Shown piece by piece: positions 1 to 64,000 of a DNA stretch of 64,000 nt. Origin of the DNA: Sphingomonas sp. HMP6. Its GTDB lineage: Bacteria; Pseudomonadota; Alphaproteobacteria; Sphingomonadales; Sphingomonadaceae. The translations under genes were made by a program, and so were the position numbers. The DNA is taken from NCBI RefSeq assembly GCF_013374095.1, contig NZ_AP022672.1, forward strand, positions 2,107,501 through 2,171,500, read 5' to 3'. Below the pieces are notes generated by a model. That model was not told where the DNA came from. It saw nothing but the letters and a program-made list of their open reading frames with translations, and made no database searches. Numbering within the stretch: the stretch's first letter is position 1; each line of letters opens with the position of its first letter.

Positions 1-2375
1 CGGCACCGTTCCTGGCGGCAGGTTTCTATTACAAGACCTTCTTCGGCCCGCCATCGCGCTGGATGCTCTACGAAAAATTCATCCGTCGCGCAGCGGGCAT
101 GGGCAAGGCACCGACCGAAGCCGACCCGGACACCTATGAGCACCGCGCCGCCTTTTGCGATGTGCTGGTGGTCGGTGGCGGCATGGCGGGCATCGCCGCC
201 GCGCGCGACGCGCACGCGGCGGGAGAGCGCGTGTGGTTGGTCGAACAACACGACAGGCTGTGCGGCGTGGCCGAGGGCGTGCGCGTGCTCACCCGCACGA
301 CGGCGTCCGGCCTGTGGGACCACGGCTTTGCGACACTGGTCGAACGGCTGGTCGAACCCGGACAAACCCCCGCCCCCGGCCAGCCCGCCCAACGCCTGTG
401 GCACGTCCGCGCGAAGCGCATCGTGCTGGCGACCGGCGCGATCGAGCGGCCGCTGACCTTTGCCGGGAACGATCGCCCCGGCGTCATGCTGTCGCAGGCG
501 GTGCGCCGCTATATCGATCGCTTCCGGGTCCTGCCGGGCAAGCGCGTCGTCATCGCCACCAACAATGACGATGCCTATGCCACCGCCGACGCAGTCGCGG
601 CGGCGGGCGGCGAAGTCGTCGCGATCCTCGATTCCCGCGCATCGGGCCGTGCCACGCGTTTCCCGGTCTTCACCGATGCCGTGCCGCTTTCGACCAAGGG
701 TCGCACGCACCACCTCGCTTCGGTCGAGGCGCGGATCGGCGGGACAGCGCGCCGCTTCGAGGCCGATCTGCTCGCGGTGTCGGGTGGCTTCACGCCCGTC
801 GTCCATCTCCACAGCCAGGCCGGCGGAAAGCTTGACTGGCGCGAGGATCTGCAAGCCTTCGTGCCGGGTGCTTCCGCGCAAGCGGTGAGCAGCGTCGGCG
901 CGGCGGCGGGGGATATCCCGGCTGTCACGGCGACCGCCGCCGACCTGCCCGACCCGAAGCACAGCTTCATCGACTTCCAGAACGACGTCACCGCCGCTGA
1001 CATCGATCTCGCCTGGGCGGAGGGGTATCGCTCGGTCGAACATCTCAAACGGTACACCACGCTCGGCATGGCGACCGATCAGGGCAAGACGAGCAATATG
1101 GCGGCGCTCGCCCGGCTCGCCAGCGTTGCCGGGGTAACGATCCCGCAGGCCGGCCTGACGACCTTCCGTCCGCCTTTCACGCCGCTGACGCTCGGCACGC
1201 TGGCCGGGGGAGATGCAGGGGGCCATGCCGCACCCGCCCGCCGCCTCGCGCTCTACGACCGGCACCAAAGGCTGAACCCGCTATGGCAGCCGCTCGGACT
1301 GTGGCATCGCCCGCGCGCTTATCCGATCGGGGACGAGACGCTGCACGCCGCGGCGTTGCGCGAGGCGCGTGCGGTGCGCACCGCCGCCGGGATCGTCGAT
1401 GTCTCGACGCTCGCGAAGTTCGCGGTCACCGGTCCCGATGCCGCCGCCTTCCTCGAAATCGTCTGTGCGACCGGCGTGGCGAAGCTGGCGGTCGGGCGGG
1501 GCCGCTATACGTTCATGCTGCGCGAAGACGGCATGGTGATGGATGACGGCACCGTCTGGCGCATTGCCGAGACGCGCTATCTATTGACCAGCTCGACCGG
1601 CGGCGCGGACCGGATGGAAGCGCATCTGAGTTACGCACACCGAATCCTCGCGCCGCATCTGAAGGTATCGGTGGTCGCGCAGCAGGAACATTTCGCCGGC
1701 ATCGCGCTCGCCGGGCCGCTGTCGCGCGACATCCTCGCCGCGCTGACCGGCATCGATCCACCCGCGCACATGGGCGTCGCGCAGGCGGCGATTGCGGGGG
1801 TAGCCGTCCTGATCCTCGCGGCGAGCTATAGCGGCGAACGCGCGTTCGAAATCTATGCCGAGGGCCATTTGGCCGGTCCGGTGTGGGATGCACTGGAAGC
1901 CGCCACGCGGGCGGCCGGCGGCTATCCGTATGGGCTGGAGGCGTTGGAATTCCTGCGCATCGAAAAGGGCCATATCGTGGTGGGTGCCGAGGCCGATGGC
2001 CGCACCACGCCGCACGATTTGTCGCTCGAACGGATGCTGCGCAAGGCAGGCGGATACATCGGCGCGAGCGGCCTGACCCGCCCCGCGCTTGCCGCCGAGG
2101 ATCGGGCACAGTTGATCGGCCTGACCAGCGACACCCCGATCCCAGAGGGCGCGATGCTGATCGCGGCCGACGGCGCACCGGTCGACGGCCATGTCACCTC
2201 CGCCGCAGCGCGGGTAACCGGGAGTGGAGCAATCGCGCTGGGCTTGCTCGCGGGCGGACGGGCGCGGTCGGGCGCGGTGCTGCTCGCATCCTCCCCGACG
2301 CGCGGCAAGTCGGCCCGCGTGACGGTTACGGTACCGATCTTTTACGATTTGGAAGGCGCGCGCTACCGTGATTGA
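1..2375 (+). CDS. soxA: Sarcosine oxidase alpha subunit, 5'-truncated by window edge
   Basis: Large subunit of the heterotetrameric sarcosine oxidase, which oxidatively demethylates sarcosine to glycine, passing the methyl carbon to tetrahydrofolate and making H2O2. The frame is open from base 3, before the first ATG at 63; the upstream residues (FLAAGFYYKTFF then a Pro-rich turn) match the conserved interior of the family, so the true start lies left of the window. About 790 residues are visible of a usual 950-1000. A dinucleotide-binding fold with VVGGGMAGIAAA lies near residue 35 of the ATG-numbered part, a second FAD/NAD segment follows, and the last ~370 residues form a GcvT-like aminomethyltransferase domain that would hold folate. 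The stop overlaps the next gene by 8 bases, indicating an operon with soxG; soxB and soxD would be expected upstream, off-window. Confidence 0.93.
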   Translation, partial: APFLAAGFYYKTFFGPPSRWMLYEKFIRRAAGMGKAPTEADPDTYEHRAAFCDVLVVGGGMAGIAAARDAHAAGERVWLVEQHDRLCGVAEGVRVLTRTTASGLWDHGFATLVERLVEPGQTPAPGQPAQRLWHVRAKRIVLATGAIERPLTFAGNDRPGVMLSQAVRRYIDRFRVLPGKRVVIATNNDDAYATADAVAAAGGEVVAILDSRASGRATRFPVFTDAVPLSTKGRTHHLASVEARIGGTARRFEADLLAVSGGFTPVVHLHSQAGGKLDWREDLQAFVPGASAQAVSSVGAAAGDIPAVTATAADLPDPKHSFIDFQNDVTAADIDLAWAEGYRSVEHLKRYTTLGMATDQGKTSNMAALARLASVAGVTIPQAGLTTFRPPFTPLTLGTLAGGDAGGHAAPARRLALYDRHQRLNPLWQPLGLWHRPRAYPIGDETLHAAALREARAVRTAAGIVDVSTLAKFAVTGPDAAAFLEIVCATGVAKLAVGRGRYTFMLREDGMVMDDGTVWRIAETRYLLTSSTGGADRMEAHLSYAHRILAPHLKVSVVAQQEHFAGIALAGPLSRDILAALTGIDPPAHMGVAQAAIAGVAVLILAASYSGERAFEIYAEGHLAGPVWDALEAATRAAGGYPYGLEALEFLRIEKGHIVVGAEADGRTTPHDLSLERMLRKAGGYIGASGLTRPALAAEDRAQLIGLTSDTPIPEGAMLIAADGAPVDGHVTSAAARVTGSGAIALGLLAGGRARSGAVLLASSPTRGKSARVTVTVPIFYDLEGARYRD

Positions 2376-2823
2376 TGCACCCGTTGCCTTCACCATGGCA
2401 CCCGCCGGCGACGTGATCGCGCTCGACCTTTGGGACGCGGCCCCGCCCGAGACGGCGTCGGGCATGCGGATGCTGCAGGTCGAGCCGCGCCGGTGGTGGC
2501 TGATCGGTGCAAGCGCGCAAGGCGGTGCCCTTGCCGCGCTGGTCGGCCATACCGGCGCATTGACGCCAATCGGCGGCGGATTGACCCGGTCTGTCCTCAC
2601 CGGTGCGGGCTGGCGCCAACTCCTCACGATCAGCGGCTGCTTCGATGTCGAGGATCCGCGCTTCGGCGTGGGCAGGATCGCTGCCACGACGCTCCACCAC
2701 GTACCGGTGTGGATCGCGCCGACGGGTGACGAGACATGCGAGGTGTATCTTGCCAACAGCTACGCGGCTACGCTGAACGATCTGTGGTCGCGCTGCGTGA
2801 CCGGCCAAGGGGGGCCTTCATGA
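2368..2823 (+). CDS. soxG: Sarcosine oxidase gamma subunit
   Basis: Small structural subunit of heterotetrameric sarcosine oxidase, 151 residues. It starts with GTG inside the end of soxA (8-base overlap). It has the weakly conserved gamma-subunit pattern: the RMLQVEPRRWWLIG segment, a central ...SVLTGAGWRQLL...CFDV... stretch, and the terminal YLANSYAATLNDLW motif. Those last residues resemble the conserved FxRSYA.. end seen in SoxG proteins. The call rests on that pattern together with its position directly after soxA, since the family diverges quickly. Confidence 0.85.
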   Translation: MIDAPVAFTMAPAGDVIALDLWDAAPPETASGMRMLQVEPRRWWLIGASAQGGALAALVGHTGALTPIGGGLTRSVLTGAGWRQLLTISGCFDVEDPRFGVGRIAATTLHHVPVWIAPTGDETCEVYLANSYAATLNDLWSRCVTGQGGPS

Positions 2824-4124
2824 TGCCATCGCCTGCACCGCGCCTCGATTCTGCGCGCTGGTATGTCGTGCTGGTGCTCGGACTCGTCTATGCCGTCAAC
2901 ATCGCCGATCGCTATGTCGTGGCGACAGTGCTGGAGCCGATCCGCAAGGAATTCGGGCTGAGCGATTCGGGCGTTGCATGGCTTACCGGGGTGACGCTCG
3001 CTTTCTTCTACATTTCGGTCGGGCTGCCGATTGCCAAGTTGGCCGACCGTTCGAACCGGCGGAACATCGTCGCCGCCGCGATGATCCTGTGGTCGGCGAT
3101 GACCGCGCTGCTCGGCTTTACCCAGAATTACTGGCAATTCCTGCTCGCCCGCATTGGGGTGGGCGTTGGCGAAGCCGGCGGTACGCCGCCTTCCACTTCG
3201 ATCATCGCAGACAATTTCCCGCGCGGGCGGCGCGCCTATGCGCTCACCGTCTATGCGCTCGGCCTGCCGCTCGGCGCGTGGATGGGGTCGAGCCTGGCGG
3301 GCGCGATCGTCGAGTATTTCCATAGCTGGCGCGCCGCCTTCATCGCGCTCGGCGTGCCCGGCGTCGTGTTCGGCGTGCTGATCCTGCTGACTGTGCGCGA
3401 GCCGGTGCGCGGCCGCTTCGAACTGGTGACCGAGGATAGTGCGCCGACCGCCACCTTCACCGAAACGTGCCGCTACATGTGGTCGACGCGCTCGGCGTGG
3501 CACATTAACGCGGCGGGAACGGTCATCTGCCTGTGGGGCTGGGGTCTATTGTGGTGGACGCAGACCTATCTCGAACGCGAATATGGCCTGTCCACGGCGC
3601 AGGCAGGTGCGCGGCTCGGCACGATCTATTTCTGGGCGGGCAGCGGCGCGACGATCGCGACCGGCCTGATTCTCGCGATGCCGCAAATGCAGGATGCCAA
3701 GCGCGTCGCGTGGCTGCTGAGCGGGCTGGTGCTGCTGTCGACGATTCCGTCCTTCATCGCCTATTACACCCATTCGCTGACAATCGCGACGGCGATGCTG
3801 TGGCTCGTGGTGCCGACCGCCTATCTCTATGTTGGGCCGACGATGGCGCTGCTGCTCAATTTCCTGCCGCCGACGATGCGCGCGCAAGGGATGGCGATCA
3901 GCTTGCTCACCGCCAACGTTGCTAATCTGATCATCGCGCCGACCGCCGTCGGCTGGATCAGCGACACGCTCGCTGGCCCGCTCGGCAGCAATGCGGAATC
4001 GCTGCGCTATGCGCTGATGGCGCTGTCGCTGACGGGTTTCTGGGCGGCCTATCATTACTGGACGGCGGTGCGGACCTTCGCGGCGGACGATGCGCGCGTG
4101 CAGATGGTCGGCGCGGCGGCGTGA
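2820..4124 (+). CDS. MFS transporter, Spinster-like
   Basis: Predicted 12-helix major facilitator of 434 residues. I place the start at ATG 2820, which overlaps the soxG stop as ATGA; an earlier ATG at 2736 lies deep in soxG and adds only non-hydrophobic residues. After a short cytosolic N-terminus the first helix ([18 protein letters not shown]) carries the Asp-Arg pair typical of this group. The loop 2-3 signature [17 protein letters not shown] is a variant of the MFS G-x-x-x-D-R-x-x-R-R motif. Translational coupling to soxG suggests it brings in an N-methylated substrate such as sarcosine or a betaine breakdown product; the substrate itself is an inference from context only. Confidence 0.85.
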
Positions 4125-4138
4125 GGCTTGGAGACCCG

Positions 4139-4999
4139 ATGACCCCACAGCCCTTCATCCTGACCCTGTCGTGCGAGGATCGCCCCGGCATCGTCGCAGC
4201 GGTGTCGGCGCACATCTTCGTGTGCCACGGCAACATCACCGATTCGAGCCAATATAACGATGCGGATTCGGGCCGATTTTTCCTGCGCACCGCCTTTGCG
4301 ATCCCCGCCGATGGCGACCCCGCAACGCTGCGCGCCGGGTTCGACAGTCTCGCCAGCCGTTACGGGATGACGCTGTCGCTGCGCCCGGCCGATGCGCGGC
4401 AGAAGGTGCTGATCCTGGTGTCGAAGTTCGACCATTGCCTGGTCGACCTGCTCTATCGCCGCCGCATTGGTGAACTCGACATGGAGGTGGTCGGGATCAT
4501 TTCGAACCACCCGGCCGAGCATTTCGGCAAGCTCGATTTGGCCGACATCCCCTTCCACCATCTGCCGATCACGCCCGCGACCAAGGCCGCGCAGGAGGCC
4601 CGGATCTGGGCGATCCATCAGGACAGCGGTACCGACCTCGTCGTGCTCGCGCGCTATATGCAGATCCTGTCGGACGATCTCTCGGCCAAATTCGCGCATC
4701 GCTGCATCAATATCCACCACAGCTTCCTGCCCGGCTTCAAGGGCGCGAAACCCTATCATCAGGCGCATGCGCGCGGGGTGAAGGTGATCGGCGCGACCGC
4801 CCATTATGTCACCGGCGATCTCGACGAAGGCCCGATCATCGAGCAGGATGTCGAACGCATCAGCCATGCCGACACGGCCGAGGATCTGGTGCGCAAGGGG
4901 CGCGATATCGAGCGGCGCGTGCTGTCGCGCGCGGTCGGGCTGCATTTGAGCGGGCGGGTGCTGGCGAATGGTGCACGGACGATCGTGTTCCGCGATTGA
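4139..4999 (+). CDS. purU: Formyltetrahydrofolate deformylase
   Basis: Hydrolyses 10-formyl-THF to formate and THF. From ATG 4139 it is 286 residues, the normal size; this start has a GGAG seven bases upstream, while the GTG at 4121 would overlap the MFS stop and add six residues. Residues ~4-80 are an ACT-type regulatory domain ([18 protein letters not shown]). The rest is the formyltransferase fold, with the catalytic-region [16 protein letters not shown] loop and the [13 protein letters not shown] segment. Placement right after sarcosine oxidase fits: demethylation charges THF with C1 units, and PurU recycles free THF after oxidation of methylene-THF to formyl-THF. Confidence 0.95.
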
Positions 5000-5009
5000 A
5001 GGATTGCCG

Positions 5010-6149
5010 ATGATTGCCGCGTCGCTCCTGCTCGCCGCCGCCGCGCCTGCGCAGCCGGCCTATCGTGACATGGCGAACTGGCTGTGCCGCCCCGGTCGTG
5101 TCGATGCCTGCAGCGGCGACATCGCCGCGACGATCGTTACGCCCGATGGCGTGCACGTGCGCGAGCCCCGTCTGCGGCACACACCGCCGAAGGTCGACTG
5201 TTTCTACGTCTATCCGACCACGTCGATGGACCCCGCCCCGCTCAGCGACATGATCGCAGGCGATGGCGAAACCGGGATGGCGGCATCGCAGGCAGCACCC
5301 TTTCGCAGCGTCTGCCGCGTGTTCGCGCCGCTCTATCGTCAAGTCACGCTGCCAGCGCTGCGCGCCGCGATGCGCACTGGGAAACGCCTGTCTGCGGCCG
5401 ATTTCGAGACGCCCTATGCCGATGTCCGTGCCGCCTTTCGCGACTATCTGGCGCGCGACAATCGCGGGCGGCCGTTCGCGCTGATCGGCCATAGCCAAGG
5501 CTCGGCGCTGCTGAAGCGGCTGGTGATGGAGGAGATCGACGGAAAGCCAGTGCAGCGCCGGATGCTCTCTGCAATCCTGCCCGGCACGGCAGTGCTAGTC
5601 CCGCGCGGGCGCGATGTGGGCGGCGATCTGAAATCCGTGCCGCTGTGTCGGGCAGCGTCGCAGACTGGCTGCGTCGTCACCTGGGCGAGCTACCGCGACA
5701 CCAATCCGCCACCCGCCAATGCCTTGTTCGGTCGCGCGGCGGCGGGGACGGGCGACCTCGTTGCAGGCTGCACGAACCCCGCGCGGCTGGCGGGCGGCTC
5801 TGCGCCGCTCGATCCGCTGCTCGGTTTTCCGTGGTGGCAGGGCGGTGTGGCGCAGTTCAAGCAACCGGCGATTTGGACCGCGCTGGGCAAGCCGGTCGGC
5901 ACGCGTTTCGTGCGGATGCCGGGGCTGCTGTCGGGCGAATGCGTCGAGCGTGGCGGGTTCCGCTATCTGGCAGTGCGCGTCAATCCGGTCGCCGCGACCG
6001 ATCTGACCGCGGCCACCGTCGGCCCCGACACGGTCGGCGACACCGCTTATCCCGATTGGGGCTTCCACGTCGTCGACATCGCGATCGTCGAGCGCGACCT
6101 GATCCGGCTGGTCGCGCGCCAGAGTGCTGCCTGGCACATAAGAAAATAG
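5010..6149 (+). CDS. Secreted DUF3089 family alpha/beta hydrolase
   Basis: Predicted exported hydrolase of 379 residues from ATG 5010. That start begins a clean signal peptide (MIAASLLLAAAAPAQPA); an upstream frame extension to 4968 lies inside purU. A cysteine-containing segment follows (NWLCRPGRVDACSGD). The nucleophile elbow GHSQGS around residue 156 is the Ser of an alpha/beta hydrolase. FYVYPTTSMD and CRVFAPLYRQ are the usual DUF3089 signatures. Members of this family are lipase- or lysophospholipase-like but mostly untested, so the substrate is unknown. It sits 10 bases after purU and could be cotranscribed with the sarcosine operon; the functional link is unclear. Confidence 0.85.
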   Translation: MIAASLLLAAAAPAQPAYRDMANWLCRPGRVDACSGDIAATIVTPDGVHVREPRLRHTPPKVDCFYVYPTTSMDPAPLSDMIAGDGETGMAASQAAPFRSVCRVFAPLYRQVTLPALRAAMRTGKRLSAADFETPYADVRAAFRDYLARDNRGRPFALIGHSQGSALLKRLVMEEIDGKPVQRRMLSAILPGTAVLVPRGRDVGGDLKSVPLCRAASQTGCVVTWASYRDTNPPPANALFGRAAAGTGDLVAGCTNPARLAGGSAPLDPLLGFPWWQGGVAQFKQPAIWTALGKPVGTRFVRMPGLLSGECVERGGFRYLAVRVNPVAATDLTAATVGPDTVGDTAYPDWGFHVVDIAIVERDLIRLVARQSAAWHIRK

Positions 6150-6196
6150 GGGACGGTCGCCCGCCCCCCATCTTCATTTCACCGGTTTCGCTACGG

Positions 6197-8719
6197 TCAG
6201 AATATGACCTTCGCGCGCAGGCCGATCGTGCGCGGACGCGCCAGCGTGTTGCGGCTGCCCGCCTGATAGACCTGATAATAGGTCGCGCGCGCGATGTTGG
6301 TCACCGTCACGCCATTGGCGAGATTATTGCCGTACACGCCGAGTTCGAAATTGCCGATGTTGTAGGTCGCCGATGCGCTGAGATTGTGCGATTCGGGGAT
6401 GACGGCGAAGGTCTGGCTCGGCCCGGTCGCAGTCAACTTGCCCGCGACCAGCGACGTGGTGAAGTTGTTGAAATTCGTGTTCTGCGACGATTGATATTGA
6501 TACCCGAGCTGCAGATGCATCTCACCCGAGCCGACCGTTCGATCATAGAACGCCTGGAAATTGGCGGTATATTTCGGATAATACGGCGTACGGTCGCCAT
6601 TGAACGCGCCGACCGTCGGGATGTCGCCATTCGCCGTCGAATCGTTGACCGATCCGGCGAACGACAACGTCAGTTCGGGCGTCGCCTTGACGGTTGTTTC
6701 GATTTCGAGCCCTTTGCTGGTGATCTTGCCCTTGTTATCGGTGAAGAAATACGAGCAGTTGAGCCGCAGCCGCGACTGCACGTCCGACCAGTCGATATAA
6801 TAAGCACTGGCGTTGAGCGTGATACGGCCGCCGGCAAGCTTCGCTTTCTCGCCGATCGTATAGTTCCACAATTTGTCGGGGCCAAAGGTCAGCGGCGCTG
6901 TATTGTAGCCATAGGAAGCGAGTTGATTGGTACATTGTTGGGCAAGATTAGGATTGCCGCCAGCCGGGACCGGCGTGAAATCGAGTGGCACGGGTTGATT
7001 ACCGCCCCCGTAGCGGAACCCCTTCGCAACTTCGCCATAGATCAGGAAATCATCGTTGACCTTGTATGAGATGTTGCCGCGAGGATTGAAGCCGTTCGAT
7101 TTGAGCGTCGCATTGGTTGTCAAAGGCTTGTTATTGATAACGCCATAGACACCACCCGAATATAGATAGTATTTTTCCTTGAAATTAAAGTAGCGCACGC
7201 CTCCCGTCAGATCGAGCCGGTCGGTGACATGCCACGTCCCGTCGGCATAGGCCGCGAACTGATGCTCGTTGACGTCCTGTAAGCCCGAGTAGATGTCATT
7301 CGGCTGAAATGCGCCGTCCACCGTTTGCGAGTTATACAGGCCACCCGGCACGTTGAACGGGCCGTAGAAATAATTCATGTACGACAGCGTATCGAAGCCC
7401 GGCACCGGGATGTCCTGCCGCAAATGGCGGTCCTGCTGTTCGTAGAACACGCCGACCGTCCATTTCAGCGGGCCGCCGCTCTTCGAAACGAGCCGCGCCT
7501 CGCCCATGTAATCCTTGAGCTTCTGGTCGATCTGGTAATATTCCGCCGGCAGCGAGCGGGCGAGCGCGTCACTATAGGCGGTCGGGGCCTCGAACAGCGG
7601 ATATTTGTTGGTCTGCGGCGTCAGCGCCGAGCCATAATCCTGGAAGAAATAGCCGATCTGCGGCTCGACCGATGCATCGAAGCCGATCGCGCGATCGGTA
7701 TAGGCACCCGTCACGATCAGATTGGCGAAGCCCGCATCATAATCCGCGCCGAGCTGATACAGGCGGAAGCGGTCATCGGTACCCTCCGGCGCGTTGGTCA
7801 AAATTGTATACGGCGCAAGACCGCTGAACGCGGTGTTCAGCCCGCGCGCGATGCTGCGTTCATAGGTGATGCTGCCATCGATTGTCAGATCGGGGCTCGG
7901 CGTCCAGCGCACCGCGACACGACCCTGATAGGTGTTGTTGCTGTTGGCGTTCTGCTTGTTGCGCAGGCCGATATTGTCGATGAAGCCGCCATCGCGCCCG
8001 ACATAGAAATTCGCGCGCACGGCGAGCGTGTCGGACACGATCGGCAGGTTGATCATGCCGCGGATGTTATAACTCGCGGCACCATGTTCGGTCGTCGCCA
8101 CCCCCGCTTCGGCGGTTCCGAAGGTCTTTGTCAGGCTGGGCTTGGCGGTGACGAAGCGGATCGTGCCCGCCATCGATCCGGCACCGAACAGCGTGCCCTG
8201 CGGCCCGCGCAGGATTTCGACGCGTTCCAGATCATAGACCTTCAGGTCGGGCGTCTGGCCCTGCAGCGAGATCGGCGTATCATCGAGATAGACCGCGACG
8301 AGGCTGCGATCCGACGTATCGGACGAGGCATAGCCGCCGGTCGAAAGGCCGCGCATGTTGAACTTGTTGAAGCCCGGCGCACCCTCGGTGATCGACAACG
8401 AGGGGGTGAATTTGGCGAGGTCGGACAGATTGCCTTGGCCCGATTTGGTGATCTGGTCGATGTTCACGACCGAAATCGGGATCGCCACTTTCTGCAGCGA
8501 CTCCGCACCCGAGCGGTTGGCGGTGACGACGATGTCGGTCAGTTCGTCCTTCGAGGGTTCTGCCGGTGCGACCTGAGTTGCCGCAGCGGGTGCCGCGGGA
8601 TCGGGGGCGGCGAAGGCGGCGCTCGGTGCGATGAGCGCCAGGCTGGCACCCGAGGCCAGCAACATGGCCAGCATTGGCGTGCGGCGACCGAAACACGCGG
8701 TCTGGTGGTGTGAAATCAT
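6197..8719 (-). CDS. TonB-dependent outer-membrane receptor
   Basis: Outer-membrane beta-barrel importer of 840 residues. The N-terminus is a signal peptide ending near AFAA. It is followed by a low-complexity Pro/Ala linker and the plug domain starting at DIVVTANRSGAESLQKV. The plug contains the LERVEILRGPQGTLFG motif near residue 170, diagnostic of this family. The C-terminus ends in Phe (LRAKVIF), the barrel-assembly signal. It belongs to the large ligand-uncertain receptors common in sphingomonads, not an obvious siderophore or B12 type. It follows the sulfotransferase gene on the same strand after 168 bases, and a CocE-type hydrolase lies just beyond, so a peptide, ester or sulfated substrate is possible but unproven. 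Confidence 0.95.
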   Translation of the reverse strand: MISHHQTACFGRRTPMLAMLLASGASLALIAPSAAFAAPDPAAPAAATQVAPAEPSKDELTDIVVTANRSGAESLQKVAIPISVVNIDQITKSGQGNLSDLAKFTPSLSITEGAPGFNKFNMRGLSTGGYASSDTSDRSLVAVYLDDTPISLQGQTPDLKVYDLERVEILRGPQGTLFGAGSMAGTIRFVTAKPSLTKTFGTAEAGVATTEHGAASYNIRGMINLPIVSDTLAVRANFYVGRDGGFIDNIGLRNKQNANSNNTYQGRVAVRWTPSPDLTIDGSITYERSIARGLNTAFSGLAPYTILTNAPEGTDDRFRLYQLGADYDAGFANLIVTGAYTDRAIGFDASVEPQIGYFFQDYGSALTPQTNKYPLFEAPTAYSDALARSLPAEYYQIDQKLKDYMGEARLVSKSGGPLKWTVGVFYEQQDRHLRQDIPVPGFDTLSYMNYFYGPFNVPGGLYNSQTVDGAFQPNDIYSGLQDVNEHQFAAYADGTWHVTDRLDLTGGVRYFNFKEKYYLYSGGVYGVINNKPLTTNATLKSNGFNPRGNISYKVNDDFLIYGEVAKGFRYGGGNQPVPLDFTPVPAGGNPNLAQQCTNQLASYGYNTAPLTFGPDKLWNYTIGEKAKLAGGRITLNASAYYIDWSDVQSRLRLNCSYFFTDNKGKITSKGLEIETTVKATPELTLSFAGSVNDSTANGDIPTVGAFNGDRTPYYPKYTANFQAFYDRTVGSGEMHLQLGYQYQSSQNTNFNNFTTSLVAGKLTATGPSQTFAVIPESHNLSASATYNIGNFELGVYGNNLANGVTVTNIARATYYQVYQAGSRNTLARPRTIGLRAKVIF

Positions 8720-8887
8720 GCTGAATCCCCCTTGTCGAACAGTCTCGTCATATCGTCATTACGCCGCTCGGGGCTGCGTGGCTCCCGCGCTGACGAACGA
8801 TTGGAGGCACCCCCCAATTGCGGAGGCTCATCCCATTCTTGGCAAGCGCAAAGCAAAATTACTGGATAGGGGCATCCAATATTGCGA

Positions 8888-10864
8888 TCATGGCCGATCT
8901 GCGGGCGCGTTGGCAAGGGCACCGAGTGCAGACTTGAGCGGCCCAAGCCATGGATCGAAGTGCCGCCACTGGTCGAGCCCGTCGCGAAAAATCGGGCGAC
9001 GGACCTGTTCCGAACTGGGCGTGCGCACCGCCCGATCATTGTCAAAAAAGCGCAGGCACGCGGGTTCGAACGTCAGCCCGACATGGTCGAGCAAGCGGCG
9101 CACTTCGTCCTCGGGCGCATCGACCAGCGACTCGTACGAAACACGGTGGACACGCCCCGGCAGCACCGCGTCGAAATGCGCCATCAGCGCGATATAGTCG
9201 GCATAATAGCGCCCGAGGTCGGTCAGATCGTAGCTATACCCCTGCCCCGCCGCGAAGCCCTGTTTGAACAACGATACGCAGCAGGCCAGCGGATTCCGCC
9301 GAACATCGATAATCTGCGCGTTGGGAAGGGTCAGGTGTATCAAGCCGATGTGCAGGAAATTGCCGGGAAATTTATCGACGAAATGCGGACGATCGGTGCT
9401 CCGGCGGGGACCGGTCCGTTCCAGATAAGCCCGCCCGAGCTCGGCAAAAGCGCCAAGCGCCACTTCCGCCAGCGATTGCGGATAGCCCCCCTGCCCCCGC
9501 ACCTGCGCGGCGAGCGTGGTGATGTCGGGCAATTCGGACAGGCCCTCGACCCGGCTGTGGCTGGCAAGAATGTGTTCGACCAGCGTCGAACCCGATCGCG
9601 GCATCCCGAGCACGAAGATCGGATCACGCGCGGGACATCCTACGGCAGCGCGATCGGCGAAGAAGGCCGGGCGATAGGTCGCGATGCTGCGTTGCACGAA
9701 GGCGGAATGCGCGGCGGCATCGTAGGGCGTGGCGGCACGGCGGGCGGCGTTGGCTGCGGTATATTGGCCAAAGGCCGGTCCGTAGTCGGCGGCATCCTCC
9801 AACGCCTTACCCAGCGCGAAATGCAGATAGCCGCGGCCGTCGGTGCCGAGCGCGGCATTTTCGAGCAACGCCCGCATCGCCGCGACGTCCTCAGTCGCAA
9901 AGCGCCAGGTCTTGAGATTGGCAAGACTCCAATAGGCCTCGCCGAAATGCGGCTCGATGTCGATCGCGCGGCGATAGGCGGCCACCGCATCGCTTTGACG
10001 CGCAATGCTACGCAGCGCATGTCCGTATGCGTGCCACAAGCGGGCATCGTCGGGCATCACCGTGAGCGCCGCCGCGAATGCCTCCACCGCTTCGCGCTCG
10101 CGGCCCAAGTTCATCAGGATGCTGGCATGGAGCGCCCGTACCGGCCCCGCCGCCGCATTGGCCGTCAAAATCGGTGCCACCTCCGCCAACGCCTCGGCAA
10201 AGCGTTCCAGCCGCAGGAGCATTATCGCGCGGTGGAAGCGGGCCGGAGCGTAATCTGGTGCCGCCGCGACGGCCCGCGCGAGCAGACCCTCCGCCGCCGC
10301 ATCGCACCCGCTTCGCACGGCAACATCGGCGAGCAGGCGCAGCGCCGCCGGATCGTTGAAGTCCAGCCCAAACCGCGCGCGCAAAGCGTCGCTGGTGGCA
10401 GTGCCCGGCGCATCGACCCACGCCAGCACGGCCGCCACCAGCGCCGCATCGCCGACACTGCCCGGCAGCAATCGCGCCTGCGCCGCCGCCGCCCGCGCCG
10501 GATCGGCCAAGCCATTGAGATCGCCCAGGGCATGCCAGGCGAGCGACGCGCGCGGATTGGCGGCGGTTGCGCGCTCCAACGCCGCTATCGCTTCGTCCGA
10601 GCGCCCCAGCATCGCCAGCGCCATGCCCTGCTCATAGTGCAGCCCCCACGCGCCGGGCCGTTCGGCCGCGAGCGGGTCGAGAATTTCGAGCGCGCCAGCC
10701 ACTTCCCCACTCCGCCGCAGCGCCGCCCCGAGCAGAAATCGCACCTCCAGCGATGGCGGTAACGTGCGCGCCAGCTTTGCCGCCGCGCGCGGATCGACCC
10801 CGAGCAGCGCCTTGGCTTGCCCGATCCGGGTCGCCACATCGCGCTGATCGTCGGGCCGCGTCAT
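8888..10864 (-). CDS. TPR-repeat sulfotransferase
   Basis: A 658-residue two-domain protein. Residues ~1-400 are tandem tetratricopeptide helices (for example the YEQGMALAMLGRSDEAIAAL and YGHALRSIARQSDAVAAYRR units). Residues ~415-640 form a sulfotransferase domain. It has the PAPS 5'-phosphosulfate loop VLGMPRSGSTLVEHILASHS and a 3'-phosphate-type segment VRRNPLACCVSLFKQGF. No signal peptide is visible, so it should act in the cytosol. This architecture is widespread in sphingomonads and its acceptor is not known. It is divergent from the CocE hydrolase (117-base shared upstream region) and upstream of the TonB receptor, so the three may form one uptake and processing locus. Confidence 0.9.
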   Translation of the reverse strand: MTRPDDQRDVATRIGQAKALLGVDPRAAAKLARTLPPSLEVRFLLGAALRRSGEVAGALEILDPLAAERPGAWGLHYEQGMALAMLGRSDEAIAALERATAANPRASLAWHALGDLNGLADPARAAAAQARLLPGSVGDAALVAAVLAWVDAPGTATSDALRARFGLDFNDPAALRLLADVAVRSGCDAAAEGLLARAVAAAPDYAPARFHRAIMLLRLERFAEALAEVAPILTANAAAGPVRALHASILMNLGREREAVEAFAAALTVMPDDARLWHAYGHALRSIARQSDAVAAYRRAIDIEPHFGEAYWSLANLKTWRFATEDVAAMRALLENAALGTDGRGYLHFALGKALEDAADYGPAFGQYTAANAARRAATPYDAAAHSAFVQRSIATYRPAFFADRAAVGCPARDPIFVLGMPRSGSTLVEHILASHSRVEGLSELPDITTLAAQVRGQGGYPQSLAEVALGAFAELGRAYLERTGPRRSTDRPHFVDKFPGNFLHIGLIHLTLPNAQIIDVRRNPLACCVSLFKQGFAAGQGYSYDLTDLGRYYADYIALMAHFDAVLPGRVHRVSYESLVDAPEDEVRRLLDHVGLTFEPACLRFFDNDRAVRTPSSEQVRRPIFRDGLDQWRHFDPWLGPLKSALGALANAPADRP

Positions 10865-10981
10865 ATCCTTCAGCCTCTATGCGGGCGGGGCGCGAAAATC
10901 TATCGTCGCGTCATGCCATGATATTGGCAGGATGCCGGGCGCCGTGCCCTTCTCGATCGGTTTGAGGGATAAGGGGATAGC

Positions 10982-13051
10982 ATGCCGGGGTCACGCCGCG
11001 ACTTTCTCGCCGCCACGCTCGGCGGCATTGCGCTAAGCGGCACTGCCGCGCGCGCCGCAACCACCAAAGCACCCTGGGCGCTCCCCCCAAAGGGCGCGGT
11101 CAAGCATCTCGAAATCGTGCGGATTAAAATGCGCGACGGGATCGAATTGTGCGGCCAGATCTGGCTCCCCGCCGATGCAGACATGCGGCCCGCCCCGGTC
11201 GTGCTTGAATACATCCCCTATCGCACGCGCGACGCATACTCCTCGCCCGACGGCTATTGGGGCGACACGCTGGCAAGCCACGGCATCGGCTTCGCGCGGA
11301 TCGACCTGCGCGGATCGGGCGATTCGGGCGGCTTGCTCCGCGACGAATATTTGGCGCAGGAGCAGGACGATGCGGTTGAGATCATCGCCTGGCTCGCCGC
11401 CCAGTCGTGGTCGAACGGATCGGTCGGCATGCGCGGCATATCCTGGGGTGGCTTCTCGACGCTGCAGACCGCGATGCGCAATCCGCCCGCGCTGAAGGCG
11501 ATCATGCCGATGGCCTGCTCCGACCGGCGCTTCACCGACGATGCGCATTTTGTCGGCGGGTGTCTGGGCCTCACCAATTTCAAATGGGGCGCGAATTTCA
11601 AGGGCGTGATGGCCGCACCGCCCGATCCCGCGGTGGCCGGCCCCGGCTGGGAGAAGATGTGGCGCGAGCGGCTCGACGCCTCGCCCCCGATCATCGCGCG
11701 CTGGACCGGGCATCAGCGTGAGGATGCCTATTGGCAGCACGGATCGCTGCACTTCGATTATGCCGCGATCCGCTGTCCGACCTATGTCGTTGGCGGTTGG
11801 GCCGATGCCTATGTCCATTCGGTGCCGCGCTTGCTCGAGCGGCTGAACTGCCCGCGCAAGGCGCTCGTGGGGCCGTGGGGCCACACCTATGCGTGGGTCG
11901 GCGGCCCCGGACCGGCGCTCGACTGGGCACATGAGGAGGTCCGCTGGTGGTCGCACTGGCTGCGCGGGACGGCGACCGGAATCATGGATGAGCCAATGCT
12001 GCGCTTCTACCTGCCCGACGCGACGCCCGCACAATCCGCACCGGGCGCGACGCCGGGCGCGTGGAGCGCCGAAACGGTGTGGCCGTCGGCTAACACCCAC
12101 CTGCAGCGGCTGCATTTGACCGATGCCGGTCTGTCGCCGCGACCGGGCCCCGGAAAGCAGCGCACGCATCGATCGAACAATGCGGTCGGCCTGGCGACAC
12201 CCGAATGGGTTCCGTTCGGCCAGGCCGAGATGCCGGGCGATCAGCGGCGCGACGACGCGCTGTCACTCTGCTACGACATGGCACCGCTGCCGGCCGATGT
12301 GGAACTCCTTGGCGTGCCCAGCGTGCGGTTGCGCGTCGCCGCCGACAAACCCGTTGCGCAGGTCGCGGTGCGGCTGTGCAAGGTGCTGCCCGACGGCACG
12401 TCATGGCGGCTGGCCTATGGCATCCTCAATCTAACGCACCGCGATGGCCACACCAGCCCCAAGCCGCTGTCGCCGGGCAAGATGGCCGACATCGCAATCG
12501 ATCTGGGCTTCGTCGCGCAGCGCCTGAAAGCCGGAGAGCGGCTGCGCATCGCCATTTCGGAAGGACTGTGGCCGCTCGTCTGGCCCTCGCCCGACAGCCC
12601 GACCCTGACACTCGACCCGAGCGCCAGCACGCTGTCATTGCCGGTGCGCACGCCGCCGCTGGTCGCCCCCGTCATGCCGATCGCCAGCGTCACCATTGCC
12701 CCCGAAAGGGGCGATGTCGTCGTGACGACCACCGATGATCATGGCCGCCTCAGCGTCGCGGGAACTTGGCCGGACAAAGCGCGCACCTGCGCCAACGGCA
12801 CGATCCTGTCGGGCTACGGTCCAAACACCGTCGCCACCATCACCGCGGGCGAGCCCAATAGCGGCTCCTGGTCGGGCACGCGCATCAGCCGGTATCGCCG
12901 TGGCGACTGGAATTGCGAACTCCGCATCGGCTTCACGGTGACCTCGACCGCACACGTCTTCAAGGTCAGCGAAGCATTGTCAGCGTATAGAGACGGCGTT
13001 GAAATCTTCCGGCGCGAAACGACCGACGCCGTGATGCGCGACTTGCTTTGA
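10982..13051 (+). CDS. Tat-exported CocE/NonD family hydrolase (peptidase S15-like)
   Basis: A 689-residue serine hydrolase of the X-Pro dipeptidyl-peptidase/cocaine-esterase group. The N-terminus SRRDFLAATLGG is a twin-arginine signal, so it should be exported folded to the periplasm. The nucleophile is Ser154 in GISWGG. GWADAYVHS and GPWGHTYAW supply the expected acidic and His regions of the triad. The C-terminal ~250 residues resemble the jelly-roll domain of the family (PLPADVELLGVPSVRLRV). Members cleave esters, amides or proline peptides; the substrate cannot be read from the sequence. It is divergent to the sulfotransferase/TonB receptor pair and probably coregulated with it. Confidence 0.92.
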   Translation: MPGSRRDFLAATLGGIALSGTAARAATTKAPWALPPKGAVKHLEIVRIKMRDGIELCGQIWLPADADMRPAPVVLEYIPYRTRDAYSSPDGYWGDTLASHGIGFARIDLRGSGDSGGLLRDEYLAQEQDDAVEIIAWLAAQSWSNGSVGMRGISWGGFSTLQTAMRNPPALKAIMPMACSDRRFTDDAHFVGGCLGLTNFKWGANFKGVMAAPPDPAVAGPGWEKMWRERLDASPPIIARWTGHQREDAYWQHGSLHFDYAAIRCPTYVVGGWADAYVHSVPRLLERLNCPRKALVGPWGHTYAWVGGPGPALDWAHEEVRWWSHWLRGTATGIMDEPMLRFYLPDATPAQSAPGATPGAWSAETVWPSANTHLQRLHLTDAGLSPRPGPGKQRTHRSNNAVGLATPEWVPFGQAEMPGDQRRDDALSLCYDMAPLPADVELLGVPSVRLRVAADKPVAQVAVRLCKVLPDGTSWRLAYGILNLTHRDGHTSPKPLSPGKMADIAIDLGFVAQRLKAGERLRIAISEGLWPLVWPSPDSPTLTLDPSASTLSLPVRTPPLVAPVMPIASVTIAPERGDVVVTTTDDHGRLSVAGTWPDKARTCANGTILSGYGPNTVATITAGEPNSGSWSGTRISRYRRGDWNCELRIGFTVTSTAHVFKVSEALSAYRDGVEIFRRETTDAVMRDLL

Positions 13052-13103
13052 ACGGTTTGCCGGCCACGTGACAGTGCGCGTCGCGGCTGTCGCCAGTGCG
13101 GCT

Positions 13104-13276
13104 TCATCCGTCCTCAGCCGCGATGAACGGGATCTTGCCGAGCGGCGAATCGTCGAGGAAGCCGGCCGTTCCCCTAGACCGACCGTCCGCTCGCGAAACG
13201 GGATCTGCGTCTCGCGCAGGATCGGCTCGAGCTTGTTGGAGGTATTGCGGATGCCGAACCGGCACAATGTGATCAT
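13104..13276 (-). pseudogene. Glutathione S-transferase remnant (N-terminal domain only, frameshifted)
   Basis: On the minus strand an ATG at 13276 opens a reading frame, MITLCRFGIRNTSNKLEPIL then RETQIPFRERTVGLGERP, a convincing GST thioredoxin-like start. It then loses frame at about 13160. The next frame continues as FLDDSPLGKIPFIAAEDG and stops at 13104. The joined pieces give the beta1-alpha1-beta2...SPLGKxP pattern of a GST N-terminal domain (Pro before beta3). The C-terminal helical domain is missing altogether. The fragment lies between the CocE gene and the LysR gene and is the only thing I can see in this 300-base gap. Confidence 0.75.
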
Positions 13277-13353
13277 CGACCCATCCCCGCATCTGTCCCG
13301 CATCACTGACACACTCGCGTGACGGATTTGCCGCGCTCCTGCGTGTGCGGCAG

Positions 13354-14259
13354 TTATGCCCCACGGCCCCTCAGGTCGCGTTGTTCGAAACGCGCACGGG
13401 CCGCGTCTATGAAAGCGCGGACATTGACCGAGGCGCGACGGCTTGCCTGATAGACGAGATGCACCGGCACTGCGGGCGGGGCGAAACCATCGAGGAGCGT
13501 CACAAGGCTTCCGGAACCGATCGCATCCATCGCCTGATAGGAGAGGACACGCGCAATCCCCACACCCTCGATTGCCGCTGCAATTGCCGCGTCGGCGGTG
13601 TTTGCGGCCAGCCGCGGCTCGATCCGGATGGCGGGCTTGCCGGTCGGGCCGAACCGCCATTCATGCCCGCGATCCAGTTCGGTGAACGCGATCAGCGCAT
13701 GATCGTGGAGCGCAGGGATGCTTGCGGGCGTGCCATGCGCGGCGAGATAGGCAGGACTCGCCACGAGGACCCTGCGCACCTCCGCGACCTTGAACGCGTG
13801 GAGCGAAGAATCCGACAAATCGCCGATGCGGACCGCGACGTCGATTCCCTCGTCGACCAGCCGCACAACACGATCGATCAGCGTCAGTTCGATCTTGAGT
13901 GCGGGGTGCTCGCACAGCAGCGCGGTCGCGATCGGCAGGATGTGGAGCCGCCCGAACGTGACCGGCGCAGTGATGACGAGGGTTCCTCCGGGCGTCGCGC
14001 CGGCGCCGCGCAGCGCCAGCGCGGCGTCGTCGAGATCAGCTAACGCCGCGCGACAGCGCTCCAGATAGGCTGCACCCTCGTCGGTCAGGCGCACAGAGCG
14101 CGTCGTGCGGCGCAGGAGCGCGGTGCCGAGGGATTGCTCAAGCGCCGCGATCGCCCGGCTTGCGGCGGTGGGCGAGATTCGCAGCCGCCGCGCCGCCTCG
14201 GCGAAACTAACCTGGTCGGCGACCGCCACAAAGGTCCGCAGCATATCCAGCCGATCCAT
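13354..14259 (-). CDS. LysR-family transcriptional regulator
   Basis: A 301-residue LysR-type regulator. Residues 1-60 form the winged HTH (MLRTFVAVADQVSFAEAARR, then SPTAASRAIAALEQSLGTAL), and the remainder is the periplasmic-binding-like effector domain. It resembles the group with ...GTLVITAPVTFGRLHI... found near oxidoreductase genes. It is divergent from the four-gene cluster starting at 14376 with a 116-base shared region holding an inverted repeat. That is the classic arrangement for a LysR regulator controlling its neighbour. The inducer is unknown. Confidence 0.93.
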   Translation of the reverse strand: MDRLDMLRTFVAVADQVSFAEAARRLRISPTAASRAIAALEQSLGTALLRRTTRSVRLTDEGAAYLERCRAALADLDDAALALRGAGATPGGTLVITAPVTFGRLHILPIATALLCEHPALKIELTLIDRVVRLVDEGIDVAVRIGDLSDSSLHAFKVAEVRRVLVASPAYLAAHGTPASIPALHDHALIAFTELDRGHEWRFGPTGKPAIRIEPRLAANTADAAIAAAIEGVGIARVLSYQAMDAIGSGSLVTLLDGFAPPAVPVHLVYQASRRASVNVRAFIDAARARFEQRDLRGRGA

Positions 14260-14281
14260 AATTATCCCGATCTACGCAAGA

Positions 14282-14309
14282 GTGATATGTCAAATGACCG
14301 GATTATCAC
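14282..14309. promoter_or_regulatory. Candidate LysR operator (GTGATA-N16-TATCAC)
   Basis: A perfect 6-base inverted repeat, GTGATA at 14282-14287 and TATCAC at 14304-14309, sits midway between the divergent LysR start (14259) and the AhpD-like start (14376). Its 28-base footprint with interrupted dyad symmetry fits a LysR recognition site. No clear sigma-70 boxes could be assigned. Confidence 0.45.
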
Positions 14310-14375
14310 GGGCTGGCAAATCGCGCATTCCTACTGTGCAGGCGGCATCCAGCGGCCCGCCCCGGAGAACGCGCC

Positions 14376-14921
14376 ATGTCCCGCCTGACCATCCCCACTC
14401 GTGAAGACGCCCCCGCAAAGTCGCAGCCGCTGCTCGCAGCCGTCGAAAAGCAGCTCGGGGTCGTCCCCAACCTTTTCCGCCTCGTCGGCACGAGCCCCGC
14501 CGCGCTCGAAGGCTATCTCGGACTGAACGGCGCGCTCGGCCACACGCTCGACGCCAAGACCCGTGAGCGGATCGCGCTGGCGATCGCCCAGGCCAATGGC
14601 TGCGATTATTGCCTGTCGGCGCACACCTATCTCGGGCTCAACCTCGCCAAAATCGACGACGCCGAGATCGCGCTCAACCGCGCCGGCCGTTCGGGCGACG
14701 CCAAGGCCGATGCTGCCGTCGTGTTCGCCCGCAAGGTGCTCGAAGCGCGCGGGCACGTCAGCGATGCCGACGTCGCCGCAGTCCGCCTTGCGGGCTTCAG
14801 CGAGGCGCAGGTGATCGAGATCGTCGCGAGCGTCGCGGTCAACGTGCTCACCAATTACATCAACAATGTCGCCGAAACCGACATCGACTTCCCCGTCGTC
14901 CAAGCCGCGCAAGCCGCCTGA
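14376..14921 (+). CDS. Carboxymuconolactone decarboxylase / AhpD-like protein
   Basis: A 181-residue all-helical protein of the CMD superfamily, peroxidase-related branch. The redox motif is in GCDYCLSAHTYLG (C-x-x-C-x-x-x-H), the AhpD-type active site used in thiol-dependent peroxide or electrophile reduction. The first ~60 residues (EKQLGVVPNLFRLVGTSPAAL) are the typical substrate-side helix pair of this branch. It is the first gene of a cluster divergent from the LysR regulator and likely its direct target. Likely role: detoxification or quinone/peroxide chemistry in the cytosol; the substrate is not known. Confidence 0.92.
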   Translation: MSRLTIPTREDAPAKSQPLLAAVEKQLGVVPNLFRLVGTSPAALEGYLGLNGALGHTLDAKTRERIALAIAQANGCDYCLSAHTYLGLNLAKIDDAEIALNRAGRSGDAKADAAVVFARKVLEARGHVSDADVAAVRLAGFSEAQVIEIVASVAVNVLTNYINNVAETDIDFPVVQAAQAA

Positions 14922-14989
14922 CGCCTCCCGCCGTCGGCGGGCTCGCCCCCCGCCCGCCGACACCCCCCCTTTTTGCCCGGAACCCAGTC

Positions 14990-15610
14990 ATGGCCAATGG
15001 CTTCCTCGACATTGCCACAACGCCCAGCGTGCGCGCCGCGCAGGCCGCGAACGGCAGCGCCGGGATGTATGACAAGGTGGGTCAGCACCGGCGATCGGAC
15101 CGGTTCACCCGGACCGAGGCGACGTTCATCGCCGCGCGCGACAGCTTCTACATGGCGAGCGTCTCCGAGCGTGGCTGGCCCTATGTTCAGCATCGCGGCG
15201 GACCGCCGGGGTTTCTCAAACTGATCGACGAGACGACGCTCGCCTTCCCCGATTTCCGCGGCAATCGGCAATATATCAGCCTTGGCAACATCGCGGATAA
15301 CGATCGGGTGTCGCTCATCATGGTCGATTATCCACACCGTCGGCGGCTCAAGCTCTACGCCCGGATCGAAGCGCGCGATCTCTCCGCCGATGCCGATCTC
15401 GCGGCGACGCTGGCGCTTCCTGATTATCGCGGCGTGGTCGAGCGCGCATTCCTGCTCCGGCTGGAGGCGTTCGACTGGAATTGCCCGCAGCACATCACGC
15501 CGCGCTTCTCGCAGGCTGAACTCGCTCCGGTGAGCGCGCGCCTTGCAGCGCTCGAAGCCGAAAACGCCGCACTTCGCGCCGCCCTCGCCGAAAAGGAACC
15601 GCCCGCATGA
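14990..15610 (+). CDS. Pyridoxamine 5'-phosphate oxidase-like flavoprotein
   Basis: A 206-residue protein starting at ATG 14990; the frame is open further left to 14609 but that part is antisense-free overlap with the previous gene and has no domain. The split-barrel FMN-binding fold is recognisable from [20 protein letters not shown], then [19 protein letters not shown], and [21 protein letters not shown] short C-terminal coiled segment ([20 protein letters not shown]) may mediate oligomerisation. This branch is not PdxH; its members are FMN- or F420-like flavoproteins of unclear substrate. The stop overlaps the next start as ATGA. Confidence 0.88.
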
Positions 15611-16086
15611 CCGTCGCCGAAATCCCGCGCCCGCCGCTGCCCCCTTTCACACGCGAGACGGCGCTGCTCAAGGTCCGCGCGGCAGAGGACGCCTGGAACA
15701 GCCGCGATCCCGCGCGCGTCGCGCTTGCCTATACGGTCGACAGCGAATGGCGAAACCGCGACTCGTTCCTGGTCGGACGCGACGCGATCGTCGCGCTGCT
15801 CACCCTTAAATGGCGACACGAGGAGGAGTATCGCCTCGTCAAGGATCTGTGGGCGTTCACCGACAACCGGATCGCCGTCCGCTTCCAATATGAGTGCCGC
15901 ACCGCCGGGCAATGGTATCGCTGTTACGGCAACGAGCAGTGGGAGTTTGCCGAAAACGGGCTGATGCGCCGCCGCGAGGCTTCGGTGAACGACCTCGCGA
16001 TCGCCGAAGCCGACCGTCGGTTCCGCTGGGACGGCCCCGCACCGCGACCGGTGGGGGATCCCGGGTTAATCGGCGTAGGCGCGTGA
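15607..16086 (+). CDS. DUF1348 / NTF2-like protein
   Basis: A 159-residue protein with the cone-shaped NTF2-like fold, recognised from [20 protein letters not shown], then [20 protein letters not shown], and [20 protein letters not shown]. The Asp/Arg/Trp-rich pocket is typical of DUF1348. It is translationally coupled to the PNPOx-like gene (ATGA overlap at 15607-15610). No catalytic mechanism is established for this family; repeated linkage with flavin and AhpD-like genes suggests a shared detoxification or catabolic step, which is inference. Confidence 0.88.
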
Positions 16087-16218
16087 GCGCGATCCGCGTC
16101 GGGGCGCATGCTGCGGTGCCCGCGCTGCGCGAAACGCTGTCCACGATGGCGGCGCGACTCGTCGACGGCATCCCGCGCGTTGCCGCCATTGCCCAACCAC
16201 GCCAGAAAGGATTTTCAC

Positions 16219-16767
16219 ATGCTGCGTAAACTGATGATGCTCTCACCGCTCCTGCTGATCGCCGCCGCCGGCCCGCACGATGCGCCGCGTTACAACAAGG
16301 CGGGTGCGCTGATCATCCCGACCGATTACCGCGATTGGGTCTTCCTAAGTTCCGGCCTCAACATGAATTATGGCGTGGCCGCGCGCACCGGCGACGATGA
16401 CTTCGACAATGTCTTCGTCGATCCGGCGTCGTGGCGCGCCTTCAAGGCGACCGGGCACTGGCCCGAGGGGACGATTTTCGCAAAAGAAGGCCGGCTCGGC
16501 GTGACCACAGGCTCGATCAACCATTCGGGCCACTTTCAGGCGGGCGACAAGACCTATCTCGAACTCCATGTCCGCGACAAGCGCTTCTCCGGCGGCTGGG
16601 GCTTTTTCGAGGTGGACGGCGCCAAGCCCGCACGCGCGCTGCCGCAAACGGCAAGCTGTTATTCTTGCCACCAGCAGCATGGCGCGACGGAAACCACGTT
16701 CGTCCAATTCTATCCCACGGCCAAGCCGATCGCCGTCAGGACGGGCAATTTCGATGCGAGCCGCTAG
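16219..16767 (+). CDS. Cytochrome P460 family c-type haem protein
   Basis: A 182-residue exported protein from ATG 16219 (AAAGG nine bases upstream). A short signal peptide (MLRKLMMLSPLLLIAAAG) precedes the P460 domain. That domain shows PTDYRDWVFLSSGLNMNYG, a FAKEGRLGVTTGSINHSGHF segment, and a single c-type haem site CYSCHQQH near residue 153. Classical P460 oxidises hydroxylamine in nitrifiers; the common alphaproteobacterial homologues are of unknown role and may handle small nitrogen or peroxide species. It closes the LysR-controlled cluster and supplies its only periplasmic member. I did not identify the cross-linking Lys of the genuine P460 chromophore with certainty. Confidence 0.85.
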   Translation: MLRKLMMLSPLLLIAAAGPHDAPRYNKAGALIIPTDYRDWVFLSSGLNMNYGVAARTGDDDFDNVFVDPASWRAFKATGHWPEGTIFAKEGRLGVTTGSINHSGHFQAGDKTYLELHVRDKRFSGGWGFFEVDGAKPARALPQTASCYSCHQQHGATETTFVQFYPTAKPIAVRTGNFDASR

Positions 16768-17111
16768 GCTCGGCAAGACGGGGCAGATTCCCCGTCGCGG
16801 CGCCAAGCAAGCATGGCAGCCCTGACATAGGGCATGGTCACTGCCAGCACGTCAGAAGCGATCGAGGTGCGCAGTTGATGACCAGTGGCGGTTATCGCGC
16901 GAATATCCGCCTCGCGCCTGCTCGACGCAAGGATCCCCAGGATATTGGCGACTGCGTCCGACCCGATCTTCGTGCTGATGTCATACGGCGCGAACGGCGC
17001 GGCGAACGCGGCCAACAGTGCAAGCCCGACCGATAAGATCGAGAACAGCGCAGCCCTGAACCAAATTCGGCGAAACAGGAGACGCACGAGCCATTGCCAG
17101 CGCGAGGTCAT
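16764..17111 (-). pseudogene. Truncated DUF2254 membrane protein
   Basis: From ATG 17111 the first ~64 residues (WFRAALFSILSVGLALLAAF, then APYDISTKIGSDAVANILGI) match the start of DUF2254 inner-membrane proteins, which normally exceed 400 residues. After ASS the expected MLAVTTFS... continuation is replaced by unrelated residues, and the frame ends at 16764 with only 115 residues. The rest of the gene is absent, since cytochrome P460 ends at 16767 on the other strand. I read this as a remnant left by a deletion. It begins 53 bases after the transpeptidase stop on the same strand. Confidence 0.7.
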
Positions 17112-17163
17112 ACGCGCGCCTTCCGGCCGGAGCGAAGCAGTAGCAGGCGCGGAAGCACCGCGA

Positions 17164-18753
17164 TTACGGTCCGACATCCTCCGCCGCTGCACGCCTGCGT
17201 ACCGACGAACTTTCCGCGAACCCTAACGCCTTGGCGATCGGGGCGTTCCAGCCATAAGGATCGGTTCGAAAGGCGACATGGCCGTCGGTTTCGACAAAGG
17301 CGTTGTGGTAGAGCAACCGCACTGGAATTTGCTTCGGCAGGGCGACCAGGGTGTATTTGCCGCTGGCATGCGCGCGCTCCCATTGATCGGCGATGCCTTC
17401 GTCCTCTGCGATGCGTTGCGCAAAACCGAGCGCATTCTCGACCCGTACGCACCCGTGGCTCAAGTAGCGCGCGCTACGATCGAACAGCGTCGGCGCGGAC
17501 GTGTCATGCAGGTAGATCGCATAGTCGTCACGCATGTCGAACTTGACGAGCCCTAGGGCGTTGTTCGGCCCCGACTGCTGAATGATCCAGCCATTCCTGC
17601 GGACCATATTGCGCCGCCGGAGATAGGCGGCGCTGACGCCCGCCATTTCCCCTTTCTCGATCGACTTGGGGATCGTCCAAGTTGGATTGGCAACCAGCCG
17701 GAACATCGGAGCCAGCAACTGGGGGGTCTCCTTGCCAGGCTGACCCACGATGACGCGGCGGCTGTCGACCAGCTTACCGTCCCGATAATAAAAGAGCCGT
17801 GCTGCGGCGGTGTTCACGTCGATGCGCGTTGGCGGCGGCGTGCGCGTGAGCCAACGCAGGCGCTCCAGCGCCACCGCCAGTGCGACCGCGCGATCACCCG
17901 GCCGCAAATTGAGAATTTCGAGCGTCGCGGGACCGATGACGCCATCTGCTGCGATACCATAGTCCCGCTGCAGGCTTTTTACGGCGTCCGCAATCCGCGT
18001 TGTGTAGCGATTAGCGTCGAGCGCCGGAGACGGGGCTCCTTTCGAGGCGCCTTCGGCATTGTCGAGCGTCAAATATTCGGCGCCGACCAGATCGGCAACG
18101 ATCGCAGGAACTCTTATATCGGTGTCGCCAACGCGGAGAATGCCGGTCGCGATCTTTGCCTGATCGCCCCCATCGCTTTGAGAACGCGCGGCGAGATAGG
18201 CTTGGGAGAGGCGTTTATACACATCGTCTTGCGGCGCGAGACTGGCGAGCCACGTGTCCAGCGTGCCATCCGTGATCGCTTGCGCGAGCGGCGTGGCGAG
18301 ATCCGTATCAGGCCGTGGCAGCGTGTAGATCGCGTGCAGTTTCGACGGGTCGGTCGCCCCGCGCGCGAGCGCTGCCGCATAGTCCAAGGCCGCTCGCGTC
18401 AGGGCTATTTCGCGACCCGCTGGGCTCGGCGACGACTTGGACGTCTCGATAAAGCCGTGGCGATCAAGGCCGTGGCGGGGGCGCTCGGCTAAGCTGCGCT
18501 TGAGCGCGCGTTCTGCGGGATCAGACCAGACGGCCCGCCACCCGTTCGCTTCGTAAAAGCGCCGGGTCGCCGAATCGGTGGCGGCCGCGCGCAAGGCGGT
18601 GGTTAGGAGTGATCCCTCGGTTGCAGGGGTCTCGGCACTCGGTGCCGCTTGCAGAGGTGCGGCAGTCGCAACACCGCTGTGGCAGCCAGCCCACAGCATG
18701 ACCGGGAAAAGCATATGCAACGGTGGAGCAGTGCGAACGGTGCGTATTTTCAT
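17164..18753 (-). CDS. L,D-transpeptidase, YcbB type
   Basis: A periplasmic cell-wall enzyme that makes 3-3 cross-links in peptidoglycan. I choose ATG 18753, giving 529 residues with a hydrophobic export segment ([11 protein letters not shown]) just before a Cys; the frame is open up to 18873 but that extension is not signal-like. A scaffold region is followed by a peptidoglycan-binding module near residue 265 ([20 protein letters not shown]). The catalytic YkuD domain comes next, with IYLHDT and the active-site Cys in [10 protein letters not shown]. The order (scaffold, PG-binding, YkuD) matches YcbB/LdtD. Its immediate neighbours on both sides are gene remnants. Confidence 0.9.
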
Positions 18754-18872
18754 GTTCAAGATATACGACGCAGCTACCGGATAGGTCCACACCCGTGCGG
18801 CGGAAGCGCGCGGGGTCGTGCGCTTTGTGCGGACATTTTCATGGCCTTCAGCTTTTCTGCCTATCGAGACCA

Positions 18873-19127
18873 ATGGCTTCCCCGTGGCGGCAGCCTGTCA
18901 CGCGACGTCTTGCCGGCATCGTCGTCGCGCTCGCCCTGATCCCAGAGGCGATCGGCTTTTCGGTGATTGCGGGAGTCGATCCGCGGATCGGCCTGTGCGC
19001 CTCGGTCGCTATCGCGATGACGATCGCGCTGATCGCGCATTCGGGATCGGCCTTGGTCTGCAAACACCGATTGTATCACGGTCTCGCAAAGCCGTGGCGT
19101 AGAGCGCTCTGCGGACCGGCCGAATGA
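18873..19127 (+). pseudogene. SulP-type anion transporter remnant (N-terminus)
   Basis: The segment [20 protein letters not shown] followed by [19 protein letters not shown] is the conserved first-helix region of SulP sulfate/bicarbonate permeases. From an ATG at 18873 the frame keeps homology for about 60 residues and then runs into unrelated Lys/Arg-rich sequence, stopping at 19127. A full SulP is around 500 residues, so this is a fragment. From 19128 to 19369 I see no gene. Confidence 0.7.
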
Positions 19128-19364
19128 TGCAACCTCGCCTTGTCACGGCAGAAGGGGGTTTATCTGGCTGATTTTGGGCACGCGGTCGGCCTGTGCAACG
19201 ATCTTAGGCGGATCAGCGTTGAACGATTGGCACCGAAGGTCCGCCGCTGAGCACGCAAAATGATTCCTTGCGCGTGGGGACGCGCGAAATCTCCCGATGA
19301 GGGACGCCGGTTCGGCTAAGGGCGGCGTACAATGCCTGCTCAAGCGAGGGGTAAACCCTTCACC

Positions 19365-19379
19365 CTGACATGATGTCAG
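19365..19379. promoter_or_regulatory. Inverted repeat at the copper ATPase 5' end
   Basis: A perfect 7-base palindrome, CTGACAT-G-ATGTCAG, spans the first two in-frame ATGs of the ATPase ORF. If translation starts at the better-spaced ATG 19397 the repeat lies in the leader, where a metal-responsive repressor or activator could bind. No regulator gene is adjacent. Confidence 0.35.
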
Positions 19380-19396
19380 ACCCTATTGGAGTTGGC

Positions 19397-21757
<2,361 letters not shown>

Positions 21758-21901
21758 CCATCGGGTAGGCATCTCAGGCGCGTGGCATCGCGCGGCGAAT
21801 GATGCGTCCCATGAGGCGATCGGCTCAACCCCCGCACCTGCCCGTCGGGAAAGGGGATATCGCAACTATTGCGGAGTGATCTGGAGTTGCGTCAGCACGG
21901 C

Positions 21902-21988
21902 GTTGATCCAGGATTTCTCCGGGTTGGCCCAGCAGACACAAATTCAGACATTTTTTGTGTCGCGCTTTCTGGGAACAGCTGGATCAAC
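21902..21988. repeat. Nested inverted repeat (possible structured element)
   Basis: Outer arms GTTGATCCAG (21902-21911) and CTGGATCAAC (21979-21988) are exact complements, and an inner pair GACACAAA / TTTGTGTC encloses an 11-base loop. Together they could fold into a branched hairpin of about 87 bases. It lies in the 479-base gap between copA and the first island gene, left of attL, and is part of the chromosomal flank. Nothing else in 21758-22072 looks coding. Confidence 0.4.
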
Positions 21989-22072
21989 CCGACCGATTAC
22001 CGGCGACTATGGATACAGATTTTCTTGGAAAACAGCCGCTTGCTGGATGCCTCTGGACGAGTTCACGGTAGA

Positions 22073-22090
22073 AAATGGTGCCGGAAGAGG
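22073..22090. repeat. attL, left copy of the tRNA-Leu 3' end
   Basis: AAATGGTGCCGGAAGAGG reproduces the end of the tRNA acceptor/T-arm (read on the minus strand: CCTCTTCCGGCACCA) with one C fewer than attR. No complete tRNA is present here, so it is the attachment-site copy and not a gene. Confidence 0.8.
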
Positions 22091-22150
22091 CACCAAAGGT
22101 GACCAACAAGTAACTGATTAAATTAGAAATTATCTATAGACCGCTCAAAA

Positions 22151-22172
22151 AGGCCCCCAAATAGGCCCCCAC
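22151..22172. repeat. Left integrase arm-type site (two AGGCCCCC units)
   Basis: Two AGGCCCCC units at a 12-base period, 61 bases inside attL. The same 22-base arrangement, with a single T-to-A difference, occurs at 33221-33242 just inside attR in the same orientation. Paired short repeats at both ends of an integrated element are typical integrase arm-binding sites. Confidence 0.6.
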
Positions 22173-22236
22173 CGCGAAAATTTATTTCGATTGTCGCGCC
22201 GCCGACGATCCGAAAATCGCTCTAGGTCGTAGTCGA

Positions 22237-22629
22237 TCATTCGACCTTTTTTGTCGAATTCCGAAGCGTCGTTCGCAAATGATGGTCAACGAAAAGTCCG
22301 TCGTGCGCCGGTCGTTTGTTTGCTTCCGAGATACGCGCCCACTCTGCTTCTAGCTGTGCTGGCGTTTTCGGTCGCGGTGGTCGCTTCGCCTTCTCGCGCG
22401 CGGCTTGGAGCTTGGCGAGGTGCAGCGGGGTGATATCGCTTTGGCGAAACCAGCAGGGGTTGCCGTGATCATCGGCCTCGAACGCAAATTCCCCGGCGCG
22501 GGCGCGCGTGTCGAGCTTGGCAGTGGTGGTGCCGATCAACGCGGCGGCGCGCTCGATGCTAAACCAATGCTCCGCACCGTCGAACCGGACCGGCGAAAGC
22601 TTGGCGGTCAGATTGCGCCGCCGCGTCAT
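22237..22629 (-). CDS. Small HTH-like protein coupled to the type IIG gene
   Basis: A 130-residue basic protein not assigned to a named family. Residues ~23-65 (WFSIERAAALIGTTTAKLDT, then a loop ending CWFRQSDI) resemble a MerR/excisionase-like winged helix. A Lys/Arg/Pro-rich helix follows (AKLQAAREKAKRPPRPKTPA). Its ATG overlaps the stop of the restriction-modification gene as ATGA (22626-22629), so the two are translated together. Possible roles are control of expression or an accessory subunit. It is the last gene of the cassette and points toward attL. Confidence 0.7.
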   Translation of the reverse strand: MTRRRNLTAKLSPVRFDGAEHWFSIERAAALIGTTTAKLDTRARAGEFAFEADDHGNPCWFRQSDITPLHLAKLQAAREKAKRPPRPKTPAQLEAEWARISEANKRPAHDGLFVDHHLRTTLRNSTKKVE

Positions 22630-25600
22630 CCCGCGACCACGGCGTCGGGTTGCCCGCCCATAAGCGTGTTGATGTAGGCAAGTGCGAGATCGCGGCTGCG
22701 ATATCGGCCATACGCTGCCATTTCTTGGCGCTCCACGATCGGGAAGGTGGAATAGATATAGCGGATATCGTCGCGGCTGGCGGCTGGGTTCGCCGGATCA
22801 TAGACGCCGTAGAGGATGAAATAGAGCGCATCGAGCTTGGCGCGCAAATGCAAGCGGCGGTCTTCGTCCCATACGAACGGCGGCAGCACGTCGCCCGCCG
22901 CGTCCACATAGCTCATATAGCGAGCGAAGTGGGCCATGTCGTGCGCGGTATAGGTCAGCTCCAGTACCGCCGCCTTCACGATATCGGCGGCGCTTTTGGG
23001 GCCGAACGGGCGGGCGTAGTCTGCGGGCGGGATGACGGGGAGTTGTTCGACGAGATACCAATTGAGATGCGTGCTTTGCGCCTTTTGCCTCGTCACATAA
23101 TCTAAAACCAAGGCGTTAAAATTCGCGAGCAAGAGGGCCTGATCCTCTACCGGGGCGTCACTCAACACCAAGGGTGCCGTATTACCAGCCGCGCGATTTG
23201 GGACAAATGATGCGATAAAGGTTCGGGCATCGGTTGCGCGAGCAATGTCCCGATAGGCAATCGTGGGGCCTTTCGCCGTGTCATTGGTCGCCACAATCCA
23301 AAATTGCGGCAAAGGCGAAAAGGTGTGATCGGCCTTCATGTCGGCGGTCACGTCGCCACTCAGCGCGGCATTGTGCAGGTTTTCTTCGTTCACCGTCACC
23401 GAAGCGGCACGATGATCAAATTGGTGAATCATTCGCCCGACGTACAGGGGCACCCACTCGCCATCCTTAGATTGCCAGCGGTTACCGCCGATCGGCCACG
23501 CACCTTCCTGTTCCTCCAATTCTAGCTTCGTTCGGAACAGGTGGCTGTCATTGGTCATATGAAACATAGTCGCGTACATTACCGGCCAAGCCTGAACCCG
23601 CGAAGGTCCGGATTTATCGACCAGTACTGGCAGTCGATCATAGATCGCGGTGGTCAGCGTCATGTCGCGCCGCGTTCGAAAAATCGGTGCGGTGCCGGTG
23701 TTCGGGTTGACGCGCGCAAAATCCGCCGCCGCGATAGGGAAGGCTTGATCGGGGTTTTTCCGTTCCTCCACCGACTGAAGGAAAAAGCCGCATTGTGCCG
23801 CCTGGAAAGTTCGATCGGGGCTGGCGATCATCGCGGCGAATTTGAAACGGCTGTCAACGTCCGGAAAGAAAGCCTCCAACGCGTATCGGGTGCGCCGGTT
23901 CTCGAAATCGAAAAGCGCTTTCAAGTGACCGCCGGTTGCCACCTTGCGGAAGAATTCGGACGCCGACAGGTCCGACGCGATGCCGCTCGGCGTCAACAGT
24001 CCTATCATCCCACCCGGTCGCACTAGCGAATGGGCACGTTCGACGAACAGGCTGTACAGGTTGATATCGCCCCGGCTTAGCAGGGGGTAATGGCCGGACT
24101 TGCGCGCGACGCGCAGCGTGTCGGCGGCGCGCCGATCCGCCTTTGCGAAATCGACGAACAGCGGATCGCCATCCGTCTTTAGCCTCAGAATCATCTTGGT
24201 ACGATCGGACGCTTTTTGTGATCGCGCGATTTCCGGTCGCCGTGCCGCAAACCATTCGACCTGTTGCAGCTTGATCCGGTCCCACGGCGGGTTGCCGACA
24301 ACGGCGTCGAAGCCCCCTTCCCGCCCCTTACTTGCCCAATTGCTCCACACCCCGGGAAAGGTGATTTGCCAGTTCAGGAAACGCTCTTCGCCGATCAGCG
24401 CGCGCGCCGCTGTCCAGATCGCGTGAAAGCGTTCGGCTTCGGCGGGCTTGGCGCGGTACGCTTCAGGGGCCTTTCGCCCGCGTGCAATTGGAATCGGTTC
24501 GCCGAATTGGCCGTCCAGCCATAGGCTGATCAGCGCCTTGTCCGCCCCCTTCAGGTCCAGCCAATCGAGCGCGTGCATGAAGCTGACAAAACCGTCCAGC
24601 GGCCCGGTTTGCGCTTCGACTTCATGCCACATATCGGCGGAGGTCTTGGCTTCGGCGATTTCGGCGTCGGTCAACGCTTCGATTCGTTGCATGACGGCGG
24701 CTTGGCGTTCGGCGTTGCGCAGCTCTTCCACGTAAAGCAATTCGCCACCCTTGCCCGCTTTGTCGATCGCATCGCGCACCCACAACCCGAACAGGCTATC
24801 CCCCGCCGCCAAGTGATGGTCGATAAAGCTGAGCGGAGCGCCCACCGTGAAGGTGTGCAGCCACAGTGACACCTTGGCGAGTTCGACCGCCATCGGGTTC
24901 TTGTCGGCCCCATAGACGCAGCGTTTGAGCACCATCCGCTTGACCAGCTGTGGGTCGTCCAATTGCTCTTCGCTAACGGTCCAGCGGGCATCCTCGGCAT
25001 TGTGGCGGATGGTCGCGCGGACCTTGCGGATTTCCTCGGCAACGGGCGATTCGTAATCCAGCCCAGCCGTGTCGCGGGCAAGCGTGCGCGCTTCGTCGAT
25101 CGCGTCCAGCGTGTGATTGGTCAGCCTATCGACAAGGCTAACGAGGAAATGGCCGGACCCCATTGCCGGGTCGCAGATTCGAAGCCGGGTGATTGCCTTG
25201 GCCGGATCGACCTTCTGCAATTGCGCGATGCGATAATCTTCGCTGTCCGCCGCCTTCAACCGACCTAATTCGGCTTTGAAGGCGGTCAGCGCGTCGGTGA
25301 TCAGCGGTTCGAGCGTTTCGTCCAGGATCAACAGCACGAGGTCGTCGGGCGTGTAATAGCTGCCCGAATTTTTCCGCGCGAAGATATTGGGCCGGATATC
25401 GACCGCGCCCGCTTCGTCGCGGATCAGCTCGAATTCCAGCAATCGCTCATAGATCGAACCGAGTTGCTGCACCGACAAATCGCGATAATTGATGTAGCGC
25501 CGCCGCCCACCGTGTTGCTCGAACGACAGAATATCGATCGCTTCGGCCATCACGTCATCGCCAAGCGCAATCGCCTTCAATAACGGCGTCTTTTCGGCGT

Positions 25601-26717
25601 TGAACAGCCCGCCATTGTACGGCGGCAAGCCGACCGATGCGTCGCCAAGGTCGATCATCTCGGCAAGATTGGCGAAGTGATTCCAAATATTCTTCGCGAC
25701 CGACGAAAACACGTCGCCTTCATCCTTGCGCCGCCCGATTTCCAGCCGCCGGTCGCGCAGCGCATAATCGTCGAAGCGCTTGTCACGCACCGGCAACAGG
25801 CCCCGGTCTTCGGCATACAGAACGAACAGCAATCGATAGAGCAGGATCAGCGTCGCTTGGCGCACGTCGTCCAGATCGGTCGCGGCGGGCGCGGCGCGGG
25901 CCACCGCCTTGCCCAGCGCCGGGTACAGCCGCGTAAACACAAGGTCCGACAAGCTTTTGGCGACCCGCTCCTCATAGAAAGCGGCTTCGCGGCGGGCTGT
26001 GTCGTGAAAGCTAGGGGCCTTCGCGCTCGCTCGCTCGAACGCCGTCCGCGAAAACATGGCGACGAACACCGCCAGCCAATGGTCGCGCTCCCCGTCGGTG
26101 ACGCCGGTATCGAGCAAATCGCCGTCCAGCCGCATGATGCGCGCAAGGTCCAGCTCCAGATAATCGTCGATCGTCGAGCGCGCGCCCGAAAAATACAGCC
26201 GCCACTTGCTGCCATTGGTCAAAATCCCCCAGCGCAGATCGCCATTGGTCAGATCGTCGATCCGGCGAAGGTAGCGCAGCAATTGGGTTGAAGGTGTGTC
26301 CTTTTCGGTCTTGCCTTCGGCCCGGTCGAGCGCGCGGCCCCACCGCTTGCTTTCGATGATCGCTGCGCCGAATTGGTAACGCAGCCACTCTTGCGGATGC
26401 CCGTTCGCATTGGCCTTCGCCGCCGCGTCGATGAACAGCAAGCCGTCCGGCACGTCCAGCCGCCCGGTGGCAGACAGGTTCTGTTGCGTGAGATATTCGG
26501 TCCAGCCCAGCAACCCGAGGATTGGCCAGATCAAATCGCCTTCGGTGGTCGCTTCGTTCGGTTTGCTGGCATGCGGGAAGCCCGACAGAATCTTGGCGAG
26601 CGCCGATCGGGTGGCGGCGGGATCGACCGCGCGATACTGCCCGGTGTCCGTTATGCCCTTAGACAAATAGTCTTGCGTAAACAGCGCACCGGACGTGAAC
26701 AGGCTAGGATCATTCAT
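22626..26717 (-). CDS. Type IIG restriction-modification enzyme (Eco57I-like fused nuclease-methylase)
   Basis: A 1363-residue single-chain restriction enzyme. Near the N-terminus a PD-(D/E)xK nuclease is suggested by VPDGLLF (Asp91) and AIIESKRW (Glu122, Lys124). A helical connector follows, then an N6-adenine methyltransferase with NSGSYYTPDDL (~450), motif I DPAMGSGHFL (~516-525) and catalytic motif IV NPPW (~809-812). The last ~450 residues are the likely target-recognition region (HMTNDSHLFRTKL, LNWYLVEQLPVIP). Such proteins both modify and cut at their recognition site. Length and N-terminal nuclease argue against BREX PglX. Its neighbours are a tyrosine recombinase 90 bases upstream and a small HTH-like gene coupled downstream. 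Confidence 0.88.
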   Translation of the reverse strand: MNDPSLFTSGALFTQDYLSKGITDTGQYRAVDPAATRSALAKILSGFPHASKPNEATTEGDLIWPILGLLGWTEYLTQQNLSATGRLDVPDGLLFIDAAAKANANGHPQEWLRYQFGAAIIESKRWGRALDRAEGKTEKDTPSTQLLRYLRRIDDLTNGDLRWGILTNGSKWRLYFSGARSTIDDYLELDLARIMRLDGDLLDTGVTDGERDHWLAVFVAMFSRTAFERASAKAPSFHDTARREAAFYEERVAKSLSDLVFTRLYPALGKAVARAAPAATDLDDVRQATLILLYRLLFVLYAEDRGLLPVRDKRFDDYALRDRRLEIGRRKDEGDVFSSVAKNIWNHFANLAEMIDLGDASVGLPPYNGGLFNAEKTPLLKAIALGDDVMAEAIDILSFEQHGGRRRYINYRDLSVQQLGSIYERLLEFELIRDEAGAVDIRPNIFARKNSGSYYTPDDLVLLILDETLEPLITDALTAFKAELGRLKAADSEDYRIAQLQKVDPAKAITRLRICDPAMGSGHFLVSLVDRLTNHTLDAIDEARTLARDTAGLDYESPVAEEIRKVRATIRHNAEDARWTVSEEQLDDPQLVKRMVLKRCVYGADKNPMAVELAKVSLWLHTFTVGAPLSFIDHHLAAGDSLFGLWVRDAIDKAGKGGELLYVEELRNAERQAAVMQRIEALTDAEIAEAKTSADMWHEVEAQTGPLDGFVSFMHALDWLDLKGADKALISLWLDGQFGEPIPIARGRKAPEAYRAKPAEAERFHAIWTAARALIGEERFLNWQITFPGVWSNWASKGREGGFDAVVGNPPWDRIKLQQVEWFAARRPEIARSQKASDRTKMILRLKTDGDPLFVDFAKADRRAADTLRVARKSGHYPLLSRGDINLYSLFVERAHSLVRPGGMIGLLTPSGIASDLSASEFFRKVATGGHLKALFDFENRRTRYALEAFFPDVDSRFKFAAMIASPDRTFQAAQCGFFLQSVEERKNPDQAFPIAAADFARVNPNTGTAPIFRTRRDMTLTTAIYDRLPVLVDKSGPSRVQAWPVMYATMFHMTNDSHLFRTKLELEEQEGAWPIGGNRWQSKDGEWVPLYVGRMIHQFDHRAASVTVNEENLHNAALSGDVTADMKADHTFSPLPQFWIVATNDTAKGPTIAYRDIARATDARTFIASFVPNRAAGNTAPLVLSDAPVEDQALLLANFNALVLDYVTRQKAQSTHLNWYLVEQLPVIPPADYARPFGPKSAADIVKAAVLELTYTAHDMAHFARYMSYVDAAGDVLPPFVWDEDRRLHLRAKLDALYFILYGVYDPANPAASRDDIRYIYSTFPIVERQEMAAYGRYRSRDLALAYINTLMGGQPDAVVAG

Positions 26718-26807
26718 ACGCGCACCAATGTTGACCGGTGATCGCCATGAATCCCCCCGATTTCAACGGACAGCTTAGCGGGGGCCATACCACGCGGGCA
26801 AGGTGGG

Positions 26808-27902
26808 TCAGGCCTTTCGCTGAATTGCCACGATCAGGGCGCGGACAGTCGGATCGTCCATAAGATCATTTGCTGAGTGCGACCTTCCCGCCGCGCGGAT
26901 CAGTTCGCCTTGTCGATGCGTCGGGACGGTGCCGTAGCTGGTAAAGGTGGTCAGCACGTCGGCATGGCCAAGATTTTGCGACCATGCCTTCATGGCCTCC
27001 GCTGATAGGTCGAGCGACATGCCGAAACGCACCAGCATGTCGCGAAAGCTATGCGGATTGAAGTAGGGCAACCCCGCCGCCGCGAACGCACGCCGGAATA
27101 TGTCGCGAATCGGCGATGTCGTGGTCCAGCCATTTCGGGATAGTTTGGTCGCAATAAAGCTCCCGCTTTCGTCCAGCCCCACGTGCGACGCCGGGAACAG
27201 CGGATCGCTGGCACTCCATAAATGATCGCGGGTCAGTTCCTCGCACCATGCCGCAAGGATCGCGAGCGCGTCGCCGCCGATGGGTTTGAAATAGGTTCGG
27301 AACGTCTTCGCGAATTTGGTCCGAACCGCTCGTGCATCCTGTTCGACATAGCCGCCCGCCAGATCGACGTGCCGGAGCTGGAACGATGAAAGCGCCCGTA
27401 CTCGTGCGCCGGTCAATGCGGTGAACGCCAATAGCGCCCGGTCGCGCCGTTGCAGATCGGTAGCGACCGGCATCGCGGACAAGACATGGTGAACCTGTTC
27501 CAGCGTCGGCACCGGCTTTTCGCGCACCGCCGTGGCGACCGCCACATCCTTGTGACTGAGGTTGAAATAATCGGCATCGGCATATTGGATATGCGACTTG
27601 AAACCGGGAACGTGCGCCAGCCAAAAGAAGAAAGCCCGCAAGTCGCGCATGGTGGAATTGAGCGTCGCCTTGCTCAGTCGTTCGCCAGTCCGCGCGTTGG
27701 CGGCATCGGCAAGCTTGGCCTTGAACGCCATCGCCTGTTCGCGGTGAAATCGTTTGAAGTCGCGCGCCTTGGTCGATTCCTCGAACCGCGCAAGGGACTT
27801 GGCGACGCCATCGATCGTGGCTTCGTCCTGTCGTTTTGCGTCCACCAGGTAACGGAAGTAATCGCGCTTGATCCGCTCATTTGCCGCGTTGTGTTTCATC
27901 AT
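26808..27902 (-). CDS. Tyrosine recombinase associated with the type IIG gene
   Basis: A 364-residue site-specific recombinase distinct from the island integrase. An N-terminal SAM-like core-binding domain (residues ~10-100) is followed by the catalytic domain. The complete residue set is visible: Arg in TGARVRAL, a Lys in RTKFAKTF, HSFR, LGH and the nucleophile Tyr in TSYGTV. Two ATGs at 27902 and 27899 are possible starts; the upstream gene originally ended in a stop overlapping them (see the separated 3' end). Its presence between regulatory genes and a restriction enzyme suggests a role in moving or rearranging the cassette, though DNA targets are unknown. Confidence 0.9.
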   Translation of the reverse strand: MMKHNAANERIKRDYFRYLVDAKRQDEATIDGVAKSLARFEESTKARDFKRFHREQAMAFKAKLADAANARTGERLSKATLNSTMRDLRAFFFWLAHVPGFKSHIQYADADYFNLSHKDVAVATAVREKPVPTLEQVHHVLSAMPVATDLQRRDRALLAFTALTGARVRALSSFQLRHVDLAGGYVEQDARAVRTKFAKTFRTYFKPIGGDALAILAAWCEELTRDHLWSASDPLFPASHVGLDESGSFIATKLSRNGWTTTSPIRDIFRRAFAAAGLPYFNPHSFRDMLVRFGMSLDLSAEAMKAWSQNLGHADVLTTFTSYGTVPTHRQGELIRAAGRSHSANDLMDDPTVRALIVAIQRKA

Positions 27903-27954
27903 GTCGTCGGTTGCCTTTCCACTTCACTGTTTAGGGAGGGCGGAGCGCTCCCCT
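27899..27954 (-). pseudogene. Detached 3' end of the Zn-finger/HTH gene, cut off by IS1380
   Basis: Read on the minus strand after deleting the insertion and one TTAA copy, this stretch continues the frame of the gene at 29596-30025. It adds KGSAPPSLNSEVERQPTT and a TGA that overlaps the ATGATG start of the recombinase. It is therefore the lost C-terminus of that gene and the original translational coupling site, now 1.6 kb away from its body. Confidence 0.8.
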
Positions 27955-27958
27955 TTAA

Positions 27959-27980
27959 CCTGATCTATTCACCGGCAGCG
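27959..27980. repeat. IS1380 left terminal inverted repeat
   Basis: 22 bases ending in CACCGGCAGCG, directly preceded by the TTAA target copy. It pairs with the right end at 29574-29595 with six mismatches. Confidence 0.75.
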
Positions 27981-28120
27981 TTTCTCAGCCGATGGGTCAG
28001 CGCAGGCGTCGTGTAGCCGCAGGCAGGGCGCATGGGTCCCAAGCGCCTGTCTCATCGCGGGTTCACAGTTTGGGGCGGAGTTGATGGGCGGGGTTCGTTT
28101 GGCGGCCACTGCCGCATCGA

Positions 28121-29473
28121 TCATGGTCCCGTGGTGCGCAAGTTGAGCGCGATGGATCGGAACAGCGCGGCATCGGGACAGGCGCTTGCGAAGGCGATGC
28201 GGATGCGGCTGGTGGTTTCGACGACGCGCGCGGCGACCTTGAGCAGCCGCAGGCGGATGGTCGCGAACTCGGCGGTGCGGAGCGTGGCGGTTGCGGGCAT
28301 AGCGTGCCGCACGGCCCACATCAGCCAGTAGGCGGCGGTGTGAAGGATGAGCCGCATCTGATTGGCGTTGGCCGAGCAGCAGGAGGTTCGGTCGCTCTTC
28401 AGCTGCGTTTTATGCAGCTTGATCAAGTTTTCCGCCTGGCCGCGGGCGCAGTAAAGCGTGTCATAGATCCGTTCAGCGCTGCCCTCGGCAAGCGAGGTGA
28501 CAACGAGGCGGATGTCGAGGCCGAGGCTGCTCGCCTCGATGCGAGCAACGACGCGACGTTCGGTATTCCCCCAGGTTTTCGCAGCGTAGCGCGTCTCTGC
28601 GTAACGCCTTAGTTCGACCAGTCCCTGCAATGCCCGGTCGGTCGCGCAGGCATCGCCTTCCCGAACGATGACGGGATCGGCGTGGAGCGTGCGGTTGCCG
28701 GGCAGCCCGAAGATGTAGTCGATTCCGTTCGCCTCGCACCAGGCCATCGGCTCTGGCCGACCGTAATGACCATCGCCGCGCAGCGTGATCCGGGTATCGG
28801 GCCAGTGGCGACGGATACGTCGCACGAGCCGGCGAACATGGCCGGCGACTTCCTTGCCCGACGGCGTTTTGCCGGTGCGCAGCAGCATCGCAACCGGCCG
28901 CCCGGTAGCGGTGTCGTAGACATGGATCGGCAGGAAGCAGCGCTCGCCGTAGTGGCCGTTCCAGAAAGAGAGCTGCTGCGCGCCGTGTACGACGTCGACG
29001 GTATCATCGATGTCGAGCGTCACCGCCGCAGGTGGCACGGGGTAGCTCGCGCAATAAAGGTCGACCAGCGTACCGGTCAGACGGATCAACTCGCGCGTAG
29101 TCGGCGCGTTTTCCCACCGGCTCATCGTCGGCTGGCTGGCCAGCCCGAACGGATCACCCGGCAGTTTGCCGAGCGCCAGCTTGAACCCTGGATCATGCCG
29201 CAGGGCGTCGAGATCATTGGCGTCTTCATACCCACACGAGATCGCGAGCATGCGGGCGCGCAAGATGTCGGCGACCCGGTGGATCACCCGACCCTGATCG
29301 CGCGGATCAGCGATGCAGGCGGCGAGCCGATCCGCGATCCCCAACCGCCGCTCGGCCTGTGCGAGCAGTAGCACGCCGCCGTCCGACGTCAGCCGACCGC
29401 CGTCGAACGCGGCGGTGATTTTTCGACCACGAATGGCTGGGAAGGTGAAGGAGAACCCACTATCGTCGGCCAT
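28121..29473 (-). CDS. IS1380-family DDE transposase
   Basis: A 450-residue transposase that looks intact. Catalytic-region signatures are DIDDTVDVVHGAQQ (first Asp), LRGDGHYGRPEPM (second Asp) and CARGQAENLIKLHKTQLKSD (the Glu-containing RGxxEn.IK pattern typical of IS1380). The start ATG 29473 lies 122 bases inside the right end. No frameshift is visible, so the element may still be active. Confidence 0.93.
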   Translation of the reverse strand: MADDSGFSFTFPAIRGRKITAAFDGGRLTSDGGVLLLAQAERRLGIADRLAACIADPRDQGRVIHRVADILRARMLAISCGYEDANDLDALRHDPGFKLALGKLPGDPFGLASQPTMSRWENAPTTRELIRLTGTLVDLYCASYPVPPAAVTLDIDDTVDVVHGAQQLSFWNGHYGERCFLPIHVYDTATGRPVAMLLRTGKTPSGKEVAGHVRRLVRRIRRHWPDTRITLRGDGHYGRPEPMAWCEANGIDYIFGLPGNRTLHADPVIVREGDACATDRALQGLVELRRYAETRYAAKTWGNTERRVVARIEASSLGLDIRLVVTSLAEGSAERIYDTLYCARGQAENLIKLHKTQLKSDRTSCCSANANQMRLILHTAAYWLMWAVRHAMPATATLRTAEFATIRLRLLKVAARVVETTSRIRIAFASACPDAALFRSIALNLRTTGP

Positions 29474-29569
29474 GGCGGTCGTGGCACTTTCTGTCTGGAG
29501 CAGAGGGATGGCGTAAGCACCCTTTCTCTACTCCAAACCAAAGACTTAGACCACGATCGCCACCACCGA

Positions 29570-30025
29570 TTATCGCTCCCGATGAATAATCCGGGTTAAG
29601 CGTGGCGTTACCTCCAGAATCCGAATGTCGATCGCGGGCATGATCCGGTGCAGATCGGCACGGCGGGCGCGGCGGTGCATCATCCCCCCGCACGTCTCAC
29701 ACAGCGCGCGGAGGTTGCCGCTGGCGGTAGTAAGCGGGACATAATCGACCATTCCCAGCGCGGGCGCGCAAGGTACGCGGCATCGGAAACAGTATATCAA
29801 ACCTGACCCGCACGGTCGCTTACGATCAGCATTTCTCTTGCTTAGGAACGCGCGGACAGCGGCCCCTTGGAACAGCATCGGATTGGCCTTATCGATCGGC
29901 TTAAGGCCAGCGCGCTGCCATTCGCGGACTGTGTTGGCGTGAACCTTCAGGCACGCCGACAATTCCGGCACGCTGTAGCTACGGTGGAGCTTCACGCGAT
30001 AAGGGTTTGCACGGCGGGTCGCCAT
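29570..30025 (-). CDS. HTH and zinc-finger protein, C-terminus replaced by IS1380
   Basis: A small regulator-like protein. I use ATG 30025 (151 residues), which has AAGGG seven bases upstream; a TTG at 30040 would overlap the preceding gene. Residues ~15-45 (YSVPELSACLKVHANTVREW) are a helix-turn-helix. Two Cys pairs, CFRC and CETC, about 45 residues apart form a probable zinc ribbon. The IS insertion replaces the natural last 18 residues with TRIIHRER from the IS terminal repeat, so the protein may still be made but no longer ends at the recombinase start. Function unknown; its operon position suggests a regulator or DNA-binding partner of the recombinase. Confidence 0.7.
   Translation of the reverse strand: MATRRANPYRVKLHRSYSVPELSACLKVHANTVREWQRAGLKPIDKANPMLFQGAAVRAFLSKRNADRKRPCGSGLIYCFRCRVPCAPALGMVDYVPLTTASGNLRALCETCGGMMHRRARRADLHRIMPAIDIRILEVTPRLTRIIHRER
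29574..29595. repeat. IS1380 right terminal inverted repeat
   Basis: The partner of 27959-27980, followed at once by the second TTAA copy (29596-29599). Its sequence now supplies the last seven codons and stop of the interrupted Zn-finger gene. Confidence 0.75.
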
Positions 30026-30036
30026 CGCGGTGCCCT

Positions 30037-30204
30037 TCAACCCTGCCCGTCGATCAGTCGGCGGATTGACTCGGCTTTAACCAGAGTCCGGCGACCTAGC
30101 TTGAACGCTTCGAGCTTGCCCTCCGCAATAAGCGCGTAAATCGACGTTCGCCCAAGGCTAAGCGCTTTTGCGGTGTCGTTAATTGAGACTGCCAAAGGTT
30201 CCAT
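30037..30204 (-). CDS. Excisionase/AlpA-like HTH protein (55 residues)
   Basis: A short gene: ATG 30204, with GGAG eight bases before it, to TGA 30037, encoding 55 residues. The sequence SINDTAKALSLGRTSIYALI followed by AEGKLEAFKLGRRTLVKAES is the compact winged helix of DNA-binding excisionases (AlpA/HTH_17 type, with the GRT..Y.LI.EG.L....GRR pattern). These proteins set the direction of tyrosine-recombinase reactions or switch on integrase genes. It begins the cassette that leads to the recombinase and type IIG gene; its stop lies 12 bases before the next ATG. Confidence 0.85.
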   Translation of the reverse strand: MEPLAVSINDTAKALSLGRTSIYALIAEGKLEAFKLGRRTLVKAESIRRLIDGQG

Positions 30205-30266
30205 GATTGTCGCTCCATTGCCCGCATGAACACCAGCGGACGCGACGGATCATTTCTGCCATGCGA

Positions 30267-30289
30267 AGTTTCGCGGCTAGTTTCGCGGC
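30267..30289. promoter_or_regulatory. Tandem AGTTTCGCGGC repeats upstream of the excisionase-like gene
   Basis: The 11-mer AGTTTCGCGGC occurs twice, at 30267-30277 and 30279-30289 (12-base period), 63-85 bases upstream of the excisionase-like start. A further palindrome ATTTCG-G-CGAAAT follows at 30303-30315. Short direct repeats of this kind are typical binding sites of excisionase-type proteins. Confidence 0.4.
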
Positions 30290-30314
30290 GATTGCGCGGC
30301 AGATTTCGGCGAAA

Positions 30315-31232
30315 TTACTTTGGCCCTGTTTTTCTTGGTCCCATCAAATCTCGCACCCGGTCGCGCGAAATGTGATTGCTGGGATATGCGGCCCTCACCA
30401 GTGTTAGCAATTCAGCCTCGCTCAACGACTCGCGAACTTTGGATTTTTTCTCCCACCAGTCCTTCAGCGACGCTTCCGCTAACGCCAACTTAACTTGCAG
30501 TGGCGCGGCATCGGCGGGGGGCGTCTGAAAGCGTGGCGGCACCATGGCGTTGAGCGATTCGTGGTGGAAATACACATTTGTGAGGGTGATCGAGCGTATT
30601 CCATCGGGCGATCGACCCCGCCCGGAAAACTGACCGATCTCCCAATCTTGCGCGCTCGACCCGCCCGATGTGAAGCCTTCCCAAAACCAGACAGGGATAT
30701 CCCATTCGCGTCGCTCCCAAATACATTGCACTTCATATCGGTCGCCTTTGAACGCCTCAGCGCGGACCGCGCGAGCGATTAGGAAACCGAGCCGAGCTTG
30801 TTGAATTAGCGCCATTCCGGCTTTCGCAGGATTTACTCCCGCTTCATTATAAGCAAATTGTCGGGCGGCTTTAGCCGAGACCCAATTCGCATTTCCGGCA
30901 ACTGACAAGGAGCGTGCCACGACACCGCGACGCTCGAATGGCAGCATCTCCAGTACCTCCGACAAGCCGAATGTCACTCCGAACGCTCGCCAATGCGCCG
31001 AGTGGTCGATCCACGTCGCAAAGTCGCCCGATACCCAATCTTGTTCGAGCGCCTCGTGCCCATCCGCCCACCAAAAATCTTGCGGTACTAGCGCATCGTC
31101 ATGCCGATCATCATCGACCATCAATAAGCGGGCGCGAGATTTGATTAGCCCCGCTCGAAGCCGCCCGCAAAGCGCCATGCTTGATCCTGCTAGTTCAAGC
31201 GCCTGCGCCGCACTGACCCAATGTTCCGTCAT
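30315..31232 (-). CDS. Hypothetical protein with internal duplication
   Basis: A 305-residue protein I cannot place in a named family. Two copies of a ~100-residue unit are visible. The first starts at HWVSAAQALEL (residue 4) and ends DFWWADGHEALEQDWVSGDF. The second starts NWVSAKAARQF (~116) and ends with VWFWEGFTSGG...DWEIGQF. Each has WVSA, an Arg-rich helix and a Trp-rich end, as if an ancient tandem duplication. The C-terminus (LVRAAYPSNHISRDRVRDLM) looks like a small DNA-binding helix pair. It lies 110 bases upstream of the excisionase-like gene on the same strand. Confidence 0.6.
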   Translation of the reverse strand: MTEHWVSAAQALELAGSSMALCGRLRAGLIKSRARLLMVDDDRHDDALVPQDFWWADGHEALEQDWVSGDFATWIDHSAHWRAFGVTFGLSEVLEMLPFERRGVVARSLSVAGNANWVSAKAARQFAYNEAGVNPAKAGMALIQQARLGFLIARAVRAEAFKGDRYEVQCIWERREWDIPVWFWEGFTSGGSSAQDWEIGQFSGRGRSPDGIRSITLTNVYFHHESLNAMVPPRFQTPPADAAPLQVKLALAEASLKDWWEKKSKVRESLSEAELLTLVRAAYPSNHISRDRVRDLMGPRKTGPK

Positions 31233-31416
31233 CCAGTTAAGTAACCAGCGCGGGTCACTGACCGCAAGCGCGTCCTACGGAAGGCGGGCAAATCGCGTGT
31301 CAGGGAAAGCGATCACAAACGTCCGGGAATGGTGGGAAACGGTCCGGCGGCTTTCCGAAATTCGATCACCTTTAGCGGACGTTGCCGACGTCATCGATCA
31401 CAGGTAAATCGCGCGG

Positions 31417-31854
31417 ATGCGCTGGAAAAACACCCCGGAGGACGAGGCGACGAGGCAGGCCATGGGGAAGGCTCTGGCGTTAGTATTTATACCGGCAGGC
31501 CTCATAATCTTTGGCCTGATCTATATAGTATCGCCGCGACGCGAGCCGACTTCTCAAGCGTGGGCAAATGGCACCTATGTAAACGCCTGTTGTCCGCCTG
31601 TAGTGCTGCAAAATGGACTTTTAGTCTCGGGGAATAATAAGGCTCATTACAGAGTCTATTACAATGATACAGGCTACTTTATATCTGTGGATCGCAAAAT
31701 AGGCGTGAAGGACTCTGAGATTACCTTGTCCGGATACGCAGATTATGTGCCATTCAACAACAATAGCGAAGCACGACCAGCCATTCATAACGCAGAGGCA
31801 TTGCATCTTTTTGGGGTCAGCGATTTCACCGACTACAGGTTTGTGAAAAAATAA
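31417..31854 (+). CDS. Hypothetical membrane-anchored protein, AT-rich
   Basis: A 145-residue protein with one N-terminal transmembrane helix (ALALVFIPAGLIIFGLIYIV) and a predicted outward C-terminal domain (ISVDRKIGVKDSEITLSGYA). No family recognised. Base composition is clearly more AT-rich than all neighbours, which points to a different origin. It is the only plus-strand gene of the island and is divergent from the duplicated-domain gene across a 184-base gap. Confidence 0.6.
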   Translation: MRWKNTPEDEATRQAMGKALALVFIPAGLIIFGLIYIVSPRREPTSQAWANGTYVNACCPPVVLQNGLLVSGNNKAHYRVYYNDTGYFISVDRKIGVKDSEITLSGYADYVPFNNNSEARPAIHNAEALHLFGVSDFTDYRFVKK

Positions 31855-31944
31855 GGCAATCTAAAACGTCCGCAATCGGGTGCAAATTAGATCATTCTGA
31901 GCGGCGAAAACTGGGCGGCAGCCGCCGGTCCGCTTTCCCAACCA

Positions 31945-33180
31945 CTACCGGACATTCCCGCCGTTTGCGCGATCCGGAAGGCGTAGAACAGTCGCGCCGT
32001 CTCGCAATGTGTCTAGATGATCGCTCCACCATTGCGCCATCTCAACCCGTTCCGCCCAGTGCGCGCCCCGGTGATACGCAGCGCGGACTTGATTGGCCTC
32101 GGCATGTGACAACGCGCGTTCGATCGTGTCGGGATTCCACTTGCCGCTTTCATTCAAGAGCGTCGATGCGGTGGAGCGGAAGCCGTGCGCAGTCATCACG
32201 TCCGCGCCAAACCCCATCCGCCGCAACGCTTGGTTGATCGCGTTTTCGCACATTGGTTTGAGCGGCGACCCGAGCTTCGGGAATACGTATTTACTGTTCG
32301 CTGAAAGTGCGGCGGCTTCACGCAATATAGTGACGGCTTGGCGCGACAACGGCACGCGGTGCGGCTGGCGTTGCTTCATCCGCGCCGCCGGGATCGTCCA
32401 GACCGCCGCGTCGAAGTCGATTTCGCTCCACTCGGCTTGCCGCACTTCGCCGGGACGCTGGAACACGTTGGCGGTGAAGCGCATCGCCAGCGTTGTGATC
32501 GGCTGGCCGGAATAATCAATTATCGCGCGCAGCAACCCACCGAATGCGATCGGATCAATAATGGCGGCATGGTGCTTTGCAACTGGCGAGACTAGCGCAC
32601 CCTGAAGCGGCTGCGCGGGGTCGCTGGTAGCGCGGGCGGTGGCCACCGCGTAACGAAACACGCGGCTGGAAAAGGATCGTAACCGCCGCGCCGTCTCGCG
32701 CTGTCCCGCGCGCTCCGATTTGCGCAGGACCGCCAGCAATTCGTGCGGTGTGATCTCAGCAATGGGGCGCGTGCCCAGCGACGGGGAAAGCTTCGACAAC
32801 AGCCACCGCGTTTTCGCGACCGTCACTTCGGCCCGCCCTTCGGCCTCCAGCTTGTCGATATACTCGTCGGCAATTGCGGCAAAGGTGTTCGCGGTTGCGA
32901 CCCGTTGCGCGATTCGCGCCTCTCGCTTTGCCAGCGCCGGGTCGCTGCCCGCTTGCGCCGCTTTGCGTGCTTCGTCGCGTTTCGTCCGCGCGTCCTTCAA
33001 ACTGACTTCGGGATAGGACCCTAGCGCAAGCTTCTTTTCCTTGCCGCCGATCCGGTACTTCAGCCGCCAGAGCTTTGACCCGGTGGTGGTTACGAGAAGG
33101 TAGAGGCCCTTTTCATCGGCCAGCTTGCGGTCGCTTTCCCCTGCTTTCACCAGCCGGATCGCCGTGTCGGTCAACGCCAT
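31945..33180 (-). CDS. P4-type tyrosine integrase of the island
   Basis: A 411-residue integrase. The N-terminus is the arm-binding DUF4102-type domain (RKLADEKGLYLLVTTTGSKL, LGSYPEVSLKDAR). A core-binding domain follows, then the catalytic domain with FQRPGEVRQAEW (Arg), the MKQRQPHRVPLS strand (Lys), AHGFRST (HxxR), ALSHAE (His) and AAYHRG (Tyr). Its position next to tRNA-Leu, reading away from it, is standard for elements that insert at tRNA 3' ends. Confidence 0.95.
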   Translation of the reverse strand: MALTDTAIRLVKAGESDRKLADEKGLYLLVTTTGSKLWRLKYRIGGKEKKLALGSYPEVSLKDARTKRDEARKAAQAGSDPALAKREARIAQRVATANTFAAIADEYIDKLEAEGRAEVTVAKTRWLLSKLSPSLGTRPIAEITPHELLAVLRKSERAGQRETARRLRSFSSRVFRYAVATARATSDPAQPLQGALVSPVAKHHAAIIDPIAFGGLLRAIIDYSGQPITTLAMRFTANVFQRPGEVRQAEWSEIDFDAAVWTIPAARMKQRQPHRVPLSRQAVTILREAAALSANSKYVFPKLGSPLKPMCENAINQALRRMGFGADVMTAHGFRSTASTLLNESGKWNPDTIERALSHAEANQVRAAYHRGAHWAERVEMAQWWSDHLDTLRDGATVLRLPDRANGGNVR

Positions 33181-33220
33181 GTTCGTCCCTTTCGCATCGG
33201 TGCGAATGGCCGCTGGCGAA

Positions 33221-33242
33221 AGGCCCCCAAAAAGGCCCCCAC
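33221..33242. repeat. Right integrase arm-type site (two AGGCCCCC units)
   Basis: Matches the left copy at 22151-22172 except one base; the two units are 12 bases apart. It lies between the integrase start and attR, where arm sites are expected. Confidence 0.6.
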
Positions 33243-33351
33243 TTTTCCGCGATTGTCGGCGAACGCCAGCAACCGGGAGCGGTCAATGCGAGGGATAAAC
33301 TAGTGGATTTCTGCGGTTTTTTCAACCTTTCGCGGGCATCGACGAATAGGG

Positions 33352-33370
33352 AAATGGTGCCCGGAAGAGG
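33352..33370. repeat. attR, tRNA-Leu 3' end
   Basis: AAATGGTGCCCGGAAGAGG covers the acceptor-stem end, encoded CCA and three bases beyond. It is the intact partner of attL at 22073-22090. Confidence 0.8.
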
Positions 33371-33441
33371 ACTCGAACCTCCACGCCCTTGCGAGCGCCA
33401 GCACCTGAAGCTGGTGCGTCTACCAATTCCGCCATCCGGGC
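33355..33441 (-). tRNA. tRNA-Leu(CAG)
   Basis: An 87-base gene including an encoded CCA. The acceptor stem pairs GCCCGGA with TCCGGGC. The anticodon stem CCAGC/GCTGG closes the loop TTCAGGT with anticodon CAG. A long variable arm (CGCTCGCAAGGGCG) marks a class II tRNA, and GGTTCGAGTCC forms the T arm. It decodes CTG. The genomic island is inserted at its 3' end without damaging it. Confidence 0.95.
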
Positions 33442-33580
33442 ACGAGAGTGTCGAGGCACGAAGGCCGTAAACATCCGGTAGGGAGCGGCCCTTAAGGCCG
33501 CGGACTTGGCCTTGTCAACACGTGGCGTGCTGGGGCAAGGGTCCGCGACCGGGATTTTTTACGCCAAGGGTACAGCGCAC

Positions 33581-34513
33581 ATGAAGGACAGATTGGTTAC
33601 GCTGATCGGCGGCGGGGGGTTTCTCGGCCGTTACGTCGCGCAGGCGTTGCTCGCGCGCGGGGCACGGGTGCGAATCGCGCAACGTGATCCGCGGCGGGCC
33701 TTTTTCCTGAAGCCGCTGGGTGGCCTTGGTCAGACGCAATTCGTCGCGGCCGACCTGTCAAAGCCCGAATCGATCGCTCATGCGGTCGCGGGGTCGGACG
33801 CCGTGGTCAATCTGGTCGGAATCCTGAACGGAAATTTCCAGAAGATTCAGGTCGAGGGTGCACGAATCGTTGCCGAGGCCGCAGCGCAGGCCAGTGTCGG
33901 CGCGTTGGTCCATGTCTCCGCGATCGGGGCAGATCCAGCGTCGGACTCGGCCTATGGCCGCTCCAAGGGCGAAGGCGAGGCGGCGGTGCGCGCGGCATTC
34001 CCGGCGGCGACGATCCTGCGGCCGTCGATTGTTTTCGGGCGCGAAGATCAGTTCGTCAATCGCTTCGCCGCGATGATCGCGAGCGCGCCGGTCGTGCCGG
34101 TGCTACGCGCCGGCACCAAATTCCAGCCGGTTTATGTCGGGGATGTGGCCGAGGCGGTGGTGGCGGCGTTGGCGTACCCTGAGCTGGCAGCGGGCAAGAC
34201 GCTCGAGCTCGGCGGCCCGGATATCTTGTCGATGGGTGCGCTTGTGCGCTGGATCGCCAAGGCTACCGGTCGCAAGCGGGCGATCATCGAATTGCCCGAC
34301 GCGATCGGTGCGGCAATTGCCACCTTGGGCTTTCTGCCCGGTGCGCCGATCACGGCGGACCAGTGGAAGATGTTGGCAAACGACAATGTCGTTGCGGGCA
34401 CCGATGGGCTAAAGTCGCTCGGCATCACACCGACCCCGCTCGATGCGGTCGCAAGCGGCTGGCTCGTACGCTACCGCAAGGGTGGCCGCTTCGCGGCACC
34501 GACGGCCGAATGA
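33581..34513 (+). CDS. Complex I NDUFA9-family NAD(P)-binding protein
   Basis: A 310-residue atypical short-chain dehydrogenase from ATG 33581; the open frame to 33506 overlaps the spacer after the tRNA and adds no fold. The nucleotide-binding motif GGGGFLGRYVAQ is at residue ~9. The usual Tyr-x-x-x-Lys is seen as YGRSKGEGE. Homologues are assembly or peripheral subunits of respiratory complex I, or quinone-related oxidoreductases. It is 23 bases from uppP and probably cotranscribed. Confidence 0.88.
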   Translation: MKDRLVTLIGGGGFLGRYVAQALLARGARVRIAQRDPRRAFFLKPLGGLGQTQFVAADLSKPESIAHAVAGSDAVVNLVGILNGNFQKIQVEGARIVAEAAAQASVGALVHVSAIGADPASDSAYGRSKGEGEAAVRAAFPAATILRPSIVFGREDQFVNRFAAMIASAPVVPVLRAGTKFQPVYVGDVAEAVVAALAYPELAAGKTLELGGPDILSMGALVRWIAKATGRKRAIIELPDAIGAAIATLGFLPGAPITADQWKMLANDNVVAGTDGLKSLGITPTPLDAVASGWLVRYRKGGRFAAPTAE

Positions 34514-34536
34514 GCAAGGCTCGATAGGGGACTTTC

Positions 34537-35346
34537 GTGATCGACATCATCAGCATCATCCTGCTCGGCATCGTCGAGGGGGTGACGGAATTCCTGCCGG
34601 TCTCCTCGACCGGGCATTTGATTCTCGCGACCAAATTGCTGGGTTACGATGCCGAGAAATGGGCGGTGTTCAACATCGTGATCCAATTGGGGTCGATCCT
34701 GGCGATCGTCGTGCTGTATTGGCGGACGTTCTGGGCGGTTGGTCTGGGGCTGTTGAAGCGCGACCCGGTATCGATCCGTTTCGTGCGCAACGTGCTGGTG
34801 GCGTTCGTGCCCGCCGCCGTGATTGGCCTCGCGATCCACAAATATATCGAAGCCCTGCTCGGGAACGCCGAGGTCGTGTCGATCGCGCTGATCGTCGGCG
34901 GTTTCGCGATCATCGCGGTCGAGCGCTTTGCGCCCAAGAGCGACATCGTCGGGGTCGCCGATATCCCGCTCGGCAAGGTCGTCGGGATCGGCTTTCTGCA
35001 ATGTATGGCGATGGTGCCGGGGGTGAGCCGGTCGGGCGCGACGATCCTGGGTGCGCTCGCATTGGGGGTCGAGCGGCGGACGGCGGCGGAATTCAGCTTT
35101 TTCCTCGCGATCCCGACGATGCTCGGCGCGACCACGCTCGAACTGGTCAAGAATCGCGAGGCGTTGATGAGCGGGAGCGGGGTTGGCTTCGGCGCGATCG
35201 CGCTCGGCTTTGCGGTCGCCTTCCTTGTCGCGGTGATCGTCGTGAAGGGGTTCGTCGGCGTGGTCACGCGCTACGGCTTCGTGCCGTTCGCCTGGTACCG
35301 CATCGTCGCCGGAACCGCAGCACTGATCTGGCTTGCTACATTATAG
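34537..35346 (+). CDS. uppP: Undecaprenyl-diphosphatase
   Basis: A 269-residue inner-membrane phosphatase that recycles undecaprenyl pyrophosphate for cell-wall synthesis and gives bacitracin tolerance. It starts with GTG 34537 after AGGGG at 6-base spacing. The signature EGVTEFLPVSSTGHL near residue 14 and the second conserved PGVSRSGATI motif near residue 158 are both present with their Glu, Ser and Arg residues. Multiple helices fill the rest. It follows the NDUFA9-like gene closely. Confidence 0.97.
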   Translation: MIDIISIILLGIVEGVTEFLPVSSTGHLILATKLLGYDAEKWAVFNIVIQLGSILAIVVLYWRTFWAVGLGLLKRDPVSIRFVRNVLVAFVPAAVIGLAIHKYIEALLGNAEVVSIALIVGGFAIIAVERFAPKSDIVGVADIPLGKVVGIGFLQCMAMVPGVSRSGATILGALALGVERRTAAEFSFFLAIPTMLGATTLELVKNREALMSGSGVGFGAIALGFAVAFLVAVIVVKGFVGVVTRYGFVPFAWYRIVAGTAALIWLATL

Positions 35347-35500
35347 TCTCATTTCGGACCTATTAATGATAGAGATGATCGCCGCGACCGCCGCCGGGGT
35401 AAGCGACCTGCTCAAATAGGTCAGCATTACTGACTAGAAATACGTTTTGTGCGTGACAGCGCCAAATATTGACGGTATCGGCGCTCCCGAAAGGGTCCTC

Positions 35501-36943
35501 ATGGCTGATACGTCGCTCTTGAAGTTCGTCGATCGCGAGCAAGCCTATCCGGCGAAGCGCGAGCCCGAGTTGCGCGCGGAGGATTTTCGCGAGATCGCTG
35601 ACCGCTATGCGGCACCCGACGCGGAGGACCAGGCCGGTCGCTGCTCGCAATGCGGCGTGCCCTATTGCTCGGTCCATTGCCCGCTGCACAACCACATCCC
35701 CGACTGGCTGCGGCTGACCGCCGAAGGCCGTCTGCGCGAGGCGTACGAACTCAGCAATTCAACCTCGACCATGCCCGAGATTTGCGGCCGCATCTGCCCG
35801 CAGGACCGGCTGTGCGAAGGCAATTGCGTGATCGAATTCTCCGGCCACGGCGCGGTGACGATCGGCGCGGTCGAGAAATTCATCACCGACACCGCGTGGG
35901 AAGAAGGCTGGGTCGAGCCACTTGTCCCCGGCGCGGCGCGGGGCCAGTCGGTCGCGGTGATCGGCGCGGGCCCGGCGGGCCTGAGCGCGGCGGAATATCT
36001 GCGCGTCAACGGCTATGACGTGCATGTCTACGATCGCTACGATCGGGCGGGCGGGCTGCTGACCTATGGCATCCCCGGTTTCAAGCTGGAAAAGCCCGTC
36101 GTCATGCGCCGCGTCGAGCGGTTGAAGGCGGGCGGGATCGTGTTCCACCACAGCTTCGAAGTCGGGCGCGATGCGAGCATGGACGAGTTGCGCCAGCGCC
36201 ACGATGCGGTGCTGATCGCGACCGGCGTGTACCGCGCGCGCGCGATCAAGGCGCCGGGCGTCGAGGCCGAAGGCGTGATCGACGCGCTCGACTTCCTGAC
36301 CGCGTCCAACCGCAAGGGCTTTGGCGACGCCGTCCCCGCGTTCGACGACGGCAGTTTGAATGCCGAGGGCAAGCATGTCGTGGTGATCGGCGGCGGCGAT
36401 ACCGCGATGGATTGCGTCCGCACCGCCGTCCGCCAAGGCGCGGCTTCGGTAAAATGCCTCTACCGCCGCGACCGCGCGAACATGCCGGGATCACAGCGTG
36501 AAGTGAACAATGCCGAGGAGGAAGGCGTCGAATTCGTCTGGCTTTCCGCCCCCGAAAGCTTCGTCGGCGGCGAGACGGTGACGGGCGTCAAGGCGAGCGC
36601 AATGCGGCTCGGCGCGCCCGATGCGAGCGGCCGCCGCGCGCCCGAGATCGATCCGGCTGGCGGGTTCGACGTGCCCGCCGATCTGGTGATCAAGGCGCTC
36701 GGCTTTGATGCCGAGGATCTGCCGACGCTGTTCGGCGCGCGCGAGCTTGGCGTCACGCGCTGGGGCACCGTGCTGGTCGACAATAAGACGCTGATGACGA
36801 GCCTCGACGGCGTGTTCGCGGCGGGCGACATTGTACGTGGTGCCTCGCTTGTGGTGTGGGCAATCCGCGACGGGCGTGATGTCGCGGCGACGATGCACAA
36901 GTATCTGAAGGCGAAGGCGAAGGCTGGAAGGAAAGCGGCGTGA
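35501..36943 (+). CDS. gltD: Glutamate synthase (NADPH) small subunit
   Basis: The beta subunit of GOGAT, delivering NADPH electrons to the large subunit. ATG 35501 gives 480 residues, the family length, with AAAGGG upstream; an earlier in-frame ATG at 35447 is not needed. N-terminal cysteines for two [4Fe-4S] clusters appear in CSQCGVPYCSVHCPLHNHIP and CGRICPQDRLCEGNC. The FAD loop is VIGAGPAGLSAAEYL and the NADPH loop VIGGGDTAMDCVRTAVR. The stop overlaps the GTG of the next gene. The gene order here is gltD first, then a DUF2059 gene, then gltB. Confidence 0.97.
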   Translation: MADTSLLKFVDREQAYPAKREPELRAEDFREIADRYAAPDAEDQAGRCSQCGVPYCSVHCPLHNHIPDWLRLTAEGRLREAYELSNSTSTMPEICGRICPQDRLCEGNCVIEFSGHGAVTIGAVEKFITDTAWEEGWVEPLVPGAARGQSVAVIGAGPAGLSAAEYLRVNGYDVHVYDRYDRAGGLLTYGIPGFKLEKPVVMRRVERLKAGGIVFHHSFEVGRDASMDELRQRHDAVLIATGVYRARAIKAPGVEAEGVIDALDFLTASNRKGFGDAVPAFDDGSLNAEGKHVVVIGGGDTAMDCVRTAVRQGAASVKCLYRRDRANMPGSQREVNNAEEEGVEFVWLSAPESFVGGETVTGVKASAMRLGAPDASGRRAPEIDPAGGFDVPADLVIKALGFDAEDLPTLFGARELGVTRWGTVLVDNKTLMTSLDGVFAAGDIVRGASLVVWAIRDGRDVAATMHKYLKAKAKAGRKAA

Positions 36944-37710
36944 GTGTCTATCTTCTGCTCGTCGTGCTAGCGTCGCTGAGCGATCCGGGAGCGGTACCTT
37001 CCACCGCGATTCCGGCAGCCCGCGCCCTGGCCGATGCGTCACCAGAAGGGCTCGCGAGCGGGATAGAAATCGCAAAGATGCTCAATCCGGAAAAGGAAAC
37101 GTTAGCGGGCCTAGACACCGTTGTCCGCACAATGCTTCAAAAGATGCTTGCCGCCGACCCAAACATCGCGGCGATGGAAAAGGACCATCCCGGCTTTACC
37201 ACTGCGGGGTCAGAAGCGATTCGATCGACCACAATGACGATCATGCGAGAGCGGTTGCCGATCCTTTGGTCACGAATGGGCGCGGCATATGCTCGCCGAC
37301 TTTCAGTGGCAGAATTGCGCCAGACATTAGAGTTTTATCAGAGTGCGGCCGGGCAGCGGCTCGTCCAGGCGACTCTTAAAGGGATCGATCCTTCTGCACT
37401 CGTAGATAAGCAGATCGCGGAGCCGGATCGCAAGATCGAGGCGGGCGAGTTAAGCGCGACACTCTCGGCCTCGGCAACAAAGGCTGCCGCCAATGCGACA
37501 TCGGAAGACCGCACAGCGCTCTCCAATTTCACCTTCACGCCGCTCGGACTGAAGGTTCGTGAACTGAACCCGGAAATGCTGAAGATCGCGGCCGATTGGA
37601 GCAATGAGCGCGATACTACGGCCGAGAAACGTATCGCGGACGCAACTGCGGCGGCGATGGCTCCGTTCCTGAACGCTTCCGATGCGCATGCCAAAAAGGC
37701 CAAGCGATGA
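36940..37710 (+). CDS. DUF2059-like protein inside the gltDB operon
   Basis: A 256-residue protein starting with GTG 36940, overlapping the gltD stop by four bases and in turn overlapping the gltB ATG (37707-37710), so it is coupled to both. A weak N-terminal export segment (SVYLLLVVLASLSDPG) is followed by a DUF2059-like core: LSVAELRQTLEFYQSAAGQR near residue 126 is the diagnostic piece. It has no known part in ammonia assimilation. Its codon choice is somewhat less GC-biased than gltD and gltB, suggesting a later insertion into the operon. Confidence 0.75.
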   Translation: MSVYLLLVVLASLSDPGAVPSTAIPAARALADASPEGLASGIEIAKMLNPEKETLAGLDTVVRTMLQKMLAADPNIAAMEKDHPGFTTAGSEAIRSTTMTIMRERLPILWSRMGAAYARRLSVAELRQTLEFYQSAAGQRLVQATLKGIDPSALVDKQIAEPDRKIEAGELSATLSASATKAAANATSEDRTALSNFTFTPLGLKVRELNPEMLKIAADWSNERDTTAEKRIADATAAAMAPFLNASDAHAKKAKR

Positions 37711-40700
37711 CCACCGAAACCGAACGCCTCCGCCTTGCCGAACACGGCATGTACCGTCCAGAATTCGAGGGCGATGCGTGTGGCGTTGGCCTCGTCGCCG
37801 CGACCGATGGCACGCCGTCGCGCCGTGTCGTGCAATCCGCGATCGATGCGCTGAAGGCCGTGTGGCACCGTGGCGCGGTCGATGCCGATGGCAAGACCGG
37901 CGACGGCGCCGGGCTCCACATCGACCTCCCGCTCAAATTCTTCGACGATGCGATCGCCGCATCGGGCCACAAGCCGCTGCCCAACCGGCTCGCGGTCGGG
38001 ATGATCTTCCTGCCGCGTACCGATCTTGGCGCGCAGGAAGCGTGCCGGACGATCATCGAGAGCGTGATCATCGACGAGGGCTATACCATCTATGGCTGGC
38101 GGCAAGTGCCGGTCGATGTCTCGGTAATCGGGCAGAAGGGCCTCGCCACCCGTCCCGAGATCGAGCAGATCATGATCGCCGGCCCCCTGCCCGACGATGC
38201 CAGCGCCGCCGAGTTCGAGAAGAACCTCTATCTTGTCCGCCGCCGGATCGAGAAGCGCGTGATCGCGGCGCAGATCCAGGGCTTCTACATTTGCAGCCTG
38301 TCGTGCGTGTCGATCATCTACAAGGGGCTGTTCCTGGCCGAGAGCCTGTCGGTTTTCTATCCCGATCTGCGCGACATGCGGTTTGAAAGCCGCGTGGCGA
38401 TCTTTCACCAGCGCTATTCGACCAACACCTTCCCGCAATGGTGGCTGGCGCAGCCGTTCCGCTGCCTGGCGCACAATGGCGAGATCAACACGATCCGCGG
38501 CAACAAGAACTGGATGCTCAGCCATGAGATCAAGATGGCGAGCCTGTCGTTCGGCGAGCATTCTGAGGACATCAAGCCGGTGATCCCGGCGGGTGCATCC
38601 GACACCGCCGCGCTCGACGCGGTGTTCGAGGCGATTTGCCGATCGGGCCGCGATGCGCCGACCGCCAAGCTGATGCTGGTGCCCGAAGCGATGGCACCCA
38701 ATAGCGACATGCCGGCCGAGCATCTTGCGATGTATCAATATCTGGCGAGCGTGATGGAGCCGTGGGACGGCCCCGCTGCCCTCGCGATGACCGATGGCCG
38801 CTGGGCCGTTGCGGGCATGGACCGCAATGCGCTCCGCCCGCTGCGCTACGTCCGCACGATCGACGGGTTGCTGATCGTCGGGTCGGAAAGCGGGATGGTC
38901 GTCGTCCCTGAATCGACGATCATCGAGAAGGGCCGCTTAGGGCCGGGCGAGATGATCGCGGTGGACCTCGACGAAGGCGTGTTGCTGCACGACCGCGCGG
39001 TGAAGGACCGGATCGCGGGCGAGGCCGATTATACCGCGATGATCGGTGCGTTCACGACGATCGACGATTTGCCGATGCCAGCGGGCGAGACGATCGTCCG
39101 CTTCGAGCGCGCCGAACTCACCCGCCGTCAGGTCGCCGCCGGGCAGACGATCGAGGATATGGAGTTGATCCTGTCGCCAATGGTCGAGGGGGCGAAGGAA
39201 GCGATCGGATCGATGGGCGACGATACGCCGCTCGCGGTCATTTCCGACAAGCCACGGCTGATCAGCCAGTTCTTCCGGCAGAATTTCAGCCAAGTCACCA
39301 ACCCGCCGATCGACCCGTTGCGCGAACGCCACGTGATGTCGCTCAAGACGCGCTTCGGCAATCTCGCCAACATCCTCGATACCGAGGATCGGCGCGACGG
39401 CGTGCTGGTGCTCGAATCCCCCGTCCTGACCGGGTCCGACTGGGCGCGGCTGAAGGGGCATTTCGGCACGCAGGCGGCGGTGATCGACTGCACCTTCGAA
39501 GCCGGTGGCGGGCCGGAAACGCTGCGCGCCGCGATCGCGCGAATCCGCGCCGAAGCGGTGACGGCGGTGCGCGAGGGGCGGACCGAATTGTTCCTGACCG
39601 ACCGCACGATCGGCCCCGAGCGGATCGGCATTGCCGGTGTGCTGGCGGCAGCGGCCGTGCACACGCACCTCGTTCGGATGGGCTTGCGCTCCTACGCCAG
39701 CATCAACGTGCAGACCGCCGAATGCCTCGACACGCATTATTATGCGGTGCTGATCGGCGTCGGCGCGACGACGGTGCACGCCTACCTCGCCGAGGCCTCG
39801 ATCGCCGATCGGCAGGCGCGGGGGTTGTTCGGCGATCTGACGCTCGACCAGTGCCTTTCGCGGCATCGCACCGCGGTGGAAGAGGGTCTGCTCAAGATCA
39901 TCTCGAAGATGGGGATCGCGGTGATCTCCTCGTACCGCGGCGGCTATAATTTCGAGGCGGTTGGCCTCTCGCGCGCGCTGGTCAACGATCTGTTCCCGGG
40001 GATGCCCGCGAAGATTTCGGGCGAGGGCTATGCCTCGCTCCACCTCAACGCGCAGTTGCGGCACGACAAGGCGTATGACGAGGCCGTCGCGACGCTGCCG
40101 ATCGGCGGCTTCTATCGCCAGCGGCATACTGGCGAGACGCATGCTTATTCGGCGCAGTTGATGCACTTGTTGCAGAACGCGGTCGCGACCGACAGCTACT
40201 CGACCTATCTGCAATTCTCGCGCGGCGTGGAGAGTTTGCCGCCCGTCTATCTGCGCGATTTGCTGCAGTTCAATTTCCCGGCAGAGGGCGTCGCGGTCGA
40301 TCAGGTCGAGGCGATCACCGAGATCCGCAAGCGCTTCGTGACGCCGGGCATGTCGCTCGGCGCGCTAAGCCCCGAGGCGCATGAGACGCTGGCGATCGCG
40401 ATGAACCGGATCGGCGCGAAGGCCGTGTCGGGCGAAGGCGGCGAGGACAGCGCGCGCTATCAGCCCTATGCCAATGGCGACAACGCCAATTCGGGGGTGA
40501 AGCAAATCGCCAGCGGCCGCTTCGGCGTGACGGCGGAATATCTCAACGCGTGCGACGAGATCGAGATCAAGGTCGCGCAAGGGGCAAAGCCCGGCGAGGG
40601 TGGGCAATTGCCCGGCTTCAAGGTGACCGAGTTCATCGCCAAGCTGCGCCATGCAACGCCGGGGGTGACGCTGATCTCCCCGCCGCCGCATCACGATATT

Positions 40701-42224
40701 TACTCGATCGAGGATCTGGCGCAGCTCATCTATGACCTGAAGCAGATCAACCCGGTCGCGCGGGTGTGCGTGAAGCTGGTGTCCTCCGCGGGCATCGGCA
40801 CGGTCGCGGCGGGTGTGGCGAAGGCGCATGCCGACGTCATCCTGATCGCCGGGCATGTCGGCGGCACGGGTGCCTCGCCGCAAACCAGCATCAAATATGC
40901 CGGGACGCCGTGGGAAATGGGTCTGTCGGAGGTCAACCAGACGCTGACGCTCAATGGCTTGCGCGGGCGGATCAAGCTGCGCACCGATGGCGGGCTCAAG
41001 ACCGGGCGCGACATCGTTATCGCCGCGATCCTGGGGGCGGAGGAGTTCGGCATCGGCACGCTCAGCCTGGTGGCGATGGGCTGCATCATGGTGCGGCAAT
41101 GCCATTCGAACACCTGCCCGGTCGGCGTCTGCACGCAGAATGAGGCGCTGCGCGCGAAATTCACCGGCACGCCCGAAAAGGTCATCAATTTGATGACCTT
41201 CATCGCCGAGGAAGTGCGCGACATCCTCGCCCGGCTGGGCTTCCGCAGCCTCGACGAAGTGATCGGTCGCACCGAATTGCTGCGTCAGGTCAGCCGCGGG
41301 GCGGAGCATCTCGACGATCTCGACCTCAACCCGATCCTCGCCAAGGTCGATGCGCCCGACGATCAGCGCCGCTTCAGCCTGACCGGGCGCCGCAACGAAG
41401 TCCCCGACAGCCTCGACGCGCAGATTCTTAAGGATGCCGCCGCAGTGTTCAGCCGGCGCGAGAAGATGCAGCTCACCTATTCGGTGCGCAACACGCACCG
41501 TGCGGTCGGCACGCGTTTGTCGAGCGAGATCACCCGGACCTTCGGCATGTCGGCACTGGCCGACGGGCATGTCCATGTCCGGCTGCGTGGCTCCGCGGGG
41601 CAGAGCCTCGGCGCATTCCTGTGCAAGGGCGTGACGCTCGAAGTGTTCGGTGATGCCAATGACTATGTCGGCAAGGGCCTCTCCGGCGGCATCATCGCGG
41701 TGCGCCCGGTCGTCTCGTCGCCGCTCGCGAGCCAGGACAATACGATCATCGGCAATACCGTGCTCTACGGCGCGACCTCGGGCAGCCTCTATGCGGCTGG
41801 CCAGGCGGGCGAGCGCTTCGCGGTGCGCAATTCGGGCGCGACCGTCGTGGTCGAGGGCTGTGGTGCGAACGGCTGTGAGTATATGACCGGCGGCATCGCG
41901 GTCGTGCTCGGCACGGTCGGCGCGAATTTCGGGGCGGGCATGACCGGGGGGATGGCGTTCGTCTACGATCCCGAAGGCCGCTTTCCGCGCCGTGCCAACC
42001 CCGAGAACATCACCTGGAACCGGCTGTCGTCGCTGCATTGGGAGGCGACCTTGCTAGGCCTGGTTCGCGCGCATCATGCCGCGACCGATTCGAAATGGTC
42101 GGGCGCATTGCTCGACGATTGGGGCCGGGTGGTCGAGCATTTCTGGCAAGTCGTGCCGAAGGAAATGCTGACTCGGCTGAGCCATCCGATCGATGACCGG
42201 GAGGTGCAGATCGCGGCGGAATGA
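37707..42224 (+). CDS. gltB: Glutamate synthase (NADPH) large subunit
   Basis: The alpha subunit of GOGAT, 1505 residues, converting glutamine and 2-oxoglutarate to two glutamates. The class II amidotransferase nucleophile is Cys25 in DACGVG, so a 24-residue propeptide should be removed. Then come the central domain, the FMN domain (LVSSAGIGTVAAGVAKAHAD) and the [3Fe-4S] cysteines in MGCIMVRQCHSNTCPVGVC. The C-terminal glycine-rich beta-helix (EGCGANGCEYMTGG) completes it. The start overlaps the DUF2059 gene. Confidence 0.98.
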   Translation: MTTETERLRLAEHGMYRPEFEGDACGVGLVAATDGTPSRRVVQSAIDALKAVWHRGAVDADGKTGDGAGLHIDLPLKFFDDAIAASGHKPLPNRLAVGMIFLPRTDLGAQEACRTIIESVIIDEGYTIYGWRQVPVDVSVIGQKGLATRPEIEQIMIAGPLPDDASAAEFEKNLYLVRRRIEKRVIAAQIQGFYICSLSCVSIIYKGLFLAESLSVFYPDLRDMRFESRVAIFHQRYSTNTFPQWWLAQPFRCLAHNGEINTIRGNKNWMLSHEIKMASLSFGEHSEDIKPVIPAGASDTAALDAVFEAICRSGRDAPTAKLMLVPEAMAPNSDMPAEHLAMYQYLASVMEPWDGPAALAMTDGRWAVAGMDRNALRPLRYVRTIDGLLIVGSESGMVVVPESTIIEKGRLGPGEMIAVDLDEGVLLHDRAVKDRIAGEADYTAMIGAFTTIDDLPMPAGETIVRFERAELTRRQVAAGQTIEDMELILSPMVEGAKEAIGSMGDDTPLAVISDKPRLISQFFRQNFSQVTNPPIDPLRERHVMSLKTRFGNLANILDTEDRRDGVLVLESPVLTGSDWARLKGHFGTQAAVIDCTFEAGGGPETLRAAIARIRAEAVTAVREGRTELFLTDRTIGPERIGIAGVLAAAAVHTHLVRMGLRSYASINVQTAECLDTHYYAVLIGVGATTVHAYLAEASIADRQARGLFGDLTLDQCLSRHRTAVEEGLLKIISKMGIAVISSYRGGYNFEAVGLSRALVNDLFPGMPAKISGEGYASLHLNAQLRHDKAYDEAVATLPIGGFYRQRHTGETHAYSAQLMHLLQNAVATDSYSTYLQFSRGVESLPPVYLRDLLQFNFPAEGVAVDQVEAITEIRKRFVTPGMSLGALSPEAHETLAIAMNRIGAKAVSGEGGEDSARYQPYANGDNANSGVKQIASGRFGVTAEYLNACDEIEIKVAQGAKPGEGGQLPGFKVTEFIAKLRHATPGVTLISPPPHHDIYSIEDLAQLIYDLKQINPVARVCVKLVSSAGIGTVAAGVAKAHADVILIAGHVGGTGASPQTSIKYAGTPWEMGLSEVNQTLTLNGLRGRIKLRTDGGLKTGRDIVIAAILGAEEFGIGTLSLVAMGCIMVRQCHSNTCPVGVCTQNEALRAKFTGTPEKVINLMTFIAEEVRDILARLGFRSLDEVIGRTELLRQVSRGAEHLDDLDLNPILAKVDAPDDQRRFSLTGRRNEVPDSLDAQILKDAAAVFSRREKMQLTYSVRNTHRAVGTRLSSEITRTFGMSALADGHVHVRLRGSAGQSLGAFLCKGVTLEVFGDANDYVGKGLSGGIIAVRPVVSSPLASQDNTIIGNTVLYGATSGSLYAAGQAGERFAVRNSGATVVVEGCGANGCEYMTGGIAVVLGTVGANFGAGMTGGMAFVYDPEGRFPRRANPENITWNRLSSLHWEATLLGLVRAHHAATDSKWSGALLDDWGRVVEHFWQVVPKEMLTRLSHPIDDREVQIAAE

Positions 42225-42287
42225 GCGCGTTGCGATAATCATCGCGAGCGTCTTCCGTCGCGTGGCCGACGCGGCTAACGTCGCGGG

Positions 42288-42959
42288 ATGTGGCAACTTC
42301 ATCAATTCCCGCTCTGCCCGTTCTCGCGCAAGGTCCGCTTATTGCTCGGTGAAAAGGGCGAGGGTTGCGAACTCGTGCGCGAATATCCGTGGGAGCAGCG
42401 CGACGAATTCCTCGACATGAATCCCGCGGGGCAGGTGCCGGTTATGACGGACAAGGCGCGTGGCCTGCGGCTGATGGATTCGATGGCGATCTGCGAATAT
42501 CTCGAGGAAACGGTCGACAAGAATGCGATGATCAGCGGCACCGCCGTCAACCGCGCCGAGATCCGGCGGCTGGTCGCGTGGTTCGACACGCAATTCTTCG
42601 CCGATATCGTGGCCCCGCTGCTGCACGAGCGCATGGAGAAGCGGATCGTCACCAAGGCGCCACCCGATTCGGGCAAGCTGCGCGCGGCGATGAAGGCGGC
42701 AGTGCGGCATCTGGAATATACCGATTTCCTGCTCGACCGGCACAATTGGATGGCGGGTGCGACGATGAGCCTGGCCGATCTGGCCGCCGCCGCGCAAATC
42801 TCGGTCGCGGATTATCTCGGTGGGATCGACTGGAAGCATCACGAACAGACCGCGAAATGGTATCGCGGGTTCAAGAGCCGCCCGAGCTTCCGCCCGCTCT
42901 TGTCCGAGCGGATGGAGGGGATCGCGCCGCCCAAACATTATGACGACGTGGATTTTTAA
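42288..42959 (+). CDS. fzlA: FzlA-like GST-fold protein (FtsZ-binding)
   Basis: A 223-residue GST-fold protein. The thioredoxin-like half begins MWQLHQFPLCPFSRKVRLLL and contains NPAGQVPV; the helical half has the GATMSLADLAAAAQISVADY block. The C-terminus ends in APPKHYDDVDF. That conserved HY-x-D-x-DF tail is characteristic of the FzlA group rather than ordinary GSTs. In Caulobacter FzlA binds FtsZ and regulates septal wall synthesis. The name is by family resemblance; a plain GST remains possible. It sits 63 bases after gltB. Confidence 0.68.
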   Translation: MWQLHQFPLCPFSRKVRLLLGEKGEGCELVREYPWEQRDEFLDMNPAGQVPVMTDKARGLRLMDSMAICEYLEETVDKNAMISGTAVNRAEIRRLVAWFDTQFFADIVAPLLHERMEKRIVTKAPPDSGKLRAAMKAAVRHLEYTDFLLDRHNWMAGATMSLADLAAAAQISVADYLGGIDWKHHEQTAKWYRGFKSRPSFRPLLSERMEGIAPPKHYDDVDF

Positions 42960-42971
42960 CAGGGAGCGGCA

Positions 42972-43343
42972 ATGCACGCGACGCATGACCCCGCCGCCGA
43001 AGCGGCCGCTACGATCGGGTTCGATGATTTCCTGAAGGTCGACATCCGCGTCGGCACGATCATCGAAGCCCTGCCCTTTCCCGAGGCGCGCAAGCCCGCC
43101 TACCGGCTGCTGATCGATTTCGGGCCGGTGATCGGCGTAAAGAAATCCTCGGCGCAGATCACCGCGCGCTACACGATCGCGGAACTGCCCGGGCGGCAGG
43201 TGGCCGCTGTCGTCAATTTCCCACCCCGCCAGATCGGGAAAGTGATGTCCGAAGTACTGACGCTCGGCTTTCCCGATGCAGAGGGCGAGGTCGTCCTGAT
43301 CGAGCCGAACCGCGCGGTGCCCAATGGCGGGCGGCTATTCTGA
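42972..43343 (+). CDS. csaA: tRNA-binding chaperone-like protein CsaA
   Basis: A 123-residue OB-fold protein of the CsaA/YgjH group. FLKVDIRVGTIIEALPFPEA opens the domain; KKSSAQITARYT and VVNFPPRQIGKVMSEVLTLG are the family's hallmarks. It resembles the tRNA-binding domain at the end of MetRS, and homologues have been described as export-linked chaperones. It starts 12 bases after the fzlA-like gene and converges with the next gene, overlapping it by nine bases. Confidence 0.92.
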   Translation: MHATHDPAAEAAATIGFDDFLKVDIRVGTIIEALPFPEARKPAYRLLIDFGPVIGVKKSSAQITARYTIAELPGRQVAAVVNFPPRQIGKVMSEVLTLGFPDAEGEVVLIEPNRAVPNGGRLF

Positions 43344-44807
43344 GCGGGCGCGATCGGCCCGGCGCGTCCACCACAGCAGCAATACCAATATCGGCAGCGC
43401 GATATCGAGATACAGCGCAAAACCCCAATACGGTTGCCAGCCCCAATAGAGATTGGGCACGGTATTCAACCGGGCGTGCGCGAACAGGCCGGCGAAATTG
43501 CGCGTCCACACTGGCGTGACCATTGTTTCCGGCGCGAAGATGTCGGTCGCGGCCACGACCAGATTGAGCAGCATCGATGCGCCGAGCAATGACGCCGCCG
43601 CAATTTTCGCTGCTAGCGTGCGGAGCGATGCCCAGACCGGGGCGAGCCCAAGCGCAAGGAACGGGATCGCCGGCACCGAATGGCGCGGGCCGACCGAGGC
43701 GCCGCCGTCCCAATACGCATAAGAGGCGTTGACCGCGAGGACGATCAGGATGACCGACAGCGCCAGCACGCCCAGATCCTTGGTCGCGGGGTTGCGGATC
43801 ATCCGCGCCACGCCGAGCGCACCGAGCACGAGCACCGGCGCCACCCATAGCATCCCGCGCCGGGTTCCGAACAGGATCTCCCACAAGACATAGGGCTTGG
43901 GGTATGTGAGACCGAACAATCCCTCATTCATCCCGCCGAAGCCGACCACACCCTGATAGCCGGTCATGAACGGCGTGCCGAAGGCGAATTGATTATAGGC
44001 GGCGAGCGGCAGCACCGCGACCACCGCCGTGCCGACCGCGATTAGATAGAGCCGCCGCCGCACCGGCCACGCCGCCTCGCGGCTGCGCCACAGCGCCCAT
44101 AGCCCGATCGCGATGCCGCCCAAGGCCGAGGGAAATTCGATCGCCACCGCCCAGCCGAGCGCCGCGCCCGCCATCAGCGGATAGCGCCATCGGCCGATTT
44201 CGCGCGTCCCCGACGTGCCCCGCCAGATCGCCCAGGTCGCGATCAGCAACAGCGCGGCGACCGGCGCATGGCCGAACAAGGTCGTAGACCAGCCCCACAC
44301 GATCGAGCCGAGCGAATAGCCCAAGGCCGCGAACAGCCCCGCCGCCGGGCTGCAGGTGATGCCGGTGCCGAGATCGAGCAGCAGCGCCGCCGCGAATGCC
44401 GTGAGCAGCGCCGCGCCGAATGCGACGCACAGCGCGAGGCGCAAGCGCAGGAAATCGGCGAGCTTAGGATTGGTGATGTCGATCACCTGATCATAGGAAT
44501 TGCCGCCGGTGATCCAATTGGTCGCCCACACCACGGGTGCGGCCATCAGCGTCACGCCGGGCGCCTTGTCCATGTAATAATGCGTGCCCGATTTGCGGGT
44601 GAATTGCGCTTTGTCGATCGTGAGCGTCTGATAGCGATCGATCGTCGCCTCGCCGCGTTCGACCAGCGACAGCGCGCTGAACAACCGCGTGGCATTGTTG
44701 GGGTTGAGCTCGAACGAACCGAACCACACGCACGACAGCCACACCAATGCGAACAGCAGCAAAGCGACGCCGTGCGGCCCGCGAACCTTCCCGTCCTGGT
44801 TCTTCAT
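43335..44807 (-). CDS. Polytopic membrane protein, GT-C-like
   Basis: A 490-residue inner-membrane protein with about ten helices. A large extracytoplasmic loop follows helix 1 (RFSAL... to YYMDKAPGVTLMAAP). An acidic residue follows the first helix, and the KSGTHYYMDKAPG segment resembles loops of GT-C fold glycosyltransferases and related proteins that lack a named function. The donor and acceptor are unknown. It is the last gene of the long minus-strand run. Confidence 0.65.
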   Translation of the reverse strand: MKNQDGKVRGPHGVALLLFALVWLSCVWFGSFELNPNNATRLFSALSLVERGEATIDRYQTLTIDKAQFTRKSGTHYYMDKAPGVTLMAAPVVWATNWITGGNSYDQVIDITNPKLADFLRLRLALCVAFGAALLTAFAAALLLDLGTGITCSPAAGLFAALGYSLGSIVWGWSTTLFGHAPVAALLLIATWAIWRGTSGTREIGRWRYPLMAGAALGWAVAIEFPSALGGIAIGLWALWRSREAAWPVRRRLYLIAVGTAVVAVLPLAAYNQFAFGTPFMTGYQGVVGFGGMNEGLFGLTYPKPYVLWEILFGTRRGMLWVAPVLVLGALGVARMIRNPATKDLGVLALSVILIVLAVNASYAYWDGGASVGPRHSVPAIPFLALGLAPVWASLRTLAAKIAAASLLGASMLLNLVVAATDIFAPETMVTPVWTRNFAGLFAHARLNTVPNLYWGWQPYWGFALYLDIALPILVLLLWWTRRADRARSE

Positions 44808-44811
44808 GCAA

Positions 44812-45327
44812 TCAGGCGAACAACCACCGGCCGAGCATGCGCCCGAAAGGCAGAGTGAAGAACCCGGCGATCAACAACGCCCCGGTCACCATCCCGCGCA
44901 CATGGCGGCGGTGTGCGCCGATCTGGTGGCTGCGCGCGCTCCACCACAGCAGCGGCGTGACGATCACGACATAGGCCGAGATGAAATGGATGAAACTGAA
45001 GTGCCCCTGGTTGCTTGAGCGTACGAAGAAAGACTCGGCGGCGGTCAGGAACATCGCCACGACCCACACCCGCCCGAGCAGACGATGCGTCGAATCGCCC
45101 CGCCGCCGCAGCAGCATAACCGGGGTGAGCGCCAGCGCGATCATGACGGTGACAAGATGCGCCCACACGACGGGCGGCACTTGGATCCAGTGCGACTGCC
45201 CCTTGGCCAGCGCAATCACGATCGTCGCGAATAACAACGCCGCGGCAACCGCCAGACACCGTTCATAGGCATCGGGCGCGAGCGATTTGGCCTTTGCCGG
45301 CCGCCCCGCTGCTGCCAATGTCGCCAT
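44812..45327 (-). CDS. DUF2306-type membrane protein
   Basis: A 171-residue protein with four helices. The pattern HRLLGRVWVVAMFLTAAESF, then FIHFISAYVVIVTPL and HRRHVRGMVTGALLIAGFFT, with His residues at helix ends, fits DUF2306. No function is established; the conserved His might bind haem or metal. It lies five bases before the GT-C-like gene and is likely cotranscribed. Confidence 0.82.
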   Translation of the reverse strand: MATLAAAGRPAKAKSLAPDAYERCLAVAAALLFATIVIALAKGQSHWIQVPPVVWAHLVTVMIALALTPVMLLRRRGDSTHRLLGRVWVVAMFLTAAESFFVRSSNQGHFSFIHFISAYVVIVTPLLWWSARSHQIGAHRRHVRGMVTGALLIAGFFTLPFGRMLGRWLFA

Positions 45328-45350
45328 GCCGCCCCCCTCAGCGCATCAGT

Positions 45351-45779
45351 TCAAGGAACGATTGCGGCGTCGACCGCGCGCTGCTCGGCTTTGTTTTCCT
45401 GCTTCTGCTTTTTGTAGGCGCGGCCCGCCTGCACGAAGCAGCCCGACGCGCCGCCTGCGCCGACGTTCGTGCAGCTCCCGATTCCGTCCTGACCGACCCG
45501 ATCATTCGCCGCAGACTTGGCGGCCCAGCTTTCGTTTTCGGGCGTAACCTTCAGCTCGCGCAGCTCCTTGGGGATGCGGAATTGCTCACCCGGCGGGCGG
45601 CGGACGCACACCACGATTTCATTGCCATCGGCGTCGGTCGGGCATTTCTGGCTACCATAGATCACCAGCGGCGGGGCCGTCACGCCCTGCGCGACCGCAG
45701 GGGCAGCCGCCACGCCGCCAAATACAGCGATCAATCCCGCTGCCGCCGAAACGGCCTTTGTCGTCAGGCTTTTCATCAT
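45351..45779 (-). CDS. Small secreted hypothetical protein
   Basis: 142 residues from ATG 45779. A signal peptide (VSAAAGLIAVFGGVAAAPAVAQ split by cleavage after AVA) precedes a mature domain with two Cys pairs. The segment CPTDADGNEIVVCVRRP followed by RIPKELREL recurs in sphingomonad secreted proteins. The C-terminus is charged (YKKQKQENKAEQRAVDAA). No function known. The open frame to 45827 overlaps the coq7 end. Confidence 0.7.
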   Translation of the reverse strand: MMKSLTTKAVSAAAGLIAVFGGVAAAPAVAQGVTAPPLVIYGSQKCPTDADGNEIVVCVRRPPGEQFRIPKELRELKVTPENESWAAKSAANDRVGQDGIGSCTNVGAGGASGCFVQAGRAYKKQKQENKAEQRAVDAAIVP

Positions 45780-45790
45780 CCCGTCTCCCG

Positions 45791-46327
45791 TCAAATCCGT
45801 TTCGCCGTCGCGATTGCGACCTTGCATCCCAGGCGGATCAAGCCGCTCAACACCGGGTAGCCCGGCGTATTCTCCGCCCCCGCCGCCAGCGCGGTTTCGC
45901 GATGTTCGACCTCTTCGGCCTGGAAATCACGAATCGCGTCCGACAGTTCGGGATCGCTATCGCCCAGCGCTTCGAGCTGCTCGGCATAATGTTTGTCGAT
46001 CTCGGTCTCGACCGCAGCGGTACACGCCATCGCCGCCTCCGGCCCCAGCGCCGCCGTCACCGCGCCGAGCGCGAAACCAGCGACGTTCCAAATCGGCTGC
46101 AGCAGCGTTGGCCGCACGCCGCGCCGCGCCATCATCGCATCGAAGAACGCGCGGTGGCGCTCTTCCTGATTGGCCATGCCGGCAATCGACCGCGCGACCG
46201 GGCTGCGATCGCCCAGTACGGCAAGCTGCCCCGCGTAAATCCGCGTCGCGCCAAATTCACCCGCTTGATCCACCCGGACCATCGAATCGGTCAGCCGCTT
46301 GGCGTCCCCTGGCTTCCATCCACTCAT
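45791..46327 (-). CDS. coq7: Demethoxyubiquinone hydroxylase
   Basis: A 178-residue di-iron oxygenase that adds a hydroxyl in ubiquinone synthesis. ATG 46327 starts MSGWKPGDAKRLTDSMVRVD; the frame extension to 46423 lies within dsbB. Iron ligands are in DQAGEFGA, NQEERHRAFF (ExxH) and, after a central repeat, TEIDKHY and EEVEHRE. The start overlaps the dsbB stop as ATGA, so the two are translated together. Confidence 0.95.
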   Translation of the reverse strand: MSGWKPGDAKRLTDSMVRVDQAGEFGATRIYAGQLAVLGDRSPVARSIAGMANQEERHRAFFDAMMARRGVRPTLLQPIWNVAGFALGAVTAALGPEAAMACTAAVETEIDKHYAEQLEALGDSDPELSDAIRDFQAEEVEHRETALAAGAENTPGYPVLSGLIRLGCKVAIATAKRI

Positions 46328-46797
46328 GCGCGGTTCCTTTGCAATATCGCAAAGATGGCGATTGCGCCGCCGATCGAAAAGAGCGCGTTGAACCCGGCGA
46401 GCGAAATTCCGAACAGGCGCCACTGCGCAACGTCACAGCGCACGATCGGCGCGTTCATGATGCTCTCCAGCGTGACCGGCCCCGACATGGTCGAGGTGCA
46501 TGCCGTGAAGCCCTGCCACCAATGATATTCGACACCAGCATGATGCACGCCGATCACACCGCTGAGCAGGATCGCGACTGCCGCCAGCGCCACGAGGACG
46601 CCACGCGCGGGACGCCCCGGAACCACGAAGGCAAGTGCCGCCAGCACGATTGCCGCAATATGCGGATAGCGCTGATACCAGCATAGCTCACACGGGTAGA
46701 GGTGCCCGACATATTGCGAGATCAACGCCCCGCCGAGCAGCGCCAGCGGCACGCCGAGCGCGAGCCATCGTGCGGTCTCGAATCGATCGCGCGGCAA
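46324..46797 (-). CDS. dsbB: Disulfide bond formation protein B
   Basis: A 157-residue, four-helix membrane protein that reoxidises DsbA using quinone. The first redox pair is CELC near residue 36 in LYPCELCWYQRYPH; the second is Cys98 and Cys120 (FTACTS, PIVRCDVAQW). Pairing with coq7, which makes the quinone acceptor, by ATGA overlap is a sensible arrangement. It starts two bases after the ctpA stop. Confidence 0.95.
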   Translation of the reverse strand: MPRDRFETARWLALGVPLALLGGALISQYVGHLYPCELCWYQRYPHIAAIVLAALAFVVPGRPARGVLVALAAVAILLSGVIGVHHAGVEYHWWQGFTACTSTMSGPVTLESIMNAPIVRCDVAQWRLFGISLAGFNALFSIGGAIAIFAILQRNRA

Positions 46798-46798
46798 C

Positions 46799-48136
46799 CT
46801 ACTTCGCCGCGACCGCTTGCGCCGCGCCCGACAAGCGACCGATCGTCTTCAGCGCATAGCTCAACTGGAAATCATCCACGCCTTTGGCTTTCAGTTCATC
46901 GGCCGTCGCGGCAAAGCGCGGATCGGGCTTCGAATCCTCCTCGATCGCGGCGTTATCGGACTTGACCTCGTTGATCAGATGGCGGCGCAGATCGTCCTCG
47001 CGGAACACCGGGCGCGACTTGTAATCGGGGTCGGAGATTTGCGGGACGGCGATATCGGGTTCGATCCCGCCTTCCTGCACCGAACGGCCCGATGGCGTGT
47101 AGTAACGCGAGGTGGTGAGGCGCAGCGCGGCATTGTCGCCCAGATCGATGACCGTCTGCACCGATCCCTTGCCGAACGACCGCTCACCCATCACCAGCGC
47201 GCGGTGGTGGTCCTGCAGCGCGCCCGCGACGATTTCCGATGCCGAAGCGGTTCCGGCGTTGGTCAGCACGATGATCGGCAAGCCGTGCGCAAGATCGCCC
47301 TTCACATAGGATTCGGCATAGAATGGCTCGATATCGGCCTTGTCGCGCCCGCGCTGCGAAACGATTTCGCCCGAGGACAGGAAATTGTCGGCAACCGCGA
47401 TCGATTCATCGCGCAAGCCGCCGCCATTGTCGCGCAGGTCGATGATATACCCGATCGGATCGCGACCAAGCTGCTTCTGGATACCCTTGATTGCTGCCGT
47501 CACCGCCTCGCCAGTATGTTCGGAGAAGGCGTTGATGTTGATGACGCCAATGCCGTCCTTGACGCTCCATTTGACCGGCTTCTGCACGATCTTCTCGCGC
47601 ACCAGCGCCACCTCGATCGGCTTGGGACGGCCGGGGCGCAGCAGCGTGAGCGTGATCCGGGTACCGGGCTCGCCGCGCATTGCGCCGATCGCTTCGTCGA
47701 GTGCCTGGCCGAAGATGAGCTTGCCGTTGATGTGCGTGATATAGTCGCCCGATTTGATCCCGGCGCGCCAGCCCGGCGAATCCTCCTGCGGCGCGATCAC
47801 CTTGACCGCGCCGTCTTCCATCGTGACGGTCAGGCCAAGCCCGCCATAGCTGCCGAGCGTTTGAATGCGCAGATTCTCGTAATCGAGCCCGGTCTCATAG
47901 GCGCTGTGCGGATCGAGCGCGGCGAGCATCCCCTCGATCGCGCCCTTGACCAGCACCTTGTCGTCGACCTTGTCGACATATTCGGCCTTCACCCGGTTGA
48001 ACACGTCAAGGAACACCGACATCTCGCGGTACGTGCCGGTATCGACCGCTGCCATCGCACTCGTCCCGATGGGCACGATCGCGAGCACCGCCGCGATTGC
48101 GGATGCCTGGAGCAGCGAAGTGGTGAAGCGCGACAT
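46799..48136 (-). CDS. ctpA: S41 carboxyl-terminal processing peptidase
   Basis: A 445-residue periplasmic protease with a signal peptide (LLQASAIAAVLAIVPIGTSA). A PDZ domain (LGLTVTMEDGAVKVIAPQED, GDYITHINGK) precedes the S41 core. The Ser-Lys dyad is seen in NAGTASASEIVAGAL and RSFGKGSVQTVIDL. Family members trim cell-wall enzymes and membrane proteins, fitting its place after an EnvC-like activator. It begins 105 bases downstream of the envC-like stop. Confidence 0.95.
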   Translation of the reverse strand: MSRFTTSLLQASAIAAVLAIVPIGTSAMAAVDTGTYREMSVFLDVFNRVKAEYVDKVDDKVLVKGAIEGMLAALDPHSAYETGLDYENLRIQTLGSYGGLGLTVTMEDGAVKVIAPQEDSPGWRAGIKSGDYITHINGKLIFGQALDEAIGAMRGEPGTRITLTLLRPGRPKPIEVALVREKIVQKPVKWSVKDGIGVININAFSEHTGEAVTAAIKGIQKQLGRDPIGYIIDLRDNGGGLRDESIAVADNFLSSGEIVSQRGRDKADIEPFYAESYVKGDLAHGLPIIVLTNAGTASASEIVAGALQDHHRALVMGERSFGKGSVQTVIDLGDNAALRLTTSRYYTPSGRSVQEGGIEPDIAVPQISDPDYKSRPVFREDDLRRHLINEVKSDNAAIEEDSKPDPRFAATADELKAKGVDDFQLSYALKTIGRLSGAAQAVAAK

Positions 48137-48241
48137 CGTCGGATACTCGTGACAGCGGGGTGGTGTTCGGCGGACTGTAGCGGGGTTTGTGCGCGGATCA
48201 AAGCGCGGCGGGCATGAACCGCCGCTGACTTTCAGCCAGTC

Positions 48242-49426
48242 TCATCCGACCAGCGCGGTCAGGTCGATCGCCCGGTCGCGCCGCCTGAGCTCGACGGTGA
48301 CGCGCGGGCTCGCCCCGCCGCCAGCCTGCCCGATTGGCGCGCCCTGCCCGACGGTATCGCCGATCCGGGTCGAGACGCTGCCCAGCCCGGAGACGAGCGA
48401 CGTCCAGCCCCCGCCATGATCGATGATGACGATGCTCCCATAGGCGCGGAACGGGCCGGCGAAGGCGATCCGTCCGGCGGCGGGTGCGACGACCTCGGCG
48501 CCGGCAAGTGGCGCGATCGTGACCCCGCGCGAGCGGACACCGGCATCGGACACTTCACCGAGACCGGTGACGATCTTGCCCTGCACCGGCAGCCGGTAGG
48601 GCGGCGTGGCGCGCGACCAGGCGACCCGGTCGATCGGCGCGGCGACCTCGCCCGGGCGCAGCGGACGCGGGAGCGGTGCGGGAAGCGATTCGAGCGCCTC
48701 GCGCGTCGTCGCCTGATTGCCGATCGTCCCCATCAGATCGACGATGTCGCGCGCCTTTTCCCCCAGCGCGATCGCGCGATCGGATTCGAACAAGGCGTCA
48801 CGCCCGAGCGCGCGGGAGCGCAGCCGATGCGCCGCCTCCAGCCGCGTGAGCGCGAGCCGCTGCGCCACGAGCCGTGTGCGGCTTTCGGCGAGCGCCGTGG
48901 TCGCGACACCAGCTTGCCGCTGCAATGCACGCGTCCGCGCGAGATCGGCGCGGACGTCGGCGGTGCGCGCACGGATCACCGGCATGGTATTGGCAAGGAC
49001 CGCGCGGACGTGCACCAGATCATCGACCGATCCGGGCTGCACCACGCTGATAATCGCCGGGCGCCGCGCGAGCGATTGCAGCGCCGCCATCAACCGCACG
49101 ACCGGGGCCTGCTTCGCAGCAAGCCGCCCGCGCTGTTCGCCAAGCAAGCGATCGATGATCGCGAGGCGCGCTTGTCCCGCGGCGATGTCGGCCTCGGCCT
49201 GCTGGATGCGGGCGGCGACGGCGGCTTCCTGCGCGCGCGCTTGCTGTGCCTGATCGCGCTCGCTGACGGCTTGTTGTTCGAGTTTGGCGGAGCGTGCCGC
49301 CGCGGCCGCAGATTGCGCCTTCGCCTCGGCCAGGCGTGCGCGCTGATCGTCGGGTGCCTGGGCAAGCGCTACGCTCGCGCACGCCGCCCCCACCGTTATT
49401 GCCAACAGCAGAAGCCGCCCCCGCAT
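48242..49426 (-). CDS. EnvC-like murein hydrolase activator (degenerate LytM)
   Basis: A 394-residue exported protein. A signal peptide precedes a long Gln/Ala-rich coiled coil (residues ~25-130 and ~155-210), then a LytM/M23 domain from ~270 (GKIVTGLGEVSDAGVRSRGV). The zinc ligands of active M23 peptidases are missing: the HxGxD region reads SRGVTI and the HxH pair is replaced by VTVELRR. It should therefore activate amidases, as EnvC does, and not cut peptidoglycan itself. It starts three bases after the rlmH stop. Confidence 0.88.
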   Translation of the reverse strand: MRGRLLLLAITVGAACASVALAQAPDDQRARLAEAKAQSAAAAARSAKLEQQAVSERDQAQQARAQEAAVAARIQQAEADIAAGQARLAIIDRLLGEQRGRLAAKQAPVVRLMAALQSLARRPAIISVVQPGSVDDLVHVRAVLANTMPVIRARTADVRADLARTRALQRQAGVATTALAESRTRLVAQRLALTRLEAAHRLRSRALGRDALFESDRAIALGEKARDIVDLMGTIGNQATTREALESLPAPLPRPLRPGEVAAPIDRVAWSRATPPYRLPVQGKIVTGLGEVSDAGVRSRGVTIAPLAGAEVVAPAAGRIAFAGPFRAYGSIVIIDHGGGWTSLVSGLGSVSTRIGDTVGQGAPIGQAGGGASPRVTVELRRRDRAIDLTALVG

Positions 49427-49429
49427 GGC

Positions 49430-49852
49430 TTACCCTTCGCGGTGATAGGGGTGGTTGGCAAGGATGCTGGTCGCGCGCCACAATTGTTCGGCGAGCATCG
49501 CGCGCGCCAGCAAATGCGGCCAGGTCGCCCGCCCGAAACTCAGCAGCAGATCGGCGGTCGCGCGTTGCGCATCGTCGAACCCGTCGGCCGCGCCAATCAA
49601 AAAACGCGCCTCGCGCACGCCCGCATCGCGCCATTTCTCGAGCGTTGCGGCGAAATCGCGCGAGGGCAGGACTTGGCCTGTCTCATCGAGCATGACGATG
49701 CGGCAGCCGGGTTCGACCGCAGGCATCTTGCCGCCAGTATCGGGCAATTCGGTCAGTTTGTACGGCCAGGCGAGCCGCTTGACGTAGCGCTCGACCAGCT
49801 CCGCCTCCGGCCCGCGCCCGATCCGCCCGCGCGCGACGATGTGGAGCAGCAA
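49430..49852 (-). CDS. rlmH: 23S rRNA pseudouridine-1915 N3-methyltransferase
   Basis: A 140-residue SPOUT methyltransferase acting on helix 69 of 23S rRNA. It starts with TTG 49852, nine bases after the rsfS stop; no ATG is available at the right place. The SAM-binding trefoil knot is recognised from FLIGAADGFDD, the LSFGRATWPHLLARAMLAEQ block and the C-terminal YHRE. The rsfS-rlmH pair is a very common gene order. Confidence 0.95.
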   Translation of the reverse strand: MLLHIVARGRIGRGPEAELVERYVKRLAWPYKLTELPDTGGKMPAVEPGCRIVMLDETGQVLPSRDFAATLEKWRDAGVREARFLIGAADGFDDAQRATADLLLSFGRATWPHLLARAMLAEQLWRATSILANHPYHREG

Positions 49853-49861
49853 GGCCGGCTC

Positions 49862-50266
49862 TTAATCGTCGCTCAGCACCGGCACCGCCGGCGGGGTCGG
49901 CGCATCGCCGAACGCCCACATCCGCTCCAGATTGTAGAAGCTGCGCACTTCCGGCCGGAACAGATGGACGATCACGTCGCCCGCGTCGAGCAGGACCCAA
50001 TCCGCTGTGGGCAAGCCTTCGATCCGCGTCTGGCGGCCGAGTTCGGCCTTGATCTTCTCGGCGAGCTTCTGCGCCATCGACGCGACTTGCCGGGTCGAGC
50101 GACCGCTGGCGATCACCATATAATCGGCGATGCTCGATTTGCCGGCGAGCGGGATCGAGATCGTGTCGACCGCCTGATCGTCATCGAGCGAGGTGAGAAT
50201 CAACCGATGCAGCGCTTCGACCTCATCGGGGTCGGTCGCGCGATACGCAGGAGAGGATGAGGCCAA
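49862..50266 (-). CDS. rsfS: Ribosomal silencing factor
   Basis: A 134-residue protein that binds uL14 and blocks subunit joining when nutrients are short. It starts with TTG 50266; no better start exists between the stop of the upstream frame and the domain. IADYMVIASGRSTRQVASMA and GDVIVHLFRPEVRSFYNLER are the family signature. Located between nadD and rlmH as in most bacteria. Confidence 0.95.
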   Translation of the reverse strand: MASSSPAYRATDPDEVEALHRLILTSLDDDQAVDTISIPLAGKSSIADYMVIASGRSTRQVASMAQKLAEKIKAELGRQTRIEGLPTADWVLLDAGDVIVHLFRPEVRSFYNLERMWAFGDAPTPPAVPVLSDD

Positions 50267-50275
50267 GATGTTTAC

Positions 50276-50905
50276 CTAGTTGATATCTGGGGGAAAGGAT
50301 GAAGACGAAGCAGCTGGCAGGAAATGCCGCTGCCAGGCGGGATCGGCAGCACGAAGCTGTGTCGCGGAGCGCGGGTCGGGGCGGAAGCGCAACAGCACAA
50401 GTGCCGGCAATCTCCACTGCGTCCAGTTCTTCGCCTGGTATGCGGGCCGAACTGCGCGCCGCAACCAACCCATCGCGGGAGCCGCGAGAGCCGCCCGTTC
50501 ATAGCCTGGACGCGCGATAACCGCAATCGGAACCTCACGCGCGATCCGCCGCCACCCTTTCCACTGGTCGAACTGCGCCAAATTGTCCGATCCCATCAGC
50601 CAGATGAACTGCTTTTTAGGGTAGAGCCGCCGCAATTTGGTGACGGTGTCGACCGTGTAGCGCGTGCCGAGCTTATGCTCGATCGCGCTCACCCGGATCG
50701 GCGCATGCCGCGCGACACGCACCGCCGACGCGAAGCGCGCGGCGAACGGGGCCATGTCGCCGCTCTTCTCCTTTAGCGGATTGCCGGGCGAGACCAGCCA
50801 CCACACTTCATCGAGCCCGAGCGCATCGAGCGCCGCCAGACTGATCGCACGGTGCCCGCCATGCGCCGGGTTGAACGACCCGCCCAGGATGCCGATGCGG
50901 GTCAA
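50276..50905 (-). CDS. nadD: Nicotinate-nucleotide adenylyltransferase
   Basis: Makes deamido-NAD from nicotinate mononucleotide. The TTG at 50905 overlaps the toxin stop as TTGA and gives about 209 residues; a TTG at 50917 would add four. ILGGSFNPAHGGHRAI carries the nucleotidyl-transfer HxGH, and SATQLRA near the end is the ISSTxIR-like second motif. The toxin-antitoxin pair has been placed directly before it in an otherwise housekeeping operon. Confidence 0.94.
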   Translation of the reverse strand: MTRIGILGGSFNPAHGGHRAISLAALDALGLDEVWWLVSPGNPLKEKSGDMAPFAARFASAVRVARHAPIRVSAIEHKLGTRYTVDTVTKLRRLYPKKQFIWLMGSDNLAQFDQWKGWRRIAREVPIAVIARPGYERAALAAPAMGWLRRAVRPAYQAKNWTQWRLPALVLLRFRPDPRSATQLRAADPAWQRHFLPAASSSSFPPDIN

Positions 50906-51198
50906 GGGGCGTCCCAATCTTGGCGGCCGTGGTGAACACGCAGAATTTGAATACTGTCGTCAAGTACGCGGTAGATCAGCAGATAGGGGGTCGCGCCCAC
51001 CAGCCATTTGCGGGCATCGCTGCGCCGCAACGCCGGGCCGGCGCGAGGCATGGTGGCGAGGAACGCCGATGCCGCCTCGATCAGATCGGCGACGCGTTCC
51101 GCCGAGGCTGTGTCATAGGCCGACCAATAATCGTCGATGTCACGGAGATCGGCGATCGCAGGATCGGTCCATTCGACCGCGCTCACCGGGCTGGTCAT
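50902..51198 (-). CDS. ParE/RelE-type toxin
   Basis: A 98-residue member of the RelE/ParE superfamily. The segments VEWTDPAIADLRDIDDYWSA, then SERVADLIEAASAF, and LVGATPYLLIYRVLDDSIQI, ending VHHGRQDW, form the compact fold. ParE-type members poison gyrase, RelE-type cut mRNA; the sequence looks more ParE-like. The start overlaps the antitoxin stop (51195-51198), a typical toxin-antitoxin coupling. Confidence 0.92.
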   Translation of the reverse strand: MTSPVSAVEWTDPAIADLRDIDDYWSAYDTASAERVADLIEAASAFLATMPRAGPALRRSDARKWLVGATPYLLIYRVLDDSIQILRVHHGRQDWDAP

Positions 51199-51449
51199 CC
51201 GGCGACGCGTTGCGCCCTACGCGTCCGCAGATCGGCAAACACCCGGTCCTGCGGCGTCAATTCCCCACGATCGGCCGAGTCAATTCCGGCTTGTACGAAA
51301 GCCATGAAATCCGCTTCGCTTTCAGCGACACGGCGGATGGCTTCGGCCGCGAACCAAGAGCGGCTACGCCCCTGTGCGCTGGCAATACGGTCGACCAACG
51401 CCAGCGTTTCAACATCGAGGCGTGCGGTGATAACGGCGCTCTTGCTCAT
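51195..51449 (-). CDS. Ribbon-helix-helix antitoxin
   Basis: An 84-residue CopG/ParD-type antitoxin. ITARLDVETLALVDRIASAQ and GRSRSWFAAEAIRRVAESEA form the RHH DNA-binding domain; the C-terminal tail would wrap the toxin. It begins 30 bases after the proA stop. It likely represses its own promoter; no clear operator was seen in the short spacer. Confidence 0.92.
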   Translation of the reverse strand: MSKSAVITARLDVETLALVDRIASAQGRSRSWFAAEAIRRVAESEADFMAFVQAGIDSADRGELTPQDRVFADLRTRRAQRVAG

Positions 51450-51479
51450 GCATCGAATGTATACATCCGATGCACCCCG

Positions 51480-52739
51480 TCAACCCCGCACCTGCCCGGT
51501 CCCGTACCCCACCCATTTGTAGGTCGTCAGCCCTTCCAGCGCGACCGGGCCGCGGGCGTGGAGGCGGCCTGTCGCGATGCCGATTTCGGCGCCCAGCCCG
51601 AACTCGCCACCGTCGGCGAATTGCGTCGAGGCGTTCCACAGCACGATCGCGCTATCGACTTCCGCCAAAAAACGCGTGGCCACAGCTTCATCCGCCGCGA
51701 CGATCGCATCGGTGTGGTGCGATCCGTGGCGCGCGATGTGCGCGATCGCGCCATCGACGCCGTCGACCAGCGCCACGCTCGCAATCGCGTCGAGATATTC
51801 CGTGTCCCAATCCGCATCGACCGCGGCGGGCAGCGTATCCGACAGACCAGGCCCGACGCGAACCTCGCATCCCGCCGCGACCAGTTGGTCGACCAACGCC
51901 GCCGCACCGGCGAAGGCGCGGTCGATCAGCAGCGTTTCCATCGAACCGCACACGCCGGTGCGGCGCAATTTGGCATCGATGACGATCGCCGCCGCCATCG
52001 CGGGATCGGCCGATCCATCGACATAGACATGGTTGATCCCGTCGAGATGTGCGAGCACCGGTACGCGCGCCTCGGCCTGGACGCGCGCCACGAGGCCCTT
52101 GCCGCCGCGCGGCACGATCAGGTCGATCGCCCCTGCCCCGTTCGATCCGTCGGCCGTCAACATCGCGCCAACCGCCGCGCGGTCGGTCGTCGGAACGAGC
52201 TGCGCCGCATCGATCGGCACCCCGCAGGCGGCCAGGCCAGACACCATCGCCATATGGATCGCACGGTTGCTCTCAATCGCTTCGGACCCGCCCCGCAGGA
52301 TCACGGCATTGCCCGCCATCACCGCGAGTGCGGCGGCATCGGCGGTGACGTTGGGACGGCTTTCGTAAATGATGCCGATCACCCCGATCGGTACGCGGAT
52401 GCGGCGCAGGATGAGGCCGTTGGGGCGGGTCGTCTCATCGATCATCCCGCCGACCGGATCGGCCAGCCCCGCCACCGCCGCGACCCCATCAGCCATTGCG
52501 GAGACACGCCCGGGATCGAGCTGCAAACGATCGAGCATCGCGCCCGACAGGCCTGCCGCTGCTGCCTTGCCCATGTCGATCGCATTGGCGGCCAGGATCG
52601 CCGGTTCGGCAGCGCGCAACGCTTCGGCTGCCGCGTATAGCGCGCGTGCCTTGGCATCGGTGGGCAGCGTTGCGAGCACGCGTGCCGCTGTGCGGGCGCG
52701 CGTGGTCACATCGGCGATCAGGGCGGCGGCGTCGGTCAT
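51480..52739 (-). CDS. proA: Gamma-glutamyl phosphate reductase
   Basis: The second enzyme of proline synthesis, reducing glutamyl phosphate to the semialdehyde. ATG 52739 gives 419 residues; the longer open frame to 53201 is antisense to the next gene. Hallmarks are [20 protein letters not shown], the catalytic Cys in [14 protein letters not shown] near residue 265, and [20 protein letters not shown]. It leads a minus-strand run that continues into the toxin-antitoxin genes and nadD. Confidence 0.97.
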
Positions 52740-52817
52740 TGCGGGCGCGGTATCACGAGCGTGTGCATTGCAGCAAAAACTATCGCTTCTGCTGCGGCAG
52801 ATGCTATGCATCCGGTC

Positions 52818-53876
52818 ATGTCGGGGGAAATGGCAGCAGTCGGCGATATCGCCACGGGGGCCTTGATCGGTCGTGCAATCGAGCCGCGAGCCGGGGAGGC
52901 CGCGCCCGCGCACGGCCATCACGACCACGGCCTGTGCCTGAATTGCGGGACCACGCTGCACGGCGAGTTTTGCCATGCCTGCGGCCAGAACGGGCATGTC
53001 CACCGCACGCTGGCCTCGATTGGGCACGATCTGCTGCACGGCGTCTTCCATTTCGAGGGCAAGATCTGGCGCACCTTGCCGATGCTGATGCTGCAGCCCG
53101 GCCGCTTGACCCGGCGCTACATTGCAGGAGAGCGGGCGCGTTTCGTGTCGCCGCTCGCTTTGTTCCTGTTCTCGGTCTTCCTCATGTTCGCGACGATCCA
53201 CACGTTCAGCGGCGAGGTCGAAGGAATCGGGCTAACGCCGAAGCAGCAATTGCTGGCGGTCAAGAATATCGACGAGCAAATCGCGACCGCAAAGGTCGAA
53301 CTCGCGGCGGCCGAAGCCGAGCAGAAACGCCAGGCCCGCAGCGACACGGCGCGGACGGTGGAGGCGCGCAGTCAGGTGCGGATGCTCGACAAGGCGCGCG
53401 GCCTCGTCGCACCGGCCAAGGGGAACGCCCAATTCTACACCAAATGGCCGTTGCTCGACAAAGGCATCGACAAGATAAACGCTAATCCCGGCCTGATGCT
53501 GTATAAACTGCAATCGAGTGCGTATAAATACAGCTGGGCGCTGATTCCGATATCAATCCCGCTGGTCGCTTTGCTCTTCCTGTGGCGACGGCAATATAAA
53601 TTATACGATCACGCGATTTTCGTGACCTACTCCCTGTCGTTCATGATGTTTCTGGTCGTGGTGTTGAGCCTGGCCGAGACGGCGGGGGCGCCAGCGTGGC
53701 TGTTCGGCACGTTGTTACTGCTGGTGCCCCCGGTCCACATGTTCGCCCAATTGCGGGGCGCCTATGCGCTGCGCAAACGGTCGGCATTGTGGCGCACCAT
53801 TGCGCTCCTGAGCCTTGCCTGGGTCGCCCTGATTATGTTCGCACTGCTGCTGATTGTTTTGGGATTGATGGGGTAG
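52818..53876 (+). CDS. DUF3667 zinc-ribbon membrane protein
   Basis: 352 residues from ATG 52818; an in-frame ATG at 52761 is an alternative. A His-rich stretch and a zinc ribbon ([18 protein letters not shown], residues ~40-57) precede three or four transmembrane helices with a charged coiled segment between ([20 protein letters not shown]). [20 protein letters not shown] is the DUF3667 signature. No function is established. It is divergent from proA and converges with the next gene three bases apart. Confidence 0.85.
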
Positions 53877-53879
53877 CCC

Positions 53880-54254
53880 TCATCTGCACGGGTAACGCCG
53901 GTCCATCATCGCGTAGAACGCGCTCTGGACGCTGACCTTGCGCTTGGCCGGCGCGAGCGCTTCGAATTCGGTCATCACGACCGTGGAATCAATCTTCGCC
54001 TGGCCGACCGGCGGCGGGCAAGCGCGGGGCCGCTTGCCGGCAAGGCGATCCGCCTCGATCTGCGCGCGGTAGGCGGCTCCGGCATCCTTCACTTCGGCAC
54101 GCAGCAGCGACAGATCAGACGAAGCCAGCGCGAACGGCCCCTTGGCCTGCAACGCCTTGGCCTTGGCCAGGAAGGTCTCGACGGTCATCGCCTGCGCCAC
54201 GACCGGCAGCAGCACGCCCGTGAGCACCAAAATCCGCAACCCGATCCGCATCAT
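53880..54254 (-). CDS. Small secreted hypothetical protein, possibly Rap1a-like
   Basis: 124 residues from ATG 54254, with a signal peptide (LRILVLTGVLLPVVAQA). The mature part is helical and ends FYAMMDRRYPC-R after a central RPRACPPP segment. The YPC ending and Pro-rich Cys segment recall Rap1a/Tai immunity-like proteins; the match is weak and could be coincidental. It stands alone between convergent DUF3667 and the ftsH terminator. Confidence 0.55.
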   Translation of the reverse strand: MMRIGLRILVLTGVLLPVVAQAMTVETFLAKAKALQAKGPFALASSDLSLLRAEVKDAGAAYRAQIEADRLAGKRPRACPPPVGQAKIDSTVVMTEFEALAPAKRKVSVQSAFYAMMDRRYPCR

Positions 54255-54335
54255 CGCCTCCCCGAAAAAGCCCGTGCGCTTTGTCACCTATGCGCGTGAA
54301 CCGAAACTTAACCGTGTTCTACCCCGGACAGTCAT

Positions 54336-54370
54336 AAAAAAACCGCGCCCGATCAAGATCGGACGCGGTC
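54336..54370 (-). terminator. Rho-independent terminator of ftsH
   Basis: On the minus strand a GC-rich stem (ACCGCGTCCGAT pairing with ATCGGGCGCGGT around a CTTG loop) is followed by a run of seven T. It lies 22 bases past the ftsH stop and ends the minus-strand run that started beyond the right edge. Confidence 0.85.
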
Positions 54371-54391
54371 TTTTCATGTCGTTTGCGGCGA

Positions 54392-56359
<1,968 letters not shown>

Positions 56360-56438
56360 ACGGACACGTACCTTTCTCGAGCCACCAAGATAAGCACAGC
56401 GCGATCAATGGCAATGGAACAGCGACGCATTTCGTCGA

Positions 56439-57491
56439 TCACAGTGAGCGACGCGGCGGTTCCTCAGCGAATCTCCACACGCTGCCCTTCACCGACACCA
56501 TGATTCCGGCCTGCGTCGCGGCTTTCCCGGCTTCGAGCGCATCGAGCAGCGACTCGATGTTGGCCGAGTCGCCGAAGGCCGGACGGACGATTCCATTGAC
56601 CGTGCGGACCCAGTCGATCGCCGAGCGACACATTCGCCGTTTCATCTCGCGCGGGAGGTCGGCAATGTCGAGCCAGCTTTGATCATCCGGATCATCGACC
56701 CCGACCGGCCCGACCTTGCGCGTGCGCCACAGCCACGCTTCGATCTCGCGCAGCGTCGAATCGGCTTCGGCGGCATAGCCAGCGGATTTGGCGATCTGCA
56801 GCGGATCGAGCCACGGCGTATCCCGGAGGAGCGCGCGGAAGCGGGTCCGGTCGTAATGATCGTCGGCGTTGCTCGGGTCATCGACGAACGGCAGCGCCTG
56901 CGCCACCGCGAGCGCGCGCAGTTCTGCTACGCGCCAGTGCAGCAGTGGCCGGACGAGCGCTACATCCCAGGCATCGAACACCATTCCGGAGCTGCCGACA
57001 GGTTTTCGCACCTCTCGTGTCTGCAGCGCACGAATACCCGCCAGCCCCGCCACGCCCGACCCACGCGCCGCGCGCATCAAGAAGGTTTCGGCTTGGTCGT
57101 CGGCATGATGCGCGGTGGCGAGGCATTTCGCGCCGCTCTCGACCGCCCAGCGCAGCAAGAGCGGGTAGCGCCGCTCGCGCGCGCGCGCTTGGACGGCGCT
57201 GGTGCCGATCTCATCGGCGACGGTTAGGATCGTGTGCGCAATGCCAGCGCCGTCGCACCACGCAGCAACCATCGCGGCTTCATCGGAGGATGCAGCGCGC
57301 AACCGGTGATCGACCGTTGCCGCAACCACCTGCCCCGGAAAGGCCGCGTGCGCGAGCGCGAGCATCGCCATGCTGTCCGGGCCGCCCGATACCGCCAGCG
57401 CGACGCGCTCGCTCGACGCGACTGGTCGGCCGAGCGCGCCCGCGAAATCGGCGCGAAACCGCTCGACCGTGGCCCGGTCGAGCCCGCTCAT
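56439..57491 (-). CDS. tilS: tRNA(Ile)-lysidine synthase
   Basis: 350 residues. Modifies C34 of tRNA-Ile(CAU) with lysine so it reads AUA. The PP-loop is SGGPDSMAML near residue 35, followed by ATVDHRLR and ATAHHADDQAETFLMRAARG. The C-terminal domain is shorter than in E. coli TilS, as usual in this order. It overlaps no neighbour but begins one base after the cpoB stop. Confidence 0.95.
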   Translation of the reverse strand: MSGLDRATVERFRADFAGALGRPVASSERVALAVSGGPDSMAMLALAHAAFPGQVVAATVDHRLRAASSDEAAMVAAWCDGAGIAHTILTVADEIGTSAVQARARERRYPLLLRWAVESGAKCLATAHHADDQAETFLMRAARGSGVAGLAGIRALQTREVRKPVGSSGMVFDAWDVALVRPLLHWRVAELRALAVAQALPFVDDPSNADDHYDRTRFRALLRDTPWLDPLQIAKSAGYAAEADSTLREIEAWLWRTRKVGPVGVDDPDDQSWLDIADLPREMKRRMCRSAIDWVRTVNGIVRPAFGDSANIESLLDALEAGKAATQAGIMVSVKGSVWRFAEEPPRRSL

Positions 57492-57492
57492 C

Positions 57493-58476
57493 TCACGAAC
57501 AGCTCGAATCCGCGCGGCCCTTGGCGACGCCCGCCTTCATCCGCGCATCGGCCTCGACCTTCGAGCCATAGCTGCGCGTCAGCTCGGTATAGACCTTGCA
57601 CACTTGCGTCGCCGGCTTGCCGAGCTTCACCAGCGCCTGCGCCAGATAATAGAGGCTCTCGGGCGCGCGGTCGCCGTCGGGCCATTTCTTGTAATTGTCG
57701 TAGAAAGCGAGACTGGCGAGCGACGGCTTGCCCTCGTCGAGATAGGACCGACCGAGCAGATTCTGCGCATAGCTCGCACGCTTGTGCGTCGAGAATTTGG
57801 TGGTGACGGTGGTGAATTGCGCCTCCGCCTCGGGATACAGCTTCGCCGCCCACAGGCGATAGCCGAAGAGATAGGTGTCCTCCGCCGTATCGCCGGTTTC
57901 GGGGCGCTCGACCGCGGCGATCTTGGCCGCGCGTGCCGGGTCGGCGGCGGCAGTGGTGGGCTTGGTCGGCGTGGCCGCAGGCGTCTTGGCCGGGGTTGGT
58001 TTGGGCGGCACGGCCTTGTCGACCAGCGTCTTGTCAACCGGCGGCTTGGACGGCTGCGGGCGTTCGATCGGGGCGGGACCGCCCAGCGCCGGTGCGGGCG
58101 CAGGCGCGGCGGCGGCACTCGCTTCCAGCGCCTTGATCCGCGCGTCGAGCAATTGCAGCCGGTGCTGGTTCGTCTCGCTTTGCGCCACCAGGCCACGCAA
58201 TTGCGTTTCGAGCGAATCGACCCGCGTGGTCAGATCGGCAACCGGGCTGGTCGGCGAGCCCGGCAGGATCGTCTCGGACGCGGGCGGCTGGTTCTCGGGC
58301 AGAACATATTGCCCGCTGCCGCCGGGGAAAACCTTGCGCTGGACCGCGCGCATCTCGCCCTCGAGCCGATCGACCCGCCCCTCGATCGCGCCGCGTTGGC
58401 CGCTTTGCGCGTGCGCCGGGGGCGCGACCACGGCGGCGCTGCTCAGCAGGATGACAGACATTGCAAGGTTACGCAT
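57493..58476 (-). CDS. cpoB: Cell division coordinator CpoB / Tol-Pal protein YbgF
   Basis: A 327-residue periplasmic protein with a signal peptide (MSVILLSSAAVVAPPAHA). An N-terminal trimerisation coiled coil (RVDRLEGEMRAVQRKV and a second near 85-115) leads to a long Pro/Ala/Lys linker. The C-terminal three TPR units (YLFGYRLWAAKLYPEAEAQF, RASYAQNLLGRSYLDEGKPS, APESLYYLAQALVKLGKP) are CpoB-like. The tol-pal genes themselves are not in the window. It couples outer-membrane constriction to wall synthesis in other bacteria. Confidence 0.9.
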   Translation of the reverse strand: MRNLAMSVILLSSAAVVAPPAHAQSGQRGAIEGRVDRLEGEMRAVQRKVFPGGSGQYVLPENQPPASETILPGSPTSPVADLTTRVDSLETQLRGLVAQSETNQHRLQLLDARIKALEASAAAAPAPAPALGGPAPIERPQPSKPPVDKTLVDKAVPPKPTPAKTPAATPTKPTTAAADPARAAKIAAVERPETGDTAEDTYLFGYRLWAAKLYPEAEAQFTTVTTKFSTHKRASYAQNLLGRSYLDEGKPSLASLAFYDNYKKWPDGDRAPESLYYLAQALVKLGKPATQVCKVYTELTRSYGSKVEADARMKAGVAKGRADSSCS

Positions 58477-58539
58477 GGTACACCCCCCGGTGCGAGAAAG
58501 AATGAAGCATAGCGGAACGCCGCACGACGGCGCCAGCCT

Positions 58540-59532
58540 TTACGGTGTCGGCGTCGGGCCCGGCGCAGGCGCGGCGGGTTCGGGCGCGATAGAAACCGGG
58601 GCCGCGATATTGAGCGGCGCAGATGCGGGCGGTGCCGCACGGGTCGCGCGCGGCGTGGGGCGTGCGGCGGGCCGGGTCGATCGCGTCTCCGAAGTGGCGG
58701 TCGGCACGGTGGTCGACGCGGCGCCCGGCACGATCGGCTGAGTCGCGGCGGCCGGTTGGCCACGCGCGGTCAGCGACGCGGCGTCGATCGGCACATCCTT
58801 GATCGCAACCTTGCCGGTGCCGAGCGGCGCAACCGCCGTACCGCCGACGGTGATCTGCAATTTGTCGGGCCGCCCGACGTTGATCAGCGGGCCGTTCGCA
58901 TCGGCCGGAAGCGAATAGACTTCACCCGCCTTCAGCGTGCCGAGGAACAGCGTTTTTCCGGCGGTGTCATAGACCTTGAGCCAGACTTCGTCGGTCGCGG
59001 TCAGCACGACGGCGCCGGTCGGCACCGTCGGTGTCGCGACGGCGGCAGACGTTGGGGCCTCCGCCATCGTATTGTCCACAGGCGTCGCAGGCGCGCTTTC
59101 TTCGCCGCGGAACAGCGTGGTACCATAGAACAGGCCGACGCCGATCAGCAGCAGCACCGCGACAATCAACGCGCCGACCGCCACCCCGCGCGTCGGCACG
59201 CGCGACGGCTCGTCGATCTCATACGCTTCGTATTCGGTGCGGCGCGCCGCGCCTGGCTGATCGCTCGCGCCGCGGACTTCGCGCGCGATCGCGACCTCAT
59301 CAAGATCGACCGCGCGCGCATAGGCCTTAGCGAAACCGACTGAATAGGTGATCGACGGGAGCGCCGCATAATTGCCCGCCTCGATCGCCTCAAGCTGCCG
59401 CACCGGCACGCGCGTACGCGCCGCGATTTCGGCGAGCGACAGGCCCTGCGCTTCGCGTGCCTCGCGCAGTTTTTCTCCGGCGGTCTTTGGAAACAGAGTC
59501 GCCTCTTCGGGCGGATTCGGGTCGGTCATCAA
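58540..59532 (-). CDS. RodZ-like HTH membrane protein (DUF4115)
   Basis: 330 residues. An N-terminal Cro/RodZ-like HTH (KLREAREAQGLSLAEIAART) is followed by an acidic linker and one transmembrane helix (GVAVGALIVAVLLLIGVGLF, ~117-136). The periplasmic domain contains the DUF4115 pattern DEVWLKVYDTAGKTLFLGTL. The C-terminus is Ala/Pro/Arg rich. RodZ links MreB to wall synthesis; many alphaproteobacterial homologues keep this layout, and the exact role here is inferred. Confidence 0.85.
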   Translation of the reverse strand: MMTDPNPPEEATLFPKTAGEKLREAREAQGLSLAEIAARTRVPVRQLEAIEAGNYAALPSITYSVGFAKAYARAVDLDEVAIAREVRGASDQPGAARRTEYEAYEIDEPSRVPTRGVAVGALIVAVLLLIGVGLFYGTTLFRGEESAPATPVDNTMAEAPTSAAVATPTVPTGAVVLTATDEVWLKVYDTAGKTLFLGTLKAGEVYSLPADANGPLINVGRPDKLQITVGGTAVAPLGTGKVAIKDVPIDAASLTARGQPAAATQPIVPGAASTTVPTATSETRSTRPAARPTPRATRAAPPASAPLNIAAPVSIAPEPAAPAPGPTPTP

Positions 59533-59638
59533 TCTCTCCGACAGGATGGGTGCGGCCCATTCATTGTCCTGTCCTGCCAGCGTGTCTCACAAAGGGACGG
59601 CGACAAGTCAACGGCCCGTCACGTCGTCTACCTCGCGA

Positions 59639-61909
59639 TCACGCCAGTTCGACATTGTTTTCCGTCGCCCAAGCAAGCAGCGCGCCGCGCATGTCACGTG
59701 GGGGTGCCTTGAGCAGCGCCGCCATGTGCGCGGTCAGCGCTGCGCGATCGAGCGAGCGCAGCATCGCCTTGAGCGGCCCGACTGCGGCAGGCGTGATCGA
59801 CAGCCGGTCGATCCCGAGCCCGATCAACGCCATTGCCTCGAGCGGACGTCCGCCCATTTCGCCGCACACCGTGAGTTGCACCCCCGCCGCACGCGTCGGC
59901 TCGACCAGTTTTTGCAGGAAGCGCAGGATCGCCGCACTCAGCCAGTCATACCGCTCGGCAAGCTTTGGGTTGGCGCGATCGGCCGCGAACAGGAATTGCG
60001 TCAAGTCGTTGGTGCCGACCGACAGGAAGGAAATATTGGGCAGCAACAGGTCGAGCTGTTCGGCCAGCGCCGGAACTTCGAGCATCGCGCCATAGCGGAT
60101 TTCGCTGGGCAACTTCTTGCCCCGCCCGCTCAGCCATCCCCGCTGCGCTTCGAACAACGCGCGTGCCTCATCGAATTCCCACGGCTCGCTGACCATCGGG
60201 AACATCACGTTGAGCGTCCGACCGGCGGCCGCCTCCAGCAGCGCGCGCGCCTGCACCTTCATCAGCCCGTCGCGTTCGAGCGCGAGCCGGATCGCGCGCC
60301 AGCCCATCGCCGGATTTTCCTCGTCGGCATCGTCCTTGTTGAGATACGGCAGCGCCTTGTCGCCGCCGATATCGACCGTGCGGAAGATGACCGGGCGGTC
60401 CCCTGCGGCATCGAGGACATCCTTGTAGAGCCGCTGCTGCCGATCGCGCGACGGCAGGGTTGCCGAGACAAGGAACTGGAATTCGGTGCGGAACAGGCCG
60501 ATCCCATCGGCCCCGGTCACGTCGAGCGCCGACACGTCGTCGCGCAAGCCGGCGTTGACCATTACCGTCACGCGGTGCCCGTCCTTCGTCACCGGCGCCA
60601 CGCTCTTGAGCGCGGCGAACACCGCCTTGCGCTTCTGGCGAAGGTCGAGCGTGGTCTCGAACGCTTCCTCCATCGCGGTCGAGGGCCGCGCGAAGACGTT
60701 GCCCGCGGTCACGTCGAGCAGCAGCAGATCGCCCTCGCCGATCAGCCGCCGCACGTCGCGCACGCGCCCCAATACCGGCACGCCCATCGCCCGCGCGACG
60801 ATGGTCACGTGCGCGGTCAGCGATCCTTCTTCGAGGATCACCCCCTTCAGCCGCCGCCGGTCATATTCGAGGAGTTCCGCCGGACCCAGATTGCGCGCGA
60901 TCAGGATGGTATCTTGCCGCAGACCCATTTGCGCCGCAGTGCCCATCTGGCCCGAGACGGTGCGCAGCAGCCGGTTCGACAGATCCTCCAGATCGTGCAT
61001 CCGGTCGGCCAGCAACGGATCGTCGATCTGCCGCATCCGCATCCGCGTGCGTTGCTGGACGCGCTCGATCGCCGCCTCAGCAGTCAGGCCGCTGTCGATC
61101 GCCTCGTTGATGCGACGGCTCCAGCCCTCGTCATAGGCGAACATCTTATAGGTCTCGAGCACCTCTTCATGCTCGCCGCCGACGCCGAATTCGGCTTGCG
61201 CGGCGATCCGCTCGATCTGTTCGCGCATCTTGTCGAACGCGGCATAGACGCGGTGGCGCTCGGCCTCGGTATCCTCGGCCACCGTATGCTCGACATGCAC
61301 GCGCGGCTGATGGAACACGGCATAGCCGCTCGCCATCCCCTCGACGAGCTTGAGCCCGGCGATGCGCATCGGTGCGGTCGATTGCGGGCGGACGGTCGCG
61401 GCGCCGGTCGCATCGACCAGCTCGGCATTGGCGATCAGCTCGCTCAGCACCATCGCGACGGTCTGCAGCGCCTCGATCTCGACATCGTCGTAGCGGCGCG
61501 ATTCGACATGCTGGACGCACAGCACGCCGACCGCCTGTTCGCGCCGGATGATCGGCACGCCGGCGAAGCTGTGGAAACGGTCTTCGCCCGTCTCGGGCTT
61601 GTAGGCGAAATCGGGGTGCGAGGCGGCTTCGTCGAGGTTGAGCGTCTCGACTTGCGCGGCGATCGTGCCGACCAGCCCCTCGCCGAGCGCGAGCTTGGTG
61701 ACGTGCACCGCCTCCTGCGCGAGGCCGCGCGTGGCGTAGAGTTCGAGCACGCCTTCGCGCAGCAGATAGATCGAGCAGACCTCGCTCACCATCGCTTCGC
61801 CGACGATGCCGACGACGGCATTGAGCTTGGCTTGCGGTGCGGTGCGCGATGCCATCACGTCGTGAAGGCGACGGAGGATTTCACGGGCGGAGGCGGCGGC
61901 GGAGGGCAT
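59639..61909 (-). CDS. ptsP: Phosphoenolpyruvate-protein phosphotransferase PtsP (EI-Ntr)
   Basis: A 756-residue enzyme starting the nitrogen-type PTS phosphorelay. The N-terminal GAF domain (~20-160; EVCSIYLLREGVLELYATRG) senses small molecules. It is followed by the EI core with phosphohistidine site GSLTAHVTIVARAMG near residue 360 and the PEP-binding barrel (GIGLFRTEFQFL, TVCGEMGGRP). Elsewhere it responds to glutamine and 2-oxoglutarate, which suits the nearby glutamate synthase genes only loosely. Confidence 0.96.
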   Translation of the reverse strand: MPSAAASAREILRRLHDVMASRTAPQAKLNAVVGIVGEAMVSEVCSIYLLREGVLELYATRGLAQEAVHVTKLALGEGLVGTIAAQVETLNLDEAASHPDFAYKPETGEDRFHSFAGVPIIRREQAVGVLCVQHVESRRYDDVEIEALQTVAMVLSELIANAELVDATGAATVRPQSTAPMRIAGLKLVEGMASGYAVFHQPRVHVEHTVAEDTEAERHRVYAAFDKMREQIERIAAQAEFGVGGEHEEVLETYKMFAYDEGWSRRINEAIDSGLTAEAAIERVQQRTRMRMRQIDDPLLADRMHDLEDLSNRLLRTVSGQMGTAAQMGLRQDTILIARNLGPAELLEYDRRRLKGVILEEGSLTAHVTIVARAMGVPVLGRVRDVRRLIGEGDLLLLDVTAGNVFARPSTAMEEAFETTLDLRQKRKAVFAALKSVAPVTKDGHRVTVMVNAGLRDDVSALDVTGADGIGLFRTEFQFLVSATLPSRDRQQRLYKDVLDAAGDRPVIFRTVDIGGDKALPYLNKDDADEENPAMGWRAIRLALERDGLMKVQARALLEAAAGRTLNVMFPMVSEPWEFDEARALFEAQRGWLSGRGKKLPSEIRYGAMLEVPALAEQLDLLLPNISFLSVGTNDLTQFLFAADRANPKLAERYDWLSAAILRFLQKLVEPTRAAGVQLTVCGEMGGRPLEAMALIGLGIDRLSITPAAVGPLKAMLRSLDRAALTAHMAALLKAPPRDMRGALLAWATENNVELA

Positions 61910-62004
61910 TGCCTCGGGCTAACAGATTGTGGCGGCCCTTGGCTATCGTGCGGCGCACAAGATTTGCTTGGGGGCGCTGATAGCCGTGGCCGAGACGGCG
62001 CGGA

Positions 62005-62655
62005 TCAGGCCGTGGTGATCGTCCGCTGGAAGGCTTCGATATGCTTCTGGATACGCACGGCATCACTGCCGAGGGCGTCGAGCTGCTGCAGCCACAGCGC
62101 GCGTGCCCGCCGCAGCGCCCGCGGGTTGCGGGCATGGACCAGCGCGTTCTTGTAAGATAGCGCCAGATTGTAGTCGGCCGTCGCCAGATCCCAGCGCGTG
62201 CACATCAGTGAGCGGCTCGCCGTCAAAGCACCATCGCAGGAGAAGCTCTGCACCCGCGTTCCCGCGCGTGGATCGGGCCTGCCGGGATCGGGTATATCGA
62301 CCGGTATTTCCACCGCAGCCGGCTTGGGCGCCTCGAACAGTGTCGCCAGCCAGGTAAAGGACGAGCCATCGTCGGTCTGTGCCGTCGCGTGGAGCGGTTC
62401 GCTGGCGTTTGACGTTGTGCTATCGACGGCTGGTTCCGCAGCCGAAGCCACACCGTCCGCCGTGCTTCCCGTCGCCATCATGCCAATGCCGCCGACCGCC
62501 GCAACCGCAAGCAGCCCGGCCACGCCCATCCCGACCAGGGTCTTGATCGAAACGCGTTGCGGCGTCCTGGCAAGCGGGCAGCGCGCATCGGAACAGCGCA
62601 CCAGCGCGGCGCGCTCGGCGGACTTGTTACAGAGGCTGCAGCGATCCGAGGCCAT
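62005..62655 (-). CDS. Zinc-ribbon membrane protein with LprI-like end
   Basis: 216 residues. An N-terminal Cys-rich stretch (CSLCNKSAERAALVRCSDARC) may bind zinc in the cytosol. One transmembrane helix (~38-60) follows. After a Ser/Thr/Asp-rich linker, the C-terminal domain has paired Cys (SFSCDGALTASRSLMCTRWD) and helices ending in IEAFQRTI, resembling the DUF1311/LprI fold of secreted lysozyme-inhibitor-like proteins. No function known. It lies between ruvB and ptsP on the same strand. Confidence 0.65.
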   Translation of the reverse strand: MASDRCSLCNKSAERAALVRCSDARCPLARTPQRVSIKTLVGMGVAGLLAVAAVGGIGMMATGSTADGVASAAEPAVDSTTSNASEPLHATAQTDDGSSFTWLATLFEAPKPAAVEIPVDIPDPGRPDPRAGTRVQSFSCDGALTASRSLMCTRWDLATADYNLALSYKNALVHARNPRALRRARALWLQQLDALGSDAVRIQKHIEAFQRTITTA

Positions 62656-62706
62656 GATCTCAGAACGCTAGCAAAACAAAGTTAAATTCGGGTTAGCCAG
62701 GCGGCT

Positions 62707-63726
62707 TTAATCGAACAGTCCGTCCTGGCTCCCCGCCGGCGGGTTGAGCCCGAGATGCTTCCACCCGCCGGCATTGAGGCAGCGTCCGCGCGCGGTGCGC
62801 GCAATAAGGCCCAATTGGATGAGATAGGGTTCGATTACTTCCTCGACTGTGTCGCGCGGTTCGCTGAGACCCGCCGCGAGCGTCTCGACCCCGACCGGGC
62901 CACCGCGGTAGATGTCGGCGATCATCATCAGATAGCGCCGGTCCATCGCGTCTAGGCCGAGCTTGTCGACTTCGAGCCGGTTGAGTGCGGAATCGGCGGC
63001 GTGGGCATCCACCAGATCATGCCCGGCGGCATGCGCAAAATCGCGCACCCGGCGCAGCAGCCGCCCGGCGATGCGCGGCGTGCCGCGGGAGCGGCGGGCG
63101 ACTTCGCTGGCACCTTCGGGCGAGATGGCGAGGCCGAGCAGCCCGGCGGCGCGGGTGACGACGCTGGTCAGTTCCTCGACCGTGTAGAAGGTGAGGCGTA
63201 CCGGGATGCCGAAGCGATCGCGCAACGGTGTGGTGAGCAGCCCCTGCCGCGTCGTCGCGCCAACGAGGGTGAAGCGCGGCAAATCGATCCGTACGCTGCG
63301 CGCCGACGGCCCTTCGCCGATCATCAGATCGAGCGCGCGATCCTCCATCGCCGGGTAGAGCACTTCCTCCACCGCCGGTTGCAGCCGGTGGATCTCGTCG
63401 ATGAACAGCACGTCGCCATCCTCGAGATTGGTGAGGAGTGCGGCAAGATCACCCGACTTGGCGATGACCGGGCCGGAGGTCGCCCGGAACCCGACCCCCA
63501 TCTCGCGCGCGACGATCTGCGCGAGCGTCGTCTTGCCGAGCCCCGGCGGCCCAAAGAACAGGACATGGTCAAGCGCATCGCCGCGCGCCTTGGCAGCGGC
63601 GATGAAGATGCGCAGATTCTCGCGCGCCGCCTTCTGCCCGATGAAATCGTCGAGCGATTTCGGGCGGAGTGCGGCGTCGACGTCCTCGGGCGTGCGGGAT
63701 GGGGTTAGGAGGGGGTTATCGGTCAT
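62707..63726 (-). CDS. ruvB: Holliday junction branch migration helicase RuvB
   Basis: A 339-residue AAA motor that drives RuvA-bound Holliday junctions. Walker [10 protein letters not shown], Walker [12 protein letters not shown], the sensor-1 segment [16 protein letters not shown] and a C-terminal winged helix ([16 protein letters not shown]) are all clear. ATG 63726 overlaps the stop of the ParE-like gene as ATGA, an unusual upstream partner; ruvA or ruvC would be expected. Confidence 0.97.
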
Positions 63727-64000
63727 TGGTCGTCCCGCAGCGCTCGGCCGACATCGCGCGCCTGATGAAGGATGCGGTCGGTGATGACGGTGTCGCCGAT
63801 GACACGGTACAGAATCGCATGGGGCCGGTGCGATAGCGACCGAACATCCTTCCCGAGTTCCGGACGCTGGCGGCCAGCGAGCGGCTGCGCCTGCAACAAA
63901 CGGAATAGCCGACGAAAGCCCTCGACATAACGAGCAGAGGCGACCGCGCCATACTCTGTCGCGCCCGCATCGCCAATCTGTTCGAGATCGCGACGCGCCT
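63723..64000 (-). CDS. ParE-like toxin, 5' end beyond the window
   Basis: An open minus-strand frame reaching the right edge and ending at TGA 63723-63725. Its visible 91 residues ([12 protein letters not shown], then [20 protein letters not shown], then [20 protein letters not shown], ending [13 protein letters not shown]) match the ParE toxin fold. The start is off-window, where an antitoxin should be found. The overlap with ruvB would put the helicase in a toxin-antitoxin transcript. A longer antisense-frame ORF here (63716-63976) is a shadow. Confidence 0.85.

Follow-up and report, generated by a model that had tools for sequence, protein, structure and literature searches.

The window analysed here, a 64,000-nucleotide stretch of Sphingomonas sp. 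HMP6 DNA, holds the gene of a large type IIG restriction enzyme next to that of a tyrosine recombinase. Is the recombinase dedicated to the enzyme, moving it or switching its expression, as the original prediction had suggested, or do both genes belong to something larger?

Layout of the tRNA-Leu island

All the genes in question lie, together with an arm-type integrase of their own, in an island of about 11.3 kb at a tRNA-Leu gene, with the following features:

33355..33441, minus strand: tRNA-Leu(CAG), the insertion target, bounding the island on the right with its 3' end
33219..33242, minus strand: GGGGGCC arm-type repeat on the integrase side, one of a pair
31945..33180, minus strand: INT, the island integrase, an arm-binding tyrosine recombinase of 411 aa (Arm-DNA-bind_3, Phage_int_M, Phage_integrase)
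30315..31232, minus strand: P305, a module protein with no Pfam match
30037..30204, minus strand: XIS, a 55-aa excisionase-like HTH protein (HTH_17 / TIGR01764 excise)
29570..30040, minus strand: ZNR, an HTH plus Zn-ribbon ORF of 156 aa (HTH_17 below cut-off, two CxxC)
27959..29595, minus strand: IS1380-family insertion, its ends placed by eye from the target duplication
28121..29473, minus strand: IS1380 transposase, 450 aa, between ZNR and TYR
26808..27902, minus strand: TYR, the second tyrosine recombinase of the module, 364 aa, no arm domain found
26774..26801, minus strand: promoter-like TTGCCC-N16-GCTAAG at the module/cargo border, called from sequence only
22626..26717, minus strand: type IIG restriction enzyme/methyltransferase, 1363 aa, the cargo (Eco57I/IIG)
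22237..22629, minus strand: HTH-like ORF of 130 aa that overlaps the stop codon of the IIG gene, no Pfam match
22149..22172, minus strand: the second GGGGGCC arm-type repeat, at the opposite end of the island, sharing 23 of its 24 nt with the integrase-side copy
22073..22092, no strand assigned: the opposite island boundary, an imperfect repeat of the tRNA-Leu 3' end recognised by eye

As in other tRNA-targeting islands, an arm-type tyrosine integrase lies by the 3' end of the tRNA gene, and the far boundary is marked by a copy of that 3' end, imperfect here and perfect in other islands (e.g. TCGAGTCCTCTTCTGG), along with arm repeats. By its genes and its ends, the element is recognisable as a tRNA island with an integrase, an Xis-like protein and restriction-enzyme cargo. 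The neighbourhood of tRNA, NDUFA9-like and UppP genes is present in nine of ten regions from the genus, and TYR, ZNR and the IIG enzyme are beside the tRNA in none of the ten; the left neighbours vary among these regions, and no clean empty tRNA site was found among them.

The five minus-strand ORFs of the original prediction are where it had placed them, and its calls of an excisionase-like HTH protein, a Zn-ribbon/HTH protein, a type IIG enzyme and a recombinase distinct from the island integrase all held. The genes are not adjacent, however: an IS1380 element, the transposase of which had been missed, splits ZNR from TYR, and it had likewise escaped notice that the whole set forms one tRNA-Leu island. 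The IS1380 element, 1.6 kb long and flanked by a TTAA target duplication (27955-27958 and 29596-29599), is one of 18 near-identical copies in the genome and is a recent insertion. It sits in the 3' end of ZNR, and roughly 8 codons at the end of the 156-aa ORF derive from the IS. ZNR is thus probably impaired in this genome, for which reason the island may now be immobile while its IIG gene is intact.

A recurrent end module

The gene order INT-P305-XIS-ZNR-TYR is the standard end module of islands that recur in many bacteria, and the same set is annotated on a Ruegeria plasmid. ZNR and TYR were linked at all 12 places where they occurred in 199 genomes, neither being found apart at the thresholds used. 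Among 99 unique loci, 89 have ZNR directly before TYR, and 49 have a P305 homologue upstream of it. The layout differs in distant relatives, in which INT lies downstream in opposed orientation, and RepB_primase is present in two loci (L121 and L123) of a distant lineage with the same module. Islands with INT and no TYR also occur, among them an INT plus XIS island at the same tRNA (L157).

The recombinase carries all catalytic residues, as had been predicted: R167, K196, H284xxR287, H313 and Y323 are invariant in 19 aligned sequences, although the protein scores only 24.9 bits against Phage_integrase (cut-off 27.1). A TYR profile gave no match to PDB sequences at 1e-5 and, at 1e-10, none among 50,697 phage records, on which ground a phage origin was rejected. 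Three plasmid records and five viral contigs do contain TYR matches. The first ATG of ZNR is near 30025, and its Cys79/82/109/112 (L042 numbering) are invariant across 42 sequences. Predicted models of ZNR and P305 reached pLDDT values of 88 and 87, and neither gave a PDB fold match with E below 0.001; in the ZNR model, the predicted HTH resembles 6hn7 (E 0.07).

Cargo in the slot after TYR

In the window the slot after TYR holds the IIG gene and the 130-aa ORF. The 1363-aa protein fits a type IIG restriction enzyme, as motifs of both methyltransferase and nuclease (IESKRW, DPAMGSG and NPPW, found by eye) stand in a single long protein. The coupling of the small HTH-like gene to it was correctly noted insofar as the ORF overlaps the IIG stop codon; its HTH character, however, rests on a 25-bit match to mad1 (HTH) in PADLOC, the sole match obtained. 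A tblastn search over the island loci gave nothing beyond a 28% match (E=0.2) in L063, and no relative is present in L196, the other island with the same IIG enzyme, so that a role as conserved partner was rejected. Two known defence systems were also discarded: MADS, since MAD1 scored 19.7 bits where the curated cut-off is 80 and the other mad match was a weak one of the IIG protein to mad2 (25 bits), and DISARM, suggested by a DrmMI match, since the partners drmA/B/C/D and drmE are absent among the nine proteins scanned.

Homologues of the IIG enzyme occur in 22 genomes, with TYR adjacent in two and missing alongside in 20. It is therefore highly improbable that the recombinase is dedicated to the enzyme, moving it or switching its expression; the original prediction had itself named such a distribution as grounds for calling the linkage chance. 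The second TYR-IIG island (L196, in genome G435) does keep the TYR-IIG order and is collinear at 77.5% nucleotide identity, though INT and the arm repeat were not found in it, but TYR adjoins many other restriction-modification (RM) types. Nor do repeats favour the idea: no inverted repeat flanks the cassette among the 25 longest of 38 pairs, which led us to reject an inversion switch or phase-variable RM, and the comparison of cognate island ends described below was negative in both orientations. Expression switched by recombination is thus not borne out. The notion of a self-mobile defence cassette was right in kind, the candidate vehicle being a tRNA island with restriction cargo, and wrong in tying the recombinase to the IIG gene. 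As for the small genes, ZNR is kept with TYR and not with the enzyme, and the 130-aa gene is unconserved.

Across 23 delimited islands with cargo after the end module, 19 carry RM genes, of types I, II, IIG, MmeI-like, ISP and III-like, while L069, L073, L096 and L127 carry no recognised RM gene. In one island INT lies immediately before a IIG gene (L048). A hand tally of an order-level draw of 396 genomes found RM at 17 of 28 assessable TYR places, the other 11 not being typed as RM, and six of ten chosen genes after TYR outside Sphingomonadales are RM genes. The 25 listed of the 86 families found for 66 length-matched flanking genes include no RM family. The cargo class is unlike in 69 of the 85 RM-typed island pairs whose TYR recombinases are at least 70% identical, and in 9 of the 12 at least 80% identical.

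What can be read directly from the DNA is the end module with its linked ZNR and TYR, an RM cargo that varies, the tRNA and arm boundaries, and the IS1380 copy in ZNR. Together these observations make it very probable that these are a family of small tRNA-inserted islands, with about 3-12 kb of cargo, that share an end module and have a slot after TYR filled mostly by an RM operon.

Role of the ZNR-TYR pair

In the mechanism that we propose, INT with XIS would move the island, and ZNR-TYR would assist the island's own excision or integration, by analogy with the multiple recombinases of GInts. Of the roles considered this is the most likely, held with slightly less than even confidence. It is weakened somewhat because three of the four islands in which the slot after TYR is empty (L090, L119, L121 and L124) carry other genes upstream of TYR: in L090 the stretch from INT to TYR holds an ISP-type enzyme instead of P305-XIS-ZNR, L121 has a primase-like protein and L124 an LRR-Roc-COR protein. 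Only L119 has P305-XIS-ZNR-TYR with nothing after it. The left end of L119 is occupied by an IS110-type transposase.

Alternatively, TYR and ZNR could form a cargo-capture recombinase that inserts or removes RM operons after its own gene, much as in integrons, with the module providing the promoter. In most islands the cargo indeed starts right after TYR, and in some lineages a promoter-like sequence directly follows the TYR stop codon, ahead of the RM operon, although just 12 of 96 loci have the motif, whose pattern was derived by fitting to these very loci. Among nine pairs of islands with different cargo and TYR genes at least 78% identical in nucleotide sequence, five (L041/L078, L041/L083, L078/L081, L081/L083 and L059/L060) lose homology 33 or 34 nucleotides past the TYR stop, just beyond a shared TTGGCG-N16-GCTAAGC or its L059/L060 equivalent. 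These five, however, represent two module lineages only; the remaining four, all involving L074, break within TYR at -90 to -94, and homologous exchange between modules would give a similar picture. Comparison of L090, with its empty slot, to L093, with a IIG gene in it, reveals an insertion of about 3.5 kb at about +10, but the RM cargo of L090 lies upstream of TYR. Moreover, when the TYR stop region was compared with the 260 bp that precede the far arm in cognate and mismatched islands, no common repeat flanked the cargo: direct repeats averaged 7.70 in cognate against 7.94 in mismatched ends (permutation p 0.87), and inverted repeats showed no excess in cognate ends (p 0.69). Recombination-site copies at both cargo ends, as in an integron-like platform, were rejected on this result, and we regard cargo capture as possible, if rather unlikely.

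Another job for the pair, for instance multimer resolution once the island has excised as a circle, or repression of genes in the island or its cargo, appears unlikely as well. The best NCBIfam models for TYR are XerD, XerA and XerC, all far below cut-off, ZNR and XIS resemble DNA-binding proteins and are encoded upstream of the cargo, and INT islands lacking TYR exist; yet the invariance of its active-site residues suggests that catalysis is probably needed, which speaks against a purely regulatory role.

Assistance in excision or integration thus remains our preferred, tentative reading. The more far-reaching proposal, that these are undescribed, widespread two-recombinase islands serving as an RM delivery vehicle, in which TYR and ZNR load and exchange entire RM operons behind a module promoter, is doubtful. 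Small islands that mostly carry RM genes in this slot, and RM genes of many types, are in any case a concrete candidate for such a vehicle (cf. Oliveira et al.). The XIS-ZNR-TYR signature makes the family searchable, bench tests are feasible, and new RM-like defence genes might be sought in the region after TYR.

Comparison with known systems

P4-type integrase islands have an Arm-DNA-bind_3 integrase beside a tRNA gene and an AlpA/Xis-like partner. The window island is alike in both respects but differs in that no replication gene was recognised among its nine scanned proteins. Type IIG RM on Pseudomonas islands confers phage defence, according to the accessible part of PMC12595487, and simple and arm-binding recombinases are treated in that of PMC8138268; the island family is not described in the accessible parts of these two papers or of PMC12016545, and no description was found in the literature searched, from which subscription papers were mostly absent.

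As outlined in the available text of PMC5385486, GInts (ginABCD) resemble these islands in having a recombinase module with several recombinase-type genes at one end, a short other end, and cargo, RM included, that starts adjacent to the end of the final module gene. They consist, however, of three integrase-type proteins and one HLH protein, whereas here one arm-type integrase and one more recombinase are combined with an Xis-like, an HTH/Zn-ribbon and a P305 protein at a tRNA 3' end; among the nine window proteins scanned, Phage_integrase matches only TYR and INT, which are not adjacent. Strand-biased circularizing integrative elements (intA-tfp-intB-srap) also have two catalytic tyrosine recombinases, but PMC10214605 reports tfp-srap only from Gammaproteobacteria, and the tRNA target and Xis-like gene set the present island apart from that description. 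The defence-carrying elements at E. coli tRNA-Leu and tRNA-Phe, from what is available of PMC12458937, share the tRNA 3'-end target, the direct repeats, an integrase with an AlpA-like excisionase, and defence cargo that varies between elements; HUH Rep proteins and large cargo made up of several systems are encoded there, whereas in the islands described here a second recombinase is paired with a Zn-ribbon protein and the cargo is usually a single RM operon.

The island at tRNA-Leu

Arm repeats and an imperfect copy of the tRNA 3' end immediately outside the left one (recognised by eye) place the island at about 22073-33371 of the window.

19370-21757, plus strand: large gene adjoining the island on the left, heavy-metal P-type ATPase-like by eye; no tblastn match in 10 genus regions
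22149-22172 and 33219-33242: paired 24-nt GGGGGCC repeat, one mismatch
27959-29595: IS1380-family element
31417-31854, plus strand: 145-aa ORF within the island, opposite in orientation to all module genes; nothing in Pfam above its own cut-off
31945-33180, minus strand: INT, the island integrase with an arm-binding domain, adjoining tRNA-Leu

A related locus, L039, has the same layout in clearer form, with TTCGAGTCCTCTTCTGGGCACCATTT at each end. The tRNA-Leu, NDUFA9-like and UppP genes occur together in 9 of 10 genus regions, and the second tyrosine recombinase (TYR), the HTH/Zn-ribbon protein (ZNR) and the type IIG enzyme are absent from the tRNA-Leu site in all 10. Two genus relatives (L157 and L159) carry other INT homologues beside the same tRNA-Leu; in L157, genes of 402 and 511 aa come after INT and the excisionase-like protein (XIS), with no TYR.

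All five minus-strand ORFs of the original prediction are present in the window at the coordinates it gave, but it had overlooked a 450-aa IS1380 transposase that separates the Zn-ribbon gene from the recombinase. In Pfam, NCBIfam and PADLOC, the 55-aa XIS matches HTH_17/excise, the 1363-aa enzyme matches Eco57I/IIG and the 156-aa ZNR reaches HTH_17 at a sub-threshold score; the 364-aa TYR scores 24.9 bits for Phage_integrase against a cut-off of 27.1, and the 130-aa protein has no match in Pfam. The complete catalytic set predicted for TYR was confirmed, as R167, K196, H284, R287, H313 and Y323 do not vary across an alignment of 19 sequences. The 3.6 Mb genome holds the IS1380 element in 18 near-identical copies, the window copy included, attributed to a recent burst; one further relative (77%) lies at C1:1790939. 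Matching 4-bp YTAR duplications were seen by eye in 10 of the 10 copies shown, and the window copy is taken as a simple insertion because of its matching TTAA. It entered the Zn-ribbon gene at its 3' end, and the final ~8 codons of that ORF now consist of IS sequence.

Partners of the second recombinase

In 199 family genomes, TYR and ZNR were each found at 12 places, all paired, at thresholds of 1e-60 and 1e-10, respectively; in the window the IS alone stands between them. The enzyme is present in 12 of these genomes, with the recombinase as well in the window genome only. A draw of 396 genomes from the order gave 18 with the enzyme and 30 with the recombinase. The idea that the recombinase is dedicated to the type IIG enzyme was not upheld: the two are adjacent in just 2 of 22 enzyme-bearing genomes (window and G435) when both draws, made at unequal enzyme thresholds of 1e-100 and 1e-150, are pooled. 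In G435 (locus L196), P305 (a module protein of unknown function), XIS, ZNR, TYR and the enzyme follow one another unbroken, and the TYR-enzyme stretch is collinear with the window at 77.5% identity; a search of this locus for INT or an arm repeat found none. In genome G343 both genes are present, far apart. L048, in which a 71% identical enzyme lies straight behind an INT homologue without XIS-ZNR-TYR, is a less complex island with this cargo.

The module across genomes

A GTDB genome scan returned 428 relatives, of which the best 80 loci were taken; these lie in Alphaproteobacteria, Acidobacteria, Desulfobulbaceae, Nitrosomonas, Nitrospinota and others. HMM labelling of loci gave the gene order INT-P305-XIS-ZNR-TYR. 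ZNR stands immediately 5' of TYR in 89 of 99 unique loci, a count that leaves out diverged ZNR. The ten without such a call are the window (IS between), L075, L090, L096, L098, L099, L101, L103, L109 and L111; in L075, L096 and L098 an over-long TYR call may hide the neighbor. With distance limits applied and many contigs truncated, XIS was called in 54 of the 99, P305 in 49 and INT in 47. Each of 42 ZNR sequences compared retains all four Zn-ribbon cysteines. The module recurs on a Ruegeria conchae plasmid, where the annotation reads arm-type integrase, two hypotheticals, AlpA regulator, HTH protein and integrase; the plasmid's gene table, which is incomplete, shows no restriction-modification (RM) gene over the following 9 kb.

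Variant arrangements were also observed. An INT homologue lies 3' of TYR on the opposite strand in L077, L099, L101, L106, L110, L112, L116 and L133, several of them in Acidobacteria. ZNR is longer (186-236 aa), with no separate XIS called, in L038, L040, L058, L060, L066 and L200, possibly an XIS-ZNR fusion or a start-codon artefact. Outside Alphaproteobacteria, L114, L121, L123, L129, L131 and L133 have an extra 851-893 aa gene directly 5' of ZNR, which matches RepB_primase in L121 and L123 and no Pfam family in the other four; a replication gene in this position would indicate a satellite-like element.

Cargo behind TYR

Arm or tRNA repeats delimit 27 islands. In 23 of them more than 1.5 kb follows TYR, and in the other 4 at most 0.3 kb does. 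Only the right arm was seen in L054 (where a tRNA-like end follows it), L075, L081, L096 and L127 among the 23, and in L119, L121 and L124 among the 4. Nineteen of the 23 hold recognisable RM genes, counted as genes rather than as systems shown complete (L091 has a methyltransferase alone, and L074 is split in ORF calls).

Table. Cargo of the 23 loaded islands (L054 and part of L063 typed by DNA homology)
Type I: L037, L041, L042, L081
Type III-like: L043, L055 (GmrSD in addition), L087
ISP: L068, L083, L100
IIG/MmeI-like: L074, L075, L093, window
Eco57I methylase and ResIII: L039 (GmrSD in addition), L054, L063
C5: L067
D12: L091
No RM gene recognised: L069 (AMP-binding and flavin enzymes), L073 (sugar-nucleotide enzymes), L096, L127

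In a set of 66 cargo proteins, 10 match N6_Mtase, 9 ResIII and 8 Eco57I; with 66 flanking proteins matched for length, no RM family is among the 25 families listed of 86, and two proteins match TIR_2. The order draw gave 32 TYR places, 4 of them not assessable; by hand tally, 17 of 28 are RM-typed within ~8 kb after TYR and 11 are not, including G103, which had no Pfam scan. Outside Sphingomonadales, 6 of 10 genes after TYR chosen from 28 listed loci are methyltransferases (L102, L104, L117, L118, L122, L128) and 4 are not (L105, L106, L108, L116); L118 (Devosia) and L108 are nonetheless alphaproteobacterial.

Cargo class often differs between islands with similar recombinases. Among 32 RM-typed loci, whose pairs are not independent, cargo class is unlike in 69 of 85 pairs with TYR at least 70% identical and in 9 of 12 at least 80% identical, as in L059 (ISP) and L060 (IIG) at 88% or L041 (type I) and L078 (ISP) at 87%. 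With non-RM and "empty" as further classes, 110 of 127 pairs differ, a count in which L090 is misclassed. In nine different-cargo pairs with at least 78% nucleotide identity over TYR, homology is lost 33-34 bp 3' of the TYR stop codon in five and inside TYR, at -90 to -94, in four, every one involving L074. Just before the +33 border stands TTGGCG-N16-GCTAAGC, which resembles an alphaproteobacterial promoter. In its strict form the pattern stands behind TYR in 12 of 96 loci, compared with 1 of 839 other genes (p 9e-12, optimistic because the pattern was derived from these very loci).

An arm lies at most 0.3 kb behind TYR in L090, L119, L121 and L124. That all four are empty islands was considered and rejected, since three hold other genes upstream of TYR. 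L090 lacks P305, XIS and ZNR and has in their place, between INT and TYR, a 946-aa ISP-type enzyme with a partial ISP_C match (7139-9979); the Syntrophus module L124 has a 1154-aa LRR-Roc-COR protein 5' of ZNR (5026-8490), and in L121 a primase-like protein precedes ZNR. In L119 nothing follows P305-XIS-ZNR-TYR, and an IS110-type transposase lies on the left. Between L090 and L093, left homology stops near +12 and right homology resumes at +10 of L090, equivalent to +3499 of L093; a 3.5 kb insertion thus distinguishes their slots behind TYR.

Role of TYR and relation to known islands

The position and conservation of TYR suggest that it may work on the element itself. Capture of cargo by this recombinase appears rather unlikely. 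When the two ends of the cargo were compared directly for duplicated sites, the result was negative. Retention of ZNR-TYR without recognised RM cargo in L119 and the Ruegeria copy argues mildly against a cargo-specific role. These observations, with the precedent of published multi-recombinase islands, favor a role for TYR in moving the whole island, a reading to which we give slightly less than an even chance.

The literature searched, with subscription papers mostly outside it, yielded no description of the INT-P305-XIS-ZNR-TYR module or its RM preference. Single-integrase tRNA defence islands, GInts and strand-biased circularizing integrative elements (SEs) are already known. The work on GInts (PMC5385486) and SEs (PMC10214605) shows that additional recombinases can be required for integration and excision.
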